Source of the DNA: a virus
Length of the DNA stretch: 40,514 nucleotides
Direction: 5' to 3' (one strand)
IMG/VR virus record: IMGVR_UViG_3300022602_000205
Span: 1 to 40,514 of that record
In this document: positions 1 to 40,514 of the stretch, piece by piece
Numbering within the stretch: position 1 is the first letter of the stretch
Layout: each line of letters starts with the position of its first letter
Notes under the pieces: model-generated
The model's input: only the letters and a program-made list of their open reading frames with translations
The model's database searches: none
What the model was told of the DNA's origin: nothing
Position numbers and translations under genes: made by a program

Positions 1-1487
1 CCTCTAGACAAGTTATCAAAGTCTAAATCCTGCCCTAGCTGTGTGATCATAACGGTAAGATCGTTTTGAAACAAGACAGTATGCGGTAAACCCATCTTGT
101 CTAAGTAGTAGGTCAAGCGATTATTCAAGTAGGCCAAGTTCTGATCAATAATTTTCTTGCGAATAAACGAGTCTTTTGACGTTAGTAGCTTGAGCAAGAA
201 CTCTTGATGGTCCTTGATCCTGCTTAATTCGTTAACACGATCCCACGTAATCTCTTGAATAGCAGTATGACGTAGCTCGTCTATTTGTTCTTGATAGGGA
301 TCTGACTCGCCTGACTTGATTTCCAGCTGTGTTTCTAGGGTTTTTAGATTGTTCTGATGTTTAAGAGCCTGTTCTAGCGTATCATAATAAGTGTTCGGAC
401 GAATATTTACGTCACCTAGGGCTTCTATTTCTGTGCGTATTTTTTCGAAATCTTTTGCTACCTTGTCGTGATATTTTCGGGCCTCATCAAGGTGCGCTTG
501 TGCTTGAGCTGTCATTTCTTCATGCTTGTGGTCATGTAGCTGTTGTTCACAAGCGTGACAGGTCTTACTTGCCAATAGGCCGAGCTCGCGATCATACTTC
601 GTGACGCTTCGCTCCGCTTGCGCTATCGCGCTGTCTAACGTAGCACGTTCCTTATTCAGGCTTTTCAGCTTTGCTGACTTTTCTTCGAAAAGTTTTAAAT
701 CGCTGTGCTTCGCAAGCTCAGTTTCTATATCTACGTTCTCTAATTCTATGATCGCACGAGCAATTTTTTCAATATCTAAACTATGCTGAGTATTCCAAGC
801 AGTTTGTCTTGTTAATAAACTGTCAATACTTTGCTGTATCTTATCATTAGACTTTTTGGCAGCTTCGATATCTGCGTTTTCTTGGAATATTTGATCTTTA
901 GTTATTTTGTTTAGCTCTTTAAGTGCTTCTGCTTTTTCACTTAATAAGGTAATACCTAATAATTGTTCGATGATCACACGCTGATCATTAGCTCGCATAC
1001 TCAGGAATGGTTCAGTATAAGTGTTTAATGCTACAATATGCTTAAACATATCATGGCTCATGCCCAGTAAATCATCTAAGTCCTTCTGGGTTTCACGCAT
1101 ATCACCTTGAGCGTCATCGGTTTCATCAGTTTCTTGTTCTACATCGTTAACATAAAACTGTAAAATGTTAGGTTTACGCCCGCGCTCAATGCGATAATCA
1201 GTACCATCTTTATTAAACGATAGTGTAACTAACATATTCTTATTATTAATTTTGTTAATAAGATTGTCTTTCTTGATATTAGTTAGAGCATTACCAAATA
1301 GTGCGTAACTTAGAGCATTTACAATAGTAGTTTTACCTGTACCATTACGTGAACCGCTGTCATCTCCGCCTTGATCTAAGTTTTCACCTAATACTAATGT
1401 TAGATTAGTTTTGCCAAAGTCTACTGCTTGGGTTTGATTACCCACACTCATAAAATTCTTAACGGTTAATTCTTTTATTGTAATCAT
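1..1487 (-). CDS. 46: gp46-like SbcC/Rad50-type recombination nuclease ATPase subunit (partial, C-terminus outside window)
   Basis: ATPase subunit of the phage SbcCD/Mre11-Rad50-like complex that processes DNA ends during recombination-dependent replication and host DNA breakdown. I translated it from the ATG at 1487; 495 codons are present before the window edge. The N-terminus is MITIKELTVKNFMSVG. The Walker A motif SRNGTGKT is at residues 46-53, after a short Gly/Asp-rich insertion that I recall being typical of gp46. A long charged, coiled-coil-like middle carries a CxxC pair (CHAC, residues 310-313, bases 549-560), the position of a Rad50 zinc hook. The last codons read LSRG, the start of the ABC signature, so Walker B and the stop lie beyond base 1. 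T4 gp46 is about 560 residues, so little is missing. Its ATG overlaps the gp47 stop (ATGA), implying translational coupling. Family assignment is firm; activity is inferred. Confidence 0.93.
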   Translation of the reverse strand, partial: MITIKELTVKNFMSVGNQTQAVDFGKTNLTLVLGENLDQGGDDSGSRNGTGKTTIVNALSYALFGNALTNIKKDNLINKINNKNMLVTLSFNKDGTDYRIERGRKPNILQFYVNDVEQETDETDDAQGDMRETQKDLDDLLGMSHDMFKHIVALNTYTEPFLSMRANDQRVIIEQLLGITLLSEKAEALKELNKITKDQIFQENADIEAAKKSNDKIQQSIDSLLTRQTAWNTQHSLDIEKIARAIIELENVDIETELAKHSDLKLFEEKSAKLKSLNKERATLDSAIAQAERSVTKYDRELGLLASKTCHACEQQLHDHKHEEMTAQAQAHLDEARKYHDKVAKDFEKIRTEIEALGDVNIRPNTYYDTLEQALKHQNNLKTLETQLEIKSGESDPYQEQIDELRHTAIQEITWDRVNELSRIKDHQEFLLKLLTSKDSFIRKKIIDQNLAYLNNRLTYYLDKMGLPHTVLFQNDLTVMITQLGQDLDFDNLSR

Positions 1488-2488
1488 AGGCTATTATAAA
1501 TGCTCAGTAACATGTTTTTGTCATACGTGTCGCTATCGATATTAACAATCTGATTGCTGACAATTTGGTCAATACTTTCAAACGATTGTATATCTATATT
1601 GGTATTAATTTCAATATCTTTCTTTTCAGCAATCAATGTAAGTTCACGGATATCATAATCCGCAATAAACTTTTCTTTAATAAAACTTGCTTCTTCAAAA
1701 GTAATATCAATATCTAATGTAACACGTAAATGTTGTTTTGGTAGTATGATTTCATCAGCACGATCGATCAATTCGCTTAATTTAAGTGTACGGAAAGTAG
1801 GCTGTCCTGGCCAAGTATGGAATTCTGGTTTTCCACCCCACTCTAAAACCATCATACCTCGGTCATCGTCCCATGCGTCTGAATAGTTATGTGGAAACGC
1901 ATTACCAATATAAATCATATTTTCGTTTTCTTGGCGTTTATGAAAGTGTCCACTGAATCCTAGTTCAAAACCTTTGAAGGCACTTGCTTGTAATTCACCG
2001 TGATCTGGCATTTGTACCATCGCGTTCATAAAAAACTTAGGCAATTCAAAATGACCAAAACAGTATTTTCCAGTGAGCTTATTAATAGTTTTCCATTCTT
2101 CGCCTACGAGCCATGGGAATAATGTAACATCTCCAATGGTAGTCGGTTGGTGTACCACGGTGATTCCGGGAATATATTTTCCAAACTCAACGGAGTGAAT
2201 ATCCCGCTTGTCTTTATAGTAAAGATCATGATTGCCAGGGAAAAAGTAAAAATTATCAAACGCCTGACCTAACTTTTCCAAGGCCCGTAAACTATAATCC
2301 ATGGTAGTAATATTAAGACTATTGCGATTATGATGCCAATCGCCCATAAATATTCCTGTTTCACAGCCTTCCTCCTTAGCTTTAGCAATGTACCAATCTA
2401 CGAAATCACTACAATCTTGATTATGTACACTGCTGTTTGATTTTAAGCCAAAGTGTATATCAGTGAACGCGGCAATCTTTTTAAACAT
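1484..2488 (-). CDS. 47: gp47-like SbcD/Mre11-type nuclease subunit
   Basis: Metallophosphoesterase nuclease partner of gp46. With the ATG at 2488 the protein has 334 residues, close to T4 gp47 (339). Metal-binding motifs appear in order: DIH (residues 10-12), GDWH (49-52), GNHD (85-88), a GH at 145-146 and GHFH (180-183). Together they form the canonical Mre11/SbcD active site. The frame stays open upstream to a TTG at 2515, but that would add nine residues that do not belong to the fold and would overlap the sigma gene. The ATG lies one base after the sigma factor stop (TAATATG) and starts directly with the first beta strand, so I prefer it. The stop overlaps the gp46 start by ATGA. The order sigma-47-46 forms one operon, read away from the tail genes. 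Confidence 0.93.
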   Translation of the reverse strand: MFKKIAAFTDIHFGLKSNSSVHNQDCSDFVDWYIAKAKEEGCETGIFMGDWHHNRNSLNITTMDYSLRALEKLGQAFDNFYFFPGNHDLYYKDKRDIHSVEFGKYIPGITVVHQPTTIGDVTLFPWLVGEEWKTINKLTGKYCFGHFELPKFFMNAMVQMPDHGELQASAFKGFELGFSGHFHKRQENENMIYIGNAFPHNYSDAWDDDRGMMVLEWGGKPEFHTWPGQPTFRTLKLSELIDRADEIILPKQHLRVTLDIDITFEEASFIKEKFIADYDIRELTLIAEKKDIEINTNIDIQSFESIDQIVSNQIVNIDSDTYDKNMLLSIYNSL

Positions 2489-2489
2489 A

Positions 2490-3323
2490 TTACTCACTAG
2501 GGGTTTCTCCTTCAAATCGTTTTAAGGCAGCCGCATGTTCTCCGGCACCTGTACGACTGTAACTTGGATTCATACCATTCATTTCTAAAATGTCATCGCG
2601 GATATTTTGGTTACGCTTTTCGATATTAATAACACGAACAAAGCTATTAGTAACAGCCGCAGTAAAATACGCAAAAGGATTGTCGGATTTCGATTCATCA
2701 AATTGTAGTCCTATCTGTGTAAGCTGTAAAATAGCTTGTCCTTTCATTTCATCGTTATATGTGTAGCCACGAACGTTACCGCGAGTGGCGTATCTCTCAC
2801 ATAACTTTAACATCATTCTAGCTAAGGTGTTAGTAATTTGGCCAGCATCTTTATCAAACCTGCCTTTGACTAAATCGCCCTTCCAATGGCTTTTGCCTAC
2901 ACAAATTAGTTCATCTTCGTCATTGAATTTCCAGTGTTGGAAAGGTGGAAAATTGACTTTGTCTCTATGGTCAGCAAGGCTTTTAGGATTTTTCTTACGA
3001 GTATTGTTAAGCGGAATGTGATCAAATGTCATAATACGGAATATTAAATCCGTTTTTGCTATTTTTTTGTAGTCTACTTCGCAGTCTGCTTGTTTAACCT
3101 TTTCACCTGCTTTTTTACGAGTTTGGTAATCCAAATCTCCTATGCGTTTAGCCCTATTACGCTTGGCTTCTGCTATAGTTCTAATGTTAATTTTGTCTAC
3201 GTTGGGCAAGATAATGTCATATTGATGATATTCTGGTTGGGTAAAAACACAATATGAACTTTTTGAACGATGTATTTCTAACAACATATCCTTGTTGTTT
3301 AGGTAATTTACTTTTGCTGTCAT
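2490..3323 (-). CDS. 55: gp55-like sigma factor for late transcription, with long N-terminal extension
   Basis: Phage-encoded sigma-like factor that would redirect host RNA polymerase to late promoters. The diagnostic part is the C-terminal half, roughly residues 190-260: YTYNDEM, then LQFDESKSDNPFAYFT, then a basic helix VINIEKRNQNIRDDILEMNG. This matches the sigma region 2-like core of T4 gp55. The protein has 277 residues against 185 in T4; the extra ~90-100 residues are N-terminal, Lys/Arg-rich and of unknown role, and include a GKSHWKGDLVKG segment that I recall from aquatic T4-like phages. The ATG at 3323 has GGAG nine bases upstream. The gene has its own consensus sigma70-type promoter, as expected of a factor needed before late genes switch on. 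The TATAAATA-like boxes in front of the tail genes are its likely targets. Confidence 0.88.
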   Translation of the reverse strand: MTAKVNYLNNKDMLLEIHRSKSSYCVFTQPEYHQYDIILPNVDKINIRTIAEAKRNRAKRIGDLDYQTRKKAGEKVKQADCEVDYKKIAKTDLIFRIMTFDHIPLNNTRKKNPKSLADHRDKVNFPPFQHWKFNDEDELICVGKSHWKGDLVKGRFDKDAGQITNTLARMMLKLCERYATRGNVRGYTYNDEMKGQAILQLTQIGLQFDESKSDNPFAYFTAAVTNSFVRVINIEKRNQNIRDDILEMNGMNPSYSRTGAGEHAAALKRFEGETPSE

Positions 3324-3345
3324 TAATTAAATCTCCGGATTGTTA

Positions 3346-3374
3346 ATTATAAACTACGCATATTAAAAAGTCAA
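3346..3374 (-). promoter_or_regulatory. sigma70-type promoter for gp55-47-46 (TTGACT-17-TATAAT)
   Basis: On the minus strand TTGACT (3374-3369) is followed after exactly 17 bases by TATAAT (3351-3346). Transcription would start near 3339, leaving a leader of about 16 bases that holds only the Shine-Dalgarno GGAG (3336-3333). A host-polymerase-type promoter fits early or middle expression of sigma and recombination genes. The -35 box shares base 3374 with the first base of the plus-strand late box at 3374-3381. Confidence 0.82.
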
Positions 3375-3381
3375 CTAAATA
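3374..3381 (+). promoter_or_regulatory. late-promoter-like box ACTAAATA
   Basis: ACTAAATA lies 25 bases upstream of the first tail gene ATG at 3407. It differs from the T4 late -10 consensus TATAAATA at the first two bases. Related boxes occur in four other intergenic gaps of the tail module, which supports the call. An AAGGA ribosome-binding site follows at 3391-3395. Confidence 0.6.
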
Positions 3382-3406
3382 TTATACCAAAAGGAAAAAC
3401 TATATT

Positions 3407-4417
3407 ATGGCTGTGCTTGGACAAAACCTTATAACAACTGTAACTGCATCACAAAATGCTATTGCTGGCGCCCAGCAAGGTGTTAGTGCGGCAACCAATC
3501 TAGCAACTGCGCTATCATCTGCTACAAGTGCCGATGGACTAGGAGCGGCATTGCGTTCGGCTAATCTTCCAGCGGCAGGAGAAGCAGTTGGTGATATTAT
3601 AGGTGCTGTTGCTAGCTTTGGCGGAGATGCCAATTCAGATGATTGGCGTGTTAGATTAAGTTTACCTACGTGGCCATCATTTGCTTCGAGTCCTGTACTA
3701 GGACCATTAAAAGATGCAGGCGGTTTAATTTTTCCGTACACTCCGTCGATTACAATAGCAACTACAGCAACCTATAATAAACTTGAAACTACACATACAA
3801 ACTATAGTTTCCAATCATTTAAAAATAGTGATCCTGGTACAATAACTATCACAGCGCCAATGAACGTTGAAGATCAAACTCAAGGAGTTTATTGGATTGC
3901 CGCCGTTCATTATTTACGTAGTTTAACTAAAATGTTCATGGGAAATGATCCTAAGGCAGGCAATCCACCTCCAGTTATATTTTTAAATGGTTATGGCAAT
4001 TATGTTTTTAAAAATGTTCCTGTAGTGGTTACATCATTTACAGCAACATTAGGAAACGATTGCGATTATATTGGAGTTCCAGTTGTAGGCAGTATGGCTG
4101 GAGCGATCACAGGCATCGCTGATTCTGTTAGCGGACTATCTGATAGTATTGGTGGAGCATTAGGCGGAGCCGTTCCTGGACTATCGAGCATTACTGGAGC
4201 GGTAAGTAGTATAGCAGGAGGCGTAGGACAAGTAGCCGGCCTAGCAGGTAGTTTAGGTTTAGGTGGTTCAACAAGTGGCGGAACAAGTCACGTGCCGACT
4301 AAAAGCTCTTTCCAAATAACTCTACAACCAGTTTACAGCAGAAACAGTGCTAAGAACTTTAGCCTTGATAGATTTGTTGGCGGCGGCTATCTTAATAATG
4401 CGTTTGGATACATTTAA
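3407..4417 (+). CDS. baseplate tail-tube initiator/cap-like protein (T4 gp48/gp54 type)
   Basis: Probably forms the junction between baseplate hub and tail tube. It has 336 residues, compared with about 364 (gp48) and 320 (gp54) in T4. Residues 1-75 and 225-290 are Ala/Ser/Gly-rich, low-complexity helices. The conserved-looking core is about 105-225: FPYTPSITIATTATYNKLET, then ITITAPMNVEDQ, a helix around YWIAAVHYLRSLTKMFMG, then IFLNGYGNYVFKNVPVVVTSF, the pattern of the tail-tube fold. A last strand segment follows after 295 (SFQITLQPVYSR). It begins the structural module behind a late box and stops two bases before gp53. I cannot tell gp48 from gp54 by eye. No adjacent second copy is visible, so the partner may lie elsewhere. 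Confidence 0.65.
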   Translation: MAVLGQNLITTVTASQNAIAGAQQGVSAATNLATALSSATSADGLGAALRSANLPAAGEAVGDIIGAVASFGGDANSDDWRVRLSLPTWPSFASSPVLGPLKDAGGLIFPYTPSITIATTATYNKLETTHTNYSFQSFKNSDPGTITITAPMNVEDQTQGVYWIAAVHYLRSLTKMFMGNDPKAGNPPPVIFLNGYGNYVFKNVPVVVTSFTATLGNDCDYIGVPVVGSMAGAITGIADSVSGLSDSIGGALGGAVPGLSSITGAVSSIAGGVGQVAGLAGSLGLGGSTSGGTSHVPTKSSFQITLQPVYSRNSAKNFSLDRFVGGGYLNNAFGYI

Positions 4418-4419
4418 AA

Positions 4420-4722
4420 ATGACAGCTCAATATATAAATTCTAGTCCGTGGTATACTACTCCAATACGTGGAACATATTTAGATCTTTTAAATATTCGT
4501 GCGGTTAGTGCCGACACAGATGATTATCTTTATACTATCGAGGCGCAATATGCTTATCGCCCAGATCTGTTAGCCAATGACCTATATGGTGACCCTCGAC
4601 TATGGTGGGTTTTTACACAACGCAATCTTGATATTCTTCAAGATCCAGTACTTGATTTTGTTCCCGGGACACAAATTTATCTTTGTAAACTTAGTAGTTT
4701 GAAAGTAGCATTAGGATTATAA
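4420..4722 (+). CDS. 53: baseplate wedge protein gp53-like
   Basis: Small baseplate wedge component. Residues 45-90 carry the LysM-like core of the gp53 family: YRPDLLANDLYGDPRLWWVF, followed by RNLDILQDPVLDFVPGTQIY. This part is highly recognisable. The whole protein is only 100 residues, about half of T4 gp53 (196), so it is essentially the LysM-like domain with a short N-terminal arm. The ATG follows the previous stop by two bases and its own stop is one base before the next ATG, so all three genes are translated as one block. In T4 gp53 joins neighbouring wedges into the ring; the same role is inferred here. Confidence 0.85.
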   Translation: MTAQYINSSPWYTTPIRGTYLDLLNIRAVSADTDDYLYTIEAQYAYRPDLLANDLYGDPRLWWVFTQRNLDILQDPVLDFVPGTQIYLCKLSSLKVALGL

Positions 4723-4723
4723 T

Positions 4724-7132
4724 ATGGCAGATTTAATATCGTCAGCTGTAACAGATGCTCAGTCAGCTATTTCTAATGCTGGAGCAACAGTCAGTTCAGC
4801 AGTATCGTCGGCAACAACTACATTAAGCTCTACAGGACTTGCTAGTTCATTAACATCAATAACAGATGGCATTAGCGGAGTTATTGGTGGTGTAACTAGT
4901 TTTGTAAGTTCATTTTTAAAAACACCATCGGGCGTAAAATTACCATTGCCTAATCCCTTATTTGCTTATGCTAGTTACGATTATATATTCAGCATCTATG
5001 CTTTAACAGATGCCGAATTACATAACCCAGACACTACATATATGGTAAAACCTCCAGCAAATTTAGTGTTATCATCTGCCCATATAAATCCTAATAATCG
5101 TCCTAAAACAGCATTTGGATCTTTTGAATTTTATATCGATGATGTTGAGATGGTAACGCAAATAGGTATGGACCAAAGCGCATCGACTAATGTGTTTAGT
5201 ATTAATTTTAAAGTTACTGAACCATACAGCATGGGAACATTTTTATTAGCACTCCAACAAGCGGCACAAAATGCCAAGCAAAGCAATTATCTACAAGCAC
5301 CTTATCTATTAGCAATTGATTTTAGAGGTACTACAGAAACCGGAGTAATGAGTACTCCTCCAAAAACTTCTAGACGAATACCTTTTAAATTTAGAAACAC
5401 TAGTGTAACTGTAACAGAAAGCGGATCAGTATACTCTTGCGATTGTTATCCATGGAACATTGGAGCAGAAGATGTTCAACATTCTCAAATACCAAAAGAT
5501 GTTGCGGTAAAAGGTAAAACAGTTCAAGAAATATTACAGACTGGTGAAAAAAGTCTACAGTCTATTATAAATCAAGCCAAGGCTAACGAAAAAACAAATA
5601 GTAAAAAAGTAGCAGTGCCTGATCAAATTTTAATTTTGTTTCCAACAGATCCATCTAGTGCCGGAACAAGCGGTACTGCTACGGATTCAGCGACTACTGC
5701 TGTTACTACAACTGACCTAGCTAAAAAATTAGGAGTTACACAAATAATTCCTCCAAATAGTAAAAATTCTGTACTAGTTCAAGATGCGGCATCAGTTAAT
5801 GAATTAGGCAAAGCTAGTTTAGGGTTAAGCGACAGTCGAAAAGGTGATGCGGCATTCCCTCAAGATAACAAAGCCGCAAGTCAAGATCCGTCAAAAGGTG
5901 TGATACGAGCAAACAATTTTATTGATCCTACTACCGGTGATTTTAGATTTAGTCAGAAAACTGATATTAAAACAGCAATTAACGAAGTGTTGTTAAACAG
6001 CGACTATGTAAAAAAAGCCTTAACCGCAGGTGTTGTTGACGACAAAGGTCAGCGCCAGTGGTGGAGAATTGATGTACAACATTATAATATTTCAACAGCG
6101 GCAAACGACAAGTATACAGGTGTTAAGCCTAAATTAACTGTGTATAGAGTTATTCCTTATACAGTTCATACTAGTAGCGGACCAATGCCTCCAAATACTA
6201 AAGCACCCGGAATGGCAAATTTAGGAAAAGAATGTGTTAAAGTGTACAACTATATCTACACTGGTAAAAACGTTGATATAATTAAATTCAATATGGAATT
6301 TAAGATGAGCTTCTTAACAACGTTAGGTCAAGCGGGCTTAGATTCAGCACAAGACGTAAAAACAGTTGTTGACGAAGGTGGCGCAGAAACACAAACAACA
6401 GCTCCAAAGGTTGGCGGCATTGGGTTAGGTAATGCTCCACAGACTAATACACAACCTACTGGTGTTAAAAACGTTAAAGTACTTAACTCATCGGATAACA
6501 AAGGTGGGGGTGGTAGAGAAGATCAAGCAACTCGTTCTGCTAGATTATTTCATGACGCAATTAGTATGCAGTCTGAAATGACAAATATAGAAATGGAGAT
6601 CATTGGCGATCCTTATTATATTGTACAAAGTGGTACAGGAAATTATACATCGAAACAAACTGAGCATCAAAATCTTAATGCCGATGGCGGAATGAATTAT
6701 CAAAACGGTGAAGTTCATATTATGATTAATTTTAGAACACCGGTTGATTTAAATCAAGCTACTGGTTTATATAATTTTGGAACAGCATCAACTGCTCCAA
6801 ATCTAATGTGGAGCGGCTTGTACAAAGTTATTAGTGTTACAAATAAATTTAAAGGTGGAGAATTTAGACAAGTAATTAAAGCTGTGAGATTACCGATGTC
6901 TGAAGCTAAGGTTGAAACAACAGCAGAAGGTACGTTCAATATTCAACAACCACAACCTGAAGCTGCCCCGGTTACTAAAACTTCTCCACCTAAACAAGGA
7001 ACTAAACCTAAACCAGCACCTGCTCCAGCAGCCGCAACTGCACCTCAGGCTGTACAGTTTACAGGCCAAGCAAGCAATTTATCCACATCAAGTGGTATGG
7101 ATTTTTCACCAATTAGTGGATTTGGTGCTTAA
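4724..7132 (+). CDS. baseplate hub protein (gp27-like), large
   Basis: Likely central hub on which the gp5 spike sits. It has 802 residues, twice T4 gp27 (391). Residues 1-70 are Ser/Ala/Thr-rich. Residues 75-240 hold a tube-like domain (VTEPYSMGTFLLALQQAAQ, then NYLQAPYLLAIDFRG). A linker of about 270-400 is Thr/Ser/Lys-rich. About 400-740 looks like a hub domain: RQWWRIDVQHYNIS, KPKLTVYRVIPYTVH, KNVDIIKFNMEFKM, then IEMEIIGDPYYIVQSGTGNY and SGLYKVISVTNKFKGGEFRQ. The last two are the closing strands seen in gp27/gpD-type hubs. The tail from about 745 is Pro/Ala/Gln-rich. Position directly before the spike gene supports the hub role. The assignment is by pattern and context; no enzymatic motif is seen. 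Confidence 0.6.
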   Translation: MADLISSAVTDAQSAISNAGATVSSAVSSATTTLSSTGLASSLTSITDGISGVIGGVTSFVSSFLKTPSGVKLPLPNPLFAYASYDYIFSIYALTDAELHNPDTTYMVKPPANLVLSSAHINPNNRPKTAFGSFEFYIDDVEMVTQIGMDQSASTNVFSINFKVTEPYSMGTFLLALQQAAQNAKQSNYLQAPYLLAIDFRGTTETGVMSTPPKTSRRIPFKFRNTSVTVTESGSVYSCDCYPWNIGAEDVQHSQIPKDVAVKGKTVQEILQTGEKSLQSIINQAKANEKTNSKKVAVPDQILILFPTDPSSAGTSGTATDSATTAVTTTDLAKKLGVTQIIPPNSKNSVLVQDAASVNELGKASLGLSDSRKGDAAFPQDNKAASQDPSKGVIRANNFIDPTTGDFRFSQKTDIKTAINEVLLNSDYVKKALTAGVVDDKGQRQWWRIDVQHYNISTAANDKYTGVKPKLTVYRVIPYTVHTSSGPMPPNTKAPGMANLGKECVKVYNYIYTGKNVDIIKFNMEFKMSFLTTLGQAGLDSAQDVKTVVDEGGAETQTTAPKVGGIGLGNAPQTNTQPTGVKNVKVLNSSDNKGGGGREDQATRSARLFHDAISMQSEMTNIEMEIIGDPYYIVQSGTGNYTSKQTEHQNLNADGGMNYQNGEVHIMINFRTPVDLNQATGLYNFGTASTAPNLMWSGLYKVISVTNKFKGGEFRQVIKAVRLPMSEAKVETTAEGTFNIQQPQPEAAPVTKTSPPKQGTKPKPAPAPAAATAPQAVQFTGQASNLSTSSGMDFSPISGFGA

Positions 7133-7140
7133 GGAATAAT

Positions 7141-8559
7141 ATGCCAGAAGATTTAAGTCAAGAGTATAGCCCTAAAGAAGATGAAAAGAAATCTGCCGGC
7201 CCCTTTATTGCCAGGGTAGTTAGTTGTCTTGATCCAGAATATATGGGGGCATTAGAGGTTGAAATTTTAAGACCGTCTGGCGCTGATACAATTAATGGTT
7301 CCGCCGATGGCGGCCAAACTCATCGTGTAAAATACATGAGTCCCTTTACTGGAAACACACCAGATCCAACAGCAAGTTCAGCTGACGACTATACTAGTAC
7401 TCAACAGACTTATGGATTTTGGTTTGTACCGCCCGATCCAGGATCTTTAGTTATTGTATTTTTTATTGACGGTAATCCTAAGTATGGTTATTGGATAGGT
7501 AGCGTTAACGATAACAATATGAATTTTATGATTCCTGGAAACGCCGCTACACAGAATACAGTAGAATCAGGTACAGCCGATAGTAAAGGTCGACAAGCAA
7601 GATTACCAACAGGCGAATATAATAAAGGAGTCAATGGTAGCGACACACCTGGTGATCCAGAAAATATTAAAAAACCAAAAAGTCCAATGGCCGATACGTT
7701 AACCACGCAAGGTTTAATACTTGATGATATTCGCGGAATTACTACTAGCAGTGCTAGACGTGAAGTACCAAGCATGGTGTTTGGAATTAGCACACCTGGT
7801 CCATTAGATAAGAGACCGGGAGCAAGACAAGGCCCACAAGGTAAAGGCGATTCACAAATACCTAATGCGTATCTAAGTCGCCTTGGCGGTTCGACTTTTG
7901 TAATGGATGACGGTGATGCCGCATTTCTACGTAAGACACCGGCTAGTTCAGGACCACCAGATTATGCGTCAGTTGAAGTTGGTGAATCGGGTGGCGATCC
8001 TACGATACCTCATAATGAATTAGTTCGTATCAGAACAAGAACCGGTCATCAAATACTTTTACACAATAGCGAAGATTTAATTTATATTGGTAATGCTAAA
8101 GGCACTACTTGGATTGAACTAACAAGTAATGGCAAAATAGACATCTATGCTAAAGATAGCATAAGTGTGCATACTGAAAACGATTTAAATTTTACAGCAG
8201 ATAGAGATATAAATTTTAATGCCAAGGGTGATATTAATTTAAATTCAGCAGGAAATAATAATTTTACAACTAAAGGCGCAACTAATATTAATAGTGCTAA
8301 AAACCATGTTGAAACTGCGGCACAGATTCATATGAATGGACCTACGGCGGCCAAGGCAAATCAACCTGTACGTGTCCCGCAACATGAACCATGGAACGGC
8401 CATGAGAATTTAGATCCAACTGCTGTTACTCCTGCTAAAACTAAAGCAGTAGCGGCACCTAAAACACTAACCGATCCTAATTTCTTTAAAGAATATACTA
8501 CCGCGACAGATACATTTACAAAATACAAAGGCAACACCGCAGGGCCCGGTGATGCTTAA
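7141..8559 (+). CDS. 5: gp5-like baseplate spike, lacking a lysozyme domain
   Basis: Central needle of the baseplate. It has 472 residues. Residues 20-135 form an OB-fold as in gp5/VgrG: ARVVSCLDPEYMGALEVEIL, then YGFWFVPPDPGSLVIVFFID and GYWIGSVND. Residues about 250-330 contain FVMDDGD and RIRTRTGHQILLHNSEDLIYI, a pattern shared with VgrG-like spikes. Residues about 320-397 are short repeats of the DINFNAKGDINLNSAGNN type, the triple-stranded beta-helix shaft. T4 gp5 carries a lysozyme between OB-fold and helix; here the stretch of about 140-250 is Gly/Pro/Asp-rich with no lysozyme motif that I can see. Start at 7141 with AAGGA eight bases ahead. Peptidoglycan cutting must come from another protein, or is not needed. 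Confidence 0.82.
   Translation: MPEDLSQEYSPKEDEKKSAGPFIARVVSCLDPEYMGALEVEILRPSGADTINGSADGGQTHRVKYMSPFTGNTPDPTASSADDYTSTQQTYGFWFVPPDPGSLVIVFFIDGNPKYGYWIGSVNDNNMNFMIPGNAATQNTVESGTADSKGRQARLPTGEYNKGVNGSDTPGDPENIKKPKSPMADTLTTQGLILDDIRGITTSSARREVPSMVFGISTPGPLDKRPGARQGPQGKGDSQIPNAYLSRLGGSTFVMDDGDAAFLRKTPASSGPPDYASVEVGESGGDPTIPHNELVRIRTRTGHQILLHNSEDLIYIGNAKGTTWIELTSNGKIDIYAKDSISVHTENDLNFTADRDINFNAKGDINLNSAGNNNFTTKGATNINSAKNHVETAAQIHMNGPTAAKANQPVRVPQHEPWNGHENLDPTAVTPAKTKAVAAPKTLTDPNFFKEYTTATDTFTKYKGNTAGPGDA
8101..8330 (+). repeat. gp5 beta-helix shaft repeats (protein-level)
   Basis: Tandem 8-residue-like units (xDINFNAK, GDINLNSA, then NNNFTTKG, ATNINSAK) alternate polar and aliphatic positions. 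This is the sequence signature of the intertwined beta-helix in gp5 and VgrG. It is a coding repeat, not a DNA element. Confidence 0.7.
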
Positions 8560-8571
8560 TGGAGAATAATA

Positions 8572-9006
8572 ATGGCTAGCTTATATACAATACCAACAAT
8601 AACATCAAAAACTAATCCTAGCATACCTGCTCCACAAATGTATCGAGGATTTAGTACAGTTAATACAAATACACAAAATTTTACCTTGTACGACTTTGAA
8701 TTAATTAAACAAGACTTGTTAAATCATTTTTATATCCGTCAAGGCGAACGCTTAATGCAGCCAACGTTTGGTACTATAATCTGGGATTTATTATTTGAAC
8801 CATTAACTCCACAAGTAAAAGAACTTATTCTTCAGAATGTTAATCAAATAGTAAATTATGACCCACGTGTACAGGCCAGCGATGTTGTAATTACTGGCTA
8901 CGATACTGGGATACAAATACAATGTACACTAACATATAAACCATACAATCTCAGTCAAAAATTACAATTAAATTTTGATCAAGCTAACGGTTTATCAGCG
9001 GCTTAA
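8572..9006 (+). CDS. 25: baseplate wedge protein gp25-like
   Basis: Sheath-initiator wedge protein, 144 residues (T4 gp25: 132). The core carries the family pattern: IRQGERLMQPTFGTIIWDLL (residues 55-74), LFEPLTPQ (74-81), and NYDPRV at 95-100, corresponding to the EPR signature in which the core wedge complex meets the sheath. The following strands VVITGYDTGIQIQCTLTY complete the fold. The N-terminal ~30 residues (Ser/Thr/Pro-rich) are extra. GGAG lies seven bases before the ATG. It is the last gene of the first late unit; a 53-base gap with its own late box separates it from gp6. Confidence 0.9.
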   Translation: MASLYTIPTITSKTNPSIPAPQMYRGFSTVNTNTQNFTLYDFELIKQDLLNHFYIRQGERLMQPTFGTIIWDLLFEPLTPQVKELILQNVNQIVNYDPRVQASDVVITGYDTGIQIQCTLTYKPYNLSQKLQLNFDQANGLSAA

Positions 9007-9033
9007 ATTTAAAGTACGCACATAATTTTATTC

Positions 9034-9041
9034 AATAAATA
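9034..9041 (+). promoter_or_regulatory. late-promoter-like box AATAAATA before gp6
   Basis: AATAAATA followed by C lies in the only sizeable gap of this region (9007-9059), 18 bases upstream of the gp6 ATG. The first base differs from a T4 late -10 box. An AGGA ribosome-binding site follows at 9050-9053. Confidence 0.6.
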
Positions 9042-9059
9042 CAGATATTAGGAATAATC

Positions 9060-12000
9060 ATGAGTTCAACCGCTAGACAAAACAACTTATTACTGGCAGA
9101 AGATTGGCAGAAAATTTATCAATCTTTCCGTAACGCAGACTTTCAAAGCTATGACTTTGATAACTTGCGTCGAACAATGATTGACTATATCCGTACAAAT
9201 TTTCCTGAAGATTTCAACGATTATATTGAGTCAAGCGAGTACTTGGCCCTTATCGACCTTATTGCATATATTGGTCAAAGCATAGCTTTCCGCGTTGATT
9301 TAAATGCTCGTGAAAATTTCTTAGAGCTAGCAGAGCGTCGTGAAAGTGTACTACGACTAGCAAGAATGATTAGTTATAATGCTAGTAGAAACGTACCTGC
9401 TAAGGGTTTATTAAAATTTAGCACAATACAAACTACAGAAAATGTATTAGACAGCAACGGTAGAAATTTATCTGGTCAATATATTACTTGGAACGATCCT
9501 AGCAATCCTAACTGGTATGATCAGTTTATTAAGATTTTAAATGCAGCATTCCCAACTACCCAACAGTTTGGGAGCCCGGCAGATAAAGGAACAATTTACG
9601 GAATCCCAACAGCACAGTATAGGTTTAATGCTACTAATTCAGATGTGCCTGTTTATGGATTTTCAAAGGCTGTTGCTGGTCGAGTAATGGACTTTGAAGT
9701 TACTAGTACAACATTTGCGAATCGTACTGAAATTTATGAAGAAGCACCGATGATTGGTAACAGTATTGCTTGTATATACAGCGATGACGGTTATGGCGCA
9801 GGTAGCCCAGGTACTGGTTTCTTTTTTAATTTCACACAAGGTACTTTAAATACCGGAACTTTTAATATTACAAATCCAAGTAGTAATGAGTCTGTTGATG
9901 TTGCTATACAGAATATCAACAATACAGACGTATGGTTATATGATGTAAATCAAAGCACAGGTCTTGAAAATGAATTATGGACACCGGTGTCAGCATTAAC
10001 AGGCAATAATATCATATACAATAACCTAAGTCAAAAAATTAAAAAAATCTATTCAGTAGTTACTAAAACAGGTGACACAATTTCTTTGGCGTTTGGTGAT
10101 GGTACATTCGGTCAACTACCGTTAGGTGCTTTTAGAGTATACTATAGAATTAGTAATGGATTACTATATACAATCAATCCAGCAGACATTATTAACGTGT
10201 CTATATCAATACCTTATACATCTTCACAAGGTCAAGTAGAAACATTAAAAATAGGTTTAAACTTAGCCACATCAGTTACTAATGCTACGCCAACTGAGAC
10301 AAACGCTAGTATTAAAACAAACGCACCACAGACATATTATACGCAAAACCGTATGATTACTGGAGAAGATTATAATATTAGTCCATTAAGTGCTAGCCTT
10401 CAAGTAGCAAAAGTTAAAGCAGTGAATAGAACAAGTAGCGGTATTAGTCGTTATTTTGATTTAACAGACCCAACGGGGAAATATAGTTCAACTAACCTAT
10501 TTGCTGATGATGGTATTGTATATCAACAAGATTATACCACAGGTACTAGTTTTACCTATGTAACACAAACTGATATTCAAGGTGTAATTGACAATAAGAT
10601 ATTATCTTTATTAGAAGATCCTAATCTTAGAAATTTTTATTATCAAAAATTTATTAACTATCTTACAACTAGTTTAAACATCTCTTGGAACGCAGTAACA
10701 ACCGATAGTAACAGCTCATCGGGATTTATTAGTGGCACTGGCACAGCAACTCCATACGCTGTAGGAACATACACATTAACTGATTTAAAATATGTAACTT
10801 CTAATGCGCTAATTAAATTTACAGCTCCAGCCGGCAAATATTTTGACATTAATAATAATAATGCTTTGGCATCCGGTTCACCAACAAAGCCAGGGCAAGT
10901 ACAATATTTGTGGGCCACAGTAGTTTCTGTTTTAGGAGACGGAACTGCTAACAGTGGAGGATTTGGACCAATAACTTTAAGTAAAGCAATTCCATCCACT
11001 GCCGTTGTATCACAAATTATTCCAGCATTTTCAACATCACTTAAATCAAGTGTTCAAACACAGATGATTGATTTAATATCTGCTAATGCTAGTTTTGGAT
11101 TAAGATACGATAGTGTGTTAAACAGTTGGAATATTATATTTGAAAATAATTTAAATGTCAGTAACAATTTTAGTCTAGAATATCAAGGCGATTTATCTAA
11201 TACACAAAAAGATGCTAGTTGGTTTTTATTATTCACGACCGACACTGAAACCTATACAATTACCACACGTTCACTTAGATATGTATTTGAAAGCGATAAA
11301 GAAGTAAATTTCTATTTTGATACAACTAATAAAATTTATGATGTTGTATCAAGCACTACTATTGTAGATCAAATAAAAATTTTAAATATTAATCCACAGC
11401 CAGATTTAACAGTGCCATTTACAATTAATTATAATTGGGAAATTGTTTCAGAATATATTGGGCAAGACGGTTATATAGATACTAAAAAAGTTATTGTAAC
11501 TTTTTCTGATCCTACAAATAGCGGAGTAGTTGACAATCCTCAAATGTTTTTAGACATTGTAGCACCGACAACTAATCCATTAAGTAAGTATATTGTACAA
11601 AAGAAATACGCCATCACACAAGGACAAGAAGACTATAAGTATGTCTTTAATGATCTACAAACTGGGCCAGTAATTATATTAAACAGTAAAAGTTCAGCCT
11701 ATCCGTTATCACAATGGACTGATGGTCAATATTTTTATTTTGTTGATGTTCAAACCGTATTCCAATATATTGCCTCAACTAGTACGTTATCACCAACATT
11801 AGATTATAAAGTTTATTCTGGAAGAGATAATTTACGATTCCAATATATTCATAGTGCTGATTATGATTCAAGAATTGATCCTGGATCCAGTAATATCATT
11901 GATTTGTATATTTTGACAAATAGTTATGATACAGAATTTAGACAATGGGTCGCTAACGGCGCTATTGTTGGTAACGAACCACTACCACCAAGTCAAGATT

Positions 12001-12518
12001 CTTTAAACAGTATGTTAGGAACTAATTTAAATTTAATTAAATCTATTTCAGATGAAATTATATATCACCCTGTAAACTATTTGCTATTGTTTGGAGCCGC
12101 TGCCGACCCAGCATTACAAGCAACATTTGAAGTTGTTATTAATCCTAATTCAGCAGTGAGTTCAGCGAATGTCAGCGCAAGAATACTAACAGCAATTAAT
12201 CAGTTTTTTGCTTTAGAAAACTGGGACTTTGGAGATACATTCTACTTTACAGAATTGTCAACATATGTAATGAATCAATTAGCACCAGATGTTACAAGTT
12301 TTGTTATCGTACCCAATCAAACCGGTCAATATTTTGGTAGTTTATTTGAAATACAGTGTCCGAGCAATTCAATATTTTTAAGTTGTGCTACAGCGGCAAA
12401 TATTCAAATTGTGTCTGGATTAACATCAACAAATCTTAAAACAGTTACAGGTACAGCACTAGCATCAGCGGCTACTAGCCAGCAGATCACCAGCGCAAAT
12501 TATGGGGCAAATAATTAA
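9060..12518 (+). CDS. 6: baseplate wedge protein gp6-like, enlarged
   Basis: Main ring-forming wedge protein. The N-terminus is clear: residues 36-120 contain YIRTNFPEDFNDYIESSEYL, LIDLIAYIGQSIAFRVDLNA, and ARMISYNASRNVPAKGLLKF, the gp6/baseplate-J-like signature. The C-terminal ~200 residues also fit: SDEIIYHPVNYLLLFGAAAD, then FFALENWDFGDTFYFTELST, and VPNQTGQYFGSLFEI, the part that dimerises in T4. The protein has 1152 residues against 660 in T4; the added length is in the middle, roughly 200-900, which is rich in Thr/Asn/Ser/Tyr beta-strand sequence and contains no domain I recognise. Its TAA overlaps the next ATG by one base (TAATG), so the giant gene is translationally coupled to it. 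Confidence 0.88.
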   Translation: MSSTARQNNLLLAEDWQKIYQSFRNADFQSYDFDNLRRTMIDYIRTNFPEDFNDYIESSEYLALIDLIAYIGQSIAFRVDLNARENFLELAERRESVLRLARMISYNASRNVPAKGLLKFSTIQTTENVLDSNGRNLSGQYITWNDPSNPNWYDQFIKILNAAFPTTQQFGSPADKGTIYGIPTAQYRFNATNSDVPVYGFSKAVAGRVMDFEVTSTTFANRTEIYEEAPMIGNSIACIYSDDGYGAGSPGTGFFFNFTQGTLNTGTFNITNPSSNESVDVAIQNINNTDVWLYDVNQSTGLENELWTPVSALTGNNIIYNNLSQKIKKIYSVVTKTGDTISLAFGDGTFGQLPLGAFRVYYRISNGLLYTINPADIINVSISIPYTSSQGQVETLKIGLNLATSVTNATPTETNASIKTNAPQTYYTQNRMITGEDYNISPLSASLQVAKVKAVNRTSSGISRYFDLTDPTGKYSSTNLFADDGIVYQQDYTTGTSFTYVTQTDIQGVIDNKILSLLEDPNLRNFYYQKFINYLTTSLNISWNAVTTDSNSSSGFISGTGTATPYAVGTYTLTDLKYVTSNALIKFTAPAGKYFDINNNNALASGSPTKPGQVQYLWATVVSVLGDGTANSGGFGPITLSKAIPSTAVVSQIIPAFSTSLKSSVQTQMIDLISANASFGLRYDSVLNSWNIIFENNLNVSNNFSLEYQGDLSNTQKDASWFLLFTTDTETYTITTRSLRYVFESDKEVNFYFDTTNKIYDVVSSTTIVDQIKILNINPQPDLTVPFTINYNWEIVSEYIGQDGYIDTKKVIVTFSDPTNSGVVDNPQMFLDIVAPTTNPLSKYIVQKKYAITQGQEDYKYVFNDLQTGPVIILNSKSSAYPLSQWTDGQYFYFVDVQTVFQYIASTSTLSPTLDYKVYSGRDNLRFQYIHSADYDSRIDPGSSNIIDLYILTNSYDTEFRQWVANGAIVGNEPLPPSQDSLNSMLGTNLNLIKSISDEIIYHPVNYLLLFGAAADPALQATFEVVINPNSAVSSANVSARILTAINQFFALENWDFGDTFYFTELSTYVMNQLAPDVTSFVIVPNQTGQYFGSLFEIQCPSNSIFLSCATAANIQIVSGLTSTNLKTVTGTALASAATSQQITSANYGANN

Positions 12519-15500
12519 TGGCAAATAGTAATATTCCAACTGGAAACGGTCTTAGCGTAAATTTATTACCAGATTTTTATCAAACTACTGCTAATAAAAA
12601 ATTCTTACAGGCTACGATTGATCAATTATATCAACCTGGAACGTTAACAAAAACAACCGGTTATATTGGAAGAAGAAACGCAAAGGCAGCATCTGGACCA
12701 GATGTCTATGTAGCTGCCGCTGACGCAACACGTCGCCACTATCAATTAGAGCCTGGTATAGTTGTTAAAGATCCATTAGGTAATGTAACATTTTTTAAAG
12801 ATTATATTGATTATATTAATCAGATAGGTGTGTTTGGTGGTATTACTTCAAATCACGAACGTCTGAACAAACAAGAATTTTATTCTTGGGATCCACATAT
12901 CGACTGGGACAAATTTGTTAATTTTCAAAACTATTATTGGTTACCTTATGGTCCAGATCCAATAAAAATTTATGGTCATGCTAAAGGTGTTACTAGCACA
13001 TACACAGTAAATTTACAATTACAAGGCGATGTTAACGAATATTTGTTTACTCCTAACGGAATAACATTAAATCCTATTCTTAAATTATATAGAGGACAGA
13101 CTTACACTTTTGAAATTACTAGCCCGGGACATCCTTTTAGTATTAAAACTTCTCGTTCATTGGGAGTTCAAAATAGATATTTGATTCCTGGTATTGATAA
13201 CCACGGCGTAACTGCTGGAACAATTACATTTACTGTTCCTGATAATGCTCCAAATATTCTCTATTACCAAAGCGAAGCTGATTTACAAGTTGGTGGGGTC
13301 ATCGAAGTATTTGATATTCTCGAGTCTTCAATACTCGATGTTGAGAATGATATTCTTGGTAAAAAGACCTACGTATTATCAGACGGAACACCATTAAGTA
13401 ATGGTATGAAAGTTAGTTTCGGCACTAATGTAACTCCTTCAAATTACTCTACAGGGCAGTATTATGTTGAAGGTGTTGGTACTGGAATTAAATTAATTTT
13501 AGAATCTCTTTTAGAAATTGTAAACCCGTATACAACTGACAAATCTGTTGAATTTGATACTACTCCTTTTGATATAGACCCATTTAGTGATAGTATTGGG
13601 TTTGCCGGAGTAAAAGATTATATTGTAATCAATCGTGCTAGTCGAGACCGTAATCCTTGGTCGAGATACAATCGTTGGTTCCATAAAGATGTAATTAATT
13701 CCATTGCGAAATATAATAATACAGTACCTAATCTTGATCAATCAGGTCGAGCTATTAGACCAATCATTGAATTTGAAGCAGATTTAAAATTATTTAATTT
13801 AGGTACAATCGCAACTGTAGACACAAGTTTAATTGATGATTATACAACTGATGTATTTTCTACAATTGAAGGATCAATAGGATATAGTGTCGATGGTGTT
13901 AAATTAGTAGCTGGACAAAAAATAATATTTACAGCAGATTCCGATCCACTAGTTAAGAATAAAACATTTGAAGTATCGTTTATTAATATAAAAGGTAAGT
14001 CGCAAATTCATTTAACTGAAGTATCGTCTCCGTTAGTAAATCAAACAACTATTGTCCTAGAGGGTATCAAGAATCAAAGTCAGATGTACTGGTTTGACGG
14101 CACTACTTGGATTAAAGGTCAGCAAAAAACAAATATTAATCAACAACCTAAATTTGATGTAGTTGATAATAACGGTACAAGTTTTGGCAATGTATCGGTT
14201 TATAGCGGTACAACATTTAGCGGTACTGACATTTTTTCTTATAAAATAAATTCTTCTAGTTCTAATAAAGATACTGCTTTAGGATTTCCGTTAACATATC
14301 AAAATGTTAATAATATCGGGGATATTGTTTTTACTTTTAATCTCGCCATTGATTCGTTTACCTACAAAGTTAATTCACAAGTAGTTACTAAAAAAATTAA
14401 TGTAGGTTATCTGTCAGGACAGTCATATGGGGGAAATACTGTTTATACTAACGGGTGGAAAACTGCTAAAACTACTAACGTACAGGCAGCCATTCGTATA
14501 TACAAAAATTCCAATTTAACAAATAATTTTAAATTAGATATCTTTGATGACATTAATAATCTTAATGACTTAGTAGTTCGAGTATATGTCAATGGTACTA
14601 AACTTTTACCTACTACCTACCAATTAGTTGATGCTGGAAAATATAAAGAAATTGTTCTTAACACTCCTATTTTAACTACCGATCTATTAACAATCAAAGC
14701 ATTTGCGGCACAGCCAATTAATACTAATGGCTACTACGAGATGCCTATTAATTTACAAAATAATTCGTTAAACGATGATATGGTTGATTTTACTTTAGGT
14801 GAAGTAATTGATCATGTTAATTCTATTGTAGATAATGTATCAGGGTTCTCAGGAGTATTTCCAGGAGTTAGCAATTTAAGAGACCTGGGAGATATTTCTG
14901 CTTACGGAACTAAATTTGTACAGCATAGCGGTCCACTAAGTCTAGCGATGTACCATATTGCTTCTGAATCAAATAATATTATAAAAGCAATTGAAACCAG
15001 TCGAGATGACTACAATACATTTAAGCGAAACTTTTTAACTGTAGCAGTATCATTAGGTGTTGATACAGATCCAGTTAAACATGTTGAATTAATTTTACAA
15101 GAACTTAATAGTAACAAACCAACTACCGCTCCATATTATTTTAGTGATATGGTTCCTTATGGAGCAAATACAACCAGCGATCTTAAAGTAGTAGATCCAA
15201 GAATTAAAACTTATCCATTAAGTAATGTATTTTCGTTAGATACATTATCTAATAAAGCAGTTGGTGTCTACCTAACATCAAACGGTGTAAAAACACAATT
15301 AGTATATGGAAGAGATTATACATTTAGTACTCAAGCAACTGTTATAATAGATAACAGTGTGGTAATGTTAGCCGGCGATATAATTACTACAATCGAGTAT
15401 GATACTACTGATGGATGCTTTGTGCCAATGACTCCTACTAAGTTAGGCATGTGGCCAGCATATGTTCCGCAAATTTATCTAGACACAACACTATCTGCCC

Positions 15501-18500
15501 CACAAAAGATGATCCAAGGGCACGACGGTAGTGTTATTTTAGCATACAATGATTATCGAGATGACTTAATATTAGAATTAGAAAAAAGAATTTTTAATAA
15601 TATTAAAGTCAAATATGATCCAGCAATATTTGATATAACTGATATTGTTCCTGGATATAATAGAACTACAGATTATAGCATATCAGAATTTAATCAAGTA
15701 CTAGCCCCAAGTTTTTATAAATGGACCGGGTTTGTAGGTGCTGATTTTAGTAAGCCGTTAAGTTACGACCGTGCGAACCCATTTACATACAACTATAAAA
15801 ATAATACTTCGCCAACCGATACTCCGGTTCCTGGTTATTGGAGAGGAATATATCGTTGGATGCTAGACACTGATCGTCCACATCTTTGCCCATGGGAAAT
15901 GTTAGGATTTAGCCAAGAGCCTCAATGGTGGAAACAAGTGTATGGTCCAGCGCCATATACTAGCAATAATTTAATCTTATGGCAAGATTTAACTAACGGT
16001 ATTGTTCGTGAACCAGGTGTTCCTTCTAAAATTTTACCAAAATATATCCGACCATTTTTGATAGATCACATACCTGTTGATGAATCAGGCAATTTAATAA
16101 GTCCTCTTTTGTCAGGACTTGCTTCCGGTACATTAACACCAGATACAAGTGATAATTTTATATTCGGTGATGTAAGTCCAGTTGAGTCAGCATGGAGACG
16201 TAGTAGCTATTATCCTTTCAGTGTAATTATTACATCCTTACTATTAACTCCAGCAAAAACATTTGGATTACTGTTAGATCGATCACGTATTGTTCGTAAT
16301 CTAGCAGGACAATTAATTTATAGTGATACTGGAATTCATGTTAAACCAGCAGACATAAAGATACCAAGCATCTATTCAAGTGCTGAAAGAGTACAAACTG
16401 CTGGTATAGTTAACTGGGTAGTTGATTTAATTTTAAATTATATTTTTAGTAATAATTTAAATTCATATCAAACATATGCTAATGACCTAGTAAATATGTT
16501 ACCTCAGTTGAGCTATAGAGTAGGCGCATTTACAAATAAAAATCAGTTTAATTTGTTATTAGAAAGCAAAACTCCATTATCAATAGGCAATGTATTCATT
16601 CCTCAAGAAGATTATAATATATTTTTAAACACATCAAGTCCGACAGCTAAGTTAACTTATAGTGGTGTAATTATTACTAAAGTACCAACTGGCGGATATG
16701 AGATAAAAGGTTATAGCAGAACACAACCATATTTTAAATATTATGCTCCTATACAATCAGGAATTTCTATTAATGTTGGTGGAATCTCAGAAAACTTTGT
16801 AACATGGAATGCCGGGTTGGAATATGCTGCCGGGCAGGTAGTAAAGTATGGTAATTCATTTTATAGAACAGTAACAACAGTTACGGCAGGTTCACCATTT
16901 AATCCTTTGTCATTTGCTTCGTTGGGTAGTTTGCCAATTGTTGGCGGAGTTAACGCACAATTTAGACAAGCATGGGATAAGACTACTGCTCTAGTATTAC
17001 CATACAGTACTGTGTTATCTACAGTTCAAGAAGTTGTTGATTTCTTATTAGGCTATGGTGAATGGTTAAAAGATCAAGGATTTAAGTTTGACGAATTTAA
17101 TAATAACTTAAACACTGTAGCAAACTGGGAAACCAGTGCTAAAGAATTTATGTTCTGGACTACTCAAAATTGGAGTTCAGGACAAGACAAGTGGAGCGAA
17201 TGGCTACCAAATCAACCATATAACTATGGAACTATTGTTCGTTACAATGGTGATTATTATAGCGCAGTTTATAATATACCAGCGTTGGATATTTTTGATA
17301 TTTCGCAATGGACATTATTAGCTGGGTTAAGTAATGTTGGTGCAAGTGTTATAAGTCTAAGCCCTGGCGCTAACGGGCTGACATTTGTAACTAAACTCAC
17401 AGTCGTTGACGACATTAATAATCAATTCAATCCATATGAAATATTTAAAGTTGACGGAACACCAATACATTCTAATCAATTAGATAGTTACAGAACAGGC
17501 AACACAGTTACATATAGTCCTCGAGGCAATGATGGAATTTATTGTGCTAGCTTCTACTTAATACAAAACGAACATGTTGTTATTATAAACAATACTGATA
17601 TTTTTAACGATGTTATCTATAGCCCGACTAGCGGATATAGAAGAGAACGTATTAAATTGTCAGCCTATGTTACTACCAACTGGTATGGTGGTTTAGATAT
17701 TCCCGGATTTATTTTTGATCAGGCGAGTATTAAAAGTTGGCAACCATGGCAAGATTACAGCATGGGAGATGTTGTAGTATTTCAAGGATATTATTACAGC
17801 GCCAATTCATTTATTGCGGGTACATCTGCGTTTATGTCAGCAGACTGGACACAGTTGGCTAATAAACCTACCCCCCAGATACTGCCAAACTGGACTAATA
17901 TTGCTACACAATTTACAGACTTTTATAGTCTAGATGTTGACAGTGTTGATAGTGCCCAGCAAACAATGGGTCAGCATTTGATTGGATACCAAAAACGTCA
18001 GTATTTGAATAACATCATCCAAGACGATGTAAGCGAATTTAAATTCTTCCAAGGCATGATCCGTGAAAAAGGTACACAAAATGTCCTTAATAAATTGTTT
18101 GGGGTATTAAACAATGACTCAGCAGAAAGTTTGACTTTCTACGAAGAATGGGCGTTGCGTGTTGGCGAATACGGCGCATCTAGCGCATTTGAAAATATCG
18201 AATTTATTTTAGATGAAAAATTAGTTAAAAATAATCCACAAGGTATTGTATTAACACCTAGAATTAATAATAATATTAGCTCATTCTTAATACAACAATC
18301 ACCAAACGATGTATATTTAAAACCACTAGGATATAATTCTAATCCGTTTCCTGTTTTACAAAATTATCGTCCTTTGTTGAGAACTGCAGGCTATGTTAAT
18401 TCTGATGATGTAACATTTAGCCTAGGATCGATAGCTGATATTACTAGCCAAGATATAACTAAATTATCAAACGGCCAATATGTATGGTGTGCGTTTGAAG

Positions 18501-21500
18501 GTGCAAGTTGGAACATTTATAAATTTACAGACTTGTTGATTCGAGTAACTGGGGTTACTTACGATAGTAGTTCAAACACTGTAACAATTTCTACAGAAAA
18601 TATAGTACCACTTGCTGTTGGATCATATGTTGGGCTAGCACAAGTTTCTATTTTAAATGGATTTTATAAAGTAACTAGTGTAACATTAAATCAATTTACT
18701 ATATCAGCAACTATAGCAAACTTCCCAGTACCGTTTGCTCAAGCAGAACAGTTAGTAGTTTTTGGATTGCTTACACAACATGTTACTGGGTCAATTGACA
18801 ATCTTGATACATTAAATTTAAATCGTATAGCACCTGGCACACTAGTTTGGATTGACGATAGTGTTAATGGCAAGTGGGCATCATGGAAATATAATCCAAT
18901 CTATACTACTAAAACATTTGATACCTTTGATCAACAAGATGGACTTGCCTATGGTTCGGCTATGGCAATAAATGGCCAGGGTAATATTTTAGTAATCGGT
19001 AACTCTATCGGAACAGTTACAGTATATGATAGACCTGGTATTAAATTAAATTGGTCACAACGTATTGGTTTATCGCGTCCTTTTATTGCGTTTAATAATC
19101 AAGTACTACCAAGCCAAGTAGCTACAGTTTTAGCACTAAGCAATGATGGTACATGGCTAGCAGTAGGAAGTCCTACCGCAGGATATGCCGCAACCACTTG
19201 GAATCTTCAACGTAATAATGGTCAATATGATTTAGGAACATACAATACTAATGATATTGTGTTGTATAATCAACAGTATTATCAAGCAGTAACATCAGTA
19301 CCAGCAAACACAGCACCAGCAACTAATTCTATCTATTGGGAAAAAATTCCATATGTAGCAGTTGATCAAGTATCTGGGTCTAATTCAACTCTAGCAGGAC
19401 AAGGTGTTATTAGTTTATATAAAAAGGAACTTAATAACAGTTACACATTAGTTGAAACTATAGTAAGCCCAACTCCATCCGCTAATGAAAATTTTGGATC
19501 AGCAATTGCCTTTGGCAATAATACGATGTATGTTGCTGCATCTGGCTATAGTAGTAATACTGGTAGAGTTTATAAATTATCTTATAGTGTAACGCCTATT
19601 GTTAACGCGGCTTATAATCCTGTTGGTAGTAGTTCATCAACGCTAGTTGTTTCATCAACTGCTGGAATTAAAGCAGGCATGGTAGTAATTGGTAGCGGAT
19701 TTACTAAAGGACAAAAAGTATTTTCAGTCTTGACTAAGATTGTTTTTAATTTTAGCACTAATTTGTCAAAAGTAGTTGCTGGAATGACAATCACAGGTAC
19801 CGGAGTTCTTCCAAACTTTACAGTTGTTAGAGTTGGATCAGAAGTGTCATCGTCTAATATAACTACAAACTATGTTATCGCTCAAGGTTTCCAAAATATG
19901 GACACTAGTATAACACAGGTTGAATTTGGTGGAAATGCTTCATTGACTTTTGTAATTCAATCAATTGAAAATATAAACACAGTATTACTTGACAGCACTC
20001 CTGACAGCACACCAAGCGGATCTTTAGAATTTGCCTTAGCCGGTTGGGGATATGATTCGACTGAACTATATACAGGGGCTACTACAGGTAGCAATCTTGG
20101 AAGCTCAATTACTACTACCCAGGCCAATGATACGCTAGTTATTGCGTCTTCTGGAGGATCAGTTACTGGCACAGTTAGCATTTATAAAAATACAGGAACA
20201 GGTTTTACTCTCTTAGAATCTAAAACAGGAACTACTACTAATTTTGGTCAAAGTATTGCTTTATCAAATACAGGTTTGTATCTTGCCATAGCAGATGATA
20301 TAATTAGTACTCCGACAATTAGTCGTCAGGGAACGGTTGTTGTTTACAATTATACTGGAACAGGATATGCCAAGTATCAAGAACTAGTAAATCATAGACC
20401 AGAAACCGACGGACAATTTGGTAATAAAATTTCGTTCATGAACGACTATGACACGCTAGTAGTGTATAGTAAAAATGGAGATGTAACTAGTAGCACGTTG
20501 TTTGATGCTAATACAACACGTCTTTCTAATAGTCAAACATTATTTGGAAATCCATATGTTCTTGATGGAACATCAGCAGTTCATCCTCTTACAACTTTTG
20601 ATAAAAATTCTACATCATTTATAGTCAATGAGCAAAACAACGGCCGTGTTGATGTATATGATATGTATAATACAAAATGGGTATTCAGTGAAAGTCTATC
20701 AACTGATACACAGTTCCGCACTGGATATGGCAAGAGTGTTGTCGCTGGAAATAATCATATCCTAGTAAGCGAGCCATATGCTGTAGATGGAAATTATCGT
20801 TCAGGAATTATATATGACTATGGTAAATTACCTAACACATATTCTTGGACTATTGATCGTCAAGAAGTAGATTTGCCAGATGTTTCTAAAATTAAAAAAG
20901 CATTCTTATACAATAAATCTTCAGGAAAATTATTAAAATATTTAGATGTAATTGATCCGCTACAAGGAAAAATTGCTGGTCCTGCTGAAGAAGAAATCAA
21001 ATATAAAACATTTTATGATCCAGCAAGATATTCTCAAGGAACTGCTAGCGTAATCATTAATCCTGATAATCACTGGGCTGATCAACAAGTTGGTCAACTA
21101 TGGTGGAATTTAAGCACAGCTAAATTTTTAAATACACAATTTAACGATCCTGTATATAGAAACAATACATGGAATACATTAGCCACAGGTGCTAGTATTG
21201 ATATTTACGAATGGATATCTAGCAGTCTGTTGCCAAGTCAGTGGGATTCTCAAGCAGATACTCCAAGTGGTCTAGCAAAAGGTATCAGTGGTACAAGTTT
21301 ATACGGTGATACTGCTTACAGTGTTATACAAAAATATGATAACATAAGCAAGAAATTCATTAATACATATTTTTATTGGGTTAAAAATAAAAAAGTTATA
21401 CCAAATGTCAACGGCAGAAATATGGCTGCAAATGACGTTGCTAAACTGATAGCCGATCCTCGAGGACAGGCTTATGTTTGTTTAGCGATTACAGGCACGA

Positions 21501-24500
21501 ATTCTCTTAGTTTAATCAATGCTGGTCAATATTTAAAAGATACAGATGTAGTGCTATCTATCGAATATTGGACTATTGATAAAACAGATCAAAATGCTCA
21601 CACACAATGGAAATTAATTAGTAATGATACTATTGTTAATATTCCAGATAACATTGAACAAAAGTGGTTTGATAGTTTATGCGGCGCCGATCAAGCAGGT
21701 CGTGAAGTTCCGGATATTACTTTACCTCCTAAGTTGCGTTACGGTATTGAGAATCGCCCACGTCAAGGAATGTTTGTAAATCGTATTGAAGCATTGAAAG
21801 AATTCTTTGAACGAGTAAATGCTGATTTGATAACTCAACAAATCTGTGAATCAAAAGATATTTCAAATTTAGAAAAATTTGATCCAGTTCCAACAAAGAT
21901 TTCTGGAATGTTTGATTTAACATTTGACACTAATGACGAACTTCAGTATGCTAATGTTGGAACATTCACATTACCAAAATTAACACCGATAATTACTAAT
22001 GGCGTGATTACAGGCATCAATATCATCGATGGCGGAAAAGGATACGTTAATGCTCCATTCATTGAAATTTCAGGTGCTGGTAAAGGTGCCGTTGTTAAAT
22101 CAATAATCAACTCGATTGGCACATTAACTGGTGCTACAATTATTAATGGTGGCGAAGGATATACTGATAGTACCTTATGTACTGTACGAAGCTACTCTGC
22201 TTTGATATTATCTGATAGCACTTCAAATTATACTTGGAGTATATATTCATATGATTCAACAAATCATATTTGGTCTAGAACATTAACATTATCATACGAT
22301 GTTCGCAACTATTGGAAAAAAGTTGACTGGTATGGATCTTATACAGATTCCTCAGGAAAAATAATATTTACAGCAACACAATTTACTGCGGCGGATTATA
22401 CAGTTAATACATTTGCTGATTTAAATTCTTTAACAGATATATATTCTGAATTAGCAAATATTAAATCTAAATCAACTGGACAACTGGTTAAAGTTCTTAA
22501 TGGCAATGCCGGCAAGTGGGTTCTGTTGTATAGATATTCTACAGCAGTATCAGTTGACTGGACACAAACATATTATGTTGTTGGTATCCAAGAAGGAACA
22601 ATACAATTTAGCAATAGATTATACAGCTACCAAGGAACCGATGTTGGATATGATTCAAACGTATTTGATGGTGGTGAATTTGACATTCAAGCTAGAACAG
22701 AATTAAGAATTATCTTAAACACTCTTAAAGATAAAATTTTAATTGACGATCTCAAACAAAATTATTTAGATTTATTCTTCACAAGTGTTCGTTATGCTCA
22801 TAGCGAACAACCTTATATTGACTGGATATTTAAAACTAGTTTTGTTCGTGCTACTCATAACGTTGGATCATTTACACAACCAGTTAATTATCCAGTTGAT
22901 AATTTAAGTAATTTCCAAGATTACATTAATGAAGTTAAACCTTATAGAACTAAGGTAAGAGAATATATTAGTCAATATACTAATTCAGCAGTTCCTGACA
23001 ATAGTCCTAGTGCTATAACTGATTTTGATCTACAACCAAATTATGAAAATAATAAAATTGTACCAATTAATACAGTATATTCAAATAACCAGGTTACGTC
23101 ATCGGATCCAGCTATCCAGTTATATCCATGGAAATTTTGGCTTGACAATGTAGGTTTTGGAGTAGTTGATATAATAATTACTAACCAAGGTAGCAATTAT
23201 TTAACTCCACCGACTATACGTATCATTGGTGCTAGCGGTTCCGGAGCAGAGGCTAAGGCTTATATTACTAACGGAAAAGTGAATAGAATATCACTGATTA
23301 CTAATGGAACGGGTTATCTTTCAGCACCAAGAGTAATATTTGATGGTGGACTAGCAGTTGGAGGAACACCAGCTACCGGCGTGGCTATTATCGGAAATAG
23401 TGTTATTCGTTCTAATTTGATCGGTATGAAGTTTGATCGCGTAGATCAAACATATTATATTAACACACTTTCACAAACTGAAACATTTACGGGTTCAGGA
23501 TCACGATTACAGTTTCCATTAATTTGGGCTCCAGATGTTCGTGTTGGTGAATCAAGTGTAACATTTAATGGTGTGCCTGTCCTTAGAGAACTATACAAAT
23601 TAACGGTTGTTAAAACTAAGGTTTCGGGATATACACAATATTCAGGAAGTATTACATTTAATGTTGAAGCAACACCTCCAAAGAATACAACAGTTGTAGT
23701 AAATTATAAAAAAGATATTAGCATCTTAAATGCTACTGATAGAATACAATATTATTATAATCCTACATCTGGACAATTAGGTAAAGATTTATCGCAACTA
23801 ATGACAGGAGTTGACTACGGTGGAGTAGTTGTTAACGGTTTAGGATTTAACGTTAGCGGCGGCTGGGATGTAAGTCCTTTCTTAAGTGAAACATGGGACA
23901 GTAGAGATCCAACATTTGATGATTATTTTGTTCAAGTAGGAGCAAATAATCATGTATTTGTATTGCCGTATACTCCGGCAAATAATACAAGTATTAACAT
24001 TTATTATATAAAGAAAAATATCATATCATATAATTCAGATAATGCTACTACTAAGTATGAATTTGATCTTAATTGGTTAACACCGAGTGTTAATGTAACT
24101 ATCCCTGTAAATACAATTGGTATTCATACTACCTACACAGGGTCAAGTGTTGTTAATCCAGGAACCTTACTCAATGTTAATAGTACAACAGGCATCGTTC
24201 CTGGCATGGTGTTATCTGGATCAGGATTTAATAACAGACAAACAGTTGTTAGAGTTATTAATTCAACAACTATTAGTATTAGCAGTCCGCCAGATTCTAT
24301 TCCTTCTGGTTCTATAACATTTTCTAATATTGCCGGTAGCAATGTATTATCAGTAGCTAGCCTAACTGGTTTAAAGGTTGGCGATATTGTAACGGCTGCT
24401 GGATCAATATTTAATTTTGAAACAACTATTGCCGGTATTAATTTAACTGATGGCCATATTACATTAGACCAAATCATACTAACTAATATTCCAGATAATA

Positions 24501-27337
24501 CTACTATTACATTTACAAGAACACTAGTCGAGCCAACAGATGTAATTATTAATAGTAATGGTTCTATTTTATTATCAGAACCATATCCGACAGGAACCAC
24601 AATTAATATTACAGGAACATCTGCTCCTTTAAGATTAGATGATCCTTATTATAATTTATATGACGGCACAACAGTACAACCAAACGGAAGAAAATCTGCT
24701 CCAGCAGGCACAATTATGGCAACTCCGGTTGTTGGACAGTCTGTAATAACAGATTCAATAGATGGCGGTGCCGCCCTAATTGTTTCATTTGCTACAGTTG
24801 ACGATGGCGGTACAGCTGGATCAACATTTATAGATGCGATCGACGGTACAACAACTAATAACGCAATTACAAATGTTATCGAGATTCCTGATACGTTTGT
24901 TGTAAACAGCGGTGATGAGTTTATTTTAAGACAAAGCACTAGTGACGGATCAATACCAATACCTGATACTGATTTTGACACAGCAATTTCAGGCGGTGAC
25001 ATTTCATACTCAACAGCAACAGGTTTAGCCGCTGACGATATTGTTCTTGACGGCGACGGTTTTACAACACCAACAAGTAGTCCAGCACCAGAAGAAGTTG
25101 TGCCAGGACAAGTAGTTGATACACTAGCAGTTAAAGTATTTGATCGAGCACAATCAGGATCGGCTGATATTCGTGTTAATAGCCATATAACTGACGGAAT
25201 TACTAATAAATTTTCAATCGGACAAATTCCTAATAGTTTAAGATCTGTAATTGTTAAACTTGGAGTATCGATAAAAACTTATGGTACTTTAGCAGATTAT
25301 ACAATTGATTATTCTAATGGTTTAGTGATTTTTAATTCTACACCAACTGCTAATCAAATCGTTAGCATATATAGTATTGGATTTAATGGAAGCAATATTT
25401 TAGATATCGATCATTATGTGGGCGATAACCGCACTGTTGAATTTATAACTAAAGCTAGCTGGATAACACCTGTAACAAGTCTAGTATATGTAGATGGCAT
25501 AGCAACATCGGTTGAATTATTTAAAACTGATAGTTCTTATGATTTTACCGGGGCCATTGGAATAAGATTTGCTGTTCCACCGGCTGCAGGAAAACTAATC
25601 AATTATATTATTGTTAGTGGAAGCCAACAAAAGTTTGCTATAACAAAAACAGAAACAGTACCAACTGATGGCAGATCAGCCAGTGCACCTTACACACTAC
25701 AATACCCAATCGGTAATTCTTTACCAAACGAATCAAGTATGATAGTGCGTGTTGATCAAAACATTTTACAAGCACCAAATAACAGTTATTTCACAATCTC
25801 TAATAATAAACTGACTTATACGATTGACCCAACAAAAGCATTACCTGGCACACAGGAAGTTAGTAATATTTTTGTTTATGCTAACGGTGATCTGTTAGTT
25901 GTTGGTAGAGACTATACAGTTGACCCATCTGGGATTTCTGTTAAGATTAATAAAAATACATATAACCAATACTCTGGAGGTAAACTGTTAGTTAGCCTAG
26001 CTGGTAAATCTGGTTATACATATAATCAAAATACTGGACAAATTACATTTGCGCAGTCTTATGACAATACGCACACAGTTGAAGTAATTAGTTCTTACAT
26101 CCATGATGTTCTCGATATTCAACGAACATCAATAGTTTATACATCTTCTGTATCATTAACTCCAGATACTGTTGAGTTTTATACATATAATGAAATCGGC
26201 GGGGGTATAATACATTTAGATCGTCCTATTATTAACAATCAATATGTTTGGGTAACTAAAAATACAACTTTATTAACGCCAAGTATTGATCATAAACTAA
26301 ACGAAGACCTTCAAACAATTACTCTATCTAAACCGTTAGCAGTAAACGATACTATTACATTGATGACCTTTGGTAGTAATGTGTTACCAGCATCTGGTAT
26401 TTCTTATATGATGTTTAAAGATATGTTAAATCGTGTAACTTATAAACGATTAAATCTTAATAAGAGAACTAGACTTGCTGAAGACTTGCGCTGGAATGAT
26501 ACGACTATTACAGTTGACGATGCTAGTAATTTAGATGTACCAAATAAAACTAATAATCGCCCAGGTATTATTGAAATCCGAGGAGAACGTATCGAATACT
26601 TTACACTTAACGGAAATGTATTAGGACAGCTACGCAGAGGAACATTAGGAACTGGGGTTTATAATTTAAATAGATCAGGTACATATGTACAAGGCATTGG
26701 AGCAAGTGAAACAATACCTTACAATGATACTGTTACAACAGAATTAATTACTTCAAGTGGCGGCACAAATATTGACCTTGGGTTTGTTCCAGCTAATGCT
26801 AATGAAATAGAAGTATTTGTTGGCGGATATAATTCTTTAGGTGACTGGAAACCAAATACATCTTATTCATTGGGTGATATTGTAAATATTGGACCATACA
26901 CGTATAGATGTACAACAGCTAATACTAGTTCGTCAGTGTTTGAAAAAGATCAGGCAAATTGGCATTGGTTCGTTGGAAACATTCGTTTAAAGAAACAAGC
27001 ATACAGTGTGTTTAATATAAACAATGGTCCATATAGTCCTACTGGTGACGTTAGCTTCCCAGCAGATTTTACTGTTGATGGAACCACTGCTAAGATAACA
27101 TTAACCAATCCATTAAGTTTTGGTACAAGAGTAACAGTAGTAAAACAAACTGGTATAGCATGGGATAGTATTACTAACATCTTAAATGATACTGGATCTA
27201 TTGCTAATTTTATTAAAGCCGCTCCAGGCGTATGGTATACTGAGTATAAGACAATAAGTAATACAAAGGGTGCGTCAACATTTGACAGCGCAACTAACAC
27301 GTTTGACAGTGGAAATTCAACATTTGATCAAGGATAA
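12518..27337 (+). CDS. giant 4939-residue baseplate/tail protein at the gp7 position, multidomain
   Basis: One uninterrupted frame of 14.8 kb. It follows gp6 where T4 has gp7 (1032 residues), and the N-terminus (FYSWDPHIDWDKFVNFQNYYWLP after ~125 residues, split here only in description) looks like a wedge anchor; gp7 homology itself is inference. Domains by eye: cupredoxin-like, ~168-268 (GQTYTFEI, PGHPFSIKT, ILYYQSEADLQVGG). CBM5/12-like modules at ~1429-1478, 1550-1603, 1739-1784, 2226-2278, 4774-4819. Seven-bladed FG-GAP-like propeller, ~2140-2775, with two insertions. GxGY repeats, ~3157-3217 and 3546-3610, flanking a segment with PYIDWIFKTSFVRATHNVG and EVKPYRTKVREYIS. GMVxxGSGF-type modules, ~2366-2510 and 3875-3940. 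Near the C-terminus TITVDDASNLDVPN and IIEIRGERIEYF, then three TFD units. No signal peptide or enzyme motif is seen. Base use resembles the neighbours. Structural role is likely; receptor or polysaccharide binding is inferred. Confidence 0.8.
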   Translation: MANSNIPTGNGLSVNLLPDFYQTTANKKFLQATIDQLYQPGTLTKTTGYIGRRNAKAASGPDVYVAAADATRRHYQLEPGIVVKDPLGNVTFFKDYIDYINQIGVFGGITSNHERLNKQEFYSWDPHIDWDKFVNFQNYYWLPYGPDPIKIYGHAKGVTSTYTVNLQLQGDVNEYLFTPNGITLNPILKLYRGQTYTFEITSPGHPFSIKTSRSLGVQNRYLIPGIDNHGVTAGTITFTVPDNAPNILYYQSEADLQVGGVIEVFDILESSILDVENDILGKKTYVLSDGTPLSNGMKVSFGTNVTPSNYSTGQYYVEGVGTGIKLILESLLEIVNPYTTDKSVEFDTTPFDIDPFSDSIGFAGVKDYIVINRASRDRNPWSRYNRWFHKDVINSIAKYNNTVPNLDQSGRAIRPIIEFEADLKLFNLGTIATVDTSLIDDYTTDVFSTIEGSIGYSVDGVKLVAGQKIIFTADSDPLVKNKTFEVSFINIKGKSQIHLTEVSSPLVNQTTIVLEGIKNQSQMYWFDGTTWIKGQQKTNINQQPKFDVVDNNGTSFGNVSVYSGTTFSGTDIFSYKINSSSSNKDTALGFPLTYQNVNNIGDIVFTFNLAIDSFTYKVNSQVVTKKINVGYLSGQSYGGNTVYTNGWKTAKTTNVQAAIRIYKNSNLTNNFKLDIFDDINNLNDLVVRVYVNGTKLLPTTYQLVDAGKYKEIVLNTPILTTDLLTIKAFAAQPINTNGYYEMPINLQNNSLNDDMVDFTLGEVIDHVNSIVDNVSGFSGVFPGVSNLRDLGDISAYGTKFVQHSGPLSLAMYHIASESNNIIKAIETSRDDYNTFKRNFLTVAVSLGVDTDPVKHVELILQELNSNKPTTAPYYFSDMVPYGANTTSDLKVVDPRIKTYPLSNVFSLDTLSNKAVGVYLTSNGVKTQLVYGRDYTFSTQATVIIDNSVVMLAGDIITTIEYDTTDGCFVPMTPTKLGMWPAYVPQIYLDTTLSAPQKMIQGHDGSVILAYNDYRDDLILELEKRIFNNIKVKYDPAIFDITDIVPGYNRTTDYSISEFNQVLAPSFYKWTGFVGADFSKPLSYDRANPFTYNYKNNTSPTDTPVPGYWRGIYRWMLDTDRPHLCPWEMLGFSQEPQWWKQVYGPAPYTSNNLILWQDLTNGIVREPGVPSKILPKYIRPFLIDHIPVDESGNLISPLLSGLASGTLTPDTSDNFIFGDVSPVESAWRRSSYYPFSVIITSLLLTPAKTFGLLLDRSRIVRNLAGQLIYSDTGIHVKPADIKIPSIYSSAERVQTAGIVNWVVDLILNYIFSNNLNSYQTYANDLVNMLPQLSYRVGAFTNKNQFNLLLESKTPLSIGNVFIPQEDYNIFLNTSSPTAKLTYSGVIITKVPTGGYEIKGYSRTQPYFKYYAPIQSGISINVGGISENFVTWNAGLEYAAGQVVKYGNSFYRTVTTVTAGSPFNPLSFASLGSLPIVGGVNAQFRQAWDKTTALVLPYSTVLSTVQEVVDFLLGYGEWLKDQGFKFDEFNNNLNTVANWETSAKEFMFWTTQNWSSGQDKWSEWLPNQPYNYGTIVRYNGDYYSAVYNIPALDIFDISQWTLLAGLSNVGASVISLSPGANGLTFVTKLTVVDDINNQFNPYEIFKVDGTPIHSNQLDSYRTGNTVTYSPRGNDGIYCASFYLIQNEHVVIINNTDIFNDVIYSPTSGYRRERIKLSAYVTTNWYGGLDIPGFIFDQASIKSWQPWQDYSMGDVVVFQGYYYSANSFIAGTSAFMSADWTQLANKPTPQILPNWTNIATQFTDFYSLDVDSVDSAQQTMGQHLIGYQKRQYLNNIIQDDVSEFKFFQGMIREKGTQNVLNKLFGVLNNDSAESLTFYEEWALRVGEYGASSAFENIEFILDEKLVKNNPQGIVLTPRINNNISSFLIQQSPNDVYLKPLGYNSNPFPVLQNYRPLLRTAGYVNSDDVTFSLGSIADITSQDITKLSNGQYVWCAFEGASWNIYKFTDLLIRVTGVTYDSSSNTVTISTENIVPLAVGSYVGLAQVSILNGFYKVTSVTLNQFTISATIANFPVPFAQAEQLVVFGLLTQHVTGSIDNLDTLNLNRIAPGTLVWIDDSVNGKWASWKYNPIYTTKTFDTFDQQDGLAYGSAMAINGQGNILVIGNSIGTVTVYDRPGIKLNWSQRIGLSRPFIAFNNQVLPSQVATVLALSNDGTWLAVGSPTAGYAATTWNLQRNNGQYDLGTYNTNDIVLYNQQYYQAVTSVPANTAPATNSIYWEKIPYVAVDQVSGSNSTLAGQGVISLYKKELNNSYTLVETIVSPTPSANENFGSAIAFGNNTMYVAASGYSSNTGRVYKLSYSVTPIVNAAYNPVGSSSSTLVVSSTAGIKAGMVVIGSGFTKGQKVFSVLTKIVFNFSTNLSKVVAGMTITGTGVLPNFTVVRVGSEVSSSNITTNYVIAQGFQNMDTSITQVEFGGNASLTFVIQSIENINTVLLDSTPDSTPSGSLEFALAGWGYDSTELYTGATTGSNLGSSITTTQANDTLVIASSGGSVTGTVSIYKNTGTGFTLLESKTGTTTNFGQSIALSNTGLYLAIADDIISTPTISRQGTVVVYNYTGTGYAKYQELVNHRPETDGQFGNKISFMNDYDTLVVYSKNGDVTSSTLFDANTTRLSNSQTLFGNPYVLDGTSAVHPLTTFDKNSTSFIVNEQNNGRVDVYDMYNTKWVFSESLSTDTQFRTGYGKSVVAGNNHILVSEPYAVDGNYRSGIIYDYGKLPNTYSWTIDRQEVDLPDVSKIKKAFLYNKSSGKLLKYLDVIDPLQGKIAGPAEEEIKYKTFYDPARYSQGTASVIINPDNHWADQQVGQLWWNLSTAKFLNTQFNDPVYRNNTWNTLATGASIDIYEWISSSLLPSQWDSQADTPSGLAKGISGTSLYGDTAYSVIQKYDNISKKFINTYFYWVKNKKVIPNVNGRNMAANDVAKLIADPRGQAYVCLAITGTNSLSLINAGQYLKDTDVVLSIEYWTIDKTDQNAHTQWKLISNDTIVNIPDNIEQKWFDSLCGADQAGREVPDITLPPKLRYGIENRPRQGMFVNRIEALKEFFERVNADLITQQICESKDISNLEKFDPVPTKISGMFDLTFDTNDELQYANVGTFTLPKLTPIITNGVITGINIIDGGKGYVNAPFIEISGAGKGAVVKSIINSIGTLTGATIINGGEGYTDSTLCTVRSYSALILSDSTSNYTWSIYSYDSTNHIWSRTLTLSYDVRNYWKKVDWYGSYTDSSGKIIFTATQFTAADYTVNTFADLNSLTDIYSELANIKSKSTGQLVKVLNGNAGKWVLLYRYSTAVSVDWTQTYYVVGIQEGTIQFSNRLYSYQGTDVGYDSNVFDGGEFDIQARTELRIILNTLKDKILIDDLKQNYLDLFFTSVRYAHSEQPYIDWIFKTSFVRATHNVGSFTQPVNYPVDNLSNFQDYINEVKPYRTKVREYISQYTNSAVPDNSPSAITDFDLQPNYENNKIVPINTVYSNNQVTSSDPAIQLYPWKFWLDNVGFGVVDIIITNQGSNYLTPPTIRIIGASGSGAEAKAYITNGKVNRISLITNGTGYLSAPRVIFDGGLAVGGTPATGVAIIGNSVIRSNLIGMKFDRVDQTYYINTLSQTETFTGSGSRLQFPLIWAPDVRVGESSVTFNGVPVLRELYKLTVVKTKVSGYTQYSGSITFNVEATPPKNTTVVVNYKKDISILNATDRIQYYYNPTSGQLGKDLSQLMTGVDYGGVVVNGLGFNVSGGWDVSPFLSETWDSRDPTFDDYFVQVGANNHVFVLPYTPANNTSINIYYIKKNIISYNSDNATTKYEFDLNWLTPSVNVTIPVNTIGIHTTYTGSSVVNPGTLLNVNSTTGIVPGMVLSGSGFNNRQTVVRVINSTTISISSPPDSIPSGSITFSNIAGSNVLSVASLTGLKVGDIVTAAGSIFNFETTIAGINLTDGHITLDQIILTNIPDNTTITFTRTLVEPTDVIINSNGSILLSEPYPTGTTINITGTSAPLRLDDPYYNLYDGTTVQPNGRKSAPAGTIMATPVVGQSVITDSIDGGAALIVSFATVDDGGTAGSTFIDAIDGTTTNNAITNVIEIPDTFVVNSGDEFILRQSTSDGSIPIPDTDFDTAISGGDISYSTATGLAADDIVLDGDGFTTPTSSPAPEEVVPGQVVDTLAVKVFDRAQSGSADIRVNSHITDGITNKFSIGQIPNSLRSVIVKLGVSIKTYGTLADYTIDYSNGLVIFNSTPTANQIVSIYSIGFNGSNILDIDHYVGDNRTVEFITKASWITPVTSLVYVDGIATSVELFKTDSSYDFTGAIGIRFAVPPAAGKLINYIIVSGSQQKFAITKTETVPTDGRSASAPYTLQYPIGNSLPNESSMIVRVDQNILQAPNNSYFTISNNKLTYTIDPTKALPGTQEVSNIFVYANGDLLVVGRDYTVDPSGISVKINKNTYNQYSGGKLLVSLAGKSGYTYNQNTGQITFAQSYDNTHTVEVISSYIHDVLDIQRTSIVYTSSVSLTPDTVEFYTYNEIGGGIIHLDRPIINNQYVWVTKNTTLLTPSIDHKLNEDLQTITLSKPLAVNDTITLMTFGSNVLPASGISYMMFKDMLNRVTYKRLNLNKRTRLAEDLRWNDTTITVDDASNLDVPNKTNNRPGIIEIRGERIEYFTLNGNVLGQLRRGTLGTGVYNLNRSGTYVQGIGASETIPYNDTVTTELITSSGGTNIDLGFVPANANEIEVFVGGYNSLGDWKPNTSYSLGDIVNIGPYTYRCTTANTSSSVFEKDQANWHWFVGNIRLKKQAYSVFNINNGPYSPTGDVSFPADFTVDGTTAKITLTNPLSFGTRVTVVKQTGIAWDSITNILNDTGSIANFIKAAPGVWYTEYKTISNTKGASTFDSATNTFDSGNSTFDQG
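18935..20845 (+). repeat. seven FG-GAP-like propeller blades encoded within the giant gene
   Basis: Seven units repeat the pattern FGxSIAxSxxGxxLxVG...GxVxVYxx. They start near bases 18950 (YGSAMAINGQGNILVIG), 19121 (VATVLALSNDGTWLAVG), 19490 (FGSAIAFGNNTMYVAAS), 20092 (LGSSITTTQANDTLVIAS), 20239 (FGQSIALSNTGLYLAIA), 20414 (FGNKISFMNDYDTLVVYS) and 20721 (YGKSVVAGNNHILVSEP). Blade 2 holds a CBM5/12-like insertion, and a GMVxxGSGF-type insertion separates blades 3 and 4. Seven is the blade number of integrin-alpha-type propellers. Confidence 0.6.
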
Positions 27338-27342
27338 TAAAG

Positions 27343-28437
27343 ATGTCGCAACAATTAATTAACGTAGGATCATCAACTAATGATGGTACCGGAGATAGTT
27401 TACGCAGTGGTGCTGTAAAAATAAATGCTAATTTTACAGAATTATATTCGCAAGTTGGATATACACTGCCGTCAGCTACTGCTTCAGCTATAGGCGGTGT
27501 GGCAATTCCGTCTGTAGCAACTAGCGGTCTTAATAATACTAATGGAGTGATTAGTCTTGCTACAGCATCAACTAGTCAGTTAGGAGGAGTTAAAGTAGAT
27601 GGAACAACTGTTACTATTAGTAACGGTGTTATAAGTGCTCCAGCGGCATCACCATATACACTACCAACAGCATCGACTAGTATTAAAGGCGGTGTTAAAG
27701 TAGATGGAACAACTATTACCATTGACGGAAATGGTGTTATTAGTAGCGGTGTTAATAATTATATTTTGCCAGTAGCGACTACTTTACAACTAGGCGGAGT
27801 TAAAGTCGATGGTTCTACTATTACAATTAATGCCGGTGTAATTTCAGCTAATTATTCTTCTTATAATTTACCAACTGCAAGTACAACACAGTTAGGCGGT
27901 GTTAAGATTGATGGAACTACAATTACATTAAATGGTAGCAATCAACTAGTTGCTACTGCGTACAGTTTACCAACAGCAACTACATCTGTATTAGGCGGAG
28001 TTAAAGTCGACGGGTCGACAATTACAATCAGTGGCGGTACTATCAGTGCTAACGGGTTAAGTAATCGCTCAACTGTGTCAACAACTACAGCAAGTATCAC
28101 AGCTACTTCTAGCGCAACGGCAACAGTCGCAGCCGCTAAAGGTTATGCTTTGTATAGCATCCAAGTATCGGCAGGTGCGTGGGTCACAGTTTATACAAGT
28201 TCAACTGCGCAAAGTAATGATGCCAGCAGAAGTATATCAATGGATCCGACTCCAGGTAGCGGAGTGATTGCTGAAGCGATATCTACAACAGCAACTACAA
28301 CTTATTTTACACCTGCTGTATACGGATACAATGCTGATAATAGTCCTACTACAAATATGTATTTGAAAATTTATAATAACAGCGGTAGTACTACTGCTAT
28401 CACAGTTACAGTAACATATCTTAAATTAGAAGCATAA
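27343..28437 (+). CDS. tail fibre protein with five LGGVKVDGTTITI repeats
   Basis: Fibre of 364 residues. The N-terminus LINVGSSTNDGTGDSLRSGA followed by VKINANFTELYSQVG is the attachment motif common in fibres of T4-like aquatic phages. Residues ~50-235 are about 34-residue repeats with the core GGVKVDGTTITI...NGVISA. The C-terminal ~130 residues (YALYSIQVSAGAWVTVYTSS, then DPTPGSGVIAEAI, then YLKIYNNSGSTTAITVTVTY) form a separate beta domain that I recall from other marine phage virion proteins. It starts five bases after the giant gene stop with AAGG ahead of the ATG, and its stop is one base before the peptidase ATG. Likely a trimeric shaft with a tip domain; receptor unknown. Confidence 0.72.
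   Translation: MSQQLINVGSSTNDGTGDSLRSGAVKINANFTELYSQVGYTLPSATASAIGGVAIPSVATSGLNNTNGVISLATASTSQLGGVKVDGTTVTISNGVISAPAASPYTLPTASTSIKGGVKVDGTTITIDGNGVISSGVNNYILPVATTLQLGGVKVDGSTITINAGVISANYSSYNLPTASTTQLGGVKIDGTTITLNGSNQLVATAYSLPTATTSVLGGVKVDGSTITISGGTISANGLSNRSTVSTTTASITATSSATATVAAAKGYALYSIQVSAGAWVTVYTSSTAQSNDASRSISMDPTPGSGVIAEAISTTATTTYFTPAVYGYNADNSPTTNMYLKIYNNSGSTTAITVTVTYLKLEA
27583..28030 (+). repeat. five in-frame ~100-bp fibre repeats
   Basis: The GGVK(V/I)DG(T/S)T core begins at bases 27583, 27688, 27793, 27895 and 27994, i.e. spacings of 105, 105, 102 and 99 bases, all multiples of three. A degenerate sixth unit (AIGGVAIPSV) precedes them. The DNA diverges at third positions while the protein is kept, so this is a selected coding repeat rather than a fresh duplication. 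Confidence 0.85.
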
Positions 28438-28438
28438 T

Positions 28439-30079
28439 ATGGCAACTACCCAGACTCCATTAGATACTATTCTAACAATTAGTCTTTATCTTAGACGAGA
28501 TAAGCATGATAACGGCATGACCCTTCAAGAATATGCTGATGCGGTTATTGCCGGAACGCAACCAATATTAGGACACGATGAATATGTATATCAATTTGGC
28601 GCTATCAAAGACGAAGCAATACTTGTAGCAGATTGGGCAGTAGATAACGGATTATCGGTATTTGAGGCAAATATAAATTCTGCTACAGTAAAATTATCAG
28701 GAACAGTAGATCAATTTAATAATATTTTCAATATAATATTAGAAACAGTTACAGAAGATAATAGAACGTACATAAAACACGAAAACAGTATAACTATACC
28801 TACAGAAATTAATGCTGTCGTCCAAGCAGTATTAGGATTGGATAATACTGTACAGTTTACACATGACGCTATTCTTGACGCAGATTATCAACCATCTATA
28901 GATCCAAATTTAATCTCTAGTCCTAGCCCAGTTGACCTAGCATTGGCATATAAATTTCCAAGAGCTCCCGGTAGTGATCTAGTTCAAGGAAAAGGTGCCT
29001 GTGTTGGTATCATTGAATTAGGCGGTGGCTGGACTACACAAAATTTAACTAGTACATTTAGTCGAATCAACCAACCAAATCCTACAGTAGTTGATGTCAG
29101 TGTCGACGGCGGAGTTAATGACGGTGGTGCTGATGTTAATTCTAGCGGCGAAGTAATGCTTGATATCTATTGTGTCGGAGCAGTAGCGCCCGGGGCTAAA
29201 ATTGCTATGTATTTTGCTCCTAATACATTTCAAGGTTTTATAGATACTGTTGCTTCAGCTACGAACGATACTGTGAATAATCCTAGTGTGATTAGTATTA
29301 GCTGGGGAACTACTGATGTTTATTGGACACTTTACAATTCACTAGCACCTTTTGAAACAGCCTTCCAAGCCGCAGTTGTAAAAGGAATCACAGTATTTGT
29401 TGCTGCAGGCGATTATGGTGTTAGAGCAGTCAGTAGCGATGCTACTTATACAGTACAGTATCCAGCAACAAGCCCATATGTAGTCTGTACTGGCGGTACT
29501 GTTGTTTCAATTAATAATGACTATTCAATTGCTAGCGAAGTTCCTTGGGGAACATCGGGTGGATCATATGCCGCCGGCGGCGGAGTAAGCACAATCTTTA
29601 GTGTACCTAGTTGGCAAACAGGTCTAAGTAGTAAAGTATATCCGGGAGGAACAGTAACTCCTTTATCTGGTCGAGGAATTCCTGATGTTTCGGCTATGGC
29701 AACCGGCTATACATTTTATTACGGTTCTCCAAATTATACAGGAACATTTCTTGGAACTAGCGCAACCGCTCCGTTGTTGGCAGGACTAATGGCTAGATTA
29801 AATCAACTTTCTGGAAAACATATTGGATTTGTCAACAGTGATTGGTATTCTATCGGTGCTACAGCATTTAATGACCAAACAACTGGCGATAATCACGGCG
29901 GAAATAGTGTAGGATATATGGCTACTGCAGGCTGGGATGCTGCATCTGGATTAGGTAGTCCGATAGCAACAGAAATATATAAATTTTACAAAATAGGAAC
30001 AACATTTCCTAAAGCTAACTACGGGTTTAGGCCTACTACAGGGCAAACGTACCCTAGACAAACTACAGGTGCCCGATAA
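28439..30079 (+). CDS. S53 family (sedolisin/kumamolisin-like) serine-carboxyl peptidase with prodomain
   Basis: Endopeptidase with a subtilisin-like fold using a Ser-Glu-Asp triad, usually acid-active and made as a zymogen. It has 546 residues. Residues ~1-150 match the pro-kumamolisin activation domain (ISLYLRR, VKLSGTVDQFNNIFNI, IPTEINAVVQAVLGLDN). The catalytic domain runs ~165-515: GACVGIIELGGGW; SGEVMLDIYCVGAVAPGAKI with E238 and D242; ISISWG; VFVAAGDYG with D325 (oxyanion aspartate); GRGIPDVSA; GTSATAPLLAGL with S441 (nucleophile). Calcium-site residues fit at D479 (NDQTTGDN) and D500 (GWDAASGLGSP). All key residues are present, so it should be active. No secretion signal is visible. 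Residues 516-546 (FRPTTGQTYPRQ) are an extra tail. It is translationally linked to the upstream fibre (TAATATG) in a late unit, suggesting a virion or lysis-time role; the substrate is unknown. Confidence 0.9.
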   Translation: MATTQTPLDTILTISLYLRRDKHDNGMTLQEYADAVIAGTQPILGHDEYVYQFGAIKDEAILVADWAVDNGLSVFEANINSATVKLSGTVDQFNNIFNIILETVTEDNRTYIKHENSITIPTEINAVVQAVLGLDNTVQFTHDAILDADYQPSIDPNLISSPSPVDLALAYKFPRAPGSDLVQGKGACVGIIELGGGWTTQNLTSTFSRINQPNPTVVDVSVDGGVNDGGADVNSSGEVMLDIYCVGAVAPGAKIAMYFAPNTFQGFIDTVASATNDTVNNPSVISISWGTTDVYWTLYNSLAPFETAFQAAVVKGITVFVAAGDYGVRAVSSDATYTVQYPATSPYVVCTGGTVVSINNDYSIASEVPWGTSGGSYAAGGGVSTIFSVPSWQTGLSSKVYPGGTVTPLSGRGIPDVSAMATGYTFYYGSPNYTGTFLGTSATAPLLAGLMARLNQLSGKHIGFVNSDWYSIGATAFNDQTTGDNHGGNSVGYMATAGWDAASGLGSPIATEIYKFYKIGTTFPKANYGFRPTTGQTYPRQTTGAR

Positions 30080-30100
30080 AAATAGCACATTATATACATT

Positions 30101-30108
30101 GATAAATA
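30101..30108 (+). promoter_or_regulatory. late-promoter-like box GATAAATA
   Basis: GATAAATA sits in the 49-base gap between the peptidase and the next gene, 20 bases before the ATG at 30129. Only the first base differs from TATAAATA. A purine-rich AAAGAGAGA stretch follows as ribosome-binding site. Confidence 0.62.
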
Positions 30109-30128
30109 TAAAATAAAGAGAGATTATT

Positions 30129-30737
30129 ATGCAGAGTAAAGACGCAACTGGAATTCATATAGAAGGTCATATTAAGATCTTTGATCCCGTTTCTAAAGAA
30201 GTTTATATTAATAAACGTAATGCTATTCACTATGAAAATATGAGCGTTGCTCTTGCTAATAGTCTAGCTAATAGCGGTAAGGGATTTGTTTATCAAATGG
30301 CATTTGGCAACGGTGGCACTAGCATCGACCCTACTGGTATTATTACGTATCTAACACCAAACACTAGCGGAACAAATGCTAGTTTATACAATCAAACATA
30401 TACTAAAGTCATTGATCCTAATACTAGTGTTAATATGGATCCAACTCGTAATTTTACAGAACCTCGTCACGTGACAGGAACAAATTATACTGATATATTC
30501 TGTACTTGTTTATTAGATTACGGTGAACCAAGTGGTCAGAATGCCTATGACACTACAGCCAGCGGTGAAAGCACTTATGTATTTGATGAATTAGGATTAA
30601 AAAGTTATAGTGCCACAGGCGATAGTTTATTGTTAACTCATGTAATCTTTCACCCTGTACAGAAATCATTGAATCGATTAATACAAATTGACTATACAGT
30701 ACGTATCCAGTCGTTAACTGGCCTAGTAGGAGTTTAA
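30129..30737 (+). CDS. virion structural protein of unknown role
   Basis: I do not recognise a named T4 equivalent. The protein has 202 residues, is soluble-looking, and has no signal peptide or membrane segment. Notable segments are GHIKIFDPVSKEVYINKRNA near the N-terminus, FVYQMAFGNGGTSIDPTGII (about 53-73), and a C-terminal block VIFHPVQKSLNRLIQIDYTV, which looks strongly constrained and which I recall from conserved virion proteins of cyanophage-like myoviruses. It is the first gene of a late unit and ends three bases before the collar fibre ATG. The context suggests a fibre-attachment or baseplate protein. Confidence is high that the gene is real, low for its function. Confidence 0.6.
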   Translation: MQSKDATGIHIEGHIKIFDPVSKEVYINKRNAIHYENMSVALANSLANSGKGFVYQMAFGNGGTSIDPTGIITYLTPNTSGTNASLYNQTYTKVIDPNTSVNMDPTRNFTEPRHVTGTNYTDIFCTCLLDYGEPSGQNAYDTTASGESTYVFDELGLKSYSATGDSLLLTHVIFHPVQKSLNRLIQIDYTVRIQSLTGLVGV

Positions 30738-30740
30738 TAA

Positions 30741-33227
30741 ATGACATATTCTGTTTCATTTACTGATGCTACTAATCCTGCCAAACCGTCGCTGACTGTA
30801 CCCGATGGTGCTCTAAATCAACAAACCCCGGTAACATTTCCCGGAAAAAATTATTCAGGATACGCTAAAGTTATTGCTGAAGATTTTTTACATCTATTAG
30901 AAAATTTTGCTAATTCAGCACCACCAGCTAATCCTGTACAAGGACAACTATGGTTTGATACAGCAAATAATAATAATACACTTAAAGTGTATGATGGTAC
31001 TAACTGGAACGAAGCTGGTAATCTAAAGAAAACCACATTTGAAAAACAACCAAGCATAGCAAGTAGCGTTACTGGAGACCTTTGGGTCGACCTTACTAAC
31101 AGTCAGCTATATTTGTTTTCTGGATCGTCATGGTTATTAGTTGGTCCGCAGTATGCTGCAGGTCTTGCTACCGGTCCGATTGTTGAAAATATTACTGACT
31201 CTGCTAACATTAAACATCCAGTAATATCGATGTTTGCAGCAAGTGCTGTTGATAATGTATCTTATAGAATTGCTATTATTAGTAAAGATTCTTTTACTCC
31301 TAAAGCAGCCATTGACGGATTCCTTACAATCAAGGAAGGTATTAATTTATACAGTCCTCAACAAACATCAACTTTATTTACTGGAACAATTAACGGAACT
31401 GTATTAACAGTTACAGGAATTCCAAGCGGTACAGGTCCTCAAACAGGTATGTTAATAACTGGGGCTGGTATACTAGCTAATACCTATATTCTTTCAAATA
31501 TTAGTGGTACTGGAGTTGGATCAACATGGACTGTAAGTGTTAATCAAACTACCAGTGTAACTACAAATATCACCGGTACTATATTAGCGGCACAAATTTG
31601 GGGTACAGCAGACACTGCTAACTCTCTAATAGTTAACAGTAAACAAGTTCCGGCAAGTAATTTCTTAACTACTGACGGCACTACTAGTACAACTTCGTAT
31701 CCTCTTAATATTCAAAACGCAGGCGGACTTAGCATTGGTAGTGATTTAAGTTTTAACTTGTTTCAAGGTACAAGTAACTATACATTCTCTGCTAAAAATA
31801 GCGGAACTAGTATAGATTTTAGCTTGAATAGCGGTGTTGTATTACATATAGATTCAACAGGCAAGATTGGTATTGGATCTGGAACAACAACTCCTGCATC
31901 TGCGTTAGCAGTTACTGGAGTAATAACTGCTACAGGCGGTGTTAATGTTACTAGCGGTAATATATCAGCATCGGGTGGATTAACAATTGGCGGTTCGTCA
32001 GTATTTTCAGGAACTATAACTACAAAAGGACAGACATCTATTGATCCAACTACAGTTTCTGGCCCAGTATTATTACCACCTGCGCCAAACCCTAGTCCAC
32101 TATATGATTTAGGATCACAGGCACAGCCGTTTAGAAATATTTTTGCTGAATCATTCGTTGGTTCATTTACTGGAAGTTTTGTAGGATCAGTAACAGGTAA
32201 TGTAACAGGAACAGCAGATAGTCTTAAAAATACTACTGTATTTTCTCTAGCTGGCGACATTGTGTCATCAGATACTGGCGTACCATTTAACGGAATTACA
32301 CAAAACGGTACTGCTATACTTAATACAGTAGTCAGTTCTTCAATTATCACAACTAAACCGATCGCCTCATCTTCAGCGGCTACTGACAAATTATTAGTAT
32401 ACCAGTCTAATGTTTCTGGATCTAAATTAGTCAGCATGACTAAACAAACATTCTTAGCAGGTGTTGCTACAAGCCCAGTTGGTGCTATTACAGCATTTGC
32501 TGGTCCGGCTACAAATATACCTCCTGGTTATTTGTTATGTGATGGTAGTGAAGTAAGTACTACAACGTATAGTCAATTGTTTACGTTGATCGGTTATCTA
32601 TATGGTCCGGCAAATACACTTAATGGTAAAAACACATTTGCTCTTCCTGATCTAAGAGGTCGTTTCCCACTCGGCGCAGACAATATGAACAACTACGGAA
32701 ACGTAACAGGCTTTGTTCAAGCGAAAGATAACAGCGGTAATAATGTTAACACAGGTGGTCAAATTGGCTCAGCTGGACGAGTTACAGGTGTACCAGCAAG
32801 TACTACTGGAGGATATTCAGGAAGTCAAAACGTTGTTCTAACGTCAGCAAACTTACCAAATCACTCACACATTGTTACTGATACTGGACATACACATAAC
32901 ATCAATGATGTATATGCTATAACCTCTGACCAAGCAGGTCCTTCAAACCTAGACGGAAGTTCCGGATTCCCAGCACGTGACGTCAATGGAAATTCACGTA
33001 CTGCTGATTATGGCGAGTATGCTGGAGGACAAAATGTAACAGTAGTCAACGATGATGCCGGTGATGGTGGTATTAATGACAACGGTATATGGACTATCCC
33101 AAACAGAACTGCGGCAGCAACTACAGGTATTTCAGTTGGATTAGTAAATGGTACTACAGGTCAAGCCGCTACAGTGATGAATCCATACTTGGCAATAAAC
33201 TATATAATTTTTACTGGTAATCTATAA
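30741..33227 (+). CDS. short-tail-fibre-like protein with phage tail collar domain (fibre paralogue 1)
   Basis: Fibre of 828 residues. The N-terminal ~200 residues are shared with the next two genes (KNYSGYAKVIAEDFLHLLEN, QGQLWFDTANNNNTLKVYDG, GDLWVDLTNSQLYLFSGSSW). The middle is beta-rich shaft, with a GMLITGAGI-type module at ~215-290. Residues ~575-650 are a tail collar domain: GAITAFAGPATNIPPGYLLC, DGSEVSTTTYSQLF, and FALPDLRGRFPLG. Two HxH pairs at H708/H710 and H717/H719 could bind metal, as HxH motifs do in T4 gp12 and gp37 tips. The end is NPYLAINYIIFTGNL, typical of collar proteins. T4 gp12 has 527 residues. The stop overlaps the next start (TAATG). A gp12-like role in irreversible binding is inferred. 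Confidence 0.8.
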   Translation: MTYSVSFTDATNPAKPSLTVPDGALNQQTPVTFPGKNYSGYAKVIAEDFLHLLENFANSAPPANPVQGQLWFDTANNNNTLKVYDGTNWNEAGNLKKTTFEKQPSIASSVTGDLWVDLTNSQLYLFSGSSWLLVGPQYAAGLATGPIVENITDSANIKHPVISMFAASAVDNVSYRIAIISKDSFTPKAAIDGFLTIKEGINLYSPQQTSTLFTGTINGTVLTVTGIPSGTGPQTGMLITGAGILANTYILSNISGTGVGSTWTVSVNQTTSVTTNITGTILAAQIWGTADTANSLIVNSKQVPASNFLTTDGTTSTTSYPLNIQNAGGLSIGSDLSFNLFQGTSNYTFSAKNSGTSIDFSLNSGVVLHIDSTGKIGIGSGTTTPASALAVTGVITATGGVNVTSGNISASGGLTIGGSSVFSGTITTKGQTSIDPTTVSGPVLLPPAPNPSPLYDLGSQAQPFRNIFAESFVGSFTGSFVGSVTGNVTGTADSLKNTTVFSLAGDIVSSDTGVPFNGITQNGTAILNTVVSSSIITTKPIASSSAATDKLLVYQSNVSGSKLVSMTKQTFLAGVATSPVGAITAFAGPATNIPPGYLLCDGSEVSTTTYSQLFTLIGYLYGPANTLNGKNTFALPDLRGRFPLGADNMNNYGNVTGFVQAKDNSGNNVNTGGQIGSAGRVTGVPASTTGGYSGSQNVVLTSANLPNHSHIVTDTGHTHNINDVYAITSDQAGPSNLDGSSGFPARDVNGNSRTADYGEYAGGQNVTVVNDDAGDGGINDNGIWTIPNRTAAATTGISVGLVNGTTGQAATVMNPYLAINYIIFTGNL

Positions 33228-34531
33228 TGAGCTATTCAATAATTTTAACTAATGGCACTACATTAACTAGTGTAGTTAACGGAACTGTAGATCAAACAGC
33301 GACTGACCTAACATTGATTGGGCAAAATACTACAGGGTATGGTTTATTTGTTAATGATAATTTTGTACATCTTTTAGAAAATTTTGCTAACAGTAGTCAA
33401 CCAAATCATCCAATCGTCGGTCAGTTATGGTTTGACACTAGCGAGAATACATTAAAAGTATATAACGGAAATAGTTTTACTCCAACAGGTAATACTGTAG
33501 TATCATCAACCGCTCCAAGCAGTTTAGCAACAGGCGGTCTATGGATTAATAATAAAACAAGTCAAATGTTTTTTAACGATGGTGTTCAAACAACATTAGC
33601 TGGACCTATATATACTAAGACACAAGGTCCGTCAGGATTTGTAATTGAAGATGTTCTTGACTCAGTTGGTGGAAATCACACTATTGCTAAGTTAATGTTA
33701 GGTAATACTCTGTTAGGAATATTTGCTAAAGAACAATTTACACCAGCTACTCCTGGTATTTCTGGATTTTCATCGGCAGCAACAGTTATTGGTCATCAAG
33801 ACGGAACGATTTTAACAGTAACACAGGTTGTATCGGGCACTTTAAGTGTAGGACAAACAATTAGCGGTATAGGTATTACACCGGGTACTGTAATAACTGA
33901 ATTTTTGAGAGGCCCGGGTGGTCAAGGAAATGCACAAGGCGGCGTAGGAACATATGCTGTTAGTACAAGTGCTAGTGTTGGATCAACTACAATCAATGCT
34001 ATCTACGGTACACTACAAATAGGATTTAATGTTAGCACGTACGGCGGTATAAAATTTAATGTTCCTGTATCACAGGCTGATTCTTTATTAGCTAGCGATG
34101 GTTCATTAAAACATGTTGAAAATTTCTTATCAACAACTGATTCATCAACAACAATCGGAACGTTGTCAATACAAAATGATACACCGTTGATTTTAGGGTC
34201 AGCTGGACAGTCATATATTAATGTTAATTCTACAACATTTGAATTAGCATCAAATCCGCAAGCATCAAATCAGAATTTTAAAATCACAGTAAATCCAGGC
34301 GGAATACCTACATCTGCTTTGTTTATTAACGGAACTACACTAAACACTGGTATTTCTACAACAACTCCGGTTACAACATTTGACATCAACGGGTCTTTTA
34401 GGGTAGTACCTTCAACACCCTCGAGCAGTACAGCAACAGGAGTACCTGGACAAATTTCATGGGATGCTAACTACATCTATGTTTGTACAGCGGCAAATAC
34501 ATGGAAACGTGCTGGATTAAGCACTTGGTAA
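33227..34531 (+). CDS. tail fibre protein (fibre paralogue 2)
   Basis: Fibre of 434 residues whose first ~190 residues repeat the N-terminal module of its neighbours: NTTGYGLFVNDNFVHLLENF, VGQLWFDTSENTLKVYNG, GGLWINNKTSQMFFNDG, and KEQFTPATPGISGF. Next comes a GQTISGIGITPGTVITEF module (about 200-265), related to ones in paralogue 1 and the giant protein. The C-terminus is FDINGSFRVV, then a Ser/Thr stretch, then GQISWDANYIYVCTAANTWK, an ending I recall from many phage fibres. No collar domain and no chaperone motif. It is coupled to the upstream gene by a one-base overlap. Likely a second fibre or a co-polymerising subunit. Confidence 0.72.
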   Translation: MSYSIILTNGTTLTSVVNGTVDQTATDLTLIGQNTTGYGLFVNDNFVHLLENFANSSQPNHPIVGQLWFDTSENTLKVYNGNSFTPTGNTVVSSTAPSSLATGGLWINNKTSQMFFNDGVQTTLAGPIYTKTQGPSGFVIEDVLDSVGGNHTIAKLMLGNTLLGIFAKEQFTPATPGISGFSSAATVIGHQDGTILTVTQVVSGTLSVGQTISGIGITPGTVITEFLRGPGGQGNAQGGVGTYAVSTSASVGSTTINAIYGTLQIGFNVSTYGGIKFNVPVSQADSLLASDGSLKHVENFLSTTDSSTTIGTLSIQNDTPLILGSAGQSYINVNSTTFELASNPQASNQNFKITVNPGGIPTSALFINGTTLNTGISTTTPVTTFDINGSFRVVPSTPSSSTATGVPGQISWDANYIYVCTAANTWKRAGLSTW

Positions 34532-34545
34532 TCAGCCAAATTTAT

Positions 34546-34553
34546 GATAAATA
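34546..34553 (+). promoter_or_regulatory. late-promoter-like box GATAAATA
   Basis: GATAAATA followed by C lies in the 48-base gap after fibre paralogue 2, 26 bases before the ATG at 34580. The eight bases are identical to the box at 30101. AAGGA follows at 34563-34567. Confidence 0.62.
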
Positions 34554-34579
34554 CACTGAAATAAGGAACGAGCGACACC

Positions 34580-36064
34580 ATGTCATACACAATTAATCAT
34601 TACAACGGAACTAATTTAGCAACAGTTGCGGACGGCACGGTTGATACCTCCACTGATCTTACGCTAATCGGAAAGAATTATGCTGGATACGGCCAAGCAC
34701 AAAACGATAATTTCGTATGGTTGCTTGAAAATTTTGCTAATACTACACAACCGCCCAATCCACTAAACGGACAAATTTGGTACGATAGCAGTAACGAGAA
34801 ATTAAAATTCTATGACGGCTTACGATTCCGTACAGCAGGTAGCTCAGAAGCTAGTTCGACACAACCAACAGGATTATCAGTTGGTGATTTTTGGTTTGAT
34901 ACAACTGGCGGACAATTAAACGTTTGGAACGGTACTGGTTTTACCTTAATTGGACCACAAGAAGTAACTGGTGCTGGCACAACACAGATGGTATCATCTA
35001 ATGTTTTAGATGCCTCTGGAAGCCATCATGCTATTATCCAAGGTGTTGCCGGCGGCAATACTGTCTTCATTATTAGTTCAGATACATTTACACTGAATGC
35101 TTCTAATCCAATATCTGGTTTTGACCTAGTTCATCAAGGTATAACACTAGTTAATACAATTAATGCCGATGCCGGCGTTACTGATAATAGCTATAGATTC
35201 TGGGGAACAGCTAGTAACTCTGATAAATTAGGTGGACACTCGGCAAGCGAATTCGTCTTAGGAACAAATGCTACATTTAATACACTAGTTAACTTTGGCG
35301 ATCCTGGATTTACTGTAGGTTTACCTACACATAAATTAAGTATTTCTAACGTATCAAGTACATTTAACAATAATCTAGTAACACCAACGATAGCAAATAC
35401 ATATAACGATACTATTATATTCCAGACTATTTCTGGATCAGTACAAACTCCTTTAATTTTAAAAGGAGCTGACGTTATTCCTGGTGTTAGCGGAGCAAGC
35501 AATTTAGGTACAAGTGGTTTACAATGGAATAATATATATGCTGGTTATGTATATTCAACAGCCGCTCAAGCAGATTCGTTAAAAGTTGGTGGAAGCTGGC
35601 AAACTGCGTCGGTTGCATCAGTGGCTAGCACAGTAGTAGCTAGAGACAGTAGTGCTAATATTTCAGCTAATCTATTCCAAGGTACTGCTACTGCGGCACA
35701 ATATGCTGACTTAGCTGAAAAATATCTTGCTGATGCTGAGTACGAAGTTGGAACAGTTGTAATGGTAGGCGGGGACAAAGAAGTTACAGCTTGCGCAAGT
35801 TTAAACAGAGCTCTTGGTGTAGTTAGTGAAAATCCAGCTTACATGATGAATAAAGATTTAGTGGGTGGTACATATATTGCCTTAAAAGGTCGTGTTCCTG
35901 TTAAAGTATGGGGTACATGTAATAAAGGTGATCCAATGGTTGCTTTTAAAAATGGCACAGCATCAGTATCGGCAACAGATGATCCAGATTGGACAGTGTT
36001 TGCTATAGCACTTGAAGACTGCGATGATGAAGGTATCACTCTTGTAGAATGCGTAATTCTATAA
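34580..36064 (+). CDS. tail fibre protein with distinct C-terminal domain (fibre paralogue 3)
   Basis: Fibre of 494 residues. The first ~220 residues are the shared module (KNYAGYGQAQNDNFVWLLEN, NGQIWYDSSNEKLKFYDG, GDFWFDTTGGQLNVWNG, YRFWGTASNSDKLGG). The middle is shaft (NLGTSGLQWNNIYAGYVYST, then SLKVGGSWQT). The C-terminal ~120 residues differ from both paralogues: QYADLAEKYLADAEYEVGTV, VTACASLNRALGVVSENPAY, YIALKGRVPVKVWGTCNKGD, and an acidic ending VECVIL. This compact domain resembles C-terminal domains of other phage fibres, some annotated as G2-type autoproteolytic; I see no basis to claim self-cleavage here. It has its own late box, so it can be expressed apart from its neighbours. 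Confidence 0.72.
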   Translation: MSYTINHYNGTNLATVADGTVDTSTDLTLIGKNYAGYGQAQNDNFVWLLENFANTTQPPNPLNGQIWYDSSNEKLKFYDGLRFRTAGSSEASSTQPTGLSVGDFWFDTTGGQLNVWNGTGFTLIGPQEVTGAGTTQMVSSNVLDASGSHHAIIQGVAGGNTVFIISSDTFTLNASNPISGFDLVHQGITLVNTINADAGVTDNSYRFWGTASNSDKLGGHSASEFVLGTNATFNTLVNFGDPGFTVGLPTHKLSISNVSSTFNNNLVTPTIANTYNDTIIFQTISGSVQTPLILKGADVIPGVSGASNLGTSGLQWNNIYAGYVYSTAAQADSLKVGGSWQTASVASVASTVVARDSSANISANLFQGTATAAQYADLAEKYLADAEYEVGTVVMVGGDKEVTACASLNRALGVVSENPAYMMNKDLVGGTYIALKGRVPVKVWGTCNKGDPMVAFKNGTASVSATDDPDWTVFAIALEDCDDEGITLVECVIL

Positions 36065-36072
36065 AATAAATA
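36065..36072 (+). promoter_or_regulatory. late-promoter-like box AATAAATA
   Basis: AATAAATA followed by CTCC lies just after the stop of fibre paralogue 3 and 19 bases before the ATG at 36092. The eight-base core is identical to the gp6 box. An AAAAGGA ribosome-binding site follows at 36080-36086. Confidence 0.6.
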
Positions 36073-36091
36073 CTCCACAAAAGGAAATTAA

Positions 36092-37078
36092 ATGACTGGT
36101 GTAGGAACAAATATAGCCGCGGTTGATTACAACAATATTCAAACTATTATTGCTGGTATTTACGGACAAAATGTAAATGGTTACGGCCAAGTTGTTCACA
36201 GCGGTCAAGTTTCTTCAGCTGCAGTAATTACAGCCGCACAATGGAATGCGTTACAAGCCGACATTAGAGCAGTTAATCAACATCAATTAAATGCTGATCC
36301 AGTTTATAATGGTAGCCCTTTAACAACAGCAACGAATTCAATAAAAATTTACGAAAATGATCGTGCCGCTTATTTGGCAGTAGCACAAGCATTGGCAAAT
36401 TCAACATCAACCACAGTTGGCGGAGTAACATATCCTGGGTGTTATGTTATTGCTCCGACTGGACAGAATACTGTGGGCGGCGGCAGTTTTCCAATTATAA
36501 GTACTAGATCTGCTTCTTGGGGAACTGGCGCTTCTACTACAATTACACATGCTGTTACAATACAGTTTACTAACAATGCTGCAGCTGATTATTTCTTCAA
36601 TTCAGGAAGCGCAATAACTTTTAGCGCAGTAGCATCCAATGGTACAGTAAGTGTATCAGGTACAAAAGATTCTTCTTGGGCAACCTTGTTGAATAATGTA
36701 TTGGTTTCATTTAATTATTCAGGTGTAGCTGGAGTTAAAAACAGTAGCTCAGTAGGAACTGGCACAATTTATGGCTGGAACTATTTTAATGCTAATCGTG
36801 GAATCCCGCAATTAATATTCCAAAACATTACGGGAGACTCTTATGCTCCTAACCAATATGACATTACTGCTAGCCTAAATGCTAACGGTACAATTTTAAC
36901 ATTTACTTGCCAATTTAAAGATTTATCAGCACCTACTGGATATCATATTGATGAAAATGTAACTGCTACAATAGCAAGCACAATAAATGTAGCGTATGCG
37001 TCTGGTTCATACGTATCGATGACTACTCCTAATAACTATTTGCCAAACCCAGTTACTACAATTCCTCTTACTAGCTAA
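36092..37078 (+). CDS. adhesin-like virion protein, paralogue of the next gene
   Basis: I do not know a named family. The protein has 328 residues. N-terminal features are DYNNIQTIIAGIYGQNVNGY, then AAQWNALQADIRAVNQHQLN, DRAAYLAVAQAL, and GGVTYPGCYV. Each aligns with the next gene (DYNTIQQLVVNILGQYSTGY, QQWNALQTDITALNYHLL, DRAAYLAVASAL, GGVSYPGCYA). The second half, after ~150, is beta-rich (TITHAVTIQFTNNAAADYFF, FSAVASNGTVSVSG, ASGSYVSMTTP) and also aligns. It ends where the downstream paralogue begins its glycine-rich extension. It has a late box and an AAGGA site. Likely a fibre-tip or baseplate-attached protein; function not established. Confidence 0.6.
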   Translation: MTGVGTNIAAVDYNNIQTIIAGIYGQNVNGYGQVVHSGQVSSAAVITAAQWNALQADIRAVNQHQLNADPVYNGSPLTTATNSIKIYENDRAAYLAVAQALANSTSTTVGGVTYPGCYVIAPTGQNTVGGGSFPIISTRSASWGTGASTTITHAVTIQFTNNAAADYFFNSGSAITFSAVASNGTVSVSGTKDSSWATLLNNVLVSFNYSGVAGVKNSSSVGTGTIYGWNYFNANRGIPQLIFQNITGDSYAPNQYDITASLNANGTILTFTCQFKDLSAPTGYHIDENVTATIASTINVAYASGSYVSMTTPNNYLPNPVTTIPLTS

Positions 37079-37097
37079 GTACTAAAAGGAGTAGTAA

Positions 37098-38726
37098 ATG
37101 GCATACGGTACTGGCAGCATAGTTGAATACACTGATTATAACACCATACAACAATTAGTTGTTAATATCCTTGGACAATATAGTACTGGATATGGTCAAT
37201 CTCCACAAACAATAGCAATTAATGGCGGAACTGGTCAAGTATCATATGGTACTAGTAATATTGCCAATAACAGAATTCGCTATCAACAATGGAACGCCCT
37301 TCAAACTGATATTACAGCATTAAATTATCATCTTTTAGGCACATCACCTGTTTATAATAGCAATCCTTTAACTACAGCTACTTCATTAACTCAAATTAGA
37401 GATGCCGATCGTGCTGCATACCTAGCAGTTGCGTCAGCATTAACTAGCTCATCACCGAGCACAATCGGTGGTGTATCATATCCTGGATGCTATGCTCGAG
37501 CTAATTCTTCTCAAGCAACTCTTGTGGGTGTTGATACACGTACTAGATCTGGAATAGGTTATGGCACTACCGCTGTTCATACAGTAACTATGACTTTTAC
37601 TAGTTATCAAACTGCTCAATATTTTTTCAATGCTGGTAGTAATGTACAATTTAGTGCTAGTCTAACAAGTATACCAAGCGATGGTAGCACAGTTCTTGAT
37701 ACTCAATGGCAAAATCTATTAAGTGCTATGGGCACTATTACTTTTAGTGTTAATGGTACATCAGTTAGTGGATCTGGAACAGCCGCAACTACTACAGGAT
37801 TTAAACAATTGACTCCTGGTGGTGCTCAAGTATTAATATTTGAAAAAGATGTAAGCGGTAGTACATATGCGTCTGACAAATATGTTATCTATGCTTCAGT
37901 ATCTAGTAGTGGTGTACTTACATTTAATATACAATTTCAAAACAATTATACTAGTACAGGTAATACCGGATATGCGTTGACCTTTAACGTAGAAGGTACA
38001 TTAACTAGTACAGTAAATTCTTACTATGCTAGTGGTTCGTATGTATCAGAAACTTCTTATTATCCAACAATTAGTGGCTCGTTAACAGGCGGGACTTACG
38101 TTCCTACTTTGAATACTGTTACTATATCAAATATTGGTTCAAATTCTTGGATCGCTCCTGGAACATTAAATCCTGCGACCGTTAGTGTACTAGTAATTGG
38201 CGGTGGCGGAGCAGGTGCTAACGCCTTATTTAATTCTGCTGGTAGCGGTGGAACTGCTGGCGGAGTAGTACAGCAGACTGGAGTAGCAGTAACTCCGGGT
38301 GCTGCATATACAATAGTTGTTGGTAAAGGCGGCGCAGGAAACGGTAATGGCGTAGGATCATCAGCATTTGGATACACTGCTAACGGAGGAGCCGCAGGAA
38401 CAACTGGTGGTACAGCGGGCGGTGGTGGTAACGGCGCCGGTGGAGCAGGTGGCGCTGGATCTGGCGGTTCAGGTGGTGGTGGTGGTGCTGGTACATATGC
38501 TAACTTATTAGGTACGTATGTCGCAGGTGGCGGTGGCGGCGGCTCAGTCGGCGGTGGCTCAGGCGGTTCTAGCATAGGCGGCCATGGTGCTAGTGGCGCA
38601 ACTCCAGCAACGGCAGCTACTTATTATGGATCAGGTGGTGGCGGTGGTTACGTACAGCCTAACGTAACTAATGGTATCGGTGGTGCCGGATACCAGGGCG
38701 TAGTAGTGATCCAAGGCTACTGGTAA
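37098..38726 (+). CDS. adhesin-like virion protein with glycine-rich C-terminal domain
   Basis: Protein of 542 residues. Residues 1-~320 are a diverged copy of the preceding gene. Residues ~340-542 are a glycine-rich domain opening with TVTISNIGSNSWIAPGTLNP and VLVIGGGGAGA, running through long Gly/Ala/Ser tracts, and closing with GGAGYQGVVVIQGYW. This layout fits the glycine-rich domains of phage fibre tips and, in style, the polyglycine-II adhesins of T-even gp38, where surface loops between Gly strands bind the receptor. GGAG lies eight bases before the ATG at 37098. It is the last gene of the late structural block. A receptor-binding role is inferred; the host receptor cannot be predicted. 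Confidence 0.72.
   Translation: MAYGTGSIVEYTDYNTIQQLVVNILGQYSTGYGQSPQTIAINGGTGQVSYGTSNIANNRIRYQQWNALQTDITALNYHLLGTSPVYNSNPLTTATSLTQIRDADRAAYLAVASALTSSSPSTIGGVSYPGCYARANSSQATLVGVDTRTRSGIGYGTTAVHTVTMTFTSYQTAQYFFNAGSNVQFSASLTSIPSDGSTVLDTQWQNLLSAMGTITFSVNGTSVSGSGTAATTTGFKQLTPGGAQVLIFEKDVSGSTYASDKYVIYASVSSSGVLTFNIQFQNNYTSTGNTGYALTFNVEGTLTSTVNSYYASGSYVSETSYYPTISGSLTGGTYVPTLNTVTISNIGSNSWIAPGTLNPATVSVLVIGGGGAGANALFNSAGSGGTAGGVVQQTGVAVTPGAAYTIVVGKGGAGNGNGVGSSAFGYTANGGAAGTTGGTAGGGGNGAGGAGGAGSGGSGGGGGAGTYANLLGTYVAGGGGGGSVGGGSGGSSIGGHGASGATPATAATYYGSGGGGGYVQPNVTNGIGGAGYQGVVVIQGYW
38200..38720 (+). repeat. glycine-codon-rich low-complexity tract
   Basis: GGN-dominated codons raise the local GC above the AT-rich surroundings. 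Several runs of five to six glycines alternate with short loops (TYANLLGTYVA, SSIGGHGASGATP, YVQPNVTNGI). An open minus-strand frame over it (proline-rich) is a by-product. Confidence 0.85.
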
Positions 38727-38750
38727 TTCAAATCTAATTTTTCTAATCGG

Positions 38751-38779
38751 TTGACAAGCTAATTACTGTAGTGTATCAT
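38751..38779 (+). promoter_or_regulatory. sigma70-type promoter (TTGACA-17-TATCAT)
   Basis: A perfect -35 TTGACA (38751-38756), 17-base spacer and TATCAT (38774-38779), one mismatch from TATAAT. Start of transcription would be near 38786, leaving about 14 bases of leader before the ATG at 38800. The layout copies the gp55 promoter: strong host-type boxes, very short leader. It implies that the following genes are not part of the late tail unit. Confidence 0.82.
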
Positions 38780-38789
38780 TGTATACTAC

Positions 38790-38793
38790 GGAG
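38790..38793 (+). promoter_or_regulatory. ribosome-binding site deciding the start at 38800
   Basis: GGAG lies six bases before ATG 38800. The frame is open to a TTG at 38779, but that codon overlaps the -10 box and would be upstream of the predicted transcript start, so ATG 38800 is the real start. Confidence 0.8.
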
Positions 38794-38799
38794 TTACTT

Positions 38800-39150
38800 A
38801 TGGACGAAAAAATCGAAAAAGCATTTGCTGTAGCCAATTATATGTCTACGTTATCAAACCAACGTAGAATCATTTTGGAAGAGTATACTCAAAAATTAGT
38901 ATACTACATCAACGGCGCAACATTTAAAATCACTCCTGAATTAATTAATTTTACTAAGACAGTACTTGATCTTGGTTATACTGATGATGTGGCGTTTGTT
39001 GACTCAAATACTTTTCCAGTAGTAATTAGCGATGTCCAACAATTCTTTGATAATATTACTTCAATTTATTTTGAAGCCACAAACGAATATGCCGCTCGAT
39101 ATGCTGATTTAAAAAGTAAAAGAAAAATAGCAGATATTGTAGAACTATGA
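38800..39150 (+). CDS. small protein of unknown function, upstream of glycosyltransferase-like genes
   Basis: A 116-residue, mostly helical, charged protein (MDEKIEKAFAVANYMSTLSN, then RRIILEEYTQKLVYYINGAT, PELINFTKTVLDLG, NEYAARYADLKSKRKI). It has no signal peptide, membrane segment or catalytic motif. I have a faint memory of similar short conserved proteins in cyanophage-like myoviruses, without known function. It starts at ATG 38800 behind a sigma70-type promoter and overlaps the next gene by four bases (ATGA), so the two are probably co-translated. Confidence 0.7.
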   Translation: MDEKIEKAFAVANYMSTLSNQRRIILEEYTQKLVYYINGATFKITPELINFTKTVLDLGYTDDVAFVDSNTFPVVISDVQQFFDNITSIYFEATNEYAARYADLKSKRKIADIVEL

Positions 39151-39992
39151 ACGGTGCTGTAATATTTGCTCACAATAATGCCAGTGTTGATTATATTAAA
39201 TTGGCCATTTTTGCAGCCAATCGTGTAAAGCAATATCTCGATGTGCCTGTTTCATTAATTACTGATGATGAAAATTGGTTAAATCAAAAATATCCTAATC
39301 ATCCTTTTGATCAAGTTATTCCAGTTCCTAGATCAGATATTACACAAACTAAAAACTTCAACGACGGCGCACTTAGTACTAAAATGCTCGAGTGGAAAAA
39401 TTTTACTCGAAGCCAAATTTTTAATTTGACACCATACAATCGCACATTAGTATTAGACAGTGATTACATTATTAATTCGTCTATACTAAAATCAGCTTTT
39501 TTAAATGACCATAATTTCCAAATATACAAAAACAGTATGGACTTGGCAGATTGGCGAAGTACTTCTGAATTCCAACGCATAAGCATATACAGTATTCCCT
39601 TTTACTGGGCTACAGCATTTGTATTTCAAAAAAATACAATTATGGAAAGTTTTTTTAATTTGATAGAATACATTAAACACAATTGGATTTATTTTAAAAC
39701 ATTATATGCTATTGATGTTCCGGCATATAGAAATGATTATGCGTTTAGTATTGCTATACATATTATGAATGGTAAAACAGATGGTGATTTCGCTATAGAG
39801 TTACCGGGGAAAATGATTTACTCTCTAGATAAAGACATACTAATTAATTCTAAAGATGGCAACATGCAGTTTTTAATAGAAAAACAAAAATACCTAGGCG
39901 AATATACGGCAATTAAAACTAGTGGTATTGATATTCATGTGATGAATAAATTTAGTTTAATGCGACATATAGATGAGGTTTACAGTGAGTAA
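39147..39992 (+). CDS. glycosyltransferase-like protein 1 (GT-A-type, DxD motif)
   Basis: Probably a nucleotide-sugar-dependent glycosyltransferase. It has 281 residues. The N-terminal strand GAVIFAHNN is followed by VSLITDDENW, FDQVIPVPRSD, and the key segment TPYNRTLVLDSDYIINSSIL with a DSD (residues 104-106) that fits the metal and nucleotide-sugar-binding DxD of GT-A folds. Later segments (FYWATAFVFQKN, YRNDYAFSIAIHIM) fit the acceptor side of GT8-like enzymes. The ATG overlaps the previous stop (ATGA) and the end overlaps the next start. The paralogue downstream shares the same order of motifs. Acceptor (virion protein, DNA base or host glycan) is unknown. The distant similarity leaves real doubt about activity. 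Confidence 0.65.
   Translation: MNGAVIFAHNNASVDYIKLAIFAANRVKQYLDVPVSLITDDENWLNQKYPNHPFDQVIPVPRSDITQTKNFNDGALSTKMLEWKNFTRSQIFNLTPYNRTLVLDSDYIINSSILKSAFLNDHNFQIYKNSMDLADWRSTSEFQRISIYSIPFYWATAFVFQKNTIMESFFNLIEYIKHNWIYFKTLYAIDVPAYRNDYAFSIAIHIMNGKTDGDFAIELPGKMIYSLDKDILINSKDGNMQFLIEKQKYLGEYTAIKTSGIDIHVMNKFSLMRHIDEVYSE
39975..39978 (+). promoter_or_regulatory. ribosome-binding site favouring GTG start at 39985
   Basis: GAGG is six bases before GTG 39985. An in-frame ATG at 39973 lies inside this site and has no Shine-Dalgarno of its own, and the GTG start aligns better with the upstream paralogue. Confidence 0.6.
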
Positions 39993-40514
39993 AGGTTTTC
40001 TAATTTACGCACAAAATACTAAAGATGTTGATTATATTCAACAAGCATATGCGTTGGCATTAAGTATCAAATATAGTCAAAGAGAAATTACAAATGTATC
40101 ATTAGTAACTAATGATAAAGTTCCAAAAAAATATGCTAAAATCTTTGATCAAATAATTCCAGTTCCGTGGTTTAAAGATGTCAAAGACAGCCCTTTACAA
40201 GCAGAAAATCGTTGGCAATTATATTACTGTACACCATATGATGAAACGATTGTACTAGATAGCGATATGTTATTATTAGCTGACATTAGTACTTGGTGGG
40301 ATTATTGTAGCAATTATGATGTAAAGTTTTGTTCTAAAATTTTAAATTATAAACAAGAATTAATTGAGGCTGATGAATATCATCGTATGACATTTATTGC
40401 TAATAAATTAACTAATCCTTATTTTGCCTTACATTATTTTAAAAAGAATAGAACGGCATTTGAATTCTACAAGGTACTAGAGTTTATTATTAATAATTGG
40501 GATAAGTGTTGTAC
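39985..40514 (+). CDS. glycosyltransferase-like protein 2 (partial, C-terminus outside window)
   Basis: Translated from GTG 39985; 176 codons are visible, and the frame is open at the window end. The N-terminus MSKGFLIYAQNTKDVDYIQQ aligns with the preceding gene. Shared motifs follow in the same order: VSLVTND, FDQIIPVP, and TPYDETIVLDSDMLLLADIS with DSD at residues 92-94. The pair is a tandem duplication that has diverged strongly. It overlaps the upstream gene by eight bases. An in-frame ATG at 39973 would add five residues and cannot be excluded. Enzyme activity and acceptor are inferred only from the DxD motif and fold pattern. Confidence 0.65.
   Translation, partial: MSKGFLIYAQNTKDVDYIQQAYALALSIKYSQREITNVSLVTNDKVPKKYAKIFDQIIPVPWFKDVKDSPLQAENRWQLYYCTPYDETIVLDSDMLLLADISTWWDYCSNYDVKFCSKILNYKQELIEADEYHRMTFIANKLTNPYFALHYFKKNRTAFEFYKVLEFIINNWDKCC

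Follow-up and report, generated by a model that had tools for sequence, protein, structure and literature searches.

The DNA analyzed here (referred to as the window) is a whole IMG/VR virus contig of 40,514 bases, and on its plus strand (12518-27337) it encodes a giant virion protein of 4939 aa with a predicted mass of approximately 543 kDa. This protein is probably a structural component of the tail baseplate in a RaK2-type jumbo phage, i.e., a wedge or periphery protein with exchangeable outer modules. Judged from its sequence, it is a new, unusually long member of a known, little-studied family of jumbo-phage virion proteins, PHROG 10938. A preliminary description of the same DNA had regarded it as a tail or baseplate protein at the gp7 position with an apparent wedge-like N-terminus; the tail-structural identity was retained, based on PHROG 10938 and on the homolog found in CBB virions, whereas the homology to gp7 found no support. 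The gene should be labeled 'gp7-position giant baseplate protein, PHROG 10938', and not gp7.

Gene neighborhood

The genes of the window are arranged in the order gp46-gp47-gp55 (minus strand), a virion protein, gp53, a further virion protein, gp5, gp25, gp6, the giant gene, a gp9/10-like gene, a protease and fiber genes, with the names gp46 and gp47 assigned from resemblance and from the synteny shared with RaK2. The gp25-like baseplate wedge gene (8572-9006, plus strand; phrog_261, phrog_43) is followed by the homolog of baseplate wedge gp6 (9060-12518, plus strand; phrog_10646 with E=1.9e-301, phrog_219 with E=1.9e-17), whose stop codon overlaps the ATG of the giant gene by one base (TTAATGG); a GGGG lies upstream of this ATG. 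Downstream, where gp8 and gp9 would follow, a gene for a T4 gp9/10-like fiber connector is located (27343-28437, plus strand; PF07880, phrog_6942, phrog_958, phrog_677). RaK2 and PA5oct show nearly the same gene order as the window, and the synteny gp46-gp47-gp55-...-gp53-...-gp5-gp25-gp6-giant, present in both, is found in part in Atu_ph07, Phosso and CBB. The giant gene normally lies directly after gp6, its start often being coupled to gp6 by overlapping start and stop codons, and a genome-wide search revealed that the gp6 family adjoins it in all tested relatives except SCTP-2. The giant of the window, positioned directly after a phrog_10646 gp6 homolog, shares this feature of the family.

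Further genes of the window were recorded. Two genes after the giant, the tail cluster contains a sedolisin-like protease of 546 aa (28439-30079, plus strand) with a pro-kumamolisin activation domain, a subtilase-type domain and the E...D and GTSATAP motifs. Among 50,697 phage records it had no match (E<=1e-5), but it was found on six IMG/VR virus contigs, one of them 354 kb long and one with the protease just downstream of the giant. Three successive fiber-like genes (30741-36064) have a common N-terminal segment (phrog_15511, phrog_14394, phrog_8309) and differing C-terminal parts, as in a duplicated fiber set. Two adjacent genes at 39147-40512 show similar N-terminal patterns (VLDSDYIIN and VLDSDMLL) reminiscent of glycosyltransferases; no significant family match was obtained for this pair.

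The PHROG 10938 family

In a profile search the giant matched PHROG 10938 (virion structural protein; phrog_10938) with E=0 and 1055.9 bits in five stretches, and the match across the core places it within the family. A tblastn search with residues 1028-2027 as query identified 59 sequenced phage records at 22-27% identity, almost all of them jumbo phages of enterobacteria, Pseudomonas, Agrobacterium, Sinorhizobium, Xanthomonas, Vibrio and Salicola. Close relatives of the giant are encoded on at least 597 IMG/VR stretches, and a broader profile confirmed 549 stretches. When viral models were searched by Foldseek with the first 1200 residues, the same family was returned along the length, with a TM-score of approximately 0.67 for Atu_ph07. 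By megablast the giant had no match among phages and only distant protein matches were found; searching the PDB with the complete sequence gave no match, and no solved structure, localization or tested function was found for any PHROG 10938 member.

The named members (RaK2 gp465, CBB_236, PA5oct gp355, Atu_ph07 gp180, Phosso and SCTP-2 gp140) share with the giant of the window a core over most of the length and the giant size, and in all of them but SCTP-2 the gene lies after gp6. Their sizes are 3326 aa (RaK2), 3340 aa (CBB), 3807 aa (SCTP-2), 3857 aa (PA5oct), 4449 aa (Atu_ph07) and 4555 aa (Phosso), so that the protein of the window, with 4939 aa, exceeds these members, and it differs from them by extra cupredoxin-fold, propeller-like and carbohydrate-binding modules (CBMs) and by a longer C-terminal repeat part. 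Across the family, sizes range from 3.3 to 5.7 thousand aa, a span in which the protein of the window does not stand out.

Relationship to T4 gp7 and gp8

In T4 the gene order is gp6-gp7-gp8-gp9-gp10. The assignment of the giant to the gp7 position, made in the preliminary description, holds, as the order gp25, gp6, giant, gp9/10-like gene puts it in the place of gp7 and gp8. The order gp6-gp7-gp8 itself is not present, the gp9/10-like gene following the giant at once. The position suggests an alternative that we regard as possible, yet rather doubtful, namely that the giant is a genuine T4 gp7 that has greatly expanded, i.e., a diverged wedge initiator with insertions. Besides the same position after gp6, this alternative can draw on a weak KGT...LF motif of 24 residues (residues 1849-1872; 18062-18133, plus strand), in which the sequence from residue 1849 (EKGTQNVLNKLFGVL) resembles, in register, the KGT motif of T4 gp7 (STKGIEASYKFLFKVL) and of the cyanophage gp7-position giant (SSKGTDQSFEILFRAL). 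As this cyanophage giant, located at the same position, keeps the gp7 motif, giant gp7 proteins do exist.

Against an expanded gp7, HMM-HMM comparison (hhalign) of 11 regions of the giant with T4 gp6, gp7, gp8, gp9, gp10, gp11 and gp53 gave no match in any region, and the T4 gp7 family (phrog_964) had no match in a genome-wide search of nine giant-bearing genomes or contigs, while the same search was positive for T4, the KVP40-type phage V09 and cyanophage RB11-B. The wedge-like N-terminus of gp7 type that had been proposed earlier was thus not confirmed. The profile match of the KGT motif had an E-value of approximately 0.004 in one of some 30 sequence windows tried, which is below significance and near chance, compared to E=8e-9 for the control of cyanophage against T4 gp7, and the structural model of residues 1180-2100 (mean pLDDT 72) falls below 60 in the KGT region. 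The motif was not accepted as proof of kinship with gp7 and may serve as a lead only. In eight giant-bearing records, the gp8 family matched only through its inserted GxGY repeat and not through the gp8 ends, and no full gp8 was detected. As far as sequence comparison reaches, the giant is not a gp7: it has the position after gp6 and possibly the KGT...LF motif in common with the T4 wedge initiator, but it is 4.8 times longer, lacks detectable sequence homology and is not followed by a gp8 gene.

The T4-like cyanophage RB11-B encodes a protein of 4337 aa (L239, 4447-19141) that is annotated as baseplate wedge initiator and lies at the gp7 position after gp6. The gene order is gp25-gp6, the giant, and then a minor tail protein and gp8. 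Similar to the giant of the window, it is a giant single-frame protein directly after gp25-gp6, and both contain GxGY repeats and a small RGT-type module. It differs by a gp7 motif near its N-terminus, by the separate gp8 that is kept and by another order of modules. No core homology between the two giants was found, only repeat modules being common to both, and the cyanophage gp7-position family phrog_2885 was not among the matches of the giant of the window at E-values up to 1. Therefore, giant size at the gp7 position exists in two forms, and RB11-B is a separate case of gp7 expansion.

Conserved core and exchangeable modules

The anatomy of the giant was derived from an alignment of 26 family members. 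Such a comparison of insertion points with the gp7-position genes of relatives had been proposed as a check on the preliminary description, and it separates core from variable parts. The core kept in distant phages comprises residues 1-156, 300-2000, 2790-3100 and 3400-3500 (boundaries approximate), while the variable parts (residues 2000-2800, 3100-3330, 3830-4100 and 4740-4820) differ among relatives by gains or losses of tens to hundreds of residues. These data show that the giant consists of a conserved core and swappable modules. The N-terminal core part (residues 1-156; 12518-12985, plus strand) aligns with RaK2, PA5oct, Atu_ph07 and SCTP-2, and the N-terminal AlphaFold model is confident (pLDDT 85.6, pTM 0.79). 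The main core (residues 300-2000; 13415-18517, plus strand) is common to the named jumbo phages in the alignment and in searches of relatives. The second and third core blocks in the alignment encompass residues 2791-3100 (20888-21817, plus strand) and 3400-3500 (22715-23017, plus strand).

Between the first two core parts, residues 157-268 (12986-13321, plus strand) form an insertion that is largely missing in RaK2. In a structural comparison (VIA-align) it matches the cupredoxin β-sandwich fold of 2dv6 over 99 residues (Z 11.2, rmsd 2.1). The type-1 copper ligands, Cys and two His, were not found: the expected Cys position is occupied by Q, V or I, there is no conserved His at residues 251-257, and the one candidate His, located in an SPGHPF stretch, is mostly replaced by Asn in the relatives. 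The domain shares 44% identity with a part of the tail-fiber proteins of Synechococcus phages, a likeness that suggests an exchange of modules between phage groups.

The Pfam family PF02839 (carbohydrate-binding module family 5/12, CBM5/12) matched the giant in five stretches with 52.1 bits against a curated cut-off of 26.2. Modules 1 (residues 1428-1472; 16799-16933), 2 (residues 1560-1603; 17195-17326) and 3 (residues 1739-1782; 17732-17863) are part of the core, module 4 (residues 2233-2277; 19214-19348) belongs to a variable region, and module 5 (residues 4774-4820; 26837-26977) is accessory and absent in several relatives; all five are encoded on the plus strand. Modules 1-3 are present in close relatives, and PA5oct, Atu_ph07 and Phosso retain at least one of them, so that these modules seem to be structural. 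Module 2 can be superposed on a 45-residue baseplate module of Milano phage (8fqc_P1; Z 7.9, rmsd 1.1 Å), which is, however, a single module within another baseplate protein, and the modules of the window are putative sugar-binding modules. The many adhesion-type modules of the preliminary description are indeed present, but adhesion decoration does not describe all of them, since the conserved core contains three of the five CBM-like modules. Two relatives (G007 and G013; L326 and L327) encode further tandem giant ORFs of 2849, 4892, 1963 and 4042 aa, which start with a CBM5/12-like module (MAEFKLGRIKFVW...) and represent a second giant protein family.

The variable region of residues 2100-2790 (18815-20887, plus strand) is propeller-like, with FG-GAP/WD40-type hits that are clearer in relatives, and it is mostly absent in RaK2. 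Residues 3122-3250 (21881-22267, plus strand) contain the GxGY repeat module, of a kind seen in other T4-like virion proteins and common to phrog_460, cyanophage gp8 and the cyanophage giant. Beyond the third core block lie the hypervariable segment of residues 3830-4100 (24005-24817, plus strand), where at most several hundred residues are inserted or missing in relatives, a small module (residues 4645-4697; 26450-26608, plus strand) that also occurs at the N-terminus of the gp7-position giants of cyanophages (hhalign probability 75.6, E=2.4e-5), and short C-terminal TFDS/TFDQG repeats (27275-27327, plus strand). In PDB fold searches with models of the giant, the top matches listed were those of the cupredoxin and CBM modules; gp7 was not among these top matches, which counts neither for nor against a gp7 fold. 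Matches of the 1180-2100 model to ubiquitin E1 enzymes (Z approximately 7) were disregarded, being at the level of a common β arrangement.

Virion evidence and probable placement in the baseplate

Evidence for the presence of the giant in virions comes only from relatives. CBB_236 was identified in purified CBB virions by mass spectrometry with 21 unique peptides and a coverage of 7.72% (PMC5259590, Table 4), and PA5oct gp355 is marked ESI-MS/MS in its record. For phAPEC6, gp245 (381.88 kDa, 17 peptides) is listed beside the gp6-sized wedge protein gp244 (PMC7247149); gp245 was taken as a homolog of the giant by position and size only.

We infer that in each of the six wedges the core (approximately residues 1-156, 300-2000, 2790-3100 and 3400-3500) is packed against gp6, where it would do the structural work of T4 gp7 and gp8. 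The cupredoxin-fold, propeller-like, accessory CBM-like and β-repeat modules would project at the rim and contact fibers or the cell surface, and swapping them would leave assembly undisturbed. Were six copies present, the baseplate would gain approximately 3.3 MDa. The placement in the wedge is proposed because of the gene order and the missing gp7 and gp8 homologs. SCTP-2, in which the giant is not beside gp6, counts against it, and the absent gp7 homology also fits another part of the baseplate such as a peripheral ring or whisker. A further point against this picture is that three CBM-like modules belong to the core.

It is unlikely that the giant is mainly a host-recognition or whisker protein whose gene merely lies beside gp6. 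CBB and phAPEC6 have hairy appendages whose source must be accounted for, their whiskers being of unassigned origin (PMC5259590; PMC7247149), and the giant has many binding-type modules. However, the authors of the CBB study expect that GAP32 lacks whisker genes (PMC5259590), yet this phage has the giant gene, and both the long conserved core and the location beside gp6 in distant phages point to a structural role.

Integrity and selection of the giant frame

The giant gene is a real, intact gene that is selected over its whole length. From the ATG at 12518 to the stop codon ending at 27337 it is a single open frame, and its 14,820 bases make up 36.6% of the window, whereas the longest stop-free run in 200 shuffles of the same bases was 146 codons. 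The GC content by codon position is coding-like and uniform across the frame (GC3 approximately 0.17-0.27 compared to GC1 approximately 0.40-0.46). In 24 of 24 IMG/VR contigs searched with the N- and C-terminal ends of the giant, both ends lie within one long frame, and all 20 fully read IMG/VR relatives have one uninterrupted giant frame of 4520-5658 aa. Within its clade the giant of the window is of ordinary length and not the longest. The ratio dN/dS, taken per 1000-codon block in three moderately diverged pairs of relatives, was approximately 0.1 in every block (e.g., dS 0.96 and dN 0.10 for the pair L132/L135), which indicates that selection acts on the full length, variable modules included. 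The single frame of 14.8 kb without stop or frameshift over more than a third of the window, and its maintenance by selection, had been noted in the preliminary description and are borne out.

Public records do contain broken frames, which may be real or may be assembly errors: in the relative L027 the giant is split into two overlapping frames of 2996 and 992 codons, for which error and mutation are both possible, and in the jumbo-phage records K64-1, SD-2 and SD-6 several annotated pieces are found at the giant locus. The possibility that two or more genes were joined in assembly or sequencing, to which these splits and the extreme length of the frame might point, was rejected as practically inconceivable given the 20 relatives with one frame end to end, the named complete genomes with giant versions of 3.3-4.6 thousand aa, and the low dN/dS throughout.

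Implications for jumbo-phage baseplates

A more far-reaching idea, put forward tentatively, is that in RaK2-type jumbo phages one giant polypeptide replaced both T4 wedge proteins, gp7 and gp8, and also forms an outer host-contact ring. Six chains of approximately 0.54 MDa would then be the frame for propeller, CBM-like and β-repeat modules that are swapped to change host contact, and the cyanophages would have reached the same giant gp7-position design separately. PHROG 10938 giants occur in dozens of isolated jumbo phages and on hundreds of metagenomic virus contigs and are among the largest proteins of these phages. As the searched genomes contain no gp7 homolog and no full gp8, it becomes testable whether a quite different giant protein can form the basis of baseplate wedges. 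The map of core and exchangeable modules indicates which regions merit structure determination and which merit tests of host contact.

Follow-up and report, generated by a model that had tools for sequence, protein, structure and literature searches.

A predicted seven-bladed propeller of FG-GAP/integrin-alpha type as an accessory domain in a giant virion protein of uncultured jumbo phages

Propellers are common protein-protein scaffolds. In integrins, the B-C and D-A loops of the propeller form the ligand face, which accommodates the alpha-I domain between blades 2 and 3, and the A-B hairpins bear the calcium motif DxDxDG. Among phages, gp131C of the Pseudomonas myophage phiKZ (4GBF) is described as a seven-bladed propeller at the baseplate periphery, and the receptor-binding protein Gp45 of phi11 as a baseplate beta-propeller platform with a proposed GlcNAc site (PMC4901313). 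Phage CBB is reported to have the Kelch propeller proteins CBB_550, CBB_552 and CBB_554, one of which was found in virions (PMC5259590). Beta-propeller lectins are mentioned for injection-system fibres in a text without FG-GAP or integrin (PMC12923769), and passages of a further paper deal with toxin export systems (PMC3482391). Full-text searches, which covered few subscription papers, turned up no report of a phage baseplate protein with a propeller of FG-GAP/integrin type. Baseplate propellers are thus known already, in phiKZ gp131C and phi11 Gp45, and the FG-GAP/integrin type is apparently unreported there.

The sequence studied here is a 40.5-kb virus record (IMGVR_UViG_3300022602_000205), all 40,514 nucleotides of which are called the window below. 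The virus is a bacteriophage of a jumbo lineage related to Atu_ph07, PA5oct and RaK2, and its propeller is encoded in the following neighbourhood:

8572-9006: gp25-like gene, upstream, assigned by reading the sequence
9060..12518, + strand: gp6-like baseplate wedge gene, directly upstream of the giant ORF (PHROG 10646, E 1.9e-301)
12518..27337, + strand: giant virion/baseplate protein carrying the propeller (single ORF, 4939 aa)
27343..28437, + strand: next gene after the giant ORF, with a T4 gp9/10-like N-terminal domain

The giant protein matches PHROG 10938 with E=0, a family of virion structural proteins that is filed under head and packaging as well, and its gp6-like neighbour matches 68 phage records (tblastn). 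PF07880 (T4_gp9_10_N) was found in 27343..28437 with an E-value of 3.2e-6 and 27.8 bits, against a cut-off of 25, and several genes further downstream encode fibre-like proteins, one of which has a tail-collar domain. The order gp6-like, giant, gp9/10-like is that expected of T4 gp7. In T4, gp7 and gp8 lie between gp6 and gp9/10, so the giant stands at the gp7/gp8 position, and judging from gene order it may be the gp7 equivalent. Profile searches of PDB gave no gp7 among the sequence matches of the giant protein, and the AlphaFold2 model of its conserved core (residues 960-1949) was of low confidence (pLDDT 57, pTM 0.36). The giant protein probably belongs to the tail tip. The baseplate location proposed in the initial annotation agrees with the two lines of evidence that back it, the gene order and the mass-spectrometry detection noted in the record of the PA5oct homologue.

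Other features of this neighbourhood were also observed. A match to PHROG 460, a head-closure family, at 21881-22267 (residues 3122-3250 of the giant, E 4.5e-13) conflicts with the baseplate gene order. The gene that follows the gp9/10-like one, at 28439-30079 (+ strand) among the tail genes, codes for a protease resembling subtilases and sedolisins (Peptidase_S8, E 1.8e-14), to which a pro-kumamolisin activation domain is joined (Pro-kuma_activ, E 2e-10), and in Phosso an S8 peptidase also lies near a minor tail protein. By eye, two consecutive genes at 39147-40512 resemble nucleotide-sugar-type glycosyltransferase genes, the first having no Pfam match at E 0.01.

The region at 18935-20845, corresponding to residues 2140-2776 of the giant protein, had been described as a seven-bladed FG-GAP-like propeller with seven repeat copies and two inserted domains. 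AlphaFold2 modelled residues 2100-2826 from an alignment of 52 rows with a pLDDT of 88.1 and a pTM of 0.82, and the pLDDT was at least 90 at 525 of the 727 residues. The strand list of the model gave seven blades of four strands each, with an extra strand at residues 2130-2134 ahead of blade 1. The blades, delimited by these strands, and the modules inserted in them are:

18959..19072, + strand: blade 1 (residues 2148-2185; model 49-86)
19127..19462, + strand: blade 2, interrupted (residues 2204-2315)
19172..19402, + strand: CBM5/12-like insert of blade 2, set in its B-C loop (residues 2219-2295)
19493..20074, + strand: blade 3, interrupted (residues 2326-2519)
19589..20044, + strand: GMVxxGSGF-type insert of blade 3, set in its C-D hairpin (residues 2358-2509, AlphaFold2 model)
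19757..19954, + strand: nested insert of ~66 residues splitting the GMVxxGSGF module (module profile halves and alignment)
20096..20227, + strand: blade 4 (residues 2527-2570)
20252..20383, + strand: blade 5 (residues 2579-2622)
20417..20698, + strand: blade 6, with an extra hairpin and a long loop (residues 2634-2727)
20738..20863, + strand: blade 7 (residues 2741-2782)

The propeller extends beyond the described end at residue 2776, as far as residue 2782 (nt 20863). Seven repeats are borne out by the seven blades of the model. Strict matching found three FGxSIA-like and five GxVxVY-like strands, and a profile of the repeat based on 51 relatives, with the window excluded, found six units (7.2-36.1 bits) and missed repeat 6. 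With 200 shuffles of the region, the same profile returned 108 domains, the best at 7.1 bits, so the weakest unit is at noise level. The long loop of blade 6 (residues 2660-2691; model 561-592) is partly of low confidence (pLDDT <50), and TTFDxxxTTFDK-like repeats were seen both in this loop (20417-20698) and at the extreme C-terminus of the giant protein (27275-27337).

When the model was compared with known structures by VIA-align, integrin alpha chains made up all 50 matches listed, aligned end to end with Z-scores of 29.9-33.2, the best being 5e6s_C (Z 33.2; 14% identity and an rmsd of 3.3 A over 351 residues; model residues 28-674). In a viral structure library the matches included FG-GAP proteins encoded by giant viruses and by uncultured phages, and also the hemagglutinin protein of Atu_ph07. 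In the window, residues 2100-2826 gave a weak FG-GAP_2 (PF14312) score of 22.8 bits, the cut-off being 23, and the profile matched 42 of the 52 relatives at E <= 0.05, with a best E-value of 9.1e-22. A closed propeller with seven blades, as proposed from the repeats, agrees with the confident model and the end-to-end integrin alignment, and its FG-GAP type with the integrin fold match and the profile matches in relatives. As a predicted structure, a closed seven-bladed propeller of FG-GAP/integrin-alpha type at residues ~2130-2782 is well supported. The DxDxDG calcium loop was found in 0 of 364 A-B loops (52 rows); because of this absence the domain is classed as an integrin-type propeller and not as an integrin, and true integrin identity was dropped.

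The module in blade 2 lies in the B-C loop, as the initial annotation had placed it, and forms three extra strands in the AlphaFold2 model, but its likeness to Pfam CBM_5_12 (PF02839) amounts to 15.9 bits, under the gathering cut-off of 26.2. The whole giant protein passes this cut-off, its best stretch being residues 4777-4806. For the GMVxxGSGF module, initially placed between blades 3 and 4, the model gives a position inside the C-D hairpin of blade 3. Because its profile aligns to the window as separate halves, at 19604-19756 and at 19955-20050, a second insert is nested in it, and the columns of this nested insert are filled in about two of every ten rows of the alignment. The two insertions first described are therefore both present, but one is itself split, and the long loop of blade 6 has to be added to them. 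A further copy of the GMVxxGSGF module lies at 24161-24331 in the same giant protein.

Relatives of the propeller region are encoded on 443 IMG/VR stretches, 80 of which were kept for comparison. Match coordinates were available for 83 loci; exclusion of L090, with eight stops, left 82 plus the window. A 90% identity threshold brought these down to 55, and exclusion of the partial loci L060, L080 and L089 to 52 rows, of which 50 served for loop counts (L042 and L085 excluded). The B-C and D-A loops were taken as the top, ligand face and the A-B and C-D loops as the bottom, by loop type from integrin knowledge. Insertions of at least 20 aa were found at 9 of 27 loops (50 rows), at 7 of 13 B-C/D-A loops versus 2 of 14 A-B/C-D loops, a marginal difference (Fisher p 0.046) with a threshold set post hoc. 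The most constant insert is the GMVxxGxGF module, located on the bottom face, and 49 of the 50 rows have a long 3c-3d loop, the one in which it lies. By loop length, 5 of these rows have no blade-2 module (a loop shorter than 25 aa), 20 have a single one and 25 an enlarged one. Absence of insertions from some relatives, a check proposed in the initial annotation, is supported.

Individual loci illustrate how the inserts differ. L014 and L015 are without the blade-2 module and carry a GTTDFTxIGAS module ahead of blade 7; L008 and L063, which are 84% identical, are set apart by one module of ~70 residues in blade 3; and between L032 and L044 the difference is a segment inside the CBM-like module. 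A segment of ~70-80 residues, helical in appearance, was seen within the blade-2 CBM-like module of L044 (9001-11091) and L037 (9001-11082). On the tree of the downstream flank, insert states changed four times at site A, five at nested site D, once at site E and once at 4C-4D, and the blade-2 module, in three loop-length classes, changed eight times. With one to eight changes per site, the modules appear mostly clade-inherited with some turnover, and rampant module shuffling was rejected.

The propeller changes faster than its surroundings. Among 17 related pairs, which were hand-picked and are not all independent, as are the 14 pairs used below, the mean identity of the propeller was 82.4% versus 88.0% for the next 700 residues, and the propeller was the lower in 15 of 17; the 1000 residues before it had a mean of 86.3% (16 pairs). 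Its fastest part was the blade-2 module, with 72.2% identity versus 84.5% for the strands (lower in 13 of 14 pairs). A hypervariable ligand face was also considered: over 50 rows, loop entropy was higher on the top face than on the bottom (2.09 versus 1.73 bits), but in the 14 close pairs the top loops were not more divergent (lower in 5 of 14, p 0.38), which makes the hypervariable-face argument weak, and it was rejected.

In 50,697 phage records the propeller region had no match (tblastn, E 1e-5), and the stretches before and after it matched 74 and 60 records, respectively. No propeller was found at this site of the giant protein in the six cultured relatives examined (PBECO4, Vibrio phage 2.275.O, PA5oct, SCTP-2, Atu_ph07 and Phosso), where the propeller profile matched the downstream flank or short stray stretches only. 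Between the matched flanks lie ~77 aa in PBECO4, 180 in 2.275.O, 320 in PA5oct, 400 in SCTP-2 and ~1520 in Atu_ph07, with a similar length in Phosso. In all four of the cultured relatives without a propeller that were compared, homology picks up again at residues 2773-2787, where blade 7 ends; a candidate N-terminal boundary motif, W..D..GxW, did no better than shuffled sequence in each of four cultured phages and was discarded. As far as sequence comparison goes, the propeller is shown to be an accessory domain in a conserved wedge-associated protein, between stretches shared with propeller-less relatives.

A search led by Atu_ph07 reached more distant loci. Of 594 relatives 80 were kept, redundant loci included, and 69 of these had an in-frame downstream flank. 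A propeller was detected by profile in 41 of the 69, another four showed at least three repeat units only, and 24, Atu_ph07 included, were without a propeller. In L143, L151 and L171 the giant frame is longer than 5700 aa and runs off the end of the locus, with ~1500-1700 aa between the flanks. Atu_ph07 and Phosso both have FG-GAP_2 repeats elsewhere in the genome; of the 42 FG-GAP_2 matches in Phosso (PV764938.1), most fall in a pair of neighbouring hypothetical proteins at 48338-68978 (frames of 3182 and 3702 aa).

Considering these results, we propose, with roughly even confidence, that the propeller is an outward adhesion platform on the baseplate, presenting loops and beta modules to surface ligands. 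In this model the domain would be displayed outside the baseplate, and its rigid blades would present their loops and the plugged-in CBM5/12-like and GMVxxGxGF modules to cell-surface ligands, most likely glycans, contacted at adsorption. Lineages could then alter binding by gain, loss or nesting of modules and leave the blades undisturbed. Ligand binding by the propeller is what we infer here. The propeller fold, the lectin-like module, the loop-directed insertions and the quick change fit such an adhesion platform. Against it stand the top loops, no more divergent than the bottom ones in close pairs, the marginal insertion test, the bottom-face position of the most constant insert, the CBM5/12 score below its cut-off and the missing calcium motif. 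A docking platform for phage proteins fits nearly as well.

That second explanation, in which the propeller holds short fibres, collar-domain or gp9/10-like proteins and binds no host molecule, is a realistic if doubtful possibility. The gp9/10-like and fibre-like genes next downstream speak for it, as do the 21 invariant columns of the blade core over 52 relatives and the nearly constant loop bearing the GMVxxGxGF module, as expected of a fixed interface; however, the CBM-like module changes fast, and cultured relatives with gp6-like neighbours manage without a propeller. Unrelated material of such different lengths at the same site (~77 aa in PBECO4 to 1520 aa in Atu_ph07), and the presence of the modules elsewhere in the giant protein, would also be expected if the propeller were a bulk spacer or decoration in a permissive site, its sizes and modules drifting neutrally. 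We regard this as improbable, given that the invariant blade core is kept while inserts change, and that a detectable propeller is kept in most of the 69 distant relatives. It is more improbable still that the propeller is of WD40 or another type (e.g., lactonase-like) and not of FG-GAP/integrin type. SSU processome proteins of WD40 type headed the Foldseek rows (E 1.1e-10), ahead of integrin alphaV-beta3 (E 2.3e-8), and the WD40 profile matched 12 of 52 relatives (best E 2.8e-5), but FG-GAP_2 matched far more of them with a far better best E-value, and the VIA-align matches listed were integrins throughout. In the window, WD40 gave no row at E <= 0.05, with HMMER filters that drop weak matches.

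If the adhesion platform is true, loop-module content should predict binding specificity in widespread uncultured jumbo phages. A tentative and somewhat unlikely extension is that this large uncultured jumbo myophage lineage carries an integrin-like adhesion head in a baseplate wedge protein, with a fixed core of seven blades and the upper loops as sockets for exchangeable modules, both glycan-binding and beta ones, so that host range would evolve by plugging in modules and not by swapping tail-fibre tips.

Several described systems resemble this locus in part. The proteins CBB_550, CBB_552 and CBB_554 are likewise propellers in a RaK2-like jumbo phage, but of Kelch type and encoded by separate genes. 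FG-GAP proteins of the same lineage, namely a 409-aa frame of Atu_ph07 annotated as hemagglutinin and frames of 3702, 3182, 429 and 398 aa in Phosso, are encoded elsewhere, outside the wedge-associated giant. The PHROG 10938 giants of Atu_ph07, PA5oct and the PBECO4/RaK2-like phages are homologous in both flanks, mostly at 24-33% identity, whereas their site is without a propeller. Gp45 of phi11 is also a beta-propeller platform on a baseplate, but has five blades and is a separate trimeric receptor-binding protein of a siphophage. By its description, phiKZ gp131C shares the seven blades and the myophage baseplate; in contrast, its propeller is the C-terminal domain of a separate protein, and here it is embedded in a giant wedge-associated protein. 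That gp131C was outside the 50 matches listed in either PDB comparison is uninformative either way. The integrin alpha propeller (5e6s, 1jv2) shares the seven-bladed fold end to end (Z ~30-33) and the FG-GAP-type repeats, but identity is 14-17% and the phage copy sits in a virion protein that is not known to have a partner beta subunit. The alpha-I domain of integrins is an insert in an upper-face loop, and the phage propeller likewise has a domain inserted in such a loop.

Follow-up and report, generated by a model that had tools for sequence, protein, structure and literature searches.

The stretch of DNA analysed here, hereafter the window, is a 40.5-kb fragment (40,514 nt) of a tailed-phage genome taken from an IMG/VR virus record. 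The features relevant to the present analysis, all of them on the plus strand, are the following:

27343..28437, plus strand: tail fibre of 364 aa, with a T4 gp9/gp10-like N-terminus, repeats and a C-terminal adaptor domain (Pfam, PHROG)
28075..28434, plus strand: adaptor domain, the last 120 aa of the fibre (phrog_15343, unknown function, E 1e-61)
28439..30079, plus strand: S53 sedolisin/kumamolisin-like serine-carboxyl peptidase, 546 aa (ORF, Pfam and PDB searches)
28463..28846, plus strand: Pro-kumamolisin activation domain, residues 9-136 (PF09286, E 2e-10)
28916..29977, plus strand: catalytic domain, about residues 160-513 (1t1e and kumamolisin-As alignments)
29150..29152, plus strand: E238, catalytic Glu (kumamolisin alignment; invariant)
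29162..29164, plus strand: D242, catalytic Asp (kumamolisin alignment; invariant)
29411..29413, plus strand: D325, oxyanion-hole Asp (kumamolisin alignment; invariant)
29759..29761, plus strand: S441, catalytic Ser of GTSA (kumamolisin alignment; invariant)
29996..30076, plus strand: C-terminal tail GTTFPKANYGFRPTTGQTYPRQTTGAR, residues 520-546, with its core F523-R540 at 30005-30058; proposed docking tail
30129..30737, plus strand: next gene, a 202-aa protein (PHROG match to phrog_11259, function unknown)

The N-terminus of the fibre is of the baseplate type (PF07880, E 3.2e-6; phrog_958/677, baseplate wedge), and a single nucleotide separates its stop codon from the start codon of the sedolisin (TAA-T-ATG); the other neighbours of the latter are baseplate-wedge, hub and collar-domain proteins. 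Both the coupling to the upstream fibre and the location in a tail operon had been pointed out in the initial annotation, made from the DNA letters alone, and both hold. Elsewhere in the window, an ORF of 4939 aa (12518-27337), matching phrog_10938 (virion structural protein), lies between a gp6-like wedge protein and the fibre, while the minus strand at 6-3323 encodes SbcC-/SbcD-like nuclease subunits and a late sigma factor, divergent from the tail operon.

The sedolisin ORF is read as a single frame without interruption, the opposite strand being stop-rich. Its best PDB match is the kumamolisin zymogen 1t1e, over the full length (phmmer E 4.4e-87, residues 10-513), followed in the ranking by other S53 structures (sedolisin and tripeptidyl-peptidase 1); Peptidase_S8 (PF00082), a related family of the same clan, matches residues 245-459 (E 1.8e-14), and the profile search that the initial annotation had named as a check on its proposed S53 zymogen returns the activation domain PF09286. 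As far as homology can tell, the ORF is confirmed to encode a full S53 peptidase provided with its prodomain and with an intact catalytic tetrad. Indeed, the residues cited in favour of a working enzyme, namely E238, D242, D325 and S441 together with the calcium-site aspartates D479 and D500, align with those of kumamolisin and are invariant in 41 out of 41 complete phage relatives, the tetrad being kept down to about 45% identity. A dN/dS of about 0.12-0.13 with respect to the nearest relatives shows that purifying selection acts on the gene. By eye, no signal peptide can be seen; an AF2 model of the protein obtained from 14 sequences has a mean pLDDT of 52, too low for use.

The possibility, raised beforehand, of a lone acquisition in one assembly fails, as the family recurs at the same slot in many contigs: a first search of IMG/VR yielded 6 contigs with relatives of 67-77% identity in the same slot, an alignment query yielded 23 loci, and altogether same-slot S53 relatives occur in more than 20 IMG/VR contigs; these loci include many near-duplicates, the contigs are for the most part fragmentary, and distinct sequences are counted where so stated. 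The distinct S53 partners found behind adaptor fibres are 45, and 41 of them start exactly 1 nt past the fibre stop. Among cultured phages no match was obtained, either by tblastn of the sedolisin or by megablast of the region. Because the phage alignment retrieved no relatives from bacterial and archaeal genomes, the bacterial S53 set was gathered with a kumamolisin query (a partial sequence taken from the 1t1e alignment); in the resulting catalytic-domain tree, the phage S53 proteins are separated from the 37 bacterial ones sampled by a fully supported branch.

About a dozen phage sedolisins (407-416 aa; L031, L036, L041, L052, L055, L068, L070, L083 and others) are devoid of a prodomain and form a single group in this tree, retaining the catalytic tetrad, the calcium aspartates and the tail. 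In two loci (L003 and L004), a sedolisin cassette with a collagen-like fibre is found outside any tail operon, its neighbours appearing by eye to be DnaK, ClpS, ClpX and radical-SAM proteins. No psbA gene (PF00124) was present in 16 of the larger contigs, most contigs being fragments, so that a cyanobacterial host is not indicated for these phages.

The domain which closes the fibre, about 120 residues long, is shared at 50-63% identity with the window's copy by fibres whose remainder mostly fails to align. Upstream of sedolisins, the fibre builds ending in this adaptor are gp9/10-like, collagen-like or other, and the adaptor is their sole common part; in a redundant set of 122 matches, it always lies 0-4 aa from the fibre stop (122/122), and in 101 cases exactly 1 nt separates that stop from the start of the following ORF. 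AF2 predicts the adaptor to be a beta-sandwich (mean pLDDT 95.7), and the structural neighbours of the model are cyanophage fibre C-termini. Among solved structures no confident relative was found, the best being 8qpg, the turret of the archaeal virus HFTV1 (Foldseek E 1.2e-3, TM 0.46-0.48); VIA-align comparison with solved structures gave Z under 7 throughout, perhaps a mere common arrangement, and a PDB search by sequence returned no relative. The HFTV1 turret protein also bears an enzyme-like head, and the resemblance of the modelled adaptor to it appears too weak for a claim of kinship.

Adaptor fibres are also found without any neighbouring partner (L097, L040, L093, L069 and the phage S-CRES2). 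L097 is syntenic with the window: a phrog_11259 gene (82% identical) lies directly behind its adaptor fibre, and the sedolisin is absent there. W36, Y40, D49, R52 and E67 are invariant residues of the adaptor. The loss of conserved residues that had been predicted for partner-less adaptors was not borne out; the same invariant residues are kept, so these residues may serve something else.

In the initial annotation the sedolisin itself was the finding; it is real, but this account proved incomplete: next to a shared domain of the fibre tip, at least three kinds of partner replace one another, and the enzyme is one of them. The 76 distinct genes that follow the adaptor comprise 45 S53 peptidases, 19 S8 subtilases and 5 members of a third family, the rest being small or unrelated. 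The S8 proteins keep Asp/His/Ser, save for a Glu in place of Asp in D8_L009, and are found in the slot, 1 nt behind the fibre, in the marine cyanophages S-RSM4, S-H9-1, S-CREM1, S-MbCM7 and S-CAM1. An S8 cassette is likewise present in the cultured phage S-WAM2. Members of the third family consist of a large protein, with no Pfam match in the single one scanned, and of a small overlapping protein; like the S8 partners, they mostly begin 1 nt past the adaptor fibre. On an adaptor tree built on few columns, parsimony requires 16 or more changes in the type of partner, and L050, an S8 cassette, is nested in a supported group (99*) of S53 adaptors.

The C-terminal extension, to which the initial annotation had drawn attention, does matter, as it carries a tail common to S8 subtilases and to small non-protease proteins. 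The common motif is RPxxGxxYPR, present in S53, in S8 and in the small proteins paired with the third family; in the window it reads RPTTGQTYPR (residues 531-540, 6 aa before the end of the sedolisin). The C-terminus of the phage sedolisins reads GTTFPKANYGFRPTTGQTYPRQTTGAR or a close variant of it, with YPR at most 20 aa from the end in 39 of the 41 complete sequences, the remaining two having RPATGQTYAR; the tail is found in 14/15 complete S8 partners (for example RPTSGQVYPR and RPTTGHIFPR) and in none of 73 bacterial S53 proteins. The large protein of the third family is without it, and the small overlapping protein behind ends in RPGTGQLYPR or RPSSGQLYPR. In both protease families a second aromatic-Pro pair precedes RP at fixed spacing, yielding the full bipartite pattern [FYW]P-x6-RP-x2-G-x2-YPR, matched by 33 S53 and by 20/34 S8 proteins and by none of the 226 ORFs of the bacterial S53 loci; the small tagged proteins share its second half only. 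A sortase-like LPXTG reading of RPxTG was rejected, no hydrophobic segment being visible by eye behind the motif.

The association of tail and adaptor is recovered also when the tail alone is looked for. In the first 121 sequences (1282 ORFs) the motif occurs in 46 proteins, all of them S53, S8 or small cassette proteins, against a shuffle expectation of 0.33. IMG/VR was scanned blindly, without reference to adaptor or protease, for DNA that encodes RPx[ST]GQxYPR, which gave 42 loci; the motif is at the end of an ORF in 34, with a same-strand upstream adaptor in 20 of these and in 17/17 of the C-terminal loci having at least 2.8 kb of upstream sequence. Nearly all the loci with an adaptor show it followed by a tagged protease, or by an untagged large protein and a small tagged one; in L136 the tag is borne by a 50-aa ORF located farther downstream. 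When the fixed Gln was dropped from the pattern, IMG/VR yielded 66 loci, 19 of them with the adaptor and mostly S8. A pattern shifted by one base from the reading register served as negative control, and in its 16 loci neither an adaptor nor an S53 or S8 protein was present. A further tagged family, ending in NTRPTTGLMYPRVRTRRRG, is seen in L272, L277, L299, L301 and others, in loci without upstream sequence to show an adaptor.

The pairing of adaptor and partner is found by sequence also in the cultured phages S-SCSM1, S-RSM4, S-H9-1 and S-CREM1; bench work therefore need not await an uncultured host. For S-SCSM1, the published description mentions 45 proteins of purified virions detected by mass spectrometry (PMC9602691), and in its GenBank record the adaptor fibre SSCSM1_231 and the third-family protein which follows, SSCSM1_232, are annotated as "virion protein", labels that presumably reflect this detection; the 80-aa protein coming after SSCSM1_232 ends in RPATGQMYPRFNK and is annotated without the virion label. 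In the complete genome of S-CRES2, a 59-aa protein ending in NRPVSGLVYPRLVG is encoded behind a 286-aa protein, away from the partner-less adaptor; since about one chance match per such genome is expected with the loose pattern used, this distant protein is only suggestive as a partner of the adaptor.

Gene order, the conserved domain and tail, the swapping of partners, the intact active sites and the purifying selection are observed features of this arrangement, and the reading that we prefer, with a probability of roughly 0.7, is that the tail docks the sedolisin on the tip of a baseplate-anchored fibre, where a protein of the host surface would be digested. The fibre, in the window with its gp9/gp10-like baseplate N-terminus, would offer as a socket the 120-aa beta-sandwich predicted at its end, the start of the protease gene being found 1 nt on; the protease would offer the bipartite tail that it has in common with other adaptor partners and that is absent from bacterial sedolisins. 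During tail assembly the tail would dock on the adaptor, so that the protease would be carried at the fibre tip of the virion; after removal of the prodomain it would cut a surface protein of the host, for which an S-layer, pilin, outer-membrane or slime protein is our guess. Such a cut may clear the way for adsorption, or fix it, as a protein-cutting counterpart of the action of a tailspike depolymerase. Docking, the position of S53 members on the virion, activation, peptidase activity, working pH and substrate are what we infer here, and the main worry concerns pH, as characterised sedolisins work at acid pH; a search of the literature by sample identifier returned no lake pH. That the enzyme is bound to the virion, one of the options listed in the initial annotation, is likely.

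A wider proposal is favoured on balance, namely that aquatic tailed phages possess a plug-and-socket device at the fibre tip, with a beta-sandwich socket placed on diverse fibres and a short C-terminal plug placed on unrelated partners (S53, S8, and small tagged subunits bringing a large untagged protein), which would be exchanged like tool heads; surface proteolysis would then be a swappable host-range trait, and the constancy of the socket would be what allows phages to swap partners.

The tight coupling to the fibre gene could also be explained by a maturation protease, cutting the fibre or some other protein of the tail while the latter is being assembled, the prodomain implying a regulated activation, the adaptor acting as recognition site and the tail being an element of substrate recognition or self-cleavage. 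This role, also considered in the initial annotation, is disfavoured by the swapping of partners and by the adaptor fibres lacking a protease, and we hold it unlikely: the slot is also taken by S8 enzymes and by non-protease proteins bearing the same tail, adaptor fibres exist without any protease nearby, the syntenic contig L097 has no sedolisin at that place, and about a dozen of the phage S53 members have no prodomain to remove. In T-even phages the gene behind the fibre encodes a tip adhesin (gp38 is described in PMC12892980 as the fibre-tip protein which binds the receptor), and the slot resembles this gp37/gp38 order; this, and the third partner family in which no enzyme domain is recognised, would fit a receptor-binding protein that has merely the look of a protease, its fold serving adhesion and its catalysis being secondary or absent. 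Such a possibility appears quite improbable, given that none of the 41 complete phage S53 proteins, down to about 45% identity, has lost a tetrad residue or a calcium aspartate, and that Asp/His/Ser is kept in nearly all S8 partners. An enzyme acting off the virion, released at lysis to degrade proteins of the host or of competitors, or to free the progeny from debris, would agree with the apparent lack of a signal peptide and with the position of the gene among late structural genes; the common tail, the strict pairing with a fibre domain and the annotation as virion protein of the S-SCSM1 partner in the same slot all speak against it, and its probability is very low.

As to its relationships, the sedolisin with its cassette can be compared with the following known systems. 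With the kumamolisin/sedolisin family S53 (MEROPS clan SB) the phage protein shares prodomain, catalytic domain, E/D/D/S tetrad and calcium aspartates; unlike the bacterial members, the phage ones are found in tail operons behind a fibre, bear the tail, form a group apart in the tree and in some cases have no prodomain. The S8 peptidases of T4-like cyanophages (phrog_9158, "unknown function"; T4-GC_292) occupy the same slot behind an adaptor fibre and carry the same tail, but belong to another peptidase family with an Asp/His/Ser triad; they are known from marine cyanophages, whereas the S53 members are unmatched in cultured phages. In T-even phages a fibre gene (gp37) is likewise directly followed by that of a swappable tip protein (gp38), a likeness of gene order; in contrast to gp38, each adaptor partner is an enzyme or a unit of two proteins, proposed to dock by a C-terminal peptide on a conserved beta-sandwich. 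Tailspike depolymerases are likewise thought to act as enzymes on the cell surface from the tail, but the sedolisin is a protease rather than a polysaccharide-cutting enzyme, and a separate polypeptide. Among the papers searched, none links sedolisins or kumamolisins to phage virions, the matches being incidental. The cassette suggests a role for phrog_15343 (as adaptor), for phrog_9158 (as S8 partner) and for many small hypothetical cyanophage proteins; if the tail binds the adaptor, this would explain how surface-digesting enzymes are exchanged without rebuilding the fibre, and would provide a natural peptide tag of about 20 residues for the display of proteins on phage tails.

The S8 proteins of cyanophages present some variations. 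S-SCSM1 (L238, 4577-8812) has an S8-like domain embedded in a virion protein of 1411 aa labelled "baseplate wedge", which has neither adaptor nor tail, and in P-SSM2 an S8 protein (PSSM2_297) lies behind a different small fibre, likewise without tail. In S-H9-1 (L008, 504-7410) two cassettes occur in tandem, a fibre with a third-family protein and a small tagged protein being followed by a fibre with an S8 protease. In S-MbCM7 (L011, 5302-8226) the S8 partner continues past the tail motif with what appear by eye to be an alpha/beta-hydrolase (esterase)-like domain and a cupredoxin-like end, and extra C-terminal domains are found also on the partners of AG-345-P14 and S-H9-1.
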